Position numbers and translations under genes: made by a program. DNA of 64,000 nt, taken from Hyaloperonospora brassicae (taxonomy: Eukaryota > Oomycota > Peronosporomycetes > Peronosporales > Peronosporaceae). The stretch covers positions 1 to 64,000 of the forward strand of contig CANTFL010000579.1 in assembly GCA_947650285.1 (NCBI GenBank). The letters are read 5' to 3'. Below the pieces are notes generated by a model that was given only the letters and a program-made list of their open reading frames with translations, was not told where the DNA came from and did no database searches. The first letter of the stretch is position 1; the number at the start of each line of letters is the position of its first letter. Of this stretch, positions 1 to 64,000 are shown piece after piece.

Positions 1-69
1 TTCCTGAGGTGATTCCGAGGGTATGACGATTTCGTCTCTAGGAGTGGTGGACTTGCCCACCAGAAGTTT
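1..69 (-). pseudogene. gag fragment of a family-1a Ty3/gypsy element at the window edge
   Basis: These bases align on the minus strand with the gag N-terminal region seen again at about 2,410-2,477 and 14,990-15,075. Shared features are the serine/threonine stretch around SDSPQE and the helix ending LLLAK. The piece is cut by the window edge on the left and stops abruptly at base 70, where LTR A begins in mid-sequence. It is therefore a broken remnant and not a gene. The relation to the other gag copies is direct similarity; how it came to sit here is inferred. Confidence 0.55.
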
Positions 70-1799
70 CCGATCCGTGCCTTGCTGTATAGCCTTGTGC
101 TCACCTTGTGTACCCGTCGGTTGGGCTGGCTTGAGCTCTTCGTAATGGCCCTGGGAGATGTCGATCTCGCTGAGAGGTTGGGTTGAGCGTTCTCTTCCGG
201 TGCGGAAATCTTCACACCACGAACGGGGTTCTGCGATCTTGATCATGAGTCGCGGCGATCTCTATTTGGAGATGTCGCGATCTCGATCTTGAATCACACC
301 GATCTCGATTTGTCTTCGGGATCGGGGTCTTTGCTGTGCGGAAATCTTCACTCAGCAAATAGTAGTCTTGCGTCGATCTTGCGTTGGGATCGGTCCGATC
401 TGGTCTTGGGATCGGCCGATCTTGCCGGAAGTGCGCAATGTGGGTGGATCGGTTCTTGGTTTCGCCAAAATGAAACGTGCCGATCTGCCCTGTAGATCGC
501 TTCGGTCTTGCTCGGTCTTGTCTTGAACGCCTTGTCCAGATCTTCTGACCACTTGAGCCGTCTCGCGATCTTGTGTCCAAAATCCTTTTCCTTTACCGTT
601 GTTTGCTGCTACCCTAGCAGTTTGAGTTGAGTTGAGTTACCTTAACCCCACCTTGGCCAAACAATCCAAGGTGAGTACACGAAACACGGTGCGGCGAAGT
701 CTCTTGATTGACGGGAGGCCAAATATCCTGCCCGGAAGAGAAGTCTGCGACGTGCTTTATATGTAAAAACGGTAACTGTTTTATTAGCTAACCAAATTAA
801 TAGCTATCCTATACTTAAGCCTATTCCAAACTGTAGGTCACTTTCCAAACCGATATCACCTTTAAGCTTGACCGCCCCCTTGAATACGTGTCGAAATCTC
901 GTGACCTGTGCTCCAAAGATAGCGCCAATACTCCCGATATCGTACCTAGACACCAAAAAAGGAGCAAATTCCAAAGGCGGTACCAAATACCCAATTTTGG
1001 TACCGAAAAGTCCAAAATAGTATCCAAATGCCGAATGTGTCTAAATCCATTTTGCGACGTCAATTCAGCCGGCTTCAACTGGCTTTTTCGGTCTGAACTT
1101 TTAGGACATCACTCATGGACCTTCATCAAGCATGTATAATACAATAAAATAGCTGCATCATCGATATATCCATAATCAGCAGGGAACATGACCGATCTGA
1201 TGCCCAATTCGAGATCGTTGAGGATCGACACAGTGCGATCCGGCCCTATATGTTCTTCCGTTCGTTGTGCATGGTCCGATACCATCCTCAATGGTTTAGC
1301 CGCACAATGGGACCATCCGCAGTTCTCACAACGGTCCCACGGACCTCCGCGAACATCCACACTTCCAGATCGGGCTATACTTAACCTAAATCAGTACTCC
1401 CATTGGAGATCGGTGATGTGTATCTTCGATCACCCGGATGCTACAACTTTGTCACAGAGTCACGTCGCATCTCTTGGGCTTAGAATTACCTTTCTCAGTT
1501 TAGATCGGTCTTCTGGTTCAATCTAGTCCCTCGTCCCAGATCGCACCGTGGAAATCATCGATGTCTGCGACTCGTCCCAGATTGTTCCAAGAAAATCACC
1601 CCTTTCTGCGCCTCGTCTCAGACCGTTCCAAGTCCATCCTTCGTCCGACCGTTGGATCGGTCCGTCGATCTCCGTGGGAACACCATCCGCCTCTCATTGG
1701 ATCGCCAGATCACTTGGTGCCATTTTTCAACAGTACGTGGCGCCTCAATTAGATGGCCACCGATCCATATCATAAATTTTAATTCATGACTTTGCCATA
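70..1799 (-). repeat. Family-1a LTR copy A, truncated at its 3' end
   Basis: Bases 70-1,520 match LTR B (3,421-4,780) almost base for base, then diverge moderately up to the TGACTTTGCCAT terminus near 1,799. Relative to LTR B the first 86 plus-strand bases, which are the LTR 3' end, are missing. Orientation is set by LTRs B, C and E, where a purine tract lies just upstream of the LTR start. The copy is very rich in GATC: 17 occurrences in about 335 bp between 235 and 570. Short frames inside it recur in the other LTR copies and are not treated as genes. Confidence 0.8.
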
Positions 1800-1928
1800 G
1801 ATACACAAGGTGAGCACAAGGTTGTACAGCAAGGCACGGATCTGAGTACCCCCTCAGTGAGTCGGCAAGTCTGGGCAAGTGGAAGATCGACACTCACACA
1901 AGCGAGTATGTGAGATCTACTTCACCAT
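1800..1928 (+). repeat. Family-1a LTR terminal fragment (copy F), opposite to LTR A
   Basis: About 130 bp match the 3' terminal part of LTR C (20,865-20,992): the ACACAAGGTGAGCACAAG block, the CACGGATC..GTACCCCCTC block and the terminal GATCTACTTCACCATA. It lies tail to tail with LTR A, so the two form an inverted pair. This suggests an inversion or a joining of two LTR ends. No further domain is present. Confidence 0.65.
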
Positions 1929-2625
1929 ATACCGGTCCTGGCTACCTGAATTGTCGTGGTTCGGCCATTCATAGATCGACGAGATCGTATGTAGCTTTCT
2001 GACGAAGCTGCTGGTAAGTGTCTGACCCCACCGATATCATCTCCACATCCGGCATGTCGTAGTTTCTTCGCAAAGGTGAGATAAAAGTACGGCGATCCGG
2101 GTGGTGGCTGGGCTGTCGGTTTATCCGTTGGGCTGTCGTTCATCCGCCTCGTACTTCTTCATCGCTGTATTAAAAAACGACTTAGATCGTCCTCTTTTTA
2201 ATCTTCTAAACCGTCGGTGTACCGGTCGATCTTGGTTGTATGTCGATCTTGGCCTGTCCTTGAAAAGCGTCGATCCTGGCCTTGCCGATCTGGTCGTTCA
2301 GCAGAAACAATCCTCCCGATGGTCCCATAGACATCCGACGAACGCTGATGGACCAATCTGAATCGATCTCAGAGTCAGCTGAGGCGTAATAAGTCGATCC
2401 TGAGGGGTGTTCTTGAGGTGAATCCGAGAGTATGGCGATCTCGTCTCTAGGAGTAGTTGTCTTGGCCAGCAGAAGTATCATGACCTGCTCGAAATCACTT
2501 ACTGCGTTCTTCAACTGTTCCAAGCTGCATCGCATCAGATCATCTCCCTCAAAAACATTAAAGCAGAAACCCGTGTTGGATAACATCCGCAAAGTCGAAG
2601 CAATCGCGTCGAGTTTGCTAGCCAT
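1929..2625 (-). pseudogene. gag N-terminal half, family 1a (left-hand tandem element)
   Basis: The minus-strand frame starting at 2,625 (139 codons to 2,206, then a shifted frame to about 1,922) is the N-terminal part of a gypsy gag. It aligns with the gag at 14,410-15,123 through ISVRRMSMGPSGG, the IGKA[RK]I block and the later RS..SRRSMN/WMAEPSRS region. Gag forms the virus-like particle that packages element RNA. The frame is broken near 2,200, and the gene is truncated at 1,929 by LTR fragment F. The leader, primer site and LTR B to the right make this the 5' part of an element reading leftward. Confidence 0.65.
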
Positions 2626-3313
2626 ATGCGGCAGGATCGAGATCGGCTTTCCAGAGGACCGATCAACTTGGGCAGTAATATCTTAACCACTTGGTCTGTT
2701 ATGAGTAGTGTCTTTAAGTGACTATAATATCACTGCCATTTCGCACGCTCCCACACCTCGTTCGCCGTTTCATTCTATATGAGCGCAGTATTTACTGGGT
2801 CATATTCTGTCTTTAGAATCTCGGTCTTGTCCAGTTCTCAATCGAGATCCCTCTTTGACTCCGACCTTCGATTTCACGGTCTTGTCGATCTGCGATCTTT
2901 GTCTTCCGATCTCAGCGTTCTCATCTTGGCTCGTCCCGGTGTGGCAGACTTCGTAATCGTCTTCCTCGGCTTGAGGTCGGGTGATCTGTCGACAAGGAAA
3001 TAGCGTTTGGGTTCGCCGGTTCGGTTTTCACCATTAAATTTTAATTAAGCTAACCGCTCTTTGCAGAGCGAGATACGGTGGCCCCCGAATGGCCCCTAGG
3101 AGGGAATTGAGGTTTATTTTCCAGACCGATCTCTCGGTCTTCCTCTTTTATTTTGTTTTCATGAGAGTTCCTTCCAAAACGCTAATAATACGGGGATCTT
3201 GTGCTTGTGCGTGTCTGCGTCGATCCCTCTGTCGCTGAAACTTCAATCCCAGGTTCTTGCTTGATCTTGACATCTTTGCCAGTAAAATCACGGTGAAATC
3301 CAGAGACCTCAGA
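2626..3313 (-). other. Untranslated leader between primer-binding site and gag
   Basis: About 690 bp between the gag start at 2,625 and the primer site. No protein domain is visible on either strand; short frames here do not resemble anything in the rest of the element. Its place between LTR/PBS and gag makes it the 5' leader of the left-hand family-1a element. Confidence 0.5.
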
Positions 3314-3333
3314 AGATTTGGGCTCGCGGACCA
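3314..3333 (-). promoter_or_regulatory. Candidate tRNA primer-binding site of family 1a
   Basis: Read on the minus strand, one base after the LTR end (CTACA-A), the sequence runs TGGTCCGCGAGCCCAAAT. It begins with the TGG that pairs with the CCA tail of a primer tRNA, at the expected position. The complementary tRNA would end ATTTGGGCTCGCGGACCA. I do not recognise that tRNA, and there is none in the window to compare. Position and TGG are seen; function is inferred. Confidence 0.6.
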
Positions 3334-3334
3334 T

Positions 3335-5104
3335 TGTAGTGAAGTCGATCTCACAAATTCGCTTGTGTGAGTGTCGATCTTCCACTTGCCCGGACTTGCC
3401 GACTCACGGAGGGGGTACTCCGATCCGTGCCTTGCTGTATAGTCTTGTGCTCACCTTGTGTACCCGTCGGTTGGGCTGGCTTGAGCTCTTCGTAACGGCC
3501 TTGGGAGATGTTGATCTCGCTGAGAGGTTGGGTTGAGAGTTCGCTTCCGGTGCGGAAATATTCACACCACGAACAGGGTTCTGCGATCTTGATCTTGAGT
3601 CGCGGCGATCTCTATTTGGAGATGTCGCGATCTCGATCTTGAATCACACCGATCTCGATTTGTCTTCGGGATCGGGGTCTTCGCTGTGCGGAAATCTTCA
3701 CTCAGCAAATAGTAGTCTTGCGTCGATCTTGCGTTGGGATCGGTCCGATCTGGTCTTGGGATCGGCCGATCTTGCCGGAAGTGCGCAATGTGGGTGGATC
3801 GGTTCTTGGTTTCGCCAAAATGAAACGTGCCGATCTGCCCTGTAGATCGCTTCGGTCTTGCTCGGTCTTGTCTTGAACGCCTTGTCCAGATCTTCTGACC
3901 ACTTGAGCCGTCTCGCGATCTTGTGTCCAAAATCCTTTTCCTTTACCGTTGTTTGCTGCTACCCTAGCAGTTTGAGTTGAGTTGAGTTACCTTAACCCCA
4001 CCTTGGCCAAACAATCCAAGGTGAGTACACAAAACACGGTGCGGCGAAGTCTCTTGACTTGACGGGGAGGCCAAATCATCCTGCCCGAGAAGAGAAGTCT
4101 GCGACGTGCTTTATATGTAAAAACGGTAACTGTTTTATTAGCTAACCAAATTAATAGCCATCCTATACTTAAGCCTATTCCAAACTGTAGGTCACTTTCC
4201 AAACCGATATCACCTTTAAGCTTGACCGCCCCCTTGAATACGTGTCGAAATCTCGTGACCTGTGCTCCAAAGATAGCGCCAATACTCCCGATATCGTACC
4301 TAGACACCAAAAAAGGAGCAAATTCCAAAGGCGGTACCAAATACCCAATTTTGGTACCGAAAAGTCCAAAATAGTATCCAAATGCCGAATGTGTCTAAAT
4401 CCATTTTGCGACGTCAATTCAGCCGGCTTCAACTGGCTTTTTCGGTCTGAACTTTTAGGACATCACTCATGGACCTTCATCAAGCATGTCTAATCACAAT
4501 ACAAATAGCTGCATCATCGATATATCCATAATCAGCAGGGAACATGACCGATCTGATGCCCAATTCGAGATCGTTGAGGATCGACATAGTGCGATCCGGC
4601 CATATATGTTCTTCCGTTCATTGTGCATACTCCGATACCATCCTCAATGGTTTATCCGCTCAATGGGACCATCCACAGTTCTCACAACGGTCCCACGGAC
4701 TTCCACAATCATCCACACTTCCAGATCGGGCCATAATTAACCTAAATCAGTACTCCCTCTGGGAGACCGGTAAGGAGTATCACCGATCTGCAGGATGTTA
4801 CACCTTCGTCACAGAGTCATATCACATCACCTGGTCCCACATCCTTGTCCCAGATCCTTTACCCAGATCGCCTCCTGGAAATCGTTCTATTTGTCGGCTT
4901 GTCCCAGATCGCTCCGTCTCAGGTCGATCCGTATCCATCAGTCTTGGTGACAGTTGGGCCAGATCGCCGATTCCCGTTGAGATCGGTTTCCATCTCCTCA
5001 TTGGATCACCACGTACCATGGACCTCGTTTTCCACCAGTAAGTGACACCTTGACTGGGTGGCCACCGATCCACGTCCCATCATTTTATTAGTGACTTTAC
5101 CACA
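3335..5104 (-). repeat. Family-1a LTR copy B, full length and shared by two elements
   Basis: The repeat runs from TGTAGTGAAGTCGATC to GACTTTACCACA, 1,770 bp with TG..CA ends inside longer inverted termini. It matches LTRs A, C, D and E along its length. A primer-binding site lies on its left (3,314-3,333) and a purine tract on its right (minus strand AGGGGGCGGT). It thus serves as 5' LTR of the truncated element to the left and 3' LTR of the pol-bearing element to the right. That arrangement is typical of unequal recombination between LTRs. GATC is strongly enriched throughout. Confidence 0.85.
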
Positions 5105-5114
5105 ACCGCCCCCT
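5105..5114 (-). promoter_or_regulatory. Polypurine tract next to LTR B
   Basis: On the minus strand AGGGGGCGGT directly precedes the TGTGG start of LTR B. This is where the plus-strand primer for reverse transcription is expected. The same tract lies next to LTR E (60,885-60,894), and a variant (AGAAGGAGGT) next to LTR C, so it fixes LTR orientation in all three. Confidence 0.65.
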
Positions 5115-5193
5115 GTACTGAAGTCCGTTTGGGCAGCAATCGGCTTCAGTCCATTCACTCCTAAACTTTGTTCCAAGCACTCAAGTCCATCCC

Positions 5194-7890
5194 ATGACCT
5201 CCTCGACGCGTCTCCCCACTTCGCGAGTACCCTCGGAGTGTTCTACCGCACTTTTGTCGCCGGATCGCGATCTGTCCCCAGATCGGCCAATCTAGAGCAG
5301 CATATTCCAATAGTGCCAGATCGGCCGGAGTCCCCAGGTCATTTTAGTTCCGGCCGGATCGCTATCCATCGTCATGGGATTGCCAGACCGCCCGCCTGAG
5401 CCGATCAAGCTTCCCGCATCTCCGGCTACTTGGGTGCGTTTGGATCCGATCTCCTGTCCACTGGCGAGTCTCGTGGAGGGTCTGCTCCGACTGCGAGCAT
5501 TTCCGGCCACATTCCAACGGTTTCTACCAGCGACGTCCGTCTTAAGTTGGCTACGATATCTTATTTATGGGATCGAGAGGCTACCTTCTGCAGCCAAGCC
5601 GATACAATTCATGCGCTTCATTAGTCATCCCGAGATGCGGTCGCCCGGGGGGATCGCTTGCAAGACGAGATTGATTCTATAAACAGATCGACCGCCAGTT
5701 TTGTCTTTTCCGTCCAGCGTCGATATGATATGATGTAAGGCCGCTACGTCAACGCAATACATTATCTGAGCGACTGCAAGCGAGCTCTGCGGACACATCG
5801 AGATCAATCTGCGCAGATTCTTCGGCTACGCGCTCTGTTACGTGCCAGCGATGAGGATAAGGGCAGTTTGAAAAGACAGGTGAAAACTTTGCAAGACCAA
5901 GTCCGTTCTCTCCAAGTCAAACTCAATTTTCTCCGACAGCAGCGTGAACAACTGACCTCCGACAGGTCTTTCCTTCACATAGACGTTTTGCATCCGAAGA
6001 AGGAATTGGATCGGTCTCAGGTGGAGATCGCAGTGGGCCTGGTGTCGATCAGCGATCTCATTCAACAAGTGAATAGTTTATCTCCTTTTGAAAGGTCAGT
6101 TGGCACTTTCGAAGATGGAGAACGCCAACCTCCGCCGTCAGCTTGCTGAACACCTCAAGGTGTACGACCAGCTACAGGTGGCGGAACAGGATCGGGATCG
6201 GGCTATAGCGAAACACCAGACTCTCCTTCACACAGTCAATAGTGCCATACTCGGGTCCCTTTCGTCTGCGTTGTCCGCTCGGTCGAGACCCAGGAGTGCC
6301 TCTCGCGCCAGATTGCCCCCTGCTTCCGGTATTCGGGGATCGAGGTCACTTGCAAACAAATCCAGATCGAGATCGCCTATCCCGCCTGCCAAGCGTCGAC
6401 GTGTCCATCTACAGTCATAGTACAAGGTTTTTTTCACCACCCGTTCGGGCTCCCGGCTATAGTTGTTGAACACTTCAACACCTTCCAAGAAACTCCCTAG
6501 ATCGGCCCCACCAGAGCAATCACCCAATTTTTCTTCTTCTCCGCCTTCGTCCGCGGATTTTGGAATAAATAGGAAAGTGGGGAGCTGACAGAGTCGTGCT
6601 CTAGCTCGGATGATTGGACTCGGTCTGTGATGTCCCAATCCAGATCGGCTGCTCGTCGACGTACGAGATTGGACGATCAATACGCAAATCCAGACTCCTC
6701 GGCGGACACCCCAACAAATTCCGCTTCGTCCGTGACAACTGTTCCCGGCCAAGAACCGTCACGTCCGCCTCCATTGACCGAGCCGGAGCCTCATTATCTC
6801 TCGTTTTCGACGGCTCCGGTTGCGACTACCCCCGTGATCAGCCTTCAGGATGATGGTGGTGATGCTGGAGATGCGGATTTGTCGTTGCCGGAAGAGGCAC
6901 CCAGTGAGATCGGCTCTGCTACTTCGCCCCGTGAATTTACTGCACGCCCGTCCATCTGTCTGTACGATAGCGACAACAGCATCACCATTCCGGTACGCCC
7001 AGTGGATAACTGAGTCCTCGCGGCTGCCGACTTTGACGATCTCCCACCACTTCAGCAACCACGGGATCGTTGGATTACCAACTATATGGCACCTTCCCGC
7101 TGGGTGGCTTCTGAGATCACTCCTTGGTCGGTCTCGTGGATCGCGATGGTTTGCGTGAGGACGATGTCGATCGAGTTGTTGTTCCACCACTACTCCAAGC
7201 CCAGAAATTTCTTATATTCCCCTCCAACTTTCACAGACGGGCTCCACCTACGGGGACTTAAGCGTCTGGGCTAATCTCGCGGCAACACATTGCGGCTCTA
7301 TACGCCCGATCTACCTGGGACGACATCGTGATTCCCGTGAACCCGATCTCGTTTTCCCTGACCTGGTGGTATCGGAATATGTGCACTTGTTATTTGGAAT
7401 TGGAGTCCAGTCGATGCCAAGCGCTGTGGGAATCTACCCACGATTTTCCCATCTCTTCGGCTCAACGTCGATCTGATCGGTTCCTGCTAACATTTTGGCG
7501 TCATCGTAAACAGAGTCGATGTCGTTTTGGAGCGCGTTGAAAGAATTTCCCGAAGATGATACTCTGCGGCATGATCGACGGCTACTGCGATCTGGTATCT
7601 TGCTCGATCCATCTTTTTGCATTACCCGCGCATGCATGATAAAGGGAGTTTGATATCCCGGATCGGGGCATACTGCTGACCCAGCCGACCTGATAGAGGC
7701 TTTAAACATGGCCGACCAAGAGGATCCTTGGCGCAACCAGTTCCGCGTCGCCCCTGGGGACCATACGGGATCGCAAATTCCTCGTCTCCAGAACAAGTTT
7801 AAGCCTGCTACATCGTCTGTACTCCAGATCGGTGTTCGAGATCGATCATCTTTCTTGATTGTTTACATCGTTAATCGTTTTCTTCAATAA
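5194..7890 (+). pseudogene. aORF copy B: antisense ORF 3' of pol, family 1a
   Basis: This plus-strand coding region lies between LTR B and the minus-strand pol, convergent with it. The start at 5,194 (protein MTSSTRLPTSR) is matched in aORF copy C at 19,058 (MTSPTRLHTSR). In order it shows a proline/serine-rich N-terminus; a coiled coil (about 5,790-6,080, with RLRALLRASDEDKGSLKRQV, then LRRQLAEHLKVYDQLQ at 6,130-6,180); an SR-rich basic stretch ending PPAKRRRV near 6,400; a serine-rich linker; and a C-terminal domain (7,330-7,830) with SFSLTWWYRNM and MADQEDPWRNQF. Copy E has the same order. Stops and frameshifts (for example near 5,290 and 7,010) make this copy defective. I do not recognise the protein family. 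Coiled coil and NLS-like segment suggest a nuclear, self-associating protein, which is inference. Confidence 0.7.
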
Positions 7891-8109
7891 TTACTCATTT
7901 TATAGCTCCCACAATCACTAGTCTGTCTCTGTCCACATCGTTCGGTAAGGTAATTCATTGGACTGCTTCCATACTCACTCACACACACACCTCCTTCTTC
8001 CAGCATATACTGCCCCCAAGCACATCTTGCAACCCGCCCTTCAGCCTGTGCTACAGTCTAGCACACCTTGTTTCAACCGTTAAATTTCGTCCGACTGACT
8101 TTCATGTGA
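7891..8109. other. Spacer between convergent aORF and pol
   Basis: About 220 bp separate the end of aORF B from the chromodomain end of pol. It holds a short CA run (7,977-7,991) and loosely repeated AGCATATACTGCCCCCAAGCACA-type segments. The same spacer follows aORF E at 63,743-64,000, so it is a conserved part of the element. It would be the shared 3' region of two convergent transcripts; I see no clear polyadenylation signal. Confidence 0.5.
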
Positions 8110-8328
8110 TTGCATCATTCCGAGACGGTTCCTACTCACCCGATCCCGTTCGAACTTATGCAAGATCGCTCCACAACTCAGATCGGCCTCACCCAACCAA
8201 CACAGGTCGGGATATCCTTTCCACTTCACCAGAAACTGTCGGTGTTCTCGCCTACAACGGGTTTATCGACCAGATCGCACGTCCAATATTTCTTCTACTT
8301 CGTATTTTCCCTCTTCAAGATCGTTTTC
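8110..8328 (-). pseudogene. Chromodomain at the end of family-1a pol
   Basis: After a TGA near 8,329 the minus frame continues as a chromodomain: EGKYEVEEILD, then RQFLVKWKGYPDLCW and an acidic, hydrophobic C-terminal helix. Chromodomains of gypsy 'chromoviruses' bind methylated histone tails and steer integration. The aromatic/basic FLVKWKGY core is intact. The final residues usually reading WEP are CWLGE here, so binding may be lost. It is the distal end of the pol reading from 13,140. Confidence 0.7.
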
Positions 8329-9603
8329 TCAACTGTCCTCTGGTAGCAGAGATTCATCAAAATCCAAGCGATCTGCTTCATCTATTGTCAGCTCATGCTT
8401 CAGCCGTGCAGGGAACGTCTTTACCTTCTTCAGCTTCGATAGATGTACAATCGGAAATAGTCGATATGCGGTTCCGGCGATCTTCAATTTCACCGCGTGA
8501 TCTCCGCAAATATCCGCAACTCGGAATGGGCCATGCCACATATGCACTAACTTCTTCGCGTATCCTTCCTTTACTCGATCTTAGTATATCCATACTTGTG
8601 TACCCACTTCGATCTCGTGTTGCCCCAAATCTTCATTGTGCCGACCTTCTCTCTCCTGGATCGCGACTCGTAAGTTATCGTTCACTGCAGATCGAGCTCG
8701 TTGGTATTGCCTTTGGATATTGTATCTCCACCTCTTCGGATCGCGATCTCTCGTTCTCGTGTTCCCCACAAATAACGTAGCTTCCAACGTCGATCGTGGT
8801 ACCCACCCATGAATCAGAAAAAATGGGGTATCCCCCCGGATCCGATCTTGTACAGTGTTAGTTGCGAATGTGAGCCGCTCAGCATACTCATCCCAGTCTC
8901 GTTGATCAACATCATCCACGTACATCTTGAGCGCTCTCGTCAGTGTTTGCACTATTCGTTCGGCCGTTCCATTTGGGTGTGGTCTATAGGCCATGGTAGT
9001 ACGCTGCTTTTCCCCTACGATCTGGCTGAAAGCTCGGATGAAATCGGACATAAATCCCGGTTCCCGATCGTGCCTGATAAACTCGCTAGCTCCAAAACGT
9101 CGGAACACGCATTCTTCGTAATTCTCCGCAATCGTCTGTGCTATCCGTGACGAGCTAGCTTTTGCGATCACATACCCCGAGAAAAGATCTACCCAAATGA
9201 GCAGCTCAGTGTTCCCTTTGAAAGACTTAGGCAACGACGGGATTTGATCCATTGCGATGATCTGGAATGGATAGGTTGTTTGTAAATTACCAGGTGATCT
9301 CCCATGGATCATCGGACATCCCTTTCCGGTCTCACAATCGGTACACTCGCCTACATATCGTTGCACACTCCGGTACAGCCTTCTCCAAGGATATTGCGAC
9401 CTGATCTTCCGGTACGTCCTGCCAATACCTTGGTGGCCTCCCTCCAGACTTGCGTAGTAACGGTGCAAAAAGCCCTGTTGCAACGCCTCTGGGATCACTA
9501 GACGCATCAAACCATCGCGATCTTCTGACTCTCTTTTCGCCATGGGGCAGAAGAAAAGCAGCATGTTCTCGTCGATATCGTACTCTGGCGCTATCTTTCC
9601 CAC
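8329..9603 (-). pseudogene. Integrase of family-1a gypsy pol
   Basis: The frame 9,603-8,581 (340 codons), continued to 8,329, is a Ty3/gypsy integrase. In order it shows an HHCC zinc finger (HRYYASLEGGH .. CTDC), the DDE core (D in IIAMDQI, D in FIRHDREPG, E in PNGTAERIVQT), a GPF module (HMWHGPFRVADI) and the linker IVHLSKLKKVKTF leading to the chromodomain. Integrase joins element cDNA to host DNA in the nucleus. The usual SDRDP is HDREP, keeping the catalytic D. This is one of the longest clean domains in the minus element, with a frame break near 8,560-8,580. Confidence 0.85.
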
Positions 9604-9699
9604 ACCTTCACTTTTTAGCGTCCAGACTTGATATATCGCCGTTCAGATAACTCTTGAGGTTGAAGATCCAACGCTCTTCATCCTTAGCTTGGCCAATTC

Positions 9700-10481
9700 G
9701 TCGAGTTCTAATCCTCTGTACTATCTACTACTCTATCACTTCGGGCTGATGGCGTATCCTCTCGGCCGGTCTCGTGACCGCAGCTAAACGAGCAAGCTGT
9801 CCATCCTGCTTGGGCTTCAACAATTCATCGAGACGGTTCACACTAATCATATTTTGTCGATATTCTTCAGCTACCACCGTTCTTCCGTTTCGTTCTGCAA
9901 TGCTGTGCTGGCGAGTCAATTCGCGCTTTGTTTTCATTATCGCTTCATGTGTTGTAACTCATGATTCGGCCACGATCGCAATTTGTCTAACTCTTTGTGC
10001 CTCAACATTTGAAGGCCCGGTGCCTTTCAGTCAATCTCGCCGCGAATCTGTCGGATCACCAAATTGGAGTCTCTACAAAGAATTACTCGACCCCTGTCCA
10101 GATCGTCAGGTAATTTGAAGCATTAAGCAAGCCATTATACTGAGCTTCATTCACGGTGAGGTCGAGAGTGTATCTGGAATCTGCCGCCACGATCGTCCAC
10201 TCAGGGAACCTCCATATCACAGCGCTGTACGAACCTCCTTTCTTCTTTATCCTTTCCTTTTCATTGAAGCTGTCCACCAGCAACTTCTCATCCACTTCCA
10301 CCGTGGGTGGTGGCATTGATATCTGGAGACAACAGTCCTTTCGCGGGGTTATTGCGATCAGCATCTCTTCCACCTCTTTTCTCATGGAGTGATGCTCGCT
10401 GCTAACATACCCAAGATCTATTCCTCTCCTCTCTCGCATATCTTTACCTCCATAGTCGAGTTCTACAGCAAAGCAGCCCAC
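9700..10481 (-). pseudogene. Second (additional) RNase H domain and linker, family 1a
   Basis: The frame 10,481-10,083 has the layout of an extra RNase H between the RT-linked RNase H and integrase: LLVDSFNEKERIKKKGGSYS, then AVIWRFPEWTIVAADSRYTL and TVNEAQYNGLL. Plant Tat and some oomycete gypsy elements carry such a dual RNase H. The first catalytic Asp survives in VDSF and the Glu in NEAQY. The later GDS motif is lost in a frame break before 10,083. The linker at 9,937-9,728 is rich in Lys, Arg and Glu and leads to the integrase. Confidence 0.7.
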
Positions 10482-10599
10482 CGCACTAATCTCCTATTAA
10501 GTCCTCGAGGTTGCATCAACCACAATAACGTGGAATGTCGGGTCAGCACAGTGATCTCCCGTGAAGGTAGTGTGGTAAACACACATCCAAAACACGAAG

Positions 10600-11142
10600 T
10601 TACGCCAGTACGTCCTTCTCCACCGTCCCGTAGTTAAGTTCATTTGGCTTCAAAGTACGGCTAGTAAACGTCACCGGATGATACACGCCATCATACTCCT
10701 GTATCAGGGCCGCTGAGACAGCCCACTTACTAGCATAAACAACGATTACGGGAGGACGATCCGGGTCGAAGTGTTTAAGCATGGGAGCTGTAGATATCTT
10801 AGCTTTAAGCATCGTGAACGCAACCTTAGCCTCCTTCCATCGCTTTTCGTTCTACCATTCGTCTCCTGCTGCGAGCTGAGATCGGCCTATATCGAAGAAA
10901 TCCGATTCCCTTATCTCATATAACACAGCGGCGTACACTGCGAAATCCTCAACGAAACGGCGGTAATAATTCAGGCTTCCGAGAAAAGATTGCATAGCTC
11001 GCAGCGTGTTAGGAAACGGGATGTTGATCAACGACTCTAAGTTCTTGGTCTGAGCCTCCAGACCATCCATCGACACTCGATGTACCAAGTATTCGACCTT
11101 ACGGCACCCCCAAAAACTCTTCGTGAGACTGATAGACAGGTT
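10600..11142 (-). pseudogene. RT thumb/connection and first RNase H, family 1a
   Basis: Two minus frames continue the RT. At 11,088-10,852 LRAMQSFLGSLNYYRRFVED is the standard gypsy RT thumb sequence. At 10,812-10,600 PVIVVYASKWAVSAALIQE and HPVTFTSRTLKPNELNYGTV are the first RNase H, which degrades the RNA template. The frames are joined by a shift near 10,850, and the domain is cut by a stop after VEKDVLA. It lies between the RT (11,143 onward) and the second RNase H. Confidence 0.75.
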
Positions 11143-13140
11143 CTACTTATCACATGCTTCTAGCAGTCGTTCCACTTTCGCGTACAAATATTTCCATGAT
11201 GTGGCAAGTATGAGAATATCGTCAATATAAGATCGGTGTCCTAGTATAGAAAGCCGTTGATCTGTCTCAGGTTCTCCATCTTTGAACACGTCGATCGGGC
11301 CATCTGACGCTGATCTCTGGCCGATCTTGAGATATCCATACAGCGCATTGTCCAACAGACGTTGGAGATCTGAGGTGCGTTCTTAAGCCCAAAAGGCATT
11401 CGGAGCCACTCGAAAAGACCAAACGGCGTGACAAACGCTGAGATCAGTTTTGCTCGTTCGGTCATTTCCACGACCCAGAATCAGCTGGCCATGTCTAATG
11501 AACAGCATCATAGGGCTTTATCCAAATCCTCCAGCAGATCGCTGATCAACGGCATGGGGTAAACCATCAGGTGTGTCAGCTGGTTCGCACTTCGATAATC
11601 GATACAGAGACGAATATCCACTCCAATCTTCTTGATGATCACCACTATCGGAGACGCCCAAGGTGACGTGGATAGCTGAACGATCTTGGCCGCTAACAGA
11701 CATTTGATGAGGTCCGACAGCTTCTCCTGATATTTGACCGCGACCGGACGAACTCTTTGCGCTATCGGTGCGGCTCCACCGACATCGATATCACAGATCG
11801 CGCCTCGTCCCGCTAGTGGTAGAGCGTTGCCCTTCCCCATAAGAAGGTAACGAATCTTCCATATCCGCGATCTGAGTCTTTGTTGATATGCGGTGAGAGA
11901 TACATCCGGATCGCCGATTTGAATGTCGTCAATTTTAACTTCTTCCATAGCGGTAGACATCTCCGGTAACACCGCCAGGTATTGCTCGATGTCCTCGGTA
12001 AGCAAATCTCCACAGTCGTGATAGTCGACTGGTGATTCTGCGGTGTCGGCTTCGTCGATCTTGGACGACTCTTTCTCTTCAGGTTCTTGTGCTCCCTCGG
12101 GCCGATCTGATCCTGATCTGTTGTCTGCATGATTTACGTCCAACGAAAGCTGTTTGTTGTCTTGCTCTCCTTTTTCGGTCCCGCGATCCCGTCTCATCGC
12201 GATCTCGATTTTGATCCCAGGATCGTTATCCCTCGACGATAGATTTGTTTCATCGGGTGGATTCGATCTGGAAACGTTGACCGTACCATCCTTTGCAGCC
12301 ACAGTATCCGCATGTGGCAATTCGTCGTCGCCGACTTGCTGCGTTACCATGGATACTACTGGAGGTGGATCCTTTAGCACATCGGACGGACGTTTCATGA
12401 TGTATCTGGGCGTGGCGTACGTAGGGCGACCTACCAATGGTCTGATCTGTTTTTTTAGGAGTCCATTCACTCGATCCGTCGTAGCCTTATATGCCAGAGT
12501 CTGCCACTCTTTGTACTTTCCCGATCCGACCGTCACGAAGCCTTGAGTCCGTGGTACCATATCGCCTTCCGTCCACAAGCCTAGTATAGTGTGGGTGGGC
12601 AGTATGATCTTACGGTCGCCAATGTTGGTCATCTGCAGGTATATCGTCTTACCCAACCCCGAGATCACCGTGGGTACCCAGTCTGGTCCTCTAGCGATCC
12701 ACAACTCCATCTTAGCCCCACCTATCGTGATCTTTACTTCTCTTGACTCTCCGACCGGGATCACTACATGTTGGTCCTTCGCCGTTACGTAATGTATCTT
12801 CGATCCGTACGCGATACGACGTCCTGCGAGATGAATACGGATTTCTTCTGGTAGGTATAGCGCGCCATCAGCTAGATCGAGCCGCACTCCGACAGGTATC
12901 ATAACGTCCATCACCAGAATCGCTTCCTGTCCTTCTAGATCGCCTACCCACACATTAAAGTAATATACCAGCGATCCCGCTAAGGTAACCTTGATCTTGG
13001 TATGTCTCATCGTCATATATGGAGTTTCTCCGATCCCGATACATTCTTGTCGTTGACTTTCGTCAATGTGACAACCGATCGTACGATCTAAGGTTCAGTC
13101 AAATATCGACACTTCAGCACCGGAATTAAAGAACAGAGTC
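11143..13140 (-). pseudogene. Protease and reverse transcriptase of family-1a pol
   Basis: The 502-codon frame 13,016-11,508 carries the C-terminal part of the aspartic protease (LVMDVMIPVGVRLDLADG), an acidic linker rich in Asp/Glu/Ser, and the RT fingers (SPWASPIVVIIKKIGVDIRL, CIDYRSANQL). Shifted frames continue it (GLFEWLRMPFGLKNAPQ at about 11,410) to the catalytic RSYIDDILILA motif near 11,230. The protease active-site triad reads NSGA at 13,119-13,127 instead of DSGA, so its catalytic Asp is replaced, and a TGA follows shortly after. Frame breaks near 11,490 and 11,350 also disable the RT. Confidence 0.8.
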
Positions 13141-13224
13141 GCTTCCACGTTGTTGATCTTGCCAACAGCTTTCGCCTGTTTGAACCACTTCCCGCGGAGA
13201 TTAATGTTTCCAATATCCGCAAGA

Positions 13225-15160
13225 TTACCCATAAGCGAGATCAATTTCCTTAGTTGGTTCGGATCTCGAGTACTCGTCGATCCTCTTCAGACTGGAGACG
13301 GAAGAAACACGTTTTGACTTCGAACGAGATATATTTGTTTCCATATCTGCATTCTGCTTACTCTCGCGATCTTTCTTCTTTTTTTCCACGTGTGCAATAA
13401 TACAGAGCCCAGAACGCTCGGCTCCTACTGGATTTGAACCTGGCGAGAGTCCTAGTTTAACATCTTCTCGGCCTTCTCTGGCAGCATCCCCGCATGCTTG
13501 TTTGGGACGTACCACTGGCGGATCATGTTGTACAACTCCTATATGGGACACTTCCCCGGGTAATGCATCTCACCGCAGTCACGACACACGAAAAAACAAT
13601 TGTCGTAGGGGTGTCCTTTTTTTCCACACTTCTGACAAGTGAGCCTCTTCCGGCAACCGAGATATCCGTGCTTGGGAGATCCGCAATGGGTACACGGCTT
13701 CGATGACATATTGCGACCTTGGTAGTCCCGACGACTATTCGAATCGACCGATCTCATATTCGCTGAAGCGTTGCAAGATAGTGTACGCCGATCCGTAGTG
13801 GCAGCCATATGGATCGATCTCAATCGATCTTCCGCATCCGATCCGTTGGCGTCCGATTCTGAATCACTGCTGATATCCTCGGTACGGACCATACTCACCG
13901 CACGTGCAGGCTTCGAAAGTGCTGAACCAGTCGTCCCCTTTTGTCTGAACTTGGACGATCCCATCATCACTTTTCCTTGACGCGATCTCCCTTGCTGGTA
14001 TCCATGCAATGTCTCCTGCATGCCATCCGCATCTACTACATTCAGCAGTAGAACCTATTCAGAGAGATCGGGATCGTACAAGGTGTCAATGAAATGGTTG
14101 ACGTGTTCCTTGCGTGCATCTGGCGCTCCATCCATCACCGGTACCTTCGCCAACATTCCCATCACGTTGAGCAGATGCAAGTACTGCAGAGGGTTTTCTT
14201 CCGACCACTTCTTCGTGTGGTAATATTGCCGGCTCGCTGACATCCCGTGTCCCGCATTAACAAAGAGGAAACTGTTGATCATTTCTTTCCAATTTAAGTT
14301 CGTCGATCTGCGCAGCTGTTGGTACCAGTAGCGGGCTGGGCATACCAGGAGATCGCCGAACACCAGACGTCTCTCTTCGTCCGATGCTTGGTCCCGGAGG
14401 AACGCTGATTTATTTTTCTGATCCAGGTCTGACTTTGCCTACTTCTCGATCCGTTCTCGAGAACTCTTTCAGCTCGGAGATCGCTGAGGTTCTGATCCTT
14501 TGAATGACGGAGTTGGTCCCGTTAGTCACACCGGACGCGGCAACTTGAGATCGACTTGGCTCGGCCATCCATAGATCGTCCGGATCATATTCTGCCCCCT
14601 TCTGGATCTGATCGTAAGTGCTGGACTCCACCGATTCCATATCCTTATCCGGCTTGTCATAGATCTCTTGCGAGGGTTGGGTATAAGTACGGCGATCTGG
14701 ATCACGGCTCGGCTGTCTGTTCACTCGTCTGGCTACACGTTGTTCTGCTTCGTGTTTCTTCATCGCCATATTGAAATATCGACTTAGATCATTCTCTTCC
14801 TGATCTCCCAACCTCATAGGTGCACCGGTCGGCCGTGTTGGTACGTCGATCTTGGTTTGCTCTTTCAAGGCTTCGATCTTGGCCTTGCCGATCCGGTCCT
14901 GTAGGAACGATCCTCCTGACGGTCCTATAGACATCCGGCGGATGCTGATGGATTCGTCTGACTCGCTCTCAGAGTCATCTGAGGCATAGTGGGGAGATCC
15001 TGTCAGGTGCTCACGTAGTGGGTCCGATCGTATAGCGACCTTGTCTTTAAGCTTAGTGGCCTCGCCCACCATAAGTGTCATGATCCCCACGAAATTGCTC
15101 CTTGCGTCCTCCAACTGTTTCAAGCTGCAGGTCAGCAGTTCATCTTCATCAAAATTCAGA
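13225..15160 (-). pseudogene. gag of family 1a with three zinc knuckles
   Basis: Read leftward from about 15,160. The N-terminal part (15,123-14,410) has SISIRRMSIGPSGG and a charged middle. The retrotransposon gag core follows (14,363-14,055: ARYWYQQLRRSTNLNWKEMI, RQYYHTKKWSEENPLQYLHL). Then a basic region and three CCHC knuckles near 13,560-13,700: CTHCGSPKHGYLGC, CQKCGKKGHPYDNC and CRDCGEMHYPGKC, the last with a shortened spacing. A lysine-rich tail (VEKKKKDRESK) lies at 13,390. Gag binds and packages element RNA in the cytoplasm. Frames break near 14,390 and 14,030. The gene is cut at about 15,160, where family 1b begins head to head, so its leader and 5' LTR are absent. Confidence 0.8.
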
Positions 15161-16166
15161 AGGCCGACGTGACAACAGACGTGATGGTCACCGTTTCGAT
15201 CATTAAGAGTGACATGAAGAACGCCGACTCGTCAGCAGAGACAGACAACCGCGGCGCGAAGGACGAACAGGGCGATACGAGTACGATGGGTCCGTCGTAT
15301 TACCCTCGCATCGGCAACTACGGACGATCTGCGGGCTGGAGTCGATGTATTGAGGCTTAATCAATACGCTGATAATTACGAGTCGAAAGAGGATGTTAGC
15401 GATGAAAGCGACTACGACTACACATTCGAATACGAGTCGGACTCTGATGCCGATTACATGGAGGTGGACAGAGAAGTGAACAGAGTGGCGTTACCTGCAG
15501 AACGCGGTTAGCGACCACGACCTGGTCCTAATAAAATGGGTCAAGCAGACATACCGGCTGAGCATGAGGTACGACCTGACCCACGTGACCAATCCAACTA
15601 GCGTCATCGGCCAGACCACTCGAGAGAACGCCGACCATGGGGTCCCTGTGGAGCGTGTGGTGCAGCAGGCCACGACGCTCACTTTTGCAGGCGCCGTTGC
15701 AAATTCTGCAAACATGTGCACGACGTTGGAATATGCGACCTGCTGACCGAGTTCGAACGACTCATTAAGTTCGTCAAGTCATCGATCGATCGAACAACTG
15801 TGCCCGAAAAACTTCAACACATCTATTAGCCAGGCCATTTAAACTAGAAGGCTTGCCGACTTTGACTGGGTCGGGAAACGACGGGCTGCCTCAGTCAGTG
15901 GAACCAGCAGTCGACGCGAACTACGTGTTTGGTTTTTTTGGAGACACAAGAAGGCCCGGCAATGAAGCGTGTAGAAGGTTGGGGGGTGTAAGTGATGGGA
16001 AAGGGGGGTGGACGCATCACCCAACTCTCGGCGACAGATGGAATTGGATTAGCCACTGAAGCTGCTACAAGGGGAGCGACTAGGATGGCGGTCGTCAAGG
16101 AAGTTTGATCGGAGAATGAGAATTAGAGCTTTTGTGATGGGGGCAGTGAGTGATCAACGGACTTAG
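15161..16166 (+). pseudogene. gag-like region of family 1b
   Basis: Plus-strand remnants of a gag. An acidic stretch rich in Asp, Glu, Ser and Tyr lies at 15,360-15,480, a conserved segment at 15,535-15,680 (VLIKWVKQTYRL), and one zinc knuckle CKFCKHVHDVGIC at 15,698-15,736. At least two stops interrupt it, and its 5' end is truncated at the junction with the minus-strand element. Codon and base use are less GATC-rich than in family 1a. The assignment rests on the zinc knuckle and on position before the protease. Confidence 0.55.
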
Positions 16167-17590
16167 ATCCTTCTGGACACAGGAGCAAACATCTCAGCGA
16201 TAAGCGAATCGTTTGCACGAAAGCTTAAGCTCAGAGGTCGAAAGAGTACGGACAAGCAGATCGACGTACAAGGGATAAGGGAGTCAAAAGTAGTCACGAC
16301 GTCACGGTTTACGGTCACGATAACACTCGGGCGGAAGGTGCTATATGAATTCGAAGTATGGATCATGCCACATCACGCGGAAGTAGACCTTATACTCGGA
16401 ACAGACTTCATGATACCAGCTGGAGTCCGTCTAGATCTCTTCAATTCGACAGCAAAATTACCCGATGAACTAGTTGTGCCACTCCTTAAGTCCGCGAAAG
16501 AAGTCGACGGGCAGGAGTGGGGGAGAGACGTCACAGGGGGACCCAGAGATACCATGAATATCGTTCAACGAGGGTCTGAGGTGTTCAAGCTGCAATGTCA
16601 ACAACCAATTGGATCCACGCACGAGCTGTGGGTTCGTCGACTACCCGCACTACAACCCACAATCATACATAACAGGAAAGGGAAAGCGACGACGGTCAGA
16701 TTAACCAATCTCGCATCACGGGTTATGACATGCCCAGCACATTTCCCGATCGTAGTGTGGATGCCTCACGGCACGTTACCACGAGATGTAGGATACGTGC
16801 GCGTGAATTCGTCGAAGTACAGAGATTGGCAAGTGCTAGCGTACGAACATGTCTTAGACAAAGAATTGATGCAGAAAGAGAAAGGTTAGTATGAGGAATG
16901 GTTGTCCCGACAACCACCAGCTGTGGAACGGCCAACCTATACTCTACCGCGTGCAATCCTTCGTCGGGATGAAGCTACAATGGATACGAAGTGCACGATC
17001 AACAAGGAAGAACAAAACTGGGAGGTTGCAGGAAGCGTAAGACGACAAGCTCAAGGTGCTCCCACAAAACTGACGGGGAGTGAGCCGAACAGGAGTAATG
17101 GCCAGCCCGCTAACCATCATCCAGAACCGGCCAAGAATGTCACGAATCGCGACGGAAGCATCAACAAGGCTACGTGCCACTCGGCAGCAAACAGAGCGGC
17201 GTACACGACGTTGGAAGAGGAGACGTTGTTACTCAATGAATTTCTTCGCCGTTTCGATGACAAGTTGTGTGAGACAGGTACAACATTAGATCAAGCTATT
17301 GAATCATCTACATCACCCTTATCGTAACGTACTAGGGAGAATAACCCTGTCGACGAACTGGACGATCTGTTCTTGTGTGTCCTGGAAGAGTCGAGTATGG
17401 ATCTACTTGAGAAGGAGCCATCTACTGCGCCGTTGGACCGATTTGCTTTCGAGCATGATTTCAGCGAAGACACTGTGGTGAATTACGCTCGCAAACTTAC
17501 CCTTCTGCCGAACCTCACGGAGCTGAAACAAACAAAGTTGGACTACGATGGAAAGAATGTTATATCATCAGCTCATGATGAGGATTAACA
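16167..17590 (+). pseudogene. Aspartic protease and linker of family 1b pol
   Basis: The frame is open from 16,167, just after a TAG, to 16,889. It begins ILLDTGANISAISESFARKL, a clear retropepsin active site, and continues with EVDLILGTDFMIPAGVRLDL, the second conserved protease segment. The family-1a protease at 13,016 has the equivalent MDVMIPVGVRLDL. Shifted frames at 16,902-17,590 are an acidic linker toward RT (PTYTLPRAILRR, LDRFAFEHDFSEDT). Protease matures the gag-pol polyprotein. Stops at 16,887 and 17,325 break the frame. Confidence 0.75.
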
Positions 17591-18774
17591 GGCCAAGTTG
17601 ATCGACGTATTGAAGAAACATGAACAGATCATGATCTCGAGTGGGAATATAGTACAACCTCTAGCGTTCGGAGTTGTCTTGCGAAATCGACGTAAACGAA
17701 CACGATCCTATTCAACAACGGGCTCGACGCGTACCACTACGACATCTGACAAAACTGTACGTGTGACTGGAAGGATTATTGACGGCAGGACCCATTGCGT
17801 TCTCACAGAGTCCGTGGGCCTCGCCGATCGTAATTGTCCCCACGAAGTATGGCGTGGACGTATCATTGTGTATTGACTACAAGATGGTTAATGCGGTGAC
17901 GGTAGACATGGAATACGCAATGCCTTTAGTGGAAGATCTGCTGACGGATTTAGAAGGCTATCAAAGGTTTTTCTCTCTTGACGCTGCTAGTGGGTTCTAA
18001 GGAATCATAATGACTGATACACTGAGACATATATCTGATTTTGTGTGCTCTCTAGGGCACTTTGAATGGTTGCAGATGTCATTTAGATTAAAAATCACCC
18101 GAATGATCTATCAGCGACTAATTGACAATGCCTTAAGGGGCTACGTTCAGCCTAAGGGAGTATGGAGTAAGTTCTCGGAGAAAGTGCTGAATGTGGAGAA
18201 AAAAGCAGCGAATAGACAGACGATGGTATCATTATAATACCATCATGAGTTCGACCCACACACACACCGTCACTAAGTTTGAACCAGATTGCTACATCAA
18301 CACAGGGCCCACGCACGACAACGAATGGTCAATGACCCTGAGAACGAATAATTCTAAACAGGAAAACCCGACGAATCTACAATTTTATTGGTGTTCAAAC
18401 GTCGATCGTTCGTCGATGATATTTGTTTTGGTGGACGGAGTTTTGATGACCGCTTAGCAACACTCAATCAGTTGTTAGAAAGATTTACTGAGTGTCGAAT
18501 AAGGGTGAGTTTTACTACGAGCATCTTGTTCAACCGCGAGTTGACTTCCCCTTCTATAAATGAAACGCGCAAGGAATCGCAGCTGATCCAGGGAAGCTGG
18601 CAGCTATCGCTGAGATACCCTTTCCGACGTCAAGGAAAGGAATACAAGCATTCTTACGAGCTCTCAACTACTACAGTCGGTTCAATCAGAATATAGCTTT
18701 CTATGGGGCGGTCAACTACCAACTGAAGGAGGACGATTTCCTGGGGTCACCCACTCTGGCTACAGCTCGTAAAT
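17591..18774 (+). pseudogene. Reverse transcriptase of family 1b, interrupted
   Basis: RT fingers and palm are recognisable: SQSPWASPIVIVPTKYGVDV, SLCIDYKMVNA, RFFSLDAASGF, LGHFEWLQMSFRL, then FVDDICFGG (catalytic DD) near 18,410 and the thumb with LKEDDFLG near 18,730. Stops at 17,998, 18,235 and 18,456 and a small foreign-looking segment at 18,240-18,390 disrupt it. Coding similarity ends at about 18,774, where the aORF fragment of an inserted family-1a piece starts. The same polyprotein resumes at about 22,352. Confidence 0.75.
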
Positions 18775-19058
18775 GGCGATGCCACGAGAATCGGTAACGA
18801 TCTAGCTGGATCGAGATGACTGGGGAAATCAGGACGATCTAGAACGGCAGGAACACGTTCCCCTTGATCGGGCGATCTGGGCAACGGAGGCGATCCGGCC
18901 GGACCAAATTGTCGTGAGGACCTAGGCCGATCCGAAAATGTGGGAGCATGCTCCCCGTGATCTGATGATCCGGACGGACGATTGCTATCCGGAGACAGAA
19001 CCGCAGTGATGTTGTCCGAGAGGGCCCGCGAAGTGTGGAGACGCGTCGGGGAGGTCAT
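18775..19058 (-). pseudogene. aORF copy C, N-terminal fragment
   Basis: The minus frame starts at ATG 19,058 with MTSPTRLHTSRALSDN. It runs through repeated proline/serine motifs (SPDQGERVPAV, FPSHLDPARSLPI) matching aORF copies B and E. It is truncated at about 18,775 where it abuts the broken RT of family 1b. It lies 90 bp from LTR C with a purine tract between, the same order as copies B and E. The start codon and first residues are conserved with copy B, which supports translation from this ATG. Confidence 0.7.
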
Positions 19059-19135
19059 GGGATGGACTTGAGTGCTTGGAACGAAGTTGATTAATGACTG
19101 GACTGAAGCCGATTGCTGCCCAAACGGACTTCAGT

Positions 19136-19147
19136 ACAGAAGGAGGT
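19136..19147 (+). promoter_or_regulatory. Polypurine tract before LTR C
   Basis: ACAGAAGGAGGT immediately precedes the TGTAATAAGG start of LTR C on the plus strand, the expected place for plus-strand DNA priming. It shows that LTR C is plus-oriented and is a 3' LTR. Confidence 0.6.
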
Positions 19148-20992
19148 TGTAATAAGGTCACTAATCAAATGATGGGACGTGGATCGGTGACCACCCACAT
19201 AAAGTGTCACTTACTGGTGGAAAATGAGACCATGGGACCTGGCGATCCAATAAGGGATGGGAGGAGATCCCAACGGAGAAAGACGGTCTGATCCAACTAT
19301 CGTCAGATTGATGGGTATGGAACGATCTGAGACGGGGCACGGAAAGGGATTATTTCCACGCTACGATCTGGGACAAGGAATGATTTCAACGGTGCGATCT
19401 GAGACAAGGGACTGGATTGCTTCAAACGACCGATCTATAGCACAATCATTCTGAAAAAGGTGCATCGAGGACCAGGCGATGTGAGGTGACTCAATGACAA
19501 AGGTGCCGAAATCCAGCTGATCGGTGACACTTTGTACCGATCTCCCGAAATGAGTACTGATTTAGGTTAATCATGGGCCGATCTGGAAGTATGGATGTTT
19601 GTATGAGCCCGTGGGACCGTTGTAAAAACTACGGATGGTCCCATTGAGCATATAAACTCGTGAGGATGGTGTCGGAGTATGCTCAATGGACGAAAGAACA
19701 TATATGAACGGATCGCACTGCTTCTATCTTCAACAATTTCGAATTGGACCTTAAATCGGTCATGTTCCCTGCTGACATTGGATATATCGTCGATGGAGAT
19801 GTTGAATCGTAATTAAGATACTTAATGAAGGACCATGCGAAATTTCCGACAAGTTTTGACAGGAAAAGCCAGTGGAAGCCGGTTGAATTGACGTCGCAAA
19901 ATGGATTTAGACACATTCGGCATTTTGGATACTATATTGGACTTTTCGGTACCGTATTTGGAATTTGGTCCCTTTTGAGTGCCTAGGTACGATATCGGGA
20001 GTATTGGCGCTATCTTTGGAGTACAGGTCACAAAATTTCGGCACGTGTTCAAGGGGGCGGTCAAGCTTAAAGGTAATATCAACTTGGAGAGTGACCTACG
20101 GTTGGGAATAGGCTTAAGGATAGGTTGGCTATTAATTTGGTTGGCTAATAAACATACTTGAACTCTACTTCTTCTACTCACGACGCACGTTCGCCTCCCC
20201 TCTTCTCCGGGCAAGATTGATTTGGCTTCCCCGGCGGGTCAAGGCGCGCGTGTTACAAGGACACAGAAGACCGATCTTGGATTGTTGGCCAAGATCGAGA
20301 AGAGCGATCTCGGGATATTTGGCCCGGATCGATCAAGTACTCACACTCAACTCAATGGCTAGGGTAGCAGCAACATCAGGAAAAGGAAAAGGACATTGGT
20401 TACAAGATCGCGAGGCAGCTCAAGTGGTCAGAAGATCTGGACAAGGAGTTCAAGACAATACCGAGCAAAACCGAAGCGATCTACAGGGCAGATCGGCACG
20501 TTTCATTTTGGCGAAACCAAGCGACCGATCCGCCCACATTGCGCACTTCCGGCAAGATCGGCCGATCCCGAGACTAGATCGGACCGATCCCAACGCAAGA
20601 TCGACGCAAGAATACCATTTGCTGAGTGAAGATTTCCGCACAGCAAAGACCCCGATTCCGAAGACGAATCGAGATCGGTGTGATTCAAGATCGAGATCGC
20701 GACATCTCCAAATAGAGATCGCCGCGCCTCTAAATCAAGATCGCAGAACCCCGTTCGTGGTGTGAAGATTTCCGCACCGGAAGCGAACTCTCAACCCAAC
20801 CTCTCAGCGATATTGACATCTCCCAAGGCCGTTTAGAAGATCTCAAGCCAGCCCAACCGACGGGTACACAAGGTAAGCACAAGACTATACAACAAGGCAC
20901 GGATCGGTGTACCCCCTCCGTGAGTTGGCAAGTCTGGGCAAGTTGAAGATCGACACTCACACAAGCGAATTTTTGAGATCGACTTCACCACA
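19148..20992 (+). repeat. Family-1a LTR copy C
   Basis: A 1,845-bp repeat from TGTAATAAGG to GATCGACTTCACCACA, the reverse complement of LTRs A, B and E. It is preceded by purine tract and aORF fragment on the left. On the right it sits directly against a family-2-like RNase H reading on the minus strand, cutting that protein within its conserved VADAL motif. The sense strand carries an open frame of about 180 codons (20,217-20,765) rich in RSR/QDR repeats, generated by the GATC-rich sequence. Confidence 0.8.
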
Positions 20993-22351
20993 GTAGCGCA
21001 TCAGCGACGACGTTAAGTCGTCCTGGTTTGTATTTTACGGAGAAGCTGTACTCCGCGAAGAAAGGCAGCCACCTCGCCATTCGTTGCGAGAGTTGTGTAC
21101 TTTTCACGGCCGTGCGTAGTGACGCATGGTCCGTATATACGATGACCGGTCTATCTCTGAAGAGATAGACGCGGAACTAAGCCGGTGTGTACTTCATGGC
21201 AAGGAGTTCGTTGTCATGCACTGAGTAATTGCGTTCAGCTGGTTTCAGCTGATGCGCGTGATAGCAGACGCCGCAAAATGGGCCGTATGTGTCATACTGC
21301 ATTAACGCACAGCTGATAGCTAAATCGCTGGCGTCACAGACCACATGAAAAGGTCTGTCCTGATCTGCAATCGCCAAGATGGGAGATTGAATTAATCTTT
21401 TCTTATGCTTTCAAAGGAGGGCTGACAGTCAGCGTTCCATGACCACTTCACATCTTTCTTGAGCAAGCAAGAAAGATGAACAGTCATCTCGGCGTAATTG
21501 CGCGAGTACTTGTGTAAGTACGTCGCTAAGACAAGGAACTTACGAAGTCCCTTGACATCGACTGGCACTGGCCAGCCGGTGATCGCCTTAATGTTTTCGG
21601 GATCAGGGCGCACGCCGTGTTTATCTACGATGAAACCAAGAAGTGGTATTTCGCTAGCCGCGAATATACACTTCTTGAGATTGGCATACAACTTATGCTT
21701 GCGCTTAAGTTTAGGGACCTGACGAACATGAGTTCTACGAACCTCAACGTCCGTCTTTCCGTCCATAGCCCGTCTATGGACGAACACATCGTCGAAGTAA
21801 CTCGGTGCGAAGTCTCGAACCGGTCTCAACAGATTTGTGACACATCTGTTGTATGTTGCAGGGGCATTGCTCAGCCCCTGTGGCATCACTAGCCACTCCC
21901 ACAGCATACCTTTGGGGGTGATCACTGCTGTTTACGGTATGTCCCGTACACGCATGAAAATATGATATAACCCATCCATCAGATCCATGGACGAAAAGAT
22001 GGTACTCTTTGACATACCATCTATGATTACGTCCTTCCTCGGTATCGGCGTCTGGGCCGATACCGTTGCAGCATTCAACTTTTGGAATGCGTGTACTATC
22101 TGCCATCTTTCTGTAATTTTTCGCACACAGAAGGTCGGAGATCTGTGAGGGGAAGTTGATTATCTCAAATGGTCCGCTGTTAAGCGATCGGCAAAGAACT
22201 TGTCGATCGCTAGCACCTGTTCACAAGGCAGTGGCCACTGCTTCATACCACAGTACGTCGAGCCAGGCTTGAGCTTGATCTCGTGTCGAGTGAGTGTGTC
22301 CTTAGGCAACTCGCATGGCACGGATTCAGGGACAATCGCTAAAGCACGCAT
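20993..22351 (-). pseudogene. RT and RNase H fragment of a family-2-like gypsy element
   Basis: Read leftward: HEIKLKPGSTYCGMKQWPLP (22,260), WQIVHAFQKLNAATVSAQTP (22,080), [20 protein letters not shown] (21,890), SYFDDVFVHRRAM (catalytic YFDD, 21,790), LRKFLVLATYLHKYSRNYAE (21,530), RNase H FHVVCDASDLAISCALMQ (21,340) and SVHDNELLAMKY (21,200). The order matches the pol at 33,840-35,130 but the sequence is clearly a different subfamily. Stops at 22,160, 21,926 and 21,390 break it. It ends inside the RNase H at LTR C and at about 22,352 against family-1b pol. It came in as part of a composite insertion. Confidence 0.8.
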
Positions 22352-22550
22352 AATCCGTCATTTTGATCGAGCTCTAGATGTTCACGTGATAATCTTTTCA
22401 AACGACTGGGCATTGAGTAGCACCCTAATGCAATTCCACGACCACAAATTGTATACAGTGCGATTTGCGGACGAGTGTAAAAAGAGAATGAGAAGAACCA
22501 CCACCCGGCAGAGAGCGAGGTGCAAGCACTATTACAACCGATCAAGGTCG
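22352..22550 (+). pseudogene. First RNase H of family 1b, resumed after the insertion
   Basis: HFDRALDVHVIIFSNDWALS with STLMQFHDHKLYTVRF is the first RNase H of the plus-strand family-1b polyprotein, absent at 18,774. It is followed in a shifted frame by NHHPAEREVQALLQPIKVV. It ends at GTCG (22,547-22,550), the left copy of the target duplication of solo LTR D. Together with the sequence after 24,413 it shows that both stretches were once one coding region. Confidence 0.7.
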
Positions 22551-24413
22551 TGTGGCGAAGTCACTACTCAAATTTTCTACGAGGATCGGTGACCACACAT
22601 TTGAGGCGCCACTTACTGGTGGAGAATTAGACCACGGGACCTGGCGATCCAATGAGAGATGGGAGGCGATCCCGACGGAGAAAGACGATACGATCCAACT
22701 GTCGTCAGACTGACGGGTATGGAACGATCTGAGACGGGGCGTGAAAAGGGATGATTCCCATGCTGCGATCTGGGACAAGGAATAATTTTAACGGTGCGAT
22801 CTGGGACAAGGGACTGGATTGTACTAAACGGCTGATCTGAAGCAGAATTACTCTGGGAAAGGTGAATATGGGACCAGACGATGCGAAGTGACTCTGTGAC
22901 AAAGGTGTTGAAATCTATTAGATCGGTGACATTCTATACCGGGCGCCCAAAAGAAGTACTGATTTAGGTTAATTATGGACCGATCTGGAATTGTGGATGT
23001 TGGTGGGAGTCCGTGGGACCGTTGTAAGAACTATGGATGGTCCCATTGAGCAGATAGACCCTTGGGAATGGTATTGGAGTACACACAATGAACGGAAACG
23101 ACATATAGGGCCGGATCGCACTGTGTCGAGCCTACTCGATCTCGAATTGGACGTCAGATCGGTCATGTTCCCTGCTGGTTATGGATATATCGATGATGGA
23201 GCTATCGTATGATGATGTACATGCTTGTTGAAGGTCTATGAGAGATGTCCCAAAAGTTCAGACCGAAAGAGCCAGTGGAAGCCGGTCGAATGGACGTCGC
23301 AAAATGGATTTAGGCACATTCCTTATTTGGGTACTATTTTGGACCTTTCGGTACCAAAATTGGGTATTTGGTACCGTATTTGGAATTTGGTCCCTTTTGG
23401 TGTCTAGGTACGATATCGGGAGTATTGGCGCTATCTTTGGAGTACAGGTCACGAGATTTCGACACGTGTTCAAGGGGGCGGTCAAGCTTAAAGGTGATAT
23501 CGACTTGGAGAGTGACCTACGGTTGGGAATAGGCTTAAGGATAGGTTGGCTATTAATTTGGTTGGTTAATAAACAGACTTGAACTCTACTTCTTCTGCTC
23601 ACGACGCACGTTCCCCTCCCCTCTTCTCCGGGCAAGATTGATTTGGCTTCCCCGGCGGGTCAAGGCGCGCGTGTTACAAGGACACAGAAGACCGATCTTG
23701 GATTGTTGGCCAAGATCGAGAAGAGCGATCTCGGGATATTTGGCCCGGATCGATCAAGTACTCACACTCAACTCAACTGCTAGGGTAGCAGCAACATCAG
23801 GAAAAGGAAAAGGACATTGGACACAAGATCGCGAGACGGCGCAAGTGGTCAGAAGATCGGGACAAGGCGTTCAAGACAAGACCGAGCAAGATCGAAGCGA
23901 TCTACTGGACAGATCGGCACGTTTCATTTTGGCGAAACCCAGGACCGATCTGCCCACATTGCGCACTTCCGGCAAGATCGGCCGATCCCGAGACCAGATC
24001 GGACCGATCCCAACGCAAGATCGACGCAAGACAACTATTTGCTGAGTGAAGATTTCCGCACAGCGAAGACCCCGATCCCGAAGACAAATCGAGATCGGTG
24101 TGATTCAAGATCGAGATCGCGACATCGCCCAAGAGTGACTGCCGCGACTCAAGATCAAGATCGCAGAACCCCCGTTCGTGGTGTGAAGATTTCCGCACCG
24201 GAAGCGAACGCTCAACCCAACCTCTCAGCGAGATCGACATCTCCCAAGGCCGTTACGAAGAGCTCAAGCCAGCCCAACCGACGGGTACACAAGGTGAGCA
24301 CAAGGTTATACAGCAAGGCACGGATCGGAGTACCCCCTCCGTGAGTCGGCAAGTCTGGGCAAGTGGAAGATTGACACTCACTAAAGTAATTTTGTGAGAT
24401 CGACTTCACCACA
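22551..24413 (+). repeat. Family-1a solo LTR copy D with target-site duplication
   Basis: The repeat spans 1,863 bp from TGTGGCGAAGTCACTACTC to GATCGACTTCACCACA, plus-oriented, with GTCG on both sides (22,547-22,550 and 24,414-24,417). Removing it with one GTCG restores the family-1b frame: IKV joins AHTLLVGRAIHVYTRY. It therefore inserted into family 1b and then lost its internal region by LTR-LTR recombination. The termini are imperfect inverted repeats: TGTGGCGAAGTC at one end, TGTGGTGAAGTC on the other strand. Sense-strand frames of 135 and 175 codons (23,638-24,045, 23,817-24,344) recur in LTRs A, B and C. Confidence 0.9.
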
Positions 24414-25213
24414 GTCGCACATACACTGCTGGTGGGGAGAGCGATCCACGTCTATACATGATACCTAACATTGGAGTGGGTCTTCACGTCCATACCATTG
24501 TTGGAAAGCGCAGTCAACTTTGCCGTACTATCGTAACCCTACCATCTGAAAATCAAAAGAGTCGGGGAGCGCGATGTCGTTTTTCTGCTGCTACTCCAGG
24601 CTTCCATCACACCGACAGTCGGACTCGACGTATCGCTAGCACACATTGCTGCATGCCGTACTTCTGGGTCAATAGTCCGCCTCAATCCTAAACCGTTGTA
24701 CACACGAGTCTCGCAAGAATTTATTGGGTTCGTCATGTCTTTCGACGGTTCGTCGAAGACAGCAACACTGGTGGGTTTGGATGTTGTGCGTGGATGTTTT
24801 GGAGACTGCCCGAGTAGATAGTCGTTATGGCTGCGAGTGATCACCTACCGTCTACCACAGTAAATTCGGCAGATTACGCCGGCATGAAGCGAGGCGCTCT
24901 AGCGGCATTGGATCATCAAGTTACTGATCTGGTCATAGTGGGAGACTCGAGATTAGCGATTTAACAAGCCGTGAGTGTGATCGCATGTGAACACCACGCG
25001 CTGCAAGTAGAATTAATACGTCATAAAGATTTTGTTACGAGATTTAATTCCGTGTGGTACCTGCACGTTATCCGCTACTACAATGCAGCTGCCGACGTCC
25101 TGGCCACGGAAGCACTGGAAGCTAAGACAGAGAAGCTACTCATAGGTGAGGAACGATATAAAGAGCTACGAAAACTGAACCGGATACAAGAAAAGTTGGT
25201 TGGAGATAGGTAA
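24414..25213 (+). pseudogene. RNase H connection and additional RNase H of family 1b
   Basis: After the solo LTR the polyprotein continues: AHTLLVGRAIHVYTRY and LLESAVNFAVLLSPYHLK end the first RNase H. A second RNase H follows with IGFVMSFDGSSKTAT (first Asp, 24,730), WRLPE and STTVNSADYAGMKRG (24,860), then LVIVGDSRLAI (24,940). DGS and GDSRLAI are the marks of the extra RNase H seen in dual-RNase-H gypsy elements. A TAA after RLAI, in place of a Gln codon, and a frame shift near 24,760 disable it. The frame 24,971-25,213 completes the helical end (YLHVIRYYNAAADVLATEAL). Confidence 0.75.
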
Positions 25214-26990
25214 TCCAATGTGGTCATCGAAGCAAAGCCAGAGGGGTCAGTGATTACACGGAGTACAACTCGTCGCGTGCGATTCGCCGACCAGCTAGGT
25301 GGTGGACGATCGACAGAGGGGAGTGAAGAGTTGGTTTAAAATCGAGAAAATGAGAAGCGCGTTCGACGCACCGTGACTCGATCGAATCCAGAGACTCGAG
25401 GATCATCCAGTGCGTAGGATATCGACCCAACAGCCGTCCAACAGGAACGGAGAGAACGGATATCGACCGCACAAGATGAAGAGACAAAGTGGGCAGACCT
25501 CAAGACGTATCTGCGAGGAGAATTTGACAAACTTACACACCGTCAAGCTAGCGAATCCGAGAAGATCGCTGATCGTTTCGTGTTGAGCCAGGACGGGTTG
25601 CTTTATTACGTGGGACGGCGACGAGAATTAAGAGAGTCACAAGAAGATGACATTAAACTACGACTCGTAATTCCAACGACACTAGTCGATGAATTACTGT
25701 TAAGTTGTCATGACTCGATAGAAGGCGGCCACCAAGGAATTGTGCGGACATATCACAAGGTCAAGACTGATTATTACTGGACCGGACTGTATGCAGATGT
25801 GACAATGCATGTACAACGTTGTGAAGATTGCAGCACGGGCAAAAGCAAGCCAACACTCAAGGGGCATTCGCCTGGGAATATAGTTTCCGAGCGACCGTTT
25901 CAGGTGGTGTCTATGGACTTTGTCATCCCATTCCCGAAGACTCGACGGGGAAACACAGCGCTTTTACTGTTCCAAGATCATTTTACGGGGTTTGTGATAG
26001 CTAAAGCCATGAGTGATACGTCGGCACTGGAGGTAGCGAAAGCGTCTGAAGAGAATATCTTCCGTCATTTTGGTGCTCCCAGTCTCATTCGTCACGACAG
26101 AGATCCTAGGTTCATGAGTGAGGTCTTTCAAACGTTTGCTGAAATGATGCAAGCTAAGTCAAGAGCCGCCCTCCGTTATCGTCCACAAGCGAACGGACAA
26201 CAAGAGCGAAGTGTGAAGACAATGATACAAACAGTGCGAGTCTACGCGGAAGATCCACAACAAGCGGATTAGGATGACATTGCAGAAAAACTGGCTCATG
26301 CCATTAATAATTCTAGAGATACAACGAGAAAAGAGATGCCATTCTATTTGGTACACGGGTGGGATGTCCACTCCACACTGAAGGCGATGACAGAGTCAAT
26401 GCGACTCGCTAATCCAAAGAATAATAGGGTGGTGGACTCGACGAATCCAGTCCTGTGGCGTCGCGAGTCCAACAAGCAGCTAAAAGTGGCCCTACTACTG
26501 GCAAAAGAATACCAAGTGAGAGAGTAAGCAAGAAAGGCACGTAAAAATAACGAGCTACTCAGTCCAGCTGATAGACTGATTGAGTCAGCAAACACTGGAC
26601 AGGATACTGAGCAAGAAAATAAGGCGCCAGGAGATCAAGCTGCTCGAACTGGTGACAACAGAGTTCAAAGCACGACGACCAGTAGGACGTCTAATGCCGC
26701 GATAAATGAGGGAGCCCAAGTGTGGCTATTCATGGAAAGGGTGAAGCCTGGACTAAAAAACCTAGCTCACCGGTGGCATGGTCCTTTCTGAGTCAAGAAA
26801 CAGGTTGAAGAGTTCGCTTTTGAATTGGAGTTGCCAGATAGAAGCGGATATCGGTTCTACCCAATTGTCCATATTTCGCGATTGAATACAGTGACAGAAC
26901 AAGAGGCACGTCCAACGACAAAGTTGGTGGAAGGACTAGGAGATACAGATCGACTTAACTTTGACGAATAAATACTGCCGGAAAATAGCT
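25214..26990 (+). pseudogene. Integrase of family 1b
   Basis: The frame 25,580-26,272 (230 codons) has the HHCC finger (CHDSIEGGHQGIVRTYHK .. CEDC). It also has the catalytic triad: D in VVSMDFVIPFPKTRRG, D in LIRHDRDPRFMSE and E in ANGQQERSVKTM. After a TAG at 26,270 the frame continues with TTRKEMPFYLVHGWD and a run of charged residues. The GPF-like module follows near 26,770 (LAHRWHGPF) and FYPIVHISRLNTV near 26,860. Upstream, 25,214-25,579 is an acidic/basic linker. It is close to the family-1a integrase in order and motifs. Confidence 0.85.
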
Positions 26991-27173
26991 GGATTCCCGA
27001 CAAGTCCAGTGGCCGATACGAGGTAGAAGCCATACTCGACGATGATACGTCTAGGTCAACACCTACTGACAGAAGCCAGCGAAAGTTCTTGGTAAAATGG
27101 GTGGGATACGATGAACCCACGTGGGAACCATTGACCAACTTGTCATGTGGAGGCTTATTGTTCGACTACTTGA
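26991..27173 (+). pseudogene. Chromodomain of family 1b
   Basis: SGRYEVEAILDDDTSRS, then RKFLVKWVGYDEPTWEPLTN and a short helix: a canonical chromodomain with the aromatic residues (Y, W, W) intact. It is in frame with the integrase end except for a TAA at about 26,969. It is better preserved than its family-1a counterpart, which lacks the WEP end. It would direct integration toward marked chromatin. Confidence 0.8.
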
Positions 27174-27773
27174 TGCGAAAGAAGAGAGAGAATTGTCTGC
27201 AGATGGCGCAAGTCGCAGACGAACGGTAGAAATACCATCACTACGCGTACTCTCTTTCTGTGAAGACTAGCAGGCAAAAAGAGAAGTGAAGTTACCGCTT
27301 CAAGATGTATTGATGCATGGAGACAGAGATGAATTAATTTACGAGATGAAGGAACGAAGTCAAAACAGAGGCGACTAAATGTCAGCGATGGACGAGCTGG
27401 AATCATCATGCGACAGCGTAGGGAAAACAGTCAGAAGCGTCGACGAAAATCTGCATACCATCGCGGTTTTCGGGCTCGGGAGCAGAGGGATCGACGACCG
27501 GAGGAGAAGCTTCGTCTGCGTCGACATCCTCGACGACCTGTGATTCCACTTCACTCTCTGACGTGCCGACCGGAGCAAAGACAGGGAAGCCCGGATTGCA
27601 TCAACGGAAACACGTGTTATTGGGATTCTCCGATGGACGAGTCAGCCACCAAACACGCCAGTTTTCAACTTGGTCAAGCACTTCAAGTTCGTTGATCCAG
27701 TTCACCTCCGGGTACCCACGCATAACTCATGATTGGATACACAGGAACTGACGGCTCAAAGAGAAGTTCGGGG
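27174..27773. other. pol tail and spacer before the family-1b aORF
   Basis: The plus strand can be read as a broken polar C-terminal tail (DELIYEMKERSQ near 27,330). The rest has only short frames on both strands and no motif I know. By position it equals the 7,891-8,109 spacer of family 1a, between convergent pol and aORF. Confidence 0.35.
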
Positions 27774-30773
27774 TCAAGTAAAGGTGTGGGTTCCACGAGA
27801 TGACTTCGCAGACGCCGCATCTTGCAATACAACACTCAAAGTCCTCGCGACTTTCCGCAGATGATCTCTAAGACGTTTGCGACTGGCAGCATAATTAACC
27901 CAAGCTGCATGAATTTGGGACAAGTCTTCAGGCGAGCGCAAAGGGTTTTCATCGGGGTGCATGCCCATAAGAATACTTGGCTCCAAGATCCATTGCGTAC
28001 GCTCTCATAAAGCAGCTAAAAATTTCGAGCGAGTATCGACATGGGCAGACGGCGTTGGATCACGACTAACTCCGCGAAACTTGACCCACGCTTCAACCAT
28101 CAAGTTTACTGGAGAACTAGGAATAGAGTGATGGAGAGAATGGCGGAGCCGATCCTAAGCGTCGCCAAGCTTGGACACACTCATGTACATCGGCTTCGAT
28201 GGAAATAACGCCAGAGTACGCTGACATGGATGCGATGGATCATGTACGTCGGCAAACGCTAGTAGACCTACGAGTGAAACGGGGGTGGGGGCGACGAACG
28301 ACTTCAAACCAACGCGCACCTGTCGGATAGAGGACCGAGCTGACGCGACGCACAACCAACAGCGAGCTGACCCGTGATGGAAGAAGCGAACATCCCGACT
28401 CGCTCGCATGGCAGGAGTCTATCTCGGTTCCCGAGCGACCACTTGACCCGCACGAGCTCGAAGAAGAGAGTACGGAACCGTTAATGTCTCAGGCAAGCCA
28501 ATAGCGGCAGTCGCCACCGGGGTTGACGGAGAATTGCACTCAATATTGCTTGGCGCCCACAAACGTGGGGACGTCAACGAAGAAGCAGGCGCCACCTCAG
28601 CTGTCAGCGTCTTTCTGACGTTGGCTCGGGACCGCTAAATCCGTTGCTTCTTCTTTGGTGAACTGGTGGGTCGTAGAACAACGGAATCAGTCGAAGAAAC
28701 AACGGCAGGGACGTCCACCGAGGAGGCTTTGACAGGAACCAAATCGGGTGACGGAAGAAGGACGCCTTACCTTTTCTTGGAAGACCTAGCAGACGACCGG
28801 CTTGCGGGAACGACGTAAGACACACCATCAGAAATAAAGACGGCGGTCGGCGACGTCGATGACACCACGTCAGATACGACTTCAATTGATGGGGTGGTCG
28901 CGATGGCAGCCGACGAAACTGGAACCGGAGCAGCTTGGGTTTGGACTAGCGGCACATTAGCGATCGCAGTATGTGGGACGAACACAGCCGAAAAAGACCG
29001 GCGAGTTCTCATCCGGGGAAGTGATGTGGTTGGGGCAACAGGTGTACCAGTTACATTGGATCTCTTCAATCGTTCTAAAGCCCTCGGAGCCTTGACCTTC
29101 TTCGGTGACGCGGGTGAACGCTTGTTGACTCGACGACGGACTGCACCCACCTTTCGACGCGACTTAGACGGGTGAGCTACCGGTGGCGATGCGGGGCGAG
29201 GAAATTTAGAGCAAAGGGGGAGTGCGCGGCAGAACTCATTCTCTCCTGCTAATGCCAAACGCTGAGAATGTGAGGTGGTCGACAAAACAGCCTCTTTAGC
29301 GAGATTCATCAGCTCAGGCGCGGAAATGGGCGTCATTGTTGAACCGACATGGAAATCCAGCTCGGTGAGAGACGAAGTACCAAGTTCATGAACTGATGAT
29401 CCAACAGCTTGAAGGGACGGTAAATAAGACGATGACGCAGTAGCACCCACCGATACCAACCTAGCGGTCGATAACCACGCCGACCAGAAAGACGAATGTG
29501 GATCCGGGGGTGCGCCAGGATCCACTGCAAAATCACACGAATCCGATCGTCTCCTCAGATACGTTAGAGATGCTACCGCCGAAGAGGACGGCTCGCCGAC
29601 GGACACATCAGTAGACGACGAAGACGCTACGCCGACGGTCACAGCTATCGACGGCGTAGAAATCGAAGACACGGGAGCTGCGGTAAAAAGATGCAAATGA
29701 TAGCGTCCGACGTCCAGACCGAGACTCCGAGCTTTGAAAAGATATCAGAGGAGCTACAAGACGAGGCGGATCCATCAGGGTCGCTAGAGCCATCGCTGGT
29801 GTGATGGGGGGAGCAGACGAACGTTCGACCCGCAAAACCATGTTCTGAAATGTCTTTGATTCATCGAACGAAATGACGTCCGGGAACCGAGTCGCGAGAA
29901 GTCGACACAGCCGCGAGTTGATGTCCATATTTCGAGGATATAATCCCGGGACGCCCACTCCAACCGCTGCGGCCACCGCAAGGTTCGGATCCAGCGGACA
30001 TTGTATGTTTCCACGACACAGCAGAGCCTTTTGTTGTCGAATGACTTGTTGTTGACTGCTGACGGTGCGTCGCATCACCCTAAGCGCATGTCTACCCCCG
30101 TTGCACAAGGCCATCGTTGCAGCCTGAAGATGACAGAAGTAACCAGTGGCAACACCTTGGACAGTCGTGTGTCGAGCTTCAGCATTTGCGAGGTCGCGCG
30201 TAAGCTGGTTGATCAAGCGATCACGTTCCGCCATACCAGCGGACAGCTCGGCAATCATACGCTCAGACGATAGAAAGACGATTTTTCCCGATGCGTAGCA
30301 GTCAGGCGCGCAGATGGCTCAAGCGAGTATATCGACTTGTGCAACGAGTCAATCAACTCGGTCGTCTTGAGAGCAGCGGACTTCCACGTTTGGGACTCTT
30401 TCTCGGTCGTTGACAAACGATGCTTCAGGTCCACCGAGTCCGAGACAGCAGCTTGCATTCGTCGATGAAGCGAAACATCCTCTCGGTGGGACTGAGATAG
30501 AGTCACGCATAGAGCCGCGATATCTGCGGAATGGTCGACGATGGGAGAGACATCAGCGTCCATCAACGAATTCAAATCATCCAGCGGGCGAACTCGGGAA
30601 ATTGATTGCCTCAACGACGTGTCGAGATGTGGGCGAGGATATTTCATCAACGTCACGATCACCCGGATCAGATCAACTTCGCGCCGTTGAATCCGATCGT
30701 CGATGCTCGAGAGGAGACGACAGAGATCCAGCGTATTCAGCGATAATCCATATTCATGGCTAAGTAAAGGTTC
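27774..30773 (-). pseudogene. aORF of family 1b, main part (split by family-2 insertion)
   Basis: Minus-strand coding series: 30,773-30,255 (helical, LSLNTLDLCRLLSSIDDRIQ, LSTTEKESQTWKSAALKTTE), 30,258-29,608 (coiled coil AERDRLINQLTRDLANAEA and SSQQQVIRQQKALL), 29,696-28,767 (Ser/Thr/Pro-rich, basic block SKSRRKVGAVRRRVNKR), then shifted frames to 27,774. The C-terminal part has EPSILMGMHPDE followed by EDLSQIHAAW. This aligns with DPFFLHYMRPHEE and DDLADLIEAL of aORF E. Order and position (convergent with pol, next to its end) equal aORFs B and E. Frame changes near 30,256, 29,650 and 28,770 mark it as decayed. The N-terminal part continues at 38,358. The protein family is unknown to me. 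Confidence 0.65.
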
Positions 30774-31250
30774 TGTAACGGGGTTACACGTCGGCTGGTA
30801 GTCGACGATAGGTGTGGTGCACACAAGAGAGGGGGTTACCCTATAGAGTAATTTTAGAACACAGTGAGTGTATCAATTGTTTTAAGACCGATGTCTGTCA
30901 TCAATTGATTGCGAGATCTTTTAAGAGGTTATTTAGGGCAGGTTAAATACGTTGTTCTAAGGTGTTCTTTTAGGTTAATTAAAGAAATAAAAATGCAGTT
31001 CCCCTTTTGATCAACATGAAGACACGTGCCTTGCGAGGCGTCTTGATCGGAAGGAGCTAGCAACGCCTGTAAAGGTAGCTACTCTTGATCACTCTGTGCT
31101 GTGATTCTCTTGAATCGTTTGGTCCCCCTGGAACAGGGACCGTAAGCTCTCTGAGCTTGTTGACTCTCTGAGTCGGGTTCGTAGAACCAAAGTTGCTCGT
31201 AAGAGCGTTAAGTCTTCCTCTGACTTAAGGAGCTGTGTAGCTCCGCTACA
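30774..31250 (+). repeat. Family-2 5' LTR
   Basis: This 477-bp repeat runs from TGTAACGGGG to CTCCGCTACA and is matched by 37,883-38,357. Its last third (31,103-31,244) is an uninterrupted chain of short perfect hairpins (see findings). A decayed relative lies at 54,606-55,047. The LTR supplies promoter and polyadenylation functions, but I cannot pick out a TATA box or initiator with confidence. Confidence 0.95.
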
Positions 31251-31252
31251 CT

Positions 31253-31270
31253 TGGTAGCACTAGTAGTCA
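31253..31270 (+). promoter_or_regulatory. Candidate primer-binding site of family 2
   Basis: Two bases after the LTR the sequence reads TGGTAGCACTAGTAGTCA, starting with TGG as expected for pairing with a tRNA CCA tail. The decayed copy has GGTGGCACTCATAGTC at the same place. I cannot name the tRNA. Confidence 0.5.
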
Positions 31271-31309
31271 ATCTACGCCTGAGTCGGTAACGATTGATCC
31301 TCTTTGACG

Positions 31310-32344
31310 ATGGAGCAATCCACACCCCTCTCTGAGACTCAAAAGGTCGCGCTTGATAAGCTGACCGCGGCCGTAGGCCCTAAGTACGTGGATTTTCTCG
31401 CTGCACAAGGTCCCGATGTGCTCAACGCACGAGTCGAGACCTTCATGCAGTACGAAACGGCCCTGTTGGTCCAGGTTCAAAACCAAGTAGCGTCGGCTAT
31501 GCCGACACGCTATGTGGCTATGCCACCAGAAGAGGCTAAGCCTCGTCCCCTTCGGGTGGACGTTAAATGTTACTCCGGGAAGGAGGGGGGAAACCTTACC
31601 CTCTGGATCCGTGAGATTGAGATGGCCATGGACTCTGGTCTCATCTCACTTGAGAACCAGCGGGTCTCGTTGGCTATCTCTAAGCTCGATGAAAGAGCGA
31701 GAGAGTGGGCTTTGACGTGTGGCACGTCGGTCAACTTGGCGTTTCCCACGTGGGATTCGCTCAAGTTAAGCATTTTGCGAGTTTTCTCGCCACCTAACCA
31801 GGCATATCGCGTGCGCTCACGCTTCTTGTCTACCCGTCAGGGTAAGAACGAGTTAACGGACTATGTCCAGGAGTTGAGAACTCTGATGGCTGCCATGCAG
31901 TCCGACCCTCTCCCTGAGAAAGTCTACGTGACAGTCTTCATGGAAGGTCTTCGCAACGGCATTGCCAGGACCGAGGTCTTTCGAGTCCATCCATCGACTT
32001 TTGAGGAGGCTGTGAGCATCGCTCAGAATGCTGAGCATAACTTTAAGTCAGCCAGACTTGGTTGGAATGGGTACAACCCAAGCTATGCGAGGGCAACCTC
32101 AGCAAATAGCTCAGCTTACTGTAAGCCCGAACCGATGGATCTCAGCAATGCTGAAGATGAAGGTGAAGCTGAGCTTCATGTTGCCGAGCAACGACAGGAG
32201 GTGAGACGCTGTTACATGTGCGGAAGCACTAAACATTTGCGTTGCACTTGTCCTTTGCGTAAGCAACGACCGACTCCTACGGGTCGGAACCCCAGCCTCA
32301 ACCAGAAACTTGGTATGGCACGGGGAAACGTCGACACCCAGTAG
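31310..32344 (+). CDS. Family-2 gag polyprotein
   Basis: A full-length open frame of 344 codons. I chose ATG 31,310 (MEQSTPLSETQKVALD); the frame is open six bases further upstream but without an ATG. The middle has the retrotransposon gag core (LTLWIREIEMAMDSG, LDERAREWALTCG, LTDYVQELRTLMAAMQSDPL). The end has one zinc knuckle CYMCGSTKHLRCTC (CX2CX4HX4C), followed by a basic tail. Gag builds the particle and binds RNA. It ends at TAG 32,342, 12 bases after a GGGAAAC slippery heptamer that leads into the -1 protease frame. No break is visible, so this may still be translatable. Confidence 0.9.
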   Translation: MEQSTPLSETQKVALDKLTAAVGPKYVDFLAAQGPDVLNARVETFMQYETALLVQVQNQVASAMPTRYVAMPPEEAKPRPLRVDVKCYSGKEGGNLTLWIREIEMAMDSGLISLENQRVSLAISKLDERAREWALTCGTSVNLAFPTWDSLKLSILRVFSPPNQAYRVRSRFLSTRQGKNELTDYVQELRTLMAAMQSDPLPEKVYVTVFMEGLRNGIARTEVFRVHPSTFEEAVSIAQNAEHNFKSARLGWNGYNPSYARATSANSSAYCKPEPMDLSNAEDEGEAELHVAEQRQEVRRCYMCGSTKHLRCTCPLRKQRPTPTGRNPSLNQKLGMARGNVDTQ

Positions 32345-32364
32345 GCGCGGGGCGGCCTACTGGG
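32323..32364 (+). promoter_or_regulatory. Candidate programmed -1 frameshift signal at gag/pol
   Basis: The heptamer GGGAAAC (32,323-32,329) is in phase with gag as G GGA AAC, the X XXY YYZ rule. A 7-base spacer follows, then a perfect 10-bp stem: CCCAGTAGGC (32,337-32,346), loop GCGGGGCG, GCCTACTGGG (32,355-32,364). The gag stop lies inside the 5' arm. The -1 frame is open from 32,263 through the protease, so a slip here would make gag-pol. The element layout strongly supports function; no experiment is implied. Confidence 0.75.
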
Positions 32365-33405
32365 GTAGAACTGAGTTCTGTCACTTCTCTACGAGGTAGA
32401 GCAACACAGGGCTTAGCCCCACAGAGCTCCGTGCCAGCAAGCACAGAGCGTGGATACAAGCCTGGCTTGTTAGTCGCTGAGGCGATATTTAAAGGCTTTG
32501 AGAAGCACTGGTCGATCTTAATCGATTCTGGGGCGTCATGCAACTATGCTAGACGCCGTTCCCTTGAGGGGAGTCAGCAATATGCTGAGGCGCTCAAAGC
32601 GCACGATGGTGATTCCATCACTGTTCGGTTAGCGACGGGTAGTCGCGTTACTGTGCCTAAAGTTCCGTTGAACTTGGGCGTGAAGTTTTTGGACTTTGAT
32701 AGCATGGAACGCTGTCTCGTCCTTGACTTGGATTCGAGATACGACCTCATCCTAGGCATGGCATGGCTTGAACGCCATGAACCATGGATCGATTGGAGGT
32801 CTAAAACCTTAGGCGCCACGCGCAATGTTCCGAGCGAAGCTTTGGAGAGTCATGAACCCAACTTTGCTAGGCAACAAAAGCGCTATTGGCGCGAGCCATT
32901 GACGGAAGATGTCAATGTGCTGGACATTGGTATGTCGGAGTTGATTAACTCGAATGTCTATGACATGAATGTTGAGCGGAGCTCTTCTAATGTGTTTGAA
33001 GAGAGTTGTACTCCGTTGAGTGATACTCGTTGTGATAATGAGTCACTGCATGCGTCAAGCATGGTTTGCCTACGGGCGGGACATACAGGAGGTAATTTCC
33101 ATGATGTCAGTGCGGTGGCACGTGAAAATACACAGAGTGAGGGCGGCCGTGATGGCGCCTCACTGAATGTCGATAATGACATTGATGGCGAGAAGCCAGA
33201 GCGTTCAGGGCTAGGCCCGAATGCTGTACGTGAAGTGGTCCGTGTAAATCCACTGGGTGAAGCGTTTGAGTTACGTAACACTTCACCAGATGTCGTTCAA
33301 GACATGAGCTCTCGTCTAGAGCGTGCTAAGACAAATAGCAATCACGGGGACCCGACTGTCCCGGCCTCTAGGAGGCGTACGGTTTCTGTGAGGAAACGAT
33401 TCTAG
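32330..33405 (+). CDS. Family-2 protease segment of pol
   Basis: Frame -1 relative to gag, open from 32,263. The retropepsin has ILIDSGASCNYARRRS (active-site DSG) near 32,520, and DSRYDLILGMAWLERHEPWI as the second conserved block near 32,740. A long acidic/serine-rich spacer follows to 33,402. A single TAG at 33,403-33,405 separates it from the RT frame, which is the same reading frame. It is probably a point mutation, since no slippery site precedes it. Protease would cleave the gag-pol precursor. Confidence 0.8.
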
Positions 33406-34476
33406 CGTAGGGTGGCAACTGTTAAGCGCCCAACGTCTAAGAAGTCACGAAGTGATAATAGTAATAATACACTATATACACTTGTCAATGGGTTGACTGG
33501 CCAGATCGATGGCAATATTAGTCTTGAGACTCTTCCACCTTTGGATACTCTCTTTGAACTAGACGAAATGTCTGACGGCGAATTTAGCCAAGCCTTACAG
33601 GCAGGAGAATTATTCGAGTTAGTGGTCATTCGACCAGATATTGAGTTGAACTCATCCTCGTTATTGGACGAGTCTGTCCTTGAGGACACAAAGGCGGCAT
33701 TGGATGCCCGTAGTGGATCTTCGATCCTTAAGGATCCTCTTGATCCGTTCTATCCTTTGGTAAAGGAGTTTCAGGACGTGGTGTGTCACAACCCACCGTC
33801 CGTCTTACCTCCCGATAGAGGTGTGCGTCATGAAATTGACTTGGTTCCTGGAACTAAATACTGCGTAACACGGCAGTGGCCTTTACCCAAGGAACAGTGT
33901 GACGTCATTGACGACTTCTTTCGTGCAAAGCACGCAGCGGGCATGGTTCGTGAGAGCAAATCTCCTTATTCCACGCCCACATTTTTTGTTCGAAAGCCCA
34001 GTGGAAAGTGGCGCATTGTTCATGCTTACAATAAGCTTAATGCTGCCACGATCCCGGCTCAGACACCAATCCCTCGGAAAGATGTTCTTCAGAACAATAT
34101 GGTGGGATGTACGATGTACAGTGCACTCGATTTAGTCGATGGTTATTACCAATTACTCATGCGTGAGAAAGATATCCCGCTAACAGCGGTTAGTACCCCG
34201 AGCGGTATGCTCTGGGAGTGGCTAGTTATGCCACAGGGCTTGTCAAACGCCCCAGCTACGTTCAATCGTCTTGTGACGCAACTGTTTCGGCCTCAACGCG
34301 GTTATGCACAGACCTACTTTGATGACATCTTTGTCCATAGTCGTGCTATGAACGGCCGGTCTGATGTGGATAATCACATCGACCACTTACGAGCAGTGCT
34401 CGAGTGCATGCGCACAAACAAGTTGTATGCCAACGCCTCTAAGTGCATCTTTGGCGCACAAGAGATTCCCTATTAG
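33406..34476 (+). CDS. Family-2 reverse transcriptase
   Basis: About 355 codons in the protease frame. RT blocks in order: [100 protein letters not shown], and the catalytic [13 protein letters not shown] near 34,310. It stops at TAG 34,474 within EIPY*; a one-base deletion there compared with the usual IP-[YF]-LG sequence shifts the reading. The catalytic domain itself is complete. It makes element cDNA inside the particle. Confidence 0.9.
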
Positions 34477-36275
34477 GGTGCTTCATTGGGAAGCGTGGTC
34501 TTAGAGCGGATCCCGCTAAGATAAAAGCCATAGTCGATTGGCCGGTTCCTCAGAACCAGAAGGACTTACGTAAGTGGCTTGGTCTTGCCAATTACTTACA
34601 CAAGTATAGTGCATACTATGCAGACATGGCTCGACCATTATCCAATCTCCTTAAAAAGGATGTGGAATGGTGTTGGACGAACACCGAGCAGAAAGCCTTT
34701 ACGGCTGTAAAAGAGAGTCTTCTTCATGCGCCAATCTTGGCTTTGCCTGATCCTGAGCGATCTTTCAGTGTCGTCTGTGACGCATCTGACTTTGCCATCG
34801 GCAGTGCTCTGTTACAAACAGATAATGATGGACGGGAACGCGTCATTGCGTTTGAGTCCCGGCAGCTGAAAGCAGCTGAAAAGAACTATCCAGTTCATGA
34901 CAAAGAGCTACTTGCAATGAAGTATGCTTTAGTTAAATTCAGAGTTCATCTGCTTGGCTCTAAGCCTTTTGTGATCCTTACAGATCATGCGTCATTACGC
35001 ACTGCGACCCAGTCGCCACATCTCTCTCAGCGAATGGCTCGTTGGCTCTCATTCTTTGCGGAATATAACTTCGAGGTAAAGTATAAGCCGGGCAAACAGA
35101 ATGCTTTGGCTGATGCGTTGTCACGCAGGCCTGACTATGAGCTTGCTCATGTTACGACTCTGTCACCATCGGTCACAGACCTCATTCGTTCGGCATATGC
35201 CAAAGATGAACACTGTGTAGCTTTGCTACGTGCTCTGGGGAGCGAGGAGTTTAACAACTCAGACATTAAATTGTCGGCACGTTTGCGTGCGAGGCTACAT
35301 CGATATTCCATCGATCAAGGCCTGTTGTGCTATAGCACGGATGTGGAGGATACTCCCCGTATCGTTGTCCCTCATGATGAGGAATTGAAGTATCGCATCC
35401 TCTATGAGGCGCATGATACTGCGGTGGGCGGTCATCTCGGTCGAGAGAAGACATATAGCTCCGTGAGCCAATATTATTGGTGGCCCAAACTTTACAAATG
35501 GGTAAGCACATATGTGCGTACGTGTGAAACGTGTCAACGGGTGAAACCCTCAGCTCATGCGGCTGCGCCGCTGGCTAGTTTGCCTATACCCTCTGGGTGC
35601 TGGGAGTCCATCAGTATGGATTTCATGTTCGGTCTGCCGAAAGACGTGCAAGGCAATACGGGTATTGTGGTCTTTGTTGACCGTTTGAGCAAGATGGCTC
35701 ACTTAGCGGCTGTGCCAGATACCATTGATGGTGAAGGTACAGCTTCGCTGTTTATCGATCGAGTGTTTCGACAACACGGCTTGCCTGTGGCAATTGTCTC
35801 TGACCGAGACCCTCGCTTCACTGGGAAGTTTTGGAAGTCCATCTTCAAGGTGCTCGGCACACGTTTGGACATGTCCACGGCGGATCATCCGCAGACAGAT
35901 GGTCAAACCGAGCGAGTCAATCGCGTTATCAATGACATATTACGCAGTGTTTGCGCTAATACACCAAAATGTTGGAGTTCGATGCTTCCTGTTGTTGAGT
36001 TTGCGTTAAATAACGCTGTTCACGCCTCTACAGGCTTTACTCCATTCTACGTGAACGGTCTCACACACCCTCGCGTTCCGTTGACGCTACCACTGCGTGG
36101 TTCAGGGCTTGGTGGGGGAGAGATGGCCGATAGGCTTGCTGGTATCAGCCCTGCTACTGTTCATAAACAGGTAAGCGAGTTTCTCGCAACGCGCTTGAAT
36201 GTGTTACGACACGTACGTGATGCACTGGCTGATAGCCAAGACAAGCAGAAGGAACAAGCTGATGAAGAAGAGGAT
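34477..36275 (+). CDS. Family-2 RNase H and integrase
   Basis: This is the next frame after the 34,475 shift, open to 36,341. RT thumb LRKWLGLANYLHKYSAYYAD; RNase H FSVVCDASDFAIGSALLQ and FVILTDHASLRTATQSPH; then the integrase HHCC finger (HDTAVGGHLGREKTY .. CETC). The DDE core has D in SISMDFMFGLP, D in IVSDRDPRFTGKFW and E in DHPQTDGQTERVN. Only one RNase H is present, unlike family 1. Near 36,270 the frame shifts again, so the end to 36,341 is out of frame. Confidence 0.9.
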
Positions 36276-36957
36276 GTATTGAACGTTATGAGGTCGGAGA
36301 CCAAGTTCTACTCAATGCTAAAAACCTACCTACAAATGTAGTCTCTGCTGTCTTCAAGACCAAGTTGCGTCCGCGCTTCATTGGGCCATTCACGGTCATT
36401 GCTAAGAAGGGATTGGCGTATACGCTCAACCTCCCGCGCAAACTGCGCACGCACCCAGTGTTCTACGTTGGCTTACTTAAGCCGTATCGGGATCCGTCCC
36501 ATGTGAACTCGGAGGCGCTTGCGCCGGGTAATAGGGCCTTGCCGTCGGCTGTTGCATCCGAACCAGGAGGTCAAGCTGACCATCCACACGGGCTAAGGCC
36601 AACTCCAATGCTTGAACACGGGCTTGCATCGCGTCGAGCGCACTCTGGGTCTTACCCAATGTCTCTTGGAGACCACTCAGCTCACGGAGCACCTTCTCAT
36701 GCTCCTCCTTCGGTACCCCGACCACCACCGACTCTGCTTGATGAGCAAGGGAACCACCAGTTCCATGTGGAGCGACTCCTTCAGCGACGTCGTCGTCGTG
36801 GCCAATACCAGTATCTGGTGAAGTGGCGAGGTACCCGGAGTCGGAGAACTCGTGGAAGTATGAGATACCCCTTCGGCAGGACTGCCCTTACGCCGTGGAT
36901 GTTTTTGAACATCGTGGCCAGGGTCGCCTTGCGAGCGAGAACGCTTCTCACCAATAG
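36276..36957 (+). pseudogene. Family-2 integrase C-terminus and chromodomain
   Basis: In the shifted frame, FIGPFTVIAKKGLAYTLNLP with HPVFYVGLLKPYRDPSHV is the GPF module. A proline-rich linker follows, then QFHVERLLQRRRRRGQYQYL and VKWRG start a chromodomain. One more shift near 36,825 gives YPESENSWKYEIPLRQDCPY, the rest of the domain, ending at TAG 36,955. Two indels thus break this part. The linker (36,477-36,728) is also open on the minus strand (see the antisense ORF). Confidence 0.8.
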
Positions 36958-37776
36958 TGGTGGGAGGTGGCGTGTTGCTCCGCACCTTAGGGTCGTGACC
37001 CGTGGCTACCATTGTAGCCGGAGAATAACGCGTACGTGTACGCAACTGGCCTCTGGCCTTGAGATTGGCATGCTCGAACCGGAGCTTCCGTTCCAGACGA
37101 ACGTCAGCCACATCGGCGCTGGCCCGCAGCGTTGGCACACTGTAAGATGCCGCTCGCGGTACACCCAACGAATGAACTCATTGTCCTCCTCCTCGGGCAG
37201 TTCGCCAGCGAACAACAAGATGGGCACGCCCTTTATCGGTCGAACCGAAACACCACGAGAAAGACTCTCAAGGTGTGCAAGGTACTGACCTTGCGTGGTA
37301 AAGGCTGGTTCGAGATACCTCTCATTTAGAGCCTTGCGAAAGGCGATATCTTCTGGCGACGTAGCCTCGGGGCCAATGGCCCATGTTGAAAGGCTACGGC
37401 CTTCCGTTTGACGGAGGCGTTGCTCCACGTCTGGTGTTGAGAACACGTAACCACTCCGGTTTCGAATAAACGCCTGGGTATGAGTGCGACGTAGAGCACG
37501 CTCCTCTTGCTGACGGATCAGCTCCTGTTGCTCGTCGAGCGGGTTCGTGATGATGTTCTCACCTGCATCTGTTGTATGATGCTGCGCCACTGGCGCGGTG
37601 GTATCACCACGTTCAACGAACGGATTCGATGCTGTAAGAGGACGAGCCTCAGGTACAGCGGAGTGGGATGATATCCCGTCATCTCCATGGACACTGGTAT
37701 CACTACCATAGTCCACATCCTCGTCGAAGTCGAGGTAAGATGAAAGAGTCCGAGACTCGCTGGGTGGCAATGCCAT
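36958..37776 (-). CDS. Family-2 antisense ORF near the 3' LTR
   Basis: A 256-codon frame runs leftward from ATG 37,776 to 37,006, lying between the pol stop and the 3' LTR. It has a Ser/Asp-rich start (SYLDFDEDVDYGSD), a Glu/Gln/Arg-rich helix (DEQQELIRQQEERALRRT), and a folded-looking part (GVSVRPIKGVPILLFAGELP, EEEDNEFIRWVYRERH). A shifted frame (37,168-36,677) adds RLERKLRFEHANLKARGQLR and basic KRSRSQGD / HPRRKGSP. A third (36,728-36,477) reads as a coiled coil, but overlaps pol and may be its shadow. I know no such family. It is convergent with pol, as in family 1, though without visible sequence similarity to that aORF. Confidence 0.6.
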
Positions 37777-37870
37777 GGTGTTTCGTGTTTAGAAACCGCG
37801 AGGTTAAGCACACACACACCGACCTTTTCGAGGAAAGAAGCCGATTGACGTTTGGTGGTAACGTCAGTCT

Positions 37871-37882
37871 GGTGGGGGAGGG
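37871..37882 (+). promoter_or_regulatory. Family-2 polypurine tract
   Basis: GGTGGGGGAGGG immediately before the TGTAACGG start of the 3' LTR: the expected plus-strand primer. A similar run (GGTGGGGGAGAG) lies inside pol at about 36,111-36,122 and could act as an internal tract. Confidence 0.75.
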
Positions 37883-38357
37883 TGTAACGGGGTTACACGT
37901 CGGCTGGTAGTCGACGATGGGTGTGGTGCACACAAGAGAGGGGGTTACCCTATAGAGTAATTTTAGAACACAGTGAGTGTATCAATTGTTTTAAGACCGA
38001 TGTCTGTCATCAATTGATTGCGAGATCTTTTAAGAGGTTATTTAGGGCAGGTTAAATACGTTGTTCTAAGGTGTTCTTTTAGGTTAATTAAAGAAATAAA
38101 AATGCAGTTCCCCTTTTGATCAACATAAGACACGTGCCTTGCGAGGCGTCTTGATCGGAAGAGCTAGCAACGCCTGTGAAGGTAGCTACTCTTGATCACT
38201 CTGTGCTGTGATTCTCTTGAATCGTTTGGTCCCCCTGGAACAGGGACCGTAAGCTCTCTGAGCTTGTTGACTCTCTGAGTCGGGTTCGTAGAACCAAAGT
38301 TGCTCGTAAGAGCGTTAAGTCTTCCTCTGACTTAAGGAGCTGTGTAGCTCCGCTACA
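37883..38357 (+). repeat. Family-2 3' LTR
   Basis: 475 bp, identical to the 5' LTR except GATAGG/GATGGG, CATGAAG/CATAAG, GGAAGGAG/GGAAGAG and CTGTAAAG/CTGTGAAG. The right flank GGTTT pairs with GGTTC on the left side. It contains the same hairpin chain as the 5' LTR (about 38,210-38,351). Confidence 0.95.
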
Positions 38358-38763
38358 GGTTTAGCCTGGGCGAAGTCGGCAGAGACGACGCCCGGCACAA
38401 AAGTGTCACAAGAAGCTGATCTCGACGAAGTGTCAGGTCCATCGTTCAATCGCGACGAGTCTTTCACGGCTGAAGTCGGCGAGGAAGACACACCCGGTCG
38501 GGAATCGCTCCGTCAACATCTGACGATGCTGAAGAAGTAAGCATAGATAAAGGCGGACGATCAGGTCGAAGTTGCGTCTCGTGAGTCGTCGACGGTGAGT
38601 CGTCGACGGTGAGTCGTCGACGGTGAGTCGTCGACAGACTGAAACATGCAACAGAGAACATACCACATATCGGAGCACAAGTTAAAAGCCGCCACGAGAA
38701 TGATGGAGAGGAGCGTGCTGGAGAATCATACCATGGTATAGAGGAATCGGCTCGGAATGACAA
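38358..38763 (-). pseudogene. aORF of family 1b, N-terminal part
   Basis: Minus-strand coding sequence that joins the 30,773 part once the family-2 element and one target copy are removed. Frames here are Ser/Thr/Asp-rich (SASCDTFVPGVVSADFAQA at the junction) with basic repeats near 38,600. The start is uncertain; ATG 38,763 (MSFRADSSIPWYDSP) is a candidate. The 14-bp tandem repeat 38,581-38,636 lies inside and shifts frame across units, so it may be a later expansion. Confidence 0.5.
38581..38636. repeat. Four tandem 14-bp units
   Basis: GTGAGTCGTCGACG repeated four times without spacer; only the last base of the fourth unit differs. Each unit contains the palindrome GTCGAC. The period is not a multiple of three, so copy-number change would shift any overlapping frame. 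Confidence 0.9.
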
Positions 38764-38913
38764 CCAGAAGTGGCGGTGGAGAGAATGGTCGAGACACTCG
38801 CCCGTTAGGTCCGAATCGCGACTGGGGCAGTTGTTGTGTAGAGAATTTCAGTCCCGGGATATTAGTTCGGCGACTTAAGGGTTGGCGACTCGAGCGACAG
38901 TGGAAAAGGTAGG

Positions 38914-39078
38914 CAAATCAAGTATCGCCGACTTAAGTGTCGGCAAGTCAAGTGCCAGCGACTTAAGTGTCAGCGACTTAGGTGTCGACGACTCTAGTGT
39001 CGGCAACTCAAGTGTCGGCGACTTAGGTGTCGACGACTCGGGTGTCGACGACTCGGGTGTCGGCGACTAGTTTGTCGG
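38914..39078. repeat. 15-bp minisatellite, about 11 units
   Basis: Units resembling CGACTTAGGTGTCGG follow each other without gaps, each with one to five changes. Because 15 is divisible by three, the plus frame 38,882-39,070 reads as five-residue repeats (VDDSG, VGDLG, VGNSS). No start context or neighbouring domain supports a gene. Confidence 0.85.
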
Positions 39079-40749
39079 CGACGTAAGGGTATGGCAGTAT
39101 GCAGGAAGATCGAGCGACAGATTCATCACGTTATTTGTATAGGAACTAAGGAAGGCAGAGAGCTATTCAAACTGGCCCTGCGAGAAAGCAAAAGAATAAC
39201 CGATACATTGCAGAATTTTCTAAGGCACGCGTACATTTCAGGTAAGTCCCTGCGTAGGCTAGATTATGCCTGCCGTCGAACTTCGAGAGGCATAGCTCGT
39301 ATAGGTATCGACTGGTAGCGTCAAGAGTTAGGAAGGCCTGGGTTGGTCAGCGCTCGCTATTAGCGAAGGAAGGAGTCTTGTCGTCGACGAGCCGGTGACC
39401 CAATAGACGGCACCGTTGAAATTCTTGTCGAGCGATAAGCCGGTGGGCCTCAGCCGGGGGCATCGTAATGTATCTAGTCGGGCGGACACTACGGCCGGTG
39501 ACCTGTTAAAGCGCTTGAGTTTCGGCTTCCATCCATTGGTCTGAAGTCACAGGGAGTGAAAGGTTTAGGAGCTGCTGAGCTCAGGCAGACTTCTGAAGGA
39601 ATTGGTTGTAAAAATTCGTTAAGCGAGAGGCACAATCTAAATCCTGAAAGAGCTAACTGCGAAAAATTGCCCTTACCTATCATCCCGTGCGCCGACTAAG
39701 CTCGGCGATTGTTATGTTTGTGCGTTGAGGCTGTTCTTGGTAAGATTTGACTAACTTCTATACCATAGCGGACAACAGCGTTAACTTCGAATTGGCTTTA
39801 ATTGATAGAGAGGTCGCACCAGACACAAAAAATCTTGTATTCAGGGCTTAAAAATCCTGTCCGGTATAAGAGAAGTGCTCGCCTTGGGCGGTTCAAGAAC
39901 AAAGAAAGAAGACGGAAGATATTTTCTAGAGGACGCTATGGGTGGTGCAGCAGCGGAGACGGTCGAGCTGAAACGCGTAGTATGTGGAAGAGCCTTGTGA
40001 CCTTTTAAATCTCTAAGCTGAAGCTACTGAACGCTTGATGACATGAGTTCGAGCAGAGCGCAATTTTCGACGAGACTAAATTGGTGGAACGACCAACGGC
40101 AACAAGAGGTTAGCGAGAGAGAAGTAGCAGAAGATACTAGTCGAACTGTATTCACTGACAACATTTCAAGATTCTGGGATTTTGATGTAGTCGGCGACCC
40201 GGACCAACGAGCGAGGGTCACTAACTTAGGCAACTCTAGTGGCGTCACGGTAAACTGTGACGATATTGGTGAAGAGGGGCGAATCCTCAGAAGTTATGAA
40301 ACCAGATAAAGCATGAGTTGGCACTAAGAGACCGGTATGGTCGGCTACGGCGAGCCATTTCCATGGGCCTGCGATCCGGTGGACGGTGCAGACGTCCCAC
40401 GACGCGACGACGGAGTAACACCCGTCGACGTTAGACCAAACACTAGGTACCGGAAAGACGTCGGAGATTAAAATGGAGAGTTTGTGATGCTAAAATTAGT
40501 TTATGATTTAAATACTTTGTCGATGCGCTCATCGATGCGAAAGACGTAGAATTCGACGGAGAAATCGCGCCAACAGTAACAGCCGACAATAAGGACGAGT
40601 TTGATGAAGAAAACGCAAATGAACACGACAAAAAGACGAAGAACATTACCCGGATGTAAAAGTCGAGCGCCTTGATTATATCAATGACGCAATGAGGTTT
40701 AATTGGCCTATCAACGCCAAACGAAATCAGGTAGGTGTGACCATGTGAT
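39079..40749. other. Low-coding stretch with a duplicated unknown module
   Basis: Only short frames. The part 39,230-39,760 is repeated, diverged, at 43,595-44,170 in the same orientation (shared pieces include CTGAGCTCAGGCAGACTTCTG against CTGATCTCAGGCAGGCATCTA). The plus frame 40,043-40,309 (88 codons, acidic) and the acidic stretch at 40,520-40,650 might be worn gag linker of a family-1b element, but I see no diagnostic motif. No promoter or RNA gene is visible. Confidence 0.4.
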
Positions 40750-41760
40750 GCAGAAGCAGAGGAAAGTTAGTCGCAAAACCATGTTCTAGAACGTCAATTA
40801 TCCATTGATTGATATCTAATTAGGATATAGAGTTACGGGCAGACGACACACTCGTTAATTCGGATACATGTCTCGTAATTTCAAGTTACGATCGTTAAGC
40901 CGACTGCCGCAGCTATAGGGAGGTGATGATTTAGTGGACACTAAATTAGTTTTTGGCGCAGGATTGCCTTCTGTTCTCGGATGACATGCTACTGACTTCT
41001 GATGGTCCGTCGCGCAACCCTCGGAGCGTGACTGTCTCCATTAATTAGGCAACAGTTTCCTTTTGATAATGCCTGAAGTACTCGGCGGTAACACCTTAGA
41101 CAGGGGAGTATCGAGCTTCAGCATCGACGAGATCTCGCGTTAGTTGATTCATCATGCAATCAAGTTTTGCGATACCAGTCGTCAATCAAGTTAGTCATTC
41201 CGATGCTTGACAGTCTGACGCGCGGATAATTCGAGGGGGGATATTGCTTATTCAAAGAGTCAATTTAGTTTGTAGTGTTTACTGCAGCAATCTTCCACGT
41301 TTCGGTCTCCTCCTCACTCGTCGACATTCGATCCCATGAATTTGCCAATGCCGCGACGGCATATTAAAAACGTCAACGAGAAGAGGTCTTCGTGCGATGC
41401 GATCGATCAAGATAAACGCATTAGAGCACTACATCCGCCGAGCGATCGGCGATCAGACCGACGTCATTTCAGATTAAAGAGCTAAACTTCGCGAGCGTTT
41501 GCACTCGCTGAATGGACTTCCTTAAAGCCGCGTCGGGAACTTGGAGCGGAGACTTTAGCGAAGTCTCGATGTCCCGGGTCAACTTTATCTCGCGACGCTG
41601 CATTCTATCATTCAAACTAGAAATTAAACGACGAAGGTTTGACGTATCCAACGACACAAGTGAGCCACGGCCAATGGAATACGATTCTGGGACAGCTCTA
41701 AATGAACGACACCGGACTCAGTGTATCTTTTGGAAGTTAGTTCCAATAACATATGCCGCA
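40750..41760 (-). pseudogene. Decayed second copy of a family-1b-type aORF
   Basis: On the minus strand SLDTSNLRRLISSLNDRMQR with REIKLTRDIETSLKSP (41,657-41,469) aligns with the family-1b aORF near 30,720-30,640 (SLNTLDLCRLLSSIDDRIQR). Further left, DNA similarity continues at 41,080-41,200 and 40,770-40,900 to 30,140-30,260 and 29,830-29,930, with most changes toward A or T. Stops are frequent, so it is a fossil. It shows the gene was present in more than one 1b element. Confidence 0.6.
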
Positions 41761-41974
41761 CATTGATTAAGGTCGAAGAGACGACTAGCGGCGCGCTACA
41801 CCTCTAAGATTGGTTTTTGCCACGTTCCATCTACCCAACGACTAAATGAGTCGACGAAGCATACGCAGCGGAAGAAGACGGATGTCCGGATTCAAGATAG
41901 ATATCAGTGTCCGTGAGGAAACGGGCGTCGACAGACTGCCGAACACATCCAAGAGAATACACGGAGACTGGCAC

Positions 41975-43390
41975 TGTGGTGGAGTGATGATCACAAATTT
42001 CTTGTGAGCCCGAATCTCCACTGTTGCCCGGACGACCGACTAACGGAGAAGGTACCCCGATTCCGTGCTCTGTGTCTTCTAGCTCAAATTATTTACCCGT
42101 CGGTGGGGCGGGGGCGCTCTTCTTGGTGGACTTAGTTTCAAGCTGAGCTTGGTGTTTTGGGGATAGGTGTTGATTGGGTGAAAATCTTTTTAAGCAGTCA
42201 AACGTGGGGTAGATCGGGTGGAAAGTCTTCACTCGATCGCAAGTAATAAGCAATCTCCCAGAGTCGGATGTATTTAAAGGTGATTCTTGATCCACGAGCC
42301 TCCTGACCACTTGAGCCCTCTCGCGATCTTGGATTTGAGCCGTTAGGTTTCCTATGTCCCATCGCAGATAAGGGGGTGAGAGCAGATGTTTCGTCTTGCC
42401 AAACAATCCAAATGAGAAGTTTGTAAAGACGTGGGTGACTCTCTATTGAACGAGAGGCCAATTTTCCCGCCCGGGAGAAGTCGACGCGTGTCTTTCGTTG
42501 CTAATTCAATTCTGAATAAAGTCAACCAATAAAATTCAAATCCTATGACTATGCATATCTGTTCGCTAGATCTCTGTTGCGTATCGCTTGTCTATGTAAT
42601 TAACCTGTTGCATCATGTGGGTCACAGAATACACTCCGTAGTGGATCGCGGGGTAGTGGATCGTAGTGTAATGAATCGTGGAGCAGTGGATTGCGGTGTA
42701 GTCGATCGCGGTATGTGGTCTAAACCAATTATGTATCTACACACTTATGTGCAGACGCAATCAAGCATCACACCCAGGTTGGATAGGGATCAATCTATCG
42801 AGTCTCTGATCGGGCATCCACCTTCGGACCGCAGTTACTTCTAAGACCGCGCATGTTGTATAATCTTGACGATCCACTCCTACAGCTTGCTTCCATATTC
42901 ACCTCGTTTCCCTTGTCAGCGATCTTGTATTCCAGCCGATGTTGACCCCTTGAGAGATCCGGTCTATGTAACTTGGCGATCCAGGCCATTTATCGCGGAT
43001 CGTGACCGGTCAGTCATAGATCATTAACTATACTCCTTTATGACCGTTACGTAGACTAATCCACATCATTTGACAGTCGTTTTCGATCACTCGGTCGTGT
43101 AATCCCATCCTTCGTACCAACGAGCCTATCTCCGAGCGCACTCCACCAAACAATTTGATCTCGCACGTATTGCGGTAGGCGCGATCCACACTTTCCATCA
43201 TTATTCTTTTCTGCTTCTCTACAGCACAAGTCAACAAGCATAACTGAAGGGATGACGAAAACATCGTAACGGTCCATACCATAGTATGGCAAATGGGAGA
43301 TCTGTGAGAGTGGACCAGTAAGAAAGGATTAAAGTCGCGACGAGTAAAATTGTTGCGACACTCGCTCATTAGTATTGTTTCACGACCACA
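41975..43390 (-). repeat. Decayed LTR (copy G), distantly related to family-1a LTRs
   Basis: It starts TGTGGTGGAGTGATGATCACAA, as the outer end of LTR B does, and keeps blocks such as TTTACCCGTCGG (42,090), CCTGACCACTTGAGCC (42,300), CTCTCGCGATCTTG (42,320) and the GAGAGGCCAATTTTCCCGCC region (42,460). It ends GACCACA at 43,390. The half after 42,540 has no clear match in the other LTRs, so it is either another subfamily or rearranged. No target duplication is evident. GATC enrichment is weaker here. Confidence 0.6.
42626..42715. repeat. 15-bp minisatellite, six units
   Basis: Units such as GTGGATCGCGGGGTA, GTGGATCGTAGTGTA and GTGGATTGCGGTGTA in direct succession. The plus frame reads VVDRG-like five-residue repeats. 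It lies inside LTR G. Confidence 0.8.
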
Positions 43391-46300
43391 CCTGTTGTGG
43401 TATATATAATATTAAGTCCTTATATATGCGGCGATCGGAGCATTGAGGGTCGGTGAACTGGAGGCCGACGCACTCACATTAAACTGTAAAGTATTAAAAA
43501 TTCAGCATGATATGCATTATTTTGTTGTGCTAAGGATTTTGAAACAATAGTTTTCCACTTAAAGTTAGCTCTACAATATAGAAAAAAAACCAGTGCAGGA
43601 TTCGAAGTCCAACACGCGTACAATACACGTTAAGTTTCTTCGAAGGCCACATCATATCTGCCGTTGAACCTTGATAGGTATAGCTATTAGCGAATTTCTA
43701 CTGGTAGCGCCAGGAGTTCAAGTCGGCTTAGAGTGGGAACTTGCTACCGGTGACAATTAAGTCTTATGGAGCTGCGAGCTAGAAAACGAATAGATGGCAC
43801 TAATGTCTTGTCGAGTTACAAGTCAAGGACTTAAAAGACGGCACCAAATCAGTGTTGTAGAGGCACGCCGGTTGGTATCAGCCAAGGGAACCGTATATCT
43901 TCTTATCATGTGTACACTGCACCCGGTGATCTGGAAAAGAGCGTAAGACGCCGATCTCATGAATTGGTGTAAAATCTTAGAAGTTAATGTTTTAGAATCT
44001 GCTGATCTCAGGCAGGCATCTATAGAATTAAATGTGATGAATCGATCAGGAGAAAGGACCCTAACGGGCAAATTGTAAAGGTATAGAGTTATATTCCAAC
44101 GCAACATCCCAACTCGCCGACTTTACTCGTACATATTAAAGTGTTGGTGCGTTATTACTGTAGTACTACAATTTTCACTGCCATCAAATCACTTAGATCA
44201 CATAAATGTGTATACCACGTAATCGGTGTGTATCGTATAACTTACGCGGACCACGAACTGCGATTGCGATCCGCGATGTTCGATTCAGATGTTGATGCAC
44301 TTGGTGTAGGCCACATATCAAACAAGTAAGGTATGCAAATGTTCTTTACATGTCATTTATATTACTGAGATACAGCTAGGCATAGTCGTATTTTGGTATC
44401 TAACTTCAAATTAATGATTTTTATTTAATTTACGTCTGCGTTGATACCTCTTCCAAGAAGTAATAATGTGGCCAACCGGCGTCAAAAAAATTTACCGCAC
44501 ATACCAAGAATATCGACCCTGTTTTTTAAAACCAGGCCCGTGGGTTCTTAGAATCTCCCTTATAAATGCAATCTGATGCAGAAACCTTATCGGGTTATGC
44601 CAGCGATTTCTATACGGCTTTAGTGGCTCATGAAGTCGTTTCGGGCAATAACGCACTGTTGTTGGCCTGATCTAGAAGAAAGAGGTTTGCTGGTAAAAGG
44701 CAAGCAAATCCACGCAAAATGTAAAAGTCAACTTTTGGAAGATCAGGGCAACTTGTACAGAATTTTTTTATAATTACACGCGATAAGGTATTTCGATGGA
44801 TCAACAGCGAAACGTATCACGATCAAGTTTGGCAACGAAAATAATCATCAAGAAGGATGAAAACCGCTCTACCTAAAGCTAAAAAATGAAGGAGGGGACA
44901 TATTTACACAAAAACAAACAAAACTACCATATTTAATAATATTATCAACAGTAAAAAGCGTGGCGAGTGTCTTGATCCTTAGGTGACTCAATTGGCACAC
45001 ATCAGGTATAAATTGTATGTTTTAATTGAAATCTATTATAGATATTTGAAAGCATACACTTCTTAGGTTAAAGCATGTTGCCTTTTATCCAATATTTTTT
45101 AACTGTAGGAGCTGCTGCGAACCTGACGTATCTAAGCACACAAGGCTGCCGACCGAATATTGGTGATGTATTTATCGTTTGCAACGCGTAATCAGACACT
45201 ATTTTCTTTAGCACAAAGATGATATCGACAGACGCTATCAAGTAGACCGTATTCAAATAAATTACTTCGAGCTTAATTACGGAGAAGCTATCAGAATATT
45301 AAAAAACAATCTTTATTTGTCATAATCAAATACATATAATGCCTCGCTTTCACACCGGATCCTTATTTATTCAGCGTTTTAGGGGCTAATACAATAAAGT
45401 TGACGGACTTATTTTCTCAGTTTGATATTAATAAATTGAATTTTGAGTACACGGATCCTTGTCCTAGCGTTTTAAAGCTGTAGTATCACTTTTGCAACCT
45501 CGTGCTCTACGATGCCTCTCTAATCGAGCTACTTTTTAGGATATCTCAGTTCCTGGAAAACCGTTTTTATGTAAGTTGCACGCTAGGCATGACTTCATAT
45601 CTCGATTTGCTTTACTTATTTAAGTGGTGAATATTCCGTAGTGTCTAAGTTTCAACGCAGCATTCGGCAGCTTGCTCCGCAGAATGTTGTCAGCTGCACA
45701 AAGTTTTTGTGCAGAAGTACTAACGATTGAACCACGAGTGAGGCCATCGGAATCAGTTGTAAAAATTCAAACGCTTGTAAACGCACCGGTACGTTCATAA
45801 AAAGTCCATTAAATCGAAATGTGAGAGGCATCACCGCAAATTTATATGGTCAATAAATTTATGGCTCTAGGAGTACGACAATATTATATTTGATACATGG
45901 CTCGTACCTTCCGAGCCAAGATAGATCATAAATTATATCAAAGATATCCGATATGCTACTAAACCCCAGTAAGGTACAATATTTCTTGTTCAACATATCT
46001 TTATGAGGCATAAGATTACCACTACAATCTTACAAGTTACGGATGCGTCTGGTACTAGTGTGGTGTATAAACGTCTTGATTGTTAATACATATTAGTTAA
46101 CCTTCGTTAAACGTCGTATCGACGAACAGTGTGTCGGTGAGACCTTTGTTGGCAAACAGTGTGCAAATACAGAAAATAATAGGTGGTGAGCGGATTACTA
46201 TGGTAAGATGATCGTGCACATCTATTTATAACACCTGAAACTAAAGTCGCCACACCGTAGCTGCCTATAGTCTCTTTTATGAGATTCTAGACGTAAGAAA

Positions 46301-47423
46301 TAAAATTCTGCATGGCTAGGCGCATGAAGCCTTACCGTTCGAAGAATGGCTAACTAGATTTACTTAAGGCTACAATGTTACAATAAAAGCAATACTGTAT
46401 GATCATAATTTACGGCTAATTATACATTGCCGAATCGGGAGTGTGCGAGTTTGGTGACGTTGAACATTTTAGATAGTGTATAGCGCTGAAAATTCGATTT
46501 ATCAAATTTATATTTAAAAATATAAATAGAATAGAGAGCCAATAAATAGGTTCGGCAAAATATTAAAAGACACTAAGAAAGACAATGCCAATTCAATACA
46601 AGGTTATGACACGCCAACACTAAAATTCGAATTATATGTGGACAAGATACAACTTCCCATTAATCTCGAGAAAGATACCTTTAGAGACTTAGACTGGTAT
46701 GTGGTGGGGTGTTAATAACAATTTATTTGACAGTAACTTTTTTTCATTGGCGCTCAAACAACCGAACAAATGGGTAAATAATCCGCCTCCGTGCTTGTTT
46801 TCTTCCATCCTTGTGTAATCGTCAATAGGTCGTACTGCACTCTTCCAATGCACCTGTGTTGATAGAAAACTTCATCGTGTTAGATATGGAGAATACAGTC
46901 GTATGAAAATCGTTACACGACCACGGATATACTTTGACGGTGCTTGATATGACTCGCCCAGATATCTACGAGAATGCCTGGTTGGAATTTGATGCTTGAT
47001 TCGCATGAACTCCTGATATTTAACCCGCTAAGCGATATTTGATTTTGCGTCTGATCTTATGCGAGGGTTTGAGAATACTTTTACGCCTGATCCAATTCAA
47101 CTAAGAGTGATCTTATTGGTGGTCGGCTGATAATTTCAGACGTCGAGAAGCCAAAAGTAATACCCGGAAAGAGATTAGACACTTGTACATTTCAAATTAA
47201 ATTTATTTTTTTATTAAAAGTTATTTAACTAAAGTATGGAACTCTGATTACGCCTAAGGCTTGCTAAAGGATTGATCACTACGTGTCTCCTTGTGTTGTT
47301 CAGAATTGACCTTCAATCGTATTTTCATCGACGTCAAATCACTATGATCGCACCATCCGAATACCGCAGTTTAAGCGATAACACCTCTTTATGTTAGTTC
47401 CCACTAGATAAAGTAATCCATCG
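43391..47423. other. AT-rich stretch without recognisable genes
   Basis: Frames are all below about 100 codons and lack domain motifs on both strands. The only structure I see is the diverged module at 43,595-44,170 (copy of 39,230-39,760) and a short echo of it near 45,650-45,840 (TTGTAAAAATTC ... GAGAGGCA). Base composition changes clearly from the GC-balanced transposon nest to AT-rich. I see no tRNA, rRNA or host gene. Confidence 0.5.
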
Positions 47424-47603
47424 AACACGTCTTTTGACATCACGTTTTCGAAGATCACGAATTTATATATCACGTATTACCATATCCCGTATTCCAAAAT
47501 CACGTCTTTGAAGACCACGTCTTCCAATACCTCATCGCCCAATTTTGCATCGCTTAAGACCGCACTGTGAAAGATCGCGGCGGCCAAGATCGCTCAGCCT
47601 CAA
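47424..47603. repeat. 15-bp minisatellite, twelve diverged units
   Basis: Twelve consecutive 15-base units, best described as ATCACGTCTTCGAAG, for example ATCACGTTTTCGAAG, ATCACGTCTTTGAAG, ACCACGTCTTCCAAT and ATCGCGGCGGCCAAG. The phase stays exact across the array, although single units differ at up to half their positions. Surrounding DNA is AT-rich, while the array is GC-balanced. Confidence 0.7.
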
Positions 47604-50600
47604 AATATTGCGGTGTGATATACCCCAATGTGTGGCTCAAACCTATTGCAAAGCAGTACTGCGTCGCAGCGTGATCAGTACTTCAAACTTCTTGACCGGA
47701 TTCACCACAAATCCACCGAGTAGACTATGATATCCTGGATTCATTAAGCTTGCTACCAGCAAAAATAGAGCCTCGTCGACGACGAGGCGGTTTGTCATAG
47801 CCACAAAATTCTCCATTTTTATAGTCGGACGTACTTTGTCCCGGTTAACTATAAAATCACGTTAAGCGTCACCGTCTGCTCTTTGGTAATTAGTCATTAA
47901 GGGTGATATTATCGGATAAGGCGAAAGCAACAACGAAACTCCAATCTATTAGAAACGTCATACATGTACCAACCAATATATTTGCCTTATATGTGTATTT
48001 ATGTGTATGTGCGTTAAGCTGGTATTATACATTTAACAAAATTCTGTATTACACTAGATCTAACGGCATTATCGCTTAAGGTCTCGCGCTTAGCTGTCGG
48101 TAGATAAAATTTCAGCGACTGGCATCGAATATCCTCATTCTACGTTCCACAGTCACGTAGCACTCGTATTTTTATCTCTTTCATCAGTATTACCTTAGAC
48201 ATGACAAGGTTTACTTATTAAAATACACAACAACTGTTTGGTTTTAGAAATTTTTGTAAAGGGCCCGAAATTTCTCTTGATATTGCTAAATGAGCATAGA
48301 GATCCTCCTAATAACCTGATACATTAGAAACAATCCGCTTAGTTGTTGAGATTTAGTGACAACGTCAGATATCGCGAATTGATACGTATTGGCCGACTGA
48401 CGACTGACGGTCATTACGTCCTTTTGACTTTACACTGTATTAAAAGTGCTGCATTCATTTTGGTTTTTTCTTTGAAATCATTTTTATTGCATTACTTGTC
48501 AATCTGATAAGCGATGTATTGAAATCTCATTTAGAAAGGGCCTGGTGATTTGAGACCCCCACCCCTGGCGTCTAAGTGTATTTTTTAAAACCTGAGTTGG
48601 CATGATCCGGTTTCAGGCTGACGTATGCTGACCCACTACCGATATTGCTAAATCTAGTGACTCCAGTTCTAAGCGAGATAGATGGGTCGTATGTATCATA
48701 CGTATTTCTATTCATTAATCTCGTACAAACATGTGTTACTCAAATGGGTTACCGGCTGGCTCTTGACTAGCATTGTAGCGAATGTTGCGCGTGAACGGGC
48801 GCATCACATTTTCCTTGGCTGAGTTAGCAGCTCAAATCAAGCCTTGTACTATGCTCTTGGCAAAGTTAACTTCCTTTTAATTTATTTTTTAAGGTCTCCA
48901 GCCACCCAATGCGTACGGGTAGCGTGTCGTAAGACCTATGACCAAAGTCATGACGAATAGATGCAAGTCTAATTACTTTAAATCATATTTTTAGTTAGGG
49001 TGGATGCGACGTGCGTCTTTTAATTTCAACGATGCGAGGAGCCCTTATCGCGTATTCCAGCTCGACGAGCCCTCTTAACAAATATCCATTTCAACTGTCT
49101 TGTACTTTCGAGTATTTAATTTCGAGCTTTGATGTCGAAGTACGTTCGTCGACACGGTAGTGGCTTTGTAGGTTCGCTGCATTTTAAATGATTAAAATAT
49201 ACACCCCTCTACTCTCTGAATCTCACCGTATAGAAAGCCTAGTTAGGAATAAAGGTTTTCCTTTTCATTTTTTGTCAAGTAATTTACTGATGAATATAAC
49301 GATATCGACGGAATTGTTTTCCTCCAGAGAGAAAATATGGCGCTGACAACAGCTTAAACTTGAGGTCAAGCCTAAGGGTTCAACCGCAGCCCACATCGCT
49401 AAAGAGGAAGGCTCCCTCACGCGGTAGGTGAAGCTATTATAATAATATATATAAATTTGAAATTTAAATAAAAAGTCGATTTCGTTAGATGGATAGCAAA
49501 GATCCTTTACGTGTAAGGAGGGGACCTGCATTTACCTTCACATTACGAGCTACCTTTACCGGCACTGGTGCGGGTCACTGACCCCAGTACGAGCCCAACG
49601 TCGATGGCAATCGTGTGAACTAGTGTCCTGCTAAATCACGTACTCGAACGCAGAAAAAATTTGTATTAATAATGAACTATGCTTAGTAGAATGAACATAA
49701 GTGTTATAAATAGCGAATAGATACAAAATATATTCAATCAAATATTATGACTCTATTATATATCATTATATAATCATGCATGGTGGCGTAAACTAACCAT
49801 CCTTTTATTGTCAAACAGCAACGATTACTTTTATTTAGCGGCCCCTATCTATTAATGAATAGGCGCTTGAGTCACCAATACAATATACTGTACATAGTGA
49901 TATCATTATATTATTTTGTACATAATAATTTTGAAAAAAGGCCTTCTTACAATCGGCACTATTGATTTACAGGATCACCCCGCTCTAGACACAGTGATGA
50001 CAGGGGTCGCAACCCCACTTACACTTTGCATGCAGAGATAATATTGACCTCTGAACAAGCACTGAAAGAAAGAAACTGTCGAGCTGTATCGAAACGTTCA
50101 GATATAAGTATAATATTTTCCTCTCTTCCTACTATTAGAACTAAGCATGAGCGCCGCTCACCTCCATTGAACGCGTCTAGTAGCAAATGGTGACTTCTTG
50201 ATTAATGTTATGACCGATAGCAATCACGACAGTAAAGCAGTGCTGAATGTTACCTTCGACGTAAATTCACCAATACTTACCAAGCCAGGTAAGCATTGGT
50301 AAATAAATTAACTATATGAACGTTTGTATACCACTTTTTGATGGTGATGAGAATTATCTGTATCATCGTTATACCACTATGAACTTACCAATATCATTGA
50401 CTTTACACGAACAAGGGAGCGCCATTTAGAAATATATAAATTTTGTGTATAAGAGGTGTTTACATGTACGGAGAACTGCAAGTCGAATACTACGGATAAG
50501 TCGCCAAAATAAGAAGCGGCAAGATGTTGGAGTGTTGCCAGATGTGTCTTGGTGTTGTTGCTAGGATCCATGCAGGCGCATGGAAAGACATAAATTTTAA

Positions 50601-51189
50601 ACGCTAAGTCAAGAAGTGCGCGATGCCGATTGCGTATGACGTCGTCACGAAAAAATTTTTTGGCGGTGGTGATGTTATGGGTAAGTTCGAATCATTGCAG
50701 TCAGTATAATATAAAGATAGATGCAACTATAACATCAGCAGTAACTGAAATGGTACACACGTCGTATAGAAATCGCCTCCTTCTGCATACTGCATGCATG
50801 TATCAAAAATATACTAGCGCTTTGTCATGCTAAAATCTTGACAAGTCAGTATTTTTGTGAAAAGCGTATAAAAGTGATGCTTGAGTCATGGACTGTGGAA
50901 AGATACTACATTCTCACTAATTATATAGCAAACAATGCATTGTTCGAGCATACAAAATTTTCCGAAACAACAGCGCCACTGGAATGCTCCTTAATATAAA
51001 AACATGATACATCATTACAATGATTTTTAACGACATTAGCGATGTATTCAAGCGTTTTTAAGCTTTAACGGGCTACCAAGTATTTTGTAAAACATAAATG
51101 CATTGATCAGAAGGTTTAGTTTTGTGTTTGATTATAAATTGGAGCAGTATGACAATACATCGTCATCATAATTTCCGTTCGATTAATGT
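47604..51189. other. AT-rich stretch without recognisable features
   Basis: No frame over 90 codons, no protein motif, no repeat I could match elsewhere in the window and no RNA gene signature. It may be fully eroded transposon sequence or ordinary intergenic DNA. Confidence 0.45.
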
Positions 51190-52684
51190 ATGATATTTAT
51201 AGGTACCCGTTCACTCTTTGATACTTACAAAGATCCTTGCAATATCGGCCTTATTGAAGGACTGTAGCCACCCCAACTAGGTTCTTCAACCCGTTACATA
51301 CAAATGCCATAAATATTCTATGTTTTGTACACAACCCTGCGTAATACATGGCTTCTTTGTATCAACACAAAGCCTTGCTTATAAATCCGCGTTAATTTTC
51401 AACTAAACCCCGTATCAGTGCCAATAACGATACTAGTTCTCCTATACATAATAGTGTCTAAAAAACGTTAATAATGCCTGAGAAACGAGCAGCGATTTAT
51501 TCGTACGACCGCGTGAGCTCCCGCGGCGACAAGTTAAAGGGCGAAGCATGTGACCTGCGCATTGCTCTTCGTATTGTCATATCTGCTATCTGTCTCGTTG
51601 AGGTGCTGTGCAAGCTCCTCGTTTTGCTAGGTAACTGCCTTAACGACGGCAAGATACCGTTTCGTTGCTGAGCAGAGCAGCGTTTGCGCACGGACGACAA
51701 CACATCAGCTGTAACTTCTCTGTCACATCCCCTTGCAAATGTTCGGTCTATAGTTAATGGATGTCGCTCGATCGTTCTAATCACCAAAAATCGCGACTCA
51801 AACAGGTGAGCAATTGCCACATATACACATTTAAGTACCTTTGTCAGTTTAAAAATCGATTTCCAAACAAAACATTTTGATTATTTTTGTGGATTTGAAA
51901 TGTACCTTTGACCTGCCCAGGTGCTCGGATTACTGCAGTCGATCTTTGAGAATGCAGTGGCGCAGTACTGTCGCGAGAATATCATTTATGATCAGATTCA
52001 TTTGCAACGAAAGAGCGCCCGTGCGCCGACGATTTCGTGAGCTCGTTGGGTGAGACGACTGTCACCGCACACAAATTGCGTCATTTAAGTTCGACGCTGT
52101 TTATGCGACGGTTGGCCATTGACGAGCGTCTGGGTAGTGTTCCTTTGGGGGTGGCTGTTGACTAAATTGCTGTTGCTCTTGGTTTTGTGGGTTATTTCAT
52201 GCGGTGTAGGGGCCCACTGCTGCGCGAAACGAGACGGAAAGGCAATTATGTACGAGCATTGATGATTGACAAACGACTCGCAAATTTTTTTGCGCGATTG
52301 AGACAAAAAGACCATAGCGCAGTGGGGATCAATCGAAAATCCGAATGCCATCATTCTAATCAGACCGAAGTCCACAGAACATTTGACAAATTACGGGTGG
52401 ATGACCAGAATAAAAATATTAATAAATCAGGGGAAATATTAGTGTAAGGGGTACTGATACGGTGTATATTGAAAAAAGATCGCTAATTTATAAGCAAGGC
52501 TTTGTGTTGACACAAAGGTGGCCTGTATTACACAGGGTGTGTACTTAACATAGAATATTTATATGGCATTTTGTATGTAAAGGTTTGTACTACATAGTTG
52601 GAATGGCTACAGTACTTCAATGGAGCCTCTATTTCAGGGGTGTTTGTACGTATCAAAGGGTGAGTGGGTACCTATAAATATCAT
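51190..52684. mobile_element. Foldback / DNA-transposon-like element with about 240-bp inverted ends
   Basis: The left end (51,190-51,430) and the right end (52,440-52,684) are imperfect inverted repeats. Both begin ATGATATTTATAGGTACCC and share ACTGTAGCCA, AATATTCTATGTT, CAACACAAAGCCTTGCTTATA and CCGTATCAGT, at roughly 80 per cent identity by eye. About 1 kb lies between them with frames up to 107 codons and no transposase motif I recognise. I find no convincing target duplication. It may be a non-autonomous DNA transposon or an inverted duplication. Confidence 0.7.
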
Positions 52685-54605
52685 GAATTTATCCTTTAAA
52701 ATTTACATTTCGAGCGCGACAAACGCGACCGTCGACTGGATATAAAGAACAAGAAGCTATGTTTTTGACTTTTATGCCGGTATCGGCGTCTGTTGAAGCT
52801 TGCCACACCGGAGATGTCTTACAATCGTGTTAGTTTCGGTTACTCCTACTTCCAACGCTGTATGTAAAGCAATAACATGGCGTAGGATCGTTGTGGCATA
52901 ATTCTATGCTGTTGTTCGGTCCGCTGTGCAAACGCGCCAATGTGCCGCACGGCCGGCTGAATAAGAAAGACTCTGGATTGCACCTCCGTAGGGTTATATT
53001 GAATCGACATATCGCATAACGAAAAAACAAAGAGTCGCGACAAGAAATACAATGTATAGGGACGAAGCGCAACACCTACAAGTACAGTCCGCTGTACGAT
53101 CGCAATTTTTTGTAGTGAGATACTTGTGACCACGTGTATAAGGCGTAGAAGCGACTTAGAAACGTGAACTCTGAATAGGGTCTGCTTTCAGGACACTACT
53201 TGCCAAAGCTCATCGTCAAGGTCTCAAGTAGCCATTTACGCAAGGCTCGTAGTCGTGACGTCACATGAATGATCGACAATAGATGGACGTGTGCCATGTG
53301 CACTAAAATCTTCGTCAAGCTGATTGGTAGACAAGCTATTTCCATTGCTCTATCTCGTATCGTCCTGCAAAAGATTTGCATCAGTATTCAATTACCGCAG
53401 ACGACGATATCTTCTGACGTGGTTATACGCCGCGTGAAATTGATATAGGCATAGGCAGAATTAACGCGCACTATATCCGCCGACATCCTGTTTTAATTCC
53501 TTCGTCACGCTCATGATGATGCTCGTGTTTGTCGGCGAAAATGTGGACGTAGTAGTTATTATTAATGGACATAGTGGATGCCATAGTACCACCAACGTGT
53601 TTTTCGAACCAGTTATCTGTGGCATCTCTGACTTGGTTATGACTGTACGCAAGTTATAGCCAAGATGCCGGATTTGAAGACCTTCGGTAGGGACGGGATA
53701 TTACAGAAAGGTCTGTCGATTTGAGGACAACTCGAGGGCAGATAGTCATGCCGATGGTAAACTGGCACTTCACTTGCATGTACAACTATCGTTGACTTTG
53801 TACTTTACCATTGCACAACGAACTTACACTGCGCAGAGATTATGAGCATAAAAAATGGAGGAGAAAAGTGCTGTCGCATTTGCCACTATGTAACTACGTG
53901 AGAAGCTCGAATGAAGATGCGATCATGCCGTCGAAATTTAAAGAGGTTCGAAAATTGTTAGTAAATAGCGAGTTGAGTGCGCGTTTTGGTCTGGTCGAGC
54001 GCGGTTGGGAGAGATAAAGTGCTCAATAATATTATTTTTCAACTAATGACGCACATAAGGCGCAGCCTTAGCTTTATGACTAGCATCGCTTTGCTTCAAC
54101 TCGAATGTTTGCTCGCGATGTAGCGAAACAAAAGAAGGTAGTACTGAGCAGTGTGGTATAGGATTCTATCATTTACCTTGTTTATACCTCTACCCATTTT
54201 TCTCGTGTGGTCGTTCCTGTCTACTCGATTATTAAATGTCAATTATCGTGTCTGACTATGAATTTACCTTGCGAACAGAACATCATCTGCCGCAATCACC
54301 ATCGCCGTCCGACGCGCTTCCTGCGCGCCCGTACTTACAGCAAAACTCCTTTACAACATCGAACAGATGGGAGAAAGAAATACGGTTTATTTATAACTAT
54401 TGACGACTGCACTGTGGCGCAGCAGTTTGACCAGATGATGAAACAACATTTCGATTGCGCCTAGTTTAATCCCCACCTTCATTTATTATCGCCTTGCTCG
54501 TGTTCACACGTCTGTCTCTTAATTGATGGTATTGACGATGTATATATCACGTATATTTTAAAGCGTTAGAGGCACTAGATGATGGGGAAAATGAAGGACA
54601 TTTGC
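52685..54605. other. AT-rich stretch without recognisable genes
   Basis: Several short frames (60-95 codons) on both strands, with no domain, signal peptide or neighbour logic that would make one a gene. The right border is the decayed family-2 LTR at 54,606. Confidence 0.45.
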
Positions 54606-55047
54606 TGTAACGGGGTTACGCAACGTGTGTGGATTACACAAGGGACGGAGTCCCATTAAAAATGAAATTGGAACACCATATCAGTTGTTGGGAGCTGAAG
54701 TGTGTCAGCCACCGAAATCCGTGTCTCTTTTAGGAGATGCTAATCAAAACATTAGCGATTTGATTAGGTACGTTAGTCTTTCGATAAAAGAAGAAATAGA
54801 GTTCAGTCCCCCATTTAATCTCTTAAAGACATGTGTTTTTGAGATCGATAATAGTCTAGCATTCGCCTTGTTTAAGCAGCTACTCTAAGAGAACTCTGTG
54901 CTGCGATTTTCTAAATCGTGTGGTCTCTGGAACAGGGACCGTAAGCTCTCTGCGCTTGTTGACTCTCTGAGCCGGGCTCTTTAATTAAAGTTGCTCGTAG
55001 AGTGTTGAGTCTTCCTCTAACTAAATGAATCGTGTAGCTCCGCAACA
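54606..55047 (+). repeat. Decayed family-2 5' LTR
   Basis: It starts TGTAACGGGGTTAC and ends GCTCCGCAACA, matching the 477-bp LTR with gaps and many substitutions. The hairpin chain of the young LTR is recognisable (CTGGAACAGGGACCGTAAGC), but several arms have mismatches. The primer-site region follows, and there is no 3' partner because the element is truncated. Confidence 0.8.
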
Positions 55048-58000
55048 TTAACTTGGTGGCACTCATAGTCAATCTACGCCTGAATCTTTACGACGAATTT
55101 ATGTGAGGATTTTACAATCCACCATACTCTCTGTGGCCCAACATGTCTTGCTAGATGAGCTAATCGCGGCCGTGGGCTTAAGTTATGTGAAGTTTCTAGC
55201 TACGCAAGATCTCGATGTGCTAAATGCACGTGTCGCAACCTTCATGCAGTATGAAATGGCTTTGTAGGGCGGGTTCGATACCAAGCTGCTTTAGATATAC
55301 CAACAAAGTTTGTGGCAATACCAGACGAATGACCTACGCCTCGTTTCTCTAGGTTGGAAGTCAAACATTACTCCGGATAGAAAGGGGAAAACATCAATCA
55401 ATCGCTGGATCTGTGAGATTGCGATGACCATGGGATCTGGCATAATCTCCCTTTATCATCAGTGATTCTCTATGGCCATCTTTAAGCTTGGTTGGAGAGC
55501 TAATGAGTGGGCCTTGAGGTACAGCACGTCTGTCGACGTGGCAATTCCCACTTATGATCATCTTAAAGTAGATTTGTTGTAAGTTTTCTCGCCGCATAAT
55601 CATGCCCATCGCTTGCGCTCATGCTGCCTATCTTCCTGTCAGTGTAAGAATGAGTTAATGGACTTTATCTAAGAGCTACGAACTCTAATGGCTGCTATAT
55701 AGTCCGACCCTCTCCCTGAGGCAGTCTACGTGACCGTCTTAATGAAATGTCATCACACTGGCGTGGCTAGATCTGAAGGCTTTCAGGTCGATCCTTAAAC
55801 TTCTGAAGAGACTGTAAGCATCGTTCAGAATGCTGAGCTAAACCTGAAGTCGGCCAGACTTGTTTGGGATGGGTACAGCCCTAGCTTTGCGAGGGCAACC
55901 TTGACAAAGACGCTGGCTTACTGTAAGCCTACACCGATGGATCTAATCCATGCTAAAGATAAAGGTAAAGCTAAGCATCAGGTTGCGAAGCAAAATCAGG
56001 AAGTGAGGCGGTGTCACGTGTGCCGAAGCACTAACGTGTTGCGTCCCACTTGTCCTTTGCGCAAATAGCGCCCGATTCCTATGAGCCAAAACCCTGGCCC
56101 CAACCATAATTCTGGTATGGCTCGGTATAAGGTGGACACTCAGTATGCGCGGGGCACCTAAGTGATTCGTACTCGGCTGTGTCACTTTCTCTACGAGGTA
56201 CAGCAAAACAGGTCTTATCCCCAAAGAGCCATGTGCCCGTCAGCACAAAGCGTGATAATAAACCGGACTTGTTAGTCGCTGATGCGACGGTAAAAGACTG
56301 TAATAGGCATTTATGAATTTTTAATAAATTCAGAACCATCATGCAATTATGCTCGACGTCATTTCCTTAAGGAGAGTCAGCGATAAGCTGAAGCGCTCAA
56401 GGCGCATAATGTTTACTCGATCACCATTCGTTTAGCGACAGGTAGTCGCGTCACGGTACAAAAAGTCACGTTGATCTTAGGTGTAGAGATTTTGTACTTA
56501 AGATCATTGTGCGCTGACTCTACCTCAATTTGGATTTGAGATTCGATCTCATTCTAGTAATGGCTTGGCTTGAAACCCATGAGCCATGTATAAAATGGAG
56601 GTCGAAGACCTTAGGTGCAGCGCGCAATGTTCCTACCGATTATTTATAAGGTCATATACTCACCTTTGCTAGGCAATAGAAGTGCAATTGGTGCGAGCAT
56701 TTGACGGAGGATGTCAATGTGCTGGACATCTATATGTCCGAATAAATGAAATTCAATGTATATGAAATTAAAATTAAGAGGAATTCTTTAACCGTACGTT
56801 GAACAATTTTTTCTCCGTTGAGTGATAATCGTTGTATTACTGAGTCATTGCATGCTGCAGGCATGGTTTGGCCTAGACCGAGACATCATAAATTTTATTC
56901 TCTGATGTGAGTGGGGTGGCACGTAAAATTTCACCGACTAAGGGCGGCCGAGATGGCACCTCTCTGAATGTCGGTATACACATTGTTGGCAAAAAGCTGG
57001 AACATTCAGGGCAAGGTCCACAAAATGAACGTAAAGTGGTACGTTTTATGTTACTGGGTGTGTGTTCGAGTTACGAAACTCTTCACCAGATTACGTTCAT
57101 GACACGAGCTATCGTATAGGGGGTGCTAAGATAAGCAGCAACCACAGGGACCATATCGTATCGGCTTCTAAAAGATATAAAGTTTCCTAAGGGAGAAGAT
57201 CCTAGAGTCCAGAGGCACCAGTTATAAACCAAACGTCCATGAAATCTCGAAGTGGTAAATTGCCAGGACACTATATACACTTGTCACAGGAGTGACTGGC
57301 CATGCTGATGGCAATATTAGTCTTATGACTTTTCCATACTTGAATCACTCTCTTTGTACTAGACGAGATGTCTTATTGCAAATTTATTCACGCTCTGAAG
57401 GCGGGAGAGTTATCCAAGCTAGCGGTAATTCGACATGATGTTAAGTTGAGCTCATCCTCGTTGTTGGAAGAGTTAGTTCTTGAAAATTCTACAGTGGCAC
57501 TTAGTGCGCGTAGTGGATTTGTGATCTGAAGGATCCTAGTAATCCGTTCTATTCTTTGGTTTAGGCGATATAAAACGTGGTGTTTTATACACCATCGTTC
57601 CTTTACCCCCCCCCCCCGATGGAGATGTACGTCATTAAATACTTAGTTTTTCTAACCAAATACTGGAAACATGGTTGTGGCCTTTACTAGAGGAACATTG
57701 TTATGTCATTGATGACTTCTTTAGTGCAAAGCACGCGGCTGGAATGATACGTAAGAGCATATTTTCCCATTCTACACCGACATACTATGTCAAAAGCCTA
57801 ATGTAAAGTGGCGCATTGTTTATGCTTACAATAAGTTTAATGCGTCTACCATGACGGTTCAACCACCAATTTTTAAAAAAATGGGTTCTTCAGAACAATT
57901 TAGTGGCATGCACCATGTACAGTACTATCTACTTAGTCGATTGGCATTACCAACAGCTCATGCGGGAGAGCTATATTCCGCTGACAGCGGTCATCCCTCC

Positions 58001-58958
58001 GGGCCTTATGCTCTGGGAGTGGCTCGTTATGGCACATGTGTTAATACATACCCCGGCTACATTTAATCGTCATGTGACCCAATTGTTCAGGCCTCAACGA
58101 GGTATGGACAGACATACTGTGATGACATCTTTGTCCATTGTCGTGCTACGAACGGTTGGTTAGATGTCGATAATCACATCGACCATTTACTAGCGGTGCT
58201 CGAGTGCATGCGCACAAACAAATTGTATGCCAACGCCTCTAAGTGCATATTTGGTGCACAAGAGATTCCCTTTTAACGGTGCTCCATTGGGAAGCGTGGC
58301 CTTAAAGCGGATCCTCCTAAAGTAAAAGCCATAGTTGATTGGCCGATTCCAAAGGAATAAAAGGACTTACGCAAGTGGCTCGGCCTTGCCAATTACTTAC
58401 ACAAGTATAGTGCGAATTACGCAGATATGGCTCGGCCATTATCCAATCTCCTTATAGAAATGTATCGTGGTGCTGGACTATCACCGAGCATGTGTCTTTC
58501 AATCAGTTAATGAGAGTATCCTGCATGCACCAATCTTGAATTTGCCCGATTCTGATCATTCATTCAGTGTCGTCTGTGGCGCATCTAACATCTCCATAGG
58601 CGGTGGTTTATTACCTACAGATTCTGATGGACGGTAACGCGTCATTGCGATTAATATCCGACAGCTGAAAGCATCTAAAAAACCATTCAGTTAATGACAA
58701 AGAGCTATCATTAATTAAGTGTGCCTTTGTCAAATTAAACATCCATCTGCTTAACTCTGAGCCGTACGTGATCTATACCGATCATGCGTCATTACGCACT
58801 GCGAAATAGCCGCTTCATCTCTCTCAGAGAATGGCTCGTTAAAAATTATTCTTTGCCGAATATATTAATGAGGTGAAGTATAAGCCAAGCAAGAAAAAGA
58901 CTTTGGGTGATGCGCTGTCTCGCAGGCGTAATTATAAGCTAATTCATGTGACGACCCT
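55048..58958 (+). pseudogene. Decayed family-2 gag-pol (gag to RNase H)
   Basis: Collinear with 31,251-35,160. The gag remnant (about 55,100-56,150) has its zinc knuckle eroded. Protease follows to about 57,130, RT around 57,650-58,270 ([10 protein letters not shown] box intact at 58,218) and RNase H to 58,958 (ACGATCATGCGTCATTACGC block at 58,780). Stops and indels lie throughout, and most changes raise A+T. The frameshift heptamer has become GGTATAA and the stem is broken. The copy ends in the RNase H/integrase linker, where LTR E is inserted. A 13-14-base C run lies near 57,607. Confidence 0.85.
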
Positions 58959-60884
58959 GCAATGAAGTCGATCTTACAGAATTGCTTGATCGAGAGTCGA
59001 TCTTCCACTTGCCCAGACTCGCCGACTCACGGAGGGGTACTCCGATCCGTGCCTTGTTTTTTTTTAGCTTTGTGCTCACCTTGTCTACCCATCGGTTGGG
59101 CTGGCCTGAGCTCTTCTCGTATCGGCCTTGGGAGATGTCGACCCGCTGAGAGGTTGGGTCGAGAGTTCGATTTCGGTGCGGAAATCTTCACACCACGAAC
59201 GAGGGTTCTGCGATCTTGATCTTGAGTCGCGGCGATCTCTTATCTCGAAGCGTCGCGATATCGATATTGAATCACACCGATCTCGATTTATTCTCGGGGT
59301 CGGGGTCTTCTGCGGTGCGGAAATCTTCACTCAGCAAATAGTAGCCTTGCGTCGACCTTGCGTTTGGATCGTTCCGACCTGGTCTCGGGATCGGCCGATT
59401 TTGCCGGAAGTGCGCAATCTGGGCGGATCGGTTGCTTGTTTCGCCAAAATGAAACGTGCCGATCTGTACAGTAAATCAAAACGACCTTGCTCGGTCTTGT
59501 CTTGAACGCCTTGTCCCGATCTTCTGACCACTTGCGCCGTCCCGCGATCTTGTGTCCAAAATCCTTTTCCTTTACCGTTGTTTGCTGCTACCCTAGCAGT
59601 TTGAGTTGAGTTGAGTTACCTTAACCCCACCTTGGCCAAACAATTTAAGATGAGTACACGAAACACGGCGCGGCGAAGTCTCTTGATCGACGGGAGGCCA
59701 AATATCCTGCCCGGAAGAGAAGTCTGCGACGTGCTTTATATGTAAAAACGGTAACTGTTTTATTAGCCAACCAAATTAATAGCCATCCTATTCATAAGCC
59801 TATACCAAACAGTAGGTCACTCTCCAAACCGATATCACCTTTAAGCTTGACCGCCCCCTTGAACACGTGTCGAAATTTCATGACATGTAGTCCAAAGATA
59901 GCGCCAATACTCCCGATATAGTGCCTACATGCTCAAAAGAGGCCAGATTCCTAATACGGTACCAAATACCAAATTTTGGTACCGAAAAGTCCAAAATAGT
60001 ATCCAAATGCCGAATGTGTCTAAATCCATTTTGCGACGTCAATTCAACCGGCTTCCATTAGCTCTTTCATTCTGAACTTTTGCGACATCAATCATGGACC
60101 TTCAACAAACGTATTCATCATAATCTTAAAGTCCTATCAGCGATATATCTATAATCAAGAGGGAACATGACCGATCTGGTGCCCAAATTCGAGATCGTTG
60201 AGATCAACACGGCACAAAATCAGCAGTTGAAGTTCTTCTATTGATTGTAAATGCTCCAATAATATTCTTCAGGGTTTATCTGGCCCACGAGACTCTTTCT
60301 ATAGTCCCTGGATGTCCACGAGTACCCAAATTTCCAGATCGAGCTATAATTAACCTAAATCATTAATTCCATTGTGAGATCGGTAAAGAGTATTACTGAT
60401 CTGCCGGATGTTACACCTTCGTCCCAGAGTCATATCTCTTCGCATCACCTGGTCCCAGATGCATTTTTCAGAATGACTTGGACACAATATTCATGACCGT
60501 TGCTATACGTATCATTCTCCTTGACCAACATTCAGGTAAATTGTGTGACTTAGTCCCACTTTATCGTCCCAGATCGCTCTTTACGTATCCTTCTCTTTAA
60601 CCAATATTTAGGTAAATTGTATGACTTCGTCTCACTTCCTCGTCTCAGATCGTTCCATGAGAATCGTTCTATTGGTCGTCTTGGCCCAGATCGCTCTATC
60701 CCTAGTCGTTCCATATCCATCAGTTTGGCGAGAGTTAGATCGTATCGCCGATCCCCATTGAAATCGATATACATCTCCTTATTGGATCGCTAGGTCCCTT
60801 GACATCATTTTCCACCAGTGAGTGACACCCCGACTGGGTGGTCACCGATACACGTCCCATCATTTGATCTGTGATTTTACCACA
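58959..60884 (-). repeat. Family-1a LTR copy E
   Basis: It runs from TGCAATGAAGTCGATC to GATTTTACCACA, 1,926 bp, collinear with LTR B. It contains a partly duplicated block near 60,480-60,660 (TTTAGGTAAATTGTATGACTT beside TTCAGGTAAATTGTGTGACTT). A purine tract lies on its right, so it is the 3' LTR of an element whose pol lies beyond the window, and it cut the decayed family-2 copy. The sequence is more diverged than A-D. Confidence 0.85.
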
Positions 60885-60894
60885 ACCGCCCCCT
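60885..60894 (-). promoter_or_regulatory. Polypurine tract next to LTR E
   Basis: On the minus strand AGGGGGCGGT precedes the TGTGG LTR start, exactly as next to LTR B. Confidence 0.65.
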
Positions 60895-60972
60895 GTACTA
60901 AAGTCCTTTGGGCGGCAATCGGCTCCAGTTCAATCACTCATCAACTTTGTTATAAACACATAAGTCGGCTCC

Positions 60973-63742
60973 ATGGCATCTCTTACGCGTTCCCCCTCCT
61001 CGCCAGTTCCTCGGAGTGCTCGACCTTGCTGCTGTCTCCTGGTCGCGATCTGTCACTCAGATCTTCTGATCAAGGAATCATATTCCTATATGCCGGATCG
61101 GCCGGGGTTCCCAGGTCATCTCGATCCGGCCGGATCTCTACCAATCCCTATGGGATCACCAGATCGACGACCGGCGGGGTCTGCGTCACCTGGCCCAGAC
61201 TCGCCGGCTGGATCGCCCGCTCATGGGAGGAATACTGCCCTGGCCCCGAAACTATTCGGGTCTCCAAACCATTCCGACCCGGCCGACTCGGTACCGATCA
61301 TTATGGGATCGTCAGACCGCCTGCCTGCGCCGATCGCGCTTCCCGCATCGCCAGCGATTTTTGGTGCGCTTAGATCCGACACCCTGGCTACCAGTGCGTC
61401 TCGTGGTGGGTTCACTTCAACCGTGGACATCACCGGTAACGTTCCAAGTGTTTCTGCAGACGATATTTGTTCCACGTTGGCTACTATCGCTTATTTATGA
61501 GATCGCAAGGCCACCTTCTGCAGCCAAGCCGAAACCATCTACGCGCTTCAGCAGTCGTACCGAGAGGCTGTTGCGCGGGGAGACCGCTAGCGAGACGAGG
61601 TTAATTCTCTGTATAGATCAGCCGCCGCATTCGTATCCTTCATTAAGCGCCGATGAGATTTAATGCAAGGTATCTACGTCAACGCAGTGTATTCTTTGAG
61701 CGACATTAGACGAGCTTTGTGAACGCATCGAGATCAATCAGCGCAGATTCTTCGGCTGCGTGGAATGTTACGTGGTAGTAATGAGGATCGAGGCAACTTG
61801 GAACAACAGGTAAAAACCTCGTCGATTCAGATCCATTCGCTTCAATTCGAGCGCGATCTTCTCTGACAGCAGCAAGACTAGCTGACCTCCAAAAGTTCTT
61901 TCCTTAACAGGAAATCTTTACCGTTACCGGAGATATTGGATCGGATTCAGGCGGAGATCGCTGAAGGCTTGACTTCGATTAGATTCCCATACAGCAGGTG
62001 GACTATTCAACTCTTTTGGAAGGTCAGCTGACACATTCAAATGTGCAGAATGTTAACCTTCGTCGTCAGCTATCGGAGCACCTCACAGTATATGACCAGT
62101 TAAAGGTGAAAGAGCGAGATCGATATCGTAATTTAGCAGAACACCGGACTCTTCTACACACCATCAATAGTGCCATACTCGGGTCCCAGTCACCTGCGTC
62201 ACTTACTCGGCAATCCTCCAAGAGTACCACTCCGGCCAGATCGGCACCTTCTTCCGTTGTACAGACGCCGCGGTATCCTGCCCGTAGATCTCCCTCGAGA
62301 TCGTCTGCCTCACCAGCCAATCGTCAGCGCATTCCCCCGATTATCCAGTCCGTAAATTCTCTCACCATCCGATCAGGCTCTCGCGTAATATCGTTGAGCC
62401 CTTCAACACCTTGCAAGATACTCCCAAGATTGACCCCCTCTGCGCCCACACCCGAGTCTTCGAATCCTTCGTTTCCTTCCTCGGATTCTGGGCCGGATCG
62501 GGCGGTGGGATATAGTCCGAGTTTGGCTCTAGCTCGGACGATTCAACTTTTTCGTGTTGGCTCAATCGAGATCGGCCGCTCGTCGTCAGACGAGATCGGA
62601 TATCCGGTCCGCCACACCCGATTCCTCCCAAGCTGCTCTGAATAATTCCCCTTCGTCCGTGACAACCGCAATTGACCAAGAACTTTCGCGTCTGCTCCCA
62701 CCAAGCGCTTCGGAGCCTCGTTATCTCTCCTACTCGTCCACTACGGCCACGACTACTCCCTTTGAATGACAATCAGGATGATGGTGACTCTGGTGATATG
62801 TATCTGTCATCGCCGGAAGAAAAAATCAGCGAGATCGGTTCGGTTACTTCGCCTCGTGGATCCACTGCACCTTTAGCCCGCCATTTGTCCGACAGCAACT
62901 GCGGTATCAACATTCCGGCACGCCAAGTGGCTAACAGAGTCCTCGATTCTGTTGATTTCGACAATCTTCCGCCAATCCAGCATCACGGGGTCAAAGGATT
63001 CCCAATTATTTGGCACATTCTTACCGTACAGCTTCCTAGATCGCCCCTTGGTCAGTTTCGCGAATCGCGATAGTTTGCGTGAAAACTATGGCTATTGAGC
63101 TGCTGTTCCACCATTTTTCCAGGCCCAAGCAACTTCTTTTCCCTCCCACACTCACGGAAGGGCTCCGCATACTAGGACTTGGGCACCTGGACTGATCTCG
63201 GGGCAACAAATCCAGGCTCTGTAAACTACATCCATTGGGATAATATCGTGGTTCCCGTGAATATAATATCGTTCTCCATGACTGGATTGTATCGTGACAT
63301 GATTACTCGTTACCTAGAGCTTGAGTCCACTCATCGACAAGCTCTGTGGTAATCCACCCATGCCTTCCCGATCTCTCCGCGTCAACGACGATATGAACGG
63401 TTCATGCAAGCGTTTTGGCACCAACGGAAACAGCTTAGATCTCGTTTTGGAGCGCGTTGGAATAATTTCTTGAAGATGATACTCAGCGGCATGATTGCTG
63501 GCCACTGCGATCCTGACAATTTGCTGGATCCCTTCTTCCTGCATTATATGCGCCCACATGAGGAGCGAGTTTGGTATCCAAGGTTGGGACATTCTGACGA
63601 CTTAGCCGACCTGATTGAGGCGTTGGACATGGCAGACCAAGAGGATCCTTGTCGTTACCAGTTTCTTAACGCCAACTGGGATCACCCTGGATCGCAGATC
63701 GCTCGTCTAAAAGACATGTTTGAGCCTGCTCCATCATCTTAG
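60973..63742 (+). pseudogene. aORF copy E: antisense ORF 3' of pol, family 1a
   Basis: The best-preserved copy, about 920 codons in frames broken by a few stops and shifts. 60,973-61,500 is Pro/Ser-rich with repeated GSPDR/DPA motifs. 61,680-61,990 is coiled coil (ILRLRGMLRGSNEDRGNLEQ). 61,998-62,645 is open for 215 codons: coil LRRQLSEHLTVYDQLKVKER, HRTLLHTINSAILGSQSP, then an SR-rich basic part. Acidic segments follow (GDMYLSSPEEKISEIGSV). 63,240-63,742 is the C-terminal domain: SFSMTGLYRDMITRYLELES, FWHQRKQLRSRFGARWNNFL, MADQEDPCRYQF, ending FEPAPSS. It is collinear with copy B. Retained similarity around separate breaks implies past selection on the protein. Function unknown; a nuclear or particle-associated accessory role is a guess. 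Confidence 0.7.
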
Positions 63743-64000
63743 GCCAAAATTGATGTCCGGTCCAATCTTCTTTCGTAATTGTGTATGTCTCTCTATAGTA
63801 TTTTTTGGTAATTAAATCCTTTTAACCTACACAACTTCAATTCTCCCTCGATCCACAACATTCAGTAAGGTAATTGATTCGACTGTCTCCATACTCACAC
63901 ACCTAGCTCTATCCATCAGCATGTACTACCTCCTAGCACACCTTGCCACCCCATCCATCCGCATATGCTTCCTCTTAGCATATCTGCCCAGACCGTTCAT
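63743..64000. other. Spacer after aORF E, running off the window
   Basis: It matches the spacer 7,891-8,090, including GTAAGGTAATTCATT-like and AGCATATCTGCC-like pieces and Thr/Pro-coding C-rich repeats. By analogy the chromodomain end of a minus-strand pol should start shortly beyond the window edge. Confidence 0.5.

What the first reader, a model, noticed from the sequence alone, without database searches (positions are those of the whole stretch)
5194..7890. Large conserved antisense ORF (aORF) between pol and the 3' LTR in a dual-RNase-H gypsy family
Seen: a plus-strand protein region lies convergent with minus-strand pol and next to the 3' LTR. A second copy (60,973-63,742) keeps the same domain order: Pro/Ser-rich start, coiled coil, SR/basic stretch, conserved C-terminal domain. 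A third copy's N-terminus (19,058-18,775) shares the start codon and MTS.TRL.TSR. A related subfamily (27,774-30,773 plus 38,358-38,763) has the same placement and a matching C-terminal motif. Known: plant Tat-lineage elements (for example Grande, RIRE2, Retand) combine an extra RNase H with antisense 3' ORFs. Inference: oomycete dual-RNase-H elements may have gained a similar antisense accessory gene independently. I know no description of this protein.
Basis: partly seen in the sequence, partly recalled or inferred. Interest (0 to 1): 0.88.

Follow-up and report, generated by a model that had tools for sequence, protein, structure and literature searches.

The report
Hidden antisense gene in oomycete retrotransposons
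A family of jumping genes in a downy mildew carries, on its opposite strand, an undescribed gene for a large protein that evolution has kept intact, and plant jumping genes with the same rare enzyme layout carry an apparently unrelated gene in the same place.

Summary
The feature is real, but the window holds only dead copies. Both window copies are broken by frame changes and stops. The same genome holds antisense frames of 696-1014 aa, two of them in elements with nearly identical LTR pairs (2 differences in 1,865 bp; 0 in 1,189 bp).

The host pol has the Chronos layout: protease, reverse transcriptase, RNase H (degraded, by eye), second RNase H, integrase, chromodomain. Of 150 scored pol ends, 124 have the antisense gene, intact or broken, convergent within 223-700 bp. 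Intact copies show purifying selection in the best-sampled group: dN/dS 0.19-0.39 overall, 0.06-0.21 in the C-terminal domain; integrase end 0.05.

The protein has a Pro/Ser-rich start, a 240-residue helix (probable coiled coil), a linker with NLS-like motifs, and a confidently predicted helical domain without Pfam or PDB match. All 59 named homologues (of 69) are from Peronosporales.

Best explanation: a nuclear accessory regulator expressed from the 3' LTR side; that function is inferred. Antisense 3' genes are known in plant and fungal elements; this family, and its presence in Chronos, appear undescribed.

The parts
5194..7890 (+). antisense gene (aORF), copy 1, group A; ATG at 5194; broken by frame changes and stops; original stop lost, last frame ends at 7890
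3335..5104 (-). 3' LTR of the copy-1 element (77-85% identical to the LTR of a young genomic copy)
5105..5119 (-). polypurine-tract-like stretch at the inner LTR border (by position and composition)
8080..15231 (-). remains of gag-pol of the copy-1 element: chromodomain trace 8080-8259 (below cut-off), integrase 8581-9642, second RNase H about 10083-10493 (by reading only; no Pfam match), native RNase H 10600-10851, RT/PR 10852-13094 (by reading), gag 13539-15231 (by reading)
60973..63742 (+). aORF copy 2, group A; broken; its C-terminal frame 63353-63742 was the first genome probe
58963..60884 (-). 3' LTR of the copy-2 element (three blocks, 75-81% identical to a young LTR)
18747..19058 (-). 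aORF copy 3, N-terminal fragment (103 aa from ATG)
19148..20996 (+). LTR beside copy 3 (80-93% identical to a young LTR)
22551..24413 (+). LTR 98.4-98.9% identical to the LTR of the young C892 element
27774..30773 (-). aORF of a diverged group (D), broken; reader adds 38358-38763, not tested here
25418..27229 (+). integrase and chromodomain of the group-D element, convergent with its aORF

Best explanation
This is the third gene of Chronos-type Ty3/gypsy elements of a downy mildew, with homologues across Peronosporales. It is a separate gene on the strand opposite gag-pol, lying between pol and the 3' LTR and starting about 90-100 bp inside the LTR border (measured in groups A and B). It encodes a roughly 600-980 aa protein: a disordered Pro/Ser-rich start, a long coiled coil, a disordered Ser-rich linker with NLS-like motifs and a conserved SRSxxRR motif, and an all-helical C-terminal domain. 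Shown: the gene, its placement, its purifying selection and the spread of its protein family. Inferred: it is transcribed from the 3' LTR side, oligomerises through the coiled coil, enters the nucleus, and acts in trans as an accessory regulator of the element (transcription, silencing escape, or handling of incoming cDNA), as proposed for plant antisense proteins and reported for retroviral antisense proteins. I put about 0.95 on a conserved protein-coding gene and about 0.45 on the nuclear-regulator role.
For: Open frames of 867-1014 aa in 8 group A loci (one, L061, only 694 aa from its first ATG), 901 and 925 aa in group B, 696-706 aa in group C. Convergent pairing, intact or broken, at 124 of 150 scored pol ends: 42/46 at 90% identity or more, 53/60 at 75-89%, 29/44 at 62-74%; 0 same-strand neighbours among the 178 aORF places compared. 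Young hosts: LTR pairs with 2 differences in 1,865 bp and 0 in 1,189 bp. dN/dS 0.19-0.39 whole and 0.06-0.21 C-terminal over 10 pairs of 5 group A copies. Shifted same-strand frames give 1.09-2.94 in the two A pairs tested. pol integrase end 0.055 and 0.050. Sixty-nine homologues from three searches; all 59 with a named source are Peronospora, Phytophthora or Nothophytophthora. AlphaFold models: helices 170-353 and 355-409 of P0001 and a helical domain, residues 251-510 of P0028, block pLDDT 81-98. K[KR]x[KR] in 49 of 60 linkers against 6.7 expected after shuffling (related sequences, so not a probability).
Against: No RNA or protein evidence was available, so transcription, localisation and function are untested. 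The two group B pairs give 0.68 and 0.81, and their C-terminal parts 1.16 and 1.90 on 14 and 7 changes, as expected of decaying copies but not evidence of constraint in B. One copy with an 1801-aa pol frame (C385) has lost all but about 26 codons of the gene. 26 of 150 pol ends had no partner found. Of 18 pol frames of 1,000 aa or more, 17 have the gene, but only 10 have a frame of 690 aa or more running through the C-terminal domain. Linkage to pol in Phytophthora was not tested. An oomycete-type start motif was seen in A and B only, not in C (consensus recalled).
Confidence: 0.6

Rival explanations
1. Pre-integration-complex factor: the protein binds the element's integrase, cDNA or gag and steers nuclear entry or target choice, in concert with the chromodomain.
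For: NLS-like motifs and long helix; the same elements carry a chromodomain; the idea is raised for plant aORFs (PMC7264820).
Against: An antisense gene is an odd place for a particle protein, since its mRNA is not the genomic RNA (inference); no gag-like or nucleic-acid-binding domain was recognised over cut-off.
Confidence: 0.25
2. Structural or assembly role: a scaffold that forms bodies or modifies particles.
For: Long helix and disordered, Ser-rich regions.
Against: Separate antisense gene; NLS-like motifs.
Confidence: 0.12
3. The antisense RNA is the functional product (self-limitation by double-stranded RNA), the protein being incidental.
For: Convergent transcription would make double-stranded RNA; proposed as a parallel possibility in PMC7264820.
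Against: Codon-level constraint in the C-terminal domain comparable to that of integrase, absent in the other same-strand frames.
Confidence: 0.06
4. Host gene captured in a few copies, or a chance open frame in GC-rich DNA.
For: One P. palmivora gene model joins a DOT1 domain to the aORF C-terminus (P0041).
Against: Present beside 124 of 150 pol ends in diverged groups; dN/dS far below 1; 22-38 stops per alternative frame in the two A pairs (whole gene).
Confidence: 0.02

Closest known systems
Chronos Ty3/gypsy LTR elements of oomycetes (PMC5348765; section 5 in full, other passages by term search)
   Same: Dual RNase H, integrase and C-terminal chromodomain, in Peronosporales.
   Different: The section and figure legend I read describe no gene beyond ORFs 1 and 2; 'antisense', 'additional ORF' and 'opposite' occur 0 times in the main text. 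Figures and supplements not seen.
Plant Tat/Retand antisense ORFs (aORF-3R; Grande gene23, RIRE2, Retand) (PMC7264820, parts 1 and 2 of 3 read; PMC11963269, abstract and passages)
   Same: Between pol and 3' LTR, antisense, in most copies of a family; some nuclear; Tat elements likewise gained a second RNase H (PMC10508981, passages).
   Different: Most Retand antisense ORF clusters carry PF04195, not found in these proteins; different host kingdom and pol lineage.
brtn of Boty-like elements in Botrytis (seen only as a citation in PMC8365987 and a mention of Boty in PMC7264820)
   Same: Antisense gene in an LTR element outside plants.
   Different: Fungal; sequence not compared here.
HBZ and other antisense proteins of HTLV (mentioned in PMC11963269 and PMC7264820, passages)
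   Same: Antisense gene expressed from the 3' LTR side; nuclear. A leucine zipper in HBZ is recalled.
   Different: No sequence relation tested; much smaller protein (recalled).

Membership tests
Chronos LTR retrotransposons | Second RNase H next to the Ty3/gypsy RNase H | tested here: met
   RT_RNaseH then RVT_3 in L066 pol (E 3.6e-23, 1.9e-09) and L068 pol (9.2e-18, 7e-13); in the broken window copy the second domain is by reading only (no Pfam match)
Chronos LTR retrotransposons | Native RNase H has lost catalytic residues, added one keeps them | tested here: inconclusive
   By eye on L066: native reads VYAS and TRHSTL where TDAS and TDH are usual (recalled); added domain has SFDGSA, NEAEYN, CGDSN, QSADR. 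No structural alignment done.
Chronos LTR retrotransposons | Chromodomain after integrase | tested here: met
   PF00385 31.2 bits over cut-off 25.1 in L066; no match in L068, whose pol piece was cut short by the fetched slice
Chronos LTR retrotransposons | Reverse transcriptase falls in the Chronos clade | not tested
   No reference Chronos sequences were at hand
Chronos LTR retrotransposons | Host in Peronosporales or Pythiales | tested here: met
   Peronospora destructor protein P0009 is identical to L054 over 695 of 719 aa; lineage Peronosporales
[quoted passage not shown]
   124 of 150 pol ends have it convergent; position next to the 3' LTR checked in two young elements and the window copies
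Plant Retand-type antisense ORF (TRP28) | PF04195 domain | tested here: not met
   Absent in Pfam scans of 24 homologues, 14 of them at E up to 10, and of three intact own frames; genome search found none but its controls were silent too
Functional antisense regulator (HBZ-like mode) | Antisense transcript from the 3' LTR | not testable with these tools
   No RNA data
Functional antisense regulator (HBZ-like mode) | Nuclear localisation | tested here: inconclusive
   NLS-like motif in 49 of 60 linkers; no localisation data

The most novel reading that the evidence does not exclude
A previously unseen protein family with a possibly new helical fold is a regular third gene of Chronos elements across Peronosporales. 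With plant Tat elements, it shows that gypsy lineages which gained a second RNase H also gained an unrelated antisense 3' gene. A second, unrelated antisense gene in another gypsy lineage of the same genome suggests that antisense accessory genes are a recurrent, under-annotated solution in LTR elements generally.
Probability: 0.5. Interest if true: 0.78.

Novelty: new variant of a known kind. Interest (0 to 1): 0.64.

Why it matters
In the text I read, Chronos is described from gag and pol alone; this adds a third gene whose C-terminal domain is under selection comparable to integrase. It extends the parallel between plant Tat and oomycete elements from the second RNase H to a second trait, whose functional linkage can now be tested. 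It also suggests that a set of 'hypothetical protein' entries in Phytophthora and Peronospora proteomes are transposon genes, which matters for gene counts and annotation.

Tried and rejected
Chance frame: rejected by dN/dS, frame controls and stop counts. One antisense frame (anti1) also shows low dN/dS (0.31-0.36 whole) because its synonymous sites coincide with third positions of the real frame; it holds 8-38 stops over the whole gene.

Transposase_28 in the own genome: none, with silent controls, hence uninformative alone. Viral contigs: 7 pattern matches, none a relative.

Group A-B and A-C comparisons are mostly saturated at synonymous sites, so selection there rests on protein similarity. 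A start-site motif was looked for upstream of the ATG: TCACTC at -39 in all 5 A copies printed, TCATTT at -38 in the one B copy, nothing in the 3 C copies; not relied on.

Literature: searches listed no description of an antisense gene in oomycete elements. They cover open PubMed Central papers only; I saw listings capped at 3 of 3, 20 of 21, 3 of 3, 15 of 38 and 12 of 27. One search (Peronospora destructor genome) listed nothing useful among 8 of 2,346. Passages of PMC10508981, PMC12477816 and PMC5408684 were also seen.

Full report
What is in the window. The facing minus strand holds pol remains: an integrase zinc-binding domain (8581-9642) and a Ty3-type RNase H (10600-10851). Copy 2 (60973-63742) also begins beside such an LTR; its pol would lie beyond the window end. 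Copy 3 is an N-terminal fragment at 19058-18747. None is an open gene. Compared with an intact relative, copy 1 falls into five matches in changing frames with 9 stops inside them, and copy 2 into seven (two overlapping a third) with 11 stops. The window therefore shows fossils.

Intact copies exist in the same genome. A search of the 100.6-Mb assembly with the last 129 aa of copy 2 scored 150 of 592 candidates, a number of them inside very long open frames. I fetched 12 loci chosen for long frames; their antisense frames are 867-1014 aa in 8 group A loci (L061 has 881 aa stop to stop but 694 from its first ATG), and 925, 901, 784 and 646 aa in 4 group B loci, of which L064 was cut by the slice. 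A third group, C, has frames of 696-706 aa in three of five further loci fetched (two of the three read the same); of the other two, C801 is broken and C385 lacks the gene. A Peronospora destructor protein is identical to the L054 frame over 695 of its 719 residues, so the genome is probably that species.

The host elements. Around the copy on contig 892 lie a 5' LTR, a gag frame of 836 aa, a pol frame of 1784 aa, the antisense gene and a 3' LTR; the LTRs (1,865 bp) differ at 2 positions. The group B copy on contig 95 has LTRs identical over 1,189 bp. Pol contains, in order, protease, reverse transcriptase, RNase H, a second RNase H (RVT_3), integrase and, in L066, a chromodomain. That is the layout defined for Chronos (PMC5348765, section 5 read). 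I did not build a reverse-transcriptase tree with named Chronos elements.

How regular is the gene? The last 195 aa of pol found 150 scored places of 1,452 candidates. I compared them with 178 aORF places: all 150 and 28 of the 152, chosen as not already listed. Of the pol places, 113 have an aORF match on the opposite strand, convergent, 223-700 bp beyond the end of the pol match; none has one on the same strand in that position. With 35 of the 151 places found by a group C probe, 11 more gain a partner (opposite strand only checked). Total 124: 42 of 46 at 90% identity or more, 53 of 60 at 75-89%, 29 of 44 at 62-74%. Broken genes count as present. The 26 misses were not examined one by one, except the telling C385: an 1801-aa pol frame followed directly by the first about 26 codons of the gene and the LTR, so most of the gene is deleted. 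Among 18 pol frames of 1,000 aa or more, 17 have the gene; 10 of the 17 have an aORF frame of at least 690 aa through the C-terminal domain, two have 785- and 909-aa frames interrupted near the C-terminus, one is cut by the contig end, and four are short (read).

Selection. Among five group A copies (of eight fetched; L058, L059 and L061 were left out as near-duplicates or N-terminally altered), ten pairwise dN/dS values are 0.19-0.39 for the whole frame and 0.06-0.21 for the last 225 codons. One group C pair gives 0.37 and 0.14. Two group B pairs give 0.68 and 0.81, with C-terminal values of 1.16 and 1.90 on 14 and 7 changes, which I read as decay of old copies. In the two A pairs used as controls, the shifted same-strand frames give 1.09-2.94; one antisense frame mirrors the real one (0.10-0.33) but is full of stops. 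The integrase-chromodomain end of pol gives 0.055 and 0.050 for two of the same copy pairs; the aORF C-terminal part gives 0.06 and 0.19 for these pairs.

Most of its 122 match rows in the genome contain stops. Profile comparison aligns its C-terminal part colinearly with the main family, E 1e-4, probability 57%, though a plain profile search missed it: a probable distant relative.

How it most likely works. Shown: a protein-coding gene, antisense, starting 90-100 bp inside the 3' LTR border, kept by selection and intact in recently moved elements. Inferred: since gag-pol RNA carries it only as complement, it needs its own transcript, most simply from a promoter in or beside the 3' LTR, as reported for Grande gene23 (PMC7264820, part 2). 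The coiled coil should oligomerise it and the basic motifs take it to the nucleus, where I think it regulates the element's expression or protects it from silencing. Particle or integration-complex roles remain open. Codon-level constraint argues against a purely RNA-level role.

What is known. Antisense 3' genes are established in plant Tat-lineage elements and reported in a fungal element, so the kind is known. For oomycetes, five literature searches (capped listings) showed no description, and the Chronos paper's main text has no occurrence of 'antisense'. I therefore rate it a new variant of a known kind: a new protein family, in a lineage that converged with Tat on the second RNase H as well.

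A second case. The gypsy element nested at 30774-38357 belongs to another lineage: its pol frame runs from RNase H straight to integrase with no RVT_3 match, with a chromodomain in genome copies. It has its own antisense frame between pol and 3' LTR. Genome copies hold 437-aa frames with no Pfam match, and diverged copies give dN/dS 0.23-0.52 over the part outside pol. Close copies were uninformative (0.17-1.25).

Noticed in passing
37009-37788 (-), in nested gypsy 30774-38357: A second, unrelated antisense ORF between pol and 3' LTR of a different gypsy lineage; 437-aa frames in genome copies, dN/dS 0.23-0.52 between diverged copies, 0.17-1.25 between close ones; its C-terminal part overlaps the end of pol on the other strand.
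   Followed up: partly
L071 (G000:C385:9050-12600): A Chronos copy with an 1801-aa pol frame that lost all but about 26 codons of the antisense gene; whether it moved after the loss is unknown.
   Followed up: partly
P0041 (Phytophthora palmivora): A gene model joins a DOT1 histone methyltransferase domain to the aORF C-terminal domain; annotation artefact or real fusion.
   Followed up: no
22551-24413 (+): An LTR 98.4-98.9% identical to that of a very young element, beside more diverged LTR copies, so the same locus probably took insertions at different times.
   Followed up: no
150-181 of P0028, linker of the protein family: The SRSxxRR motif is among the most conserved positions of the family and sits on a predicted helix inside a disordered acidic region, like a docking motif.
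   Followed up: no
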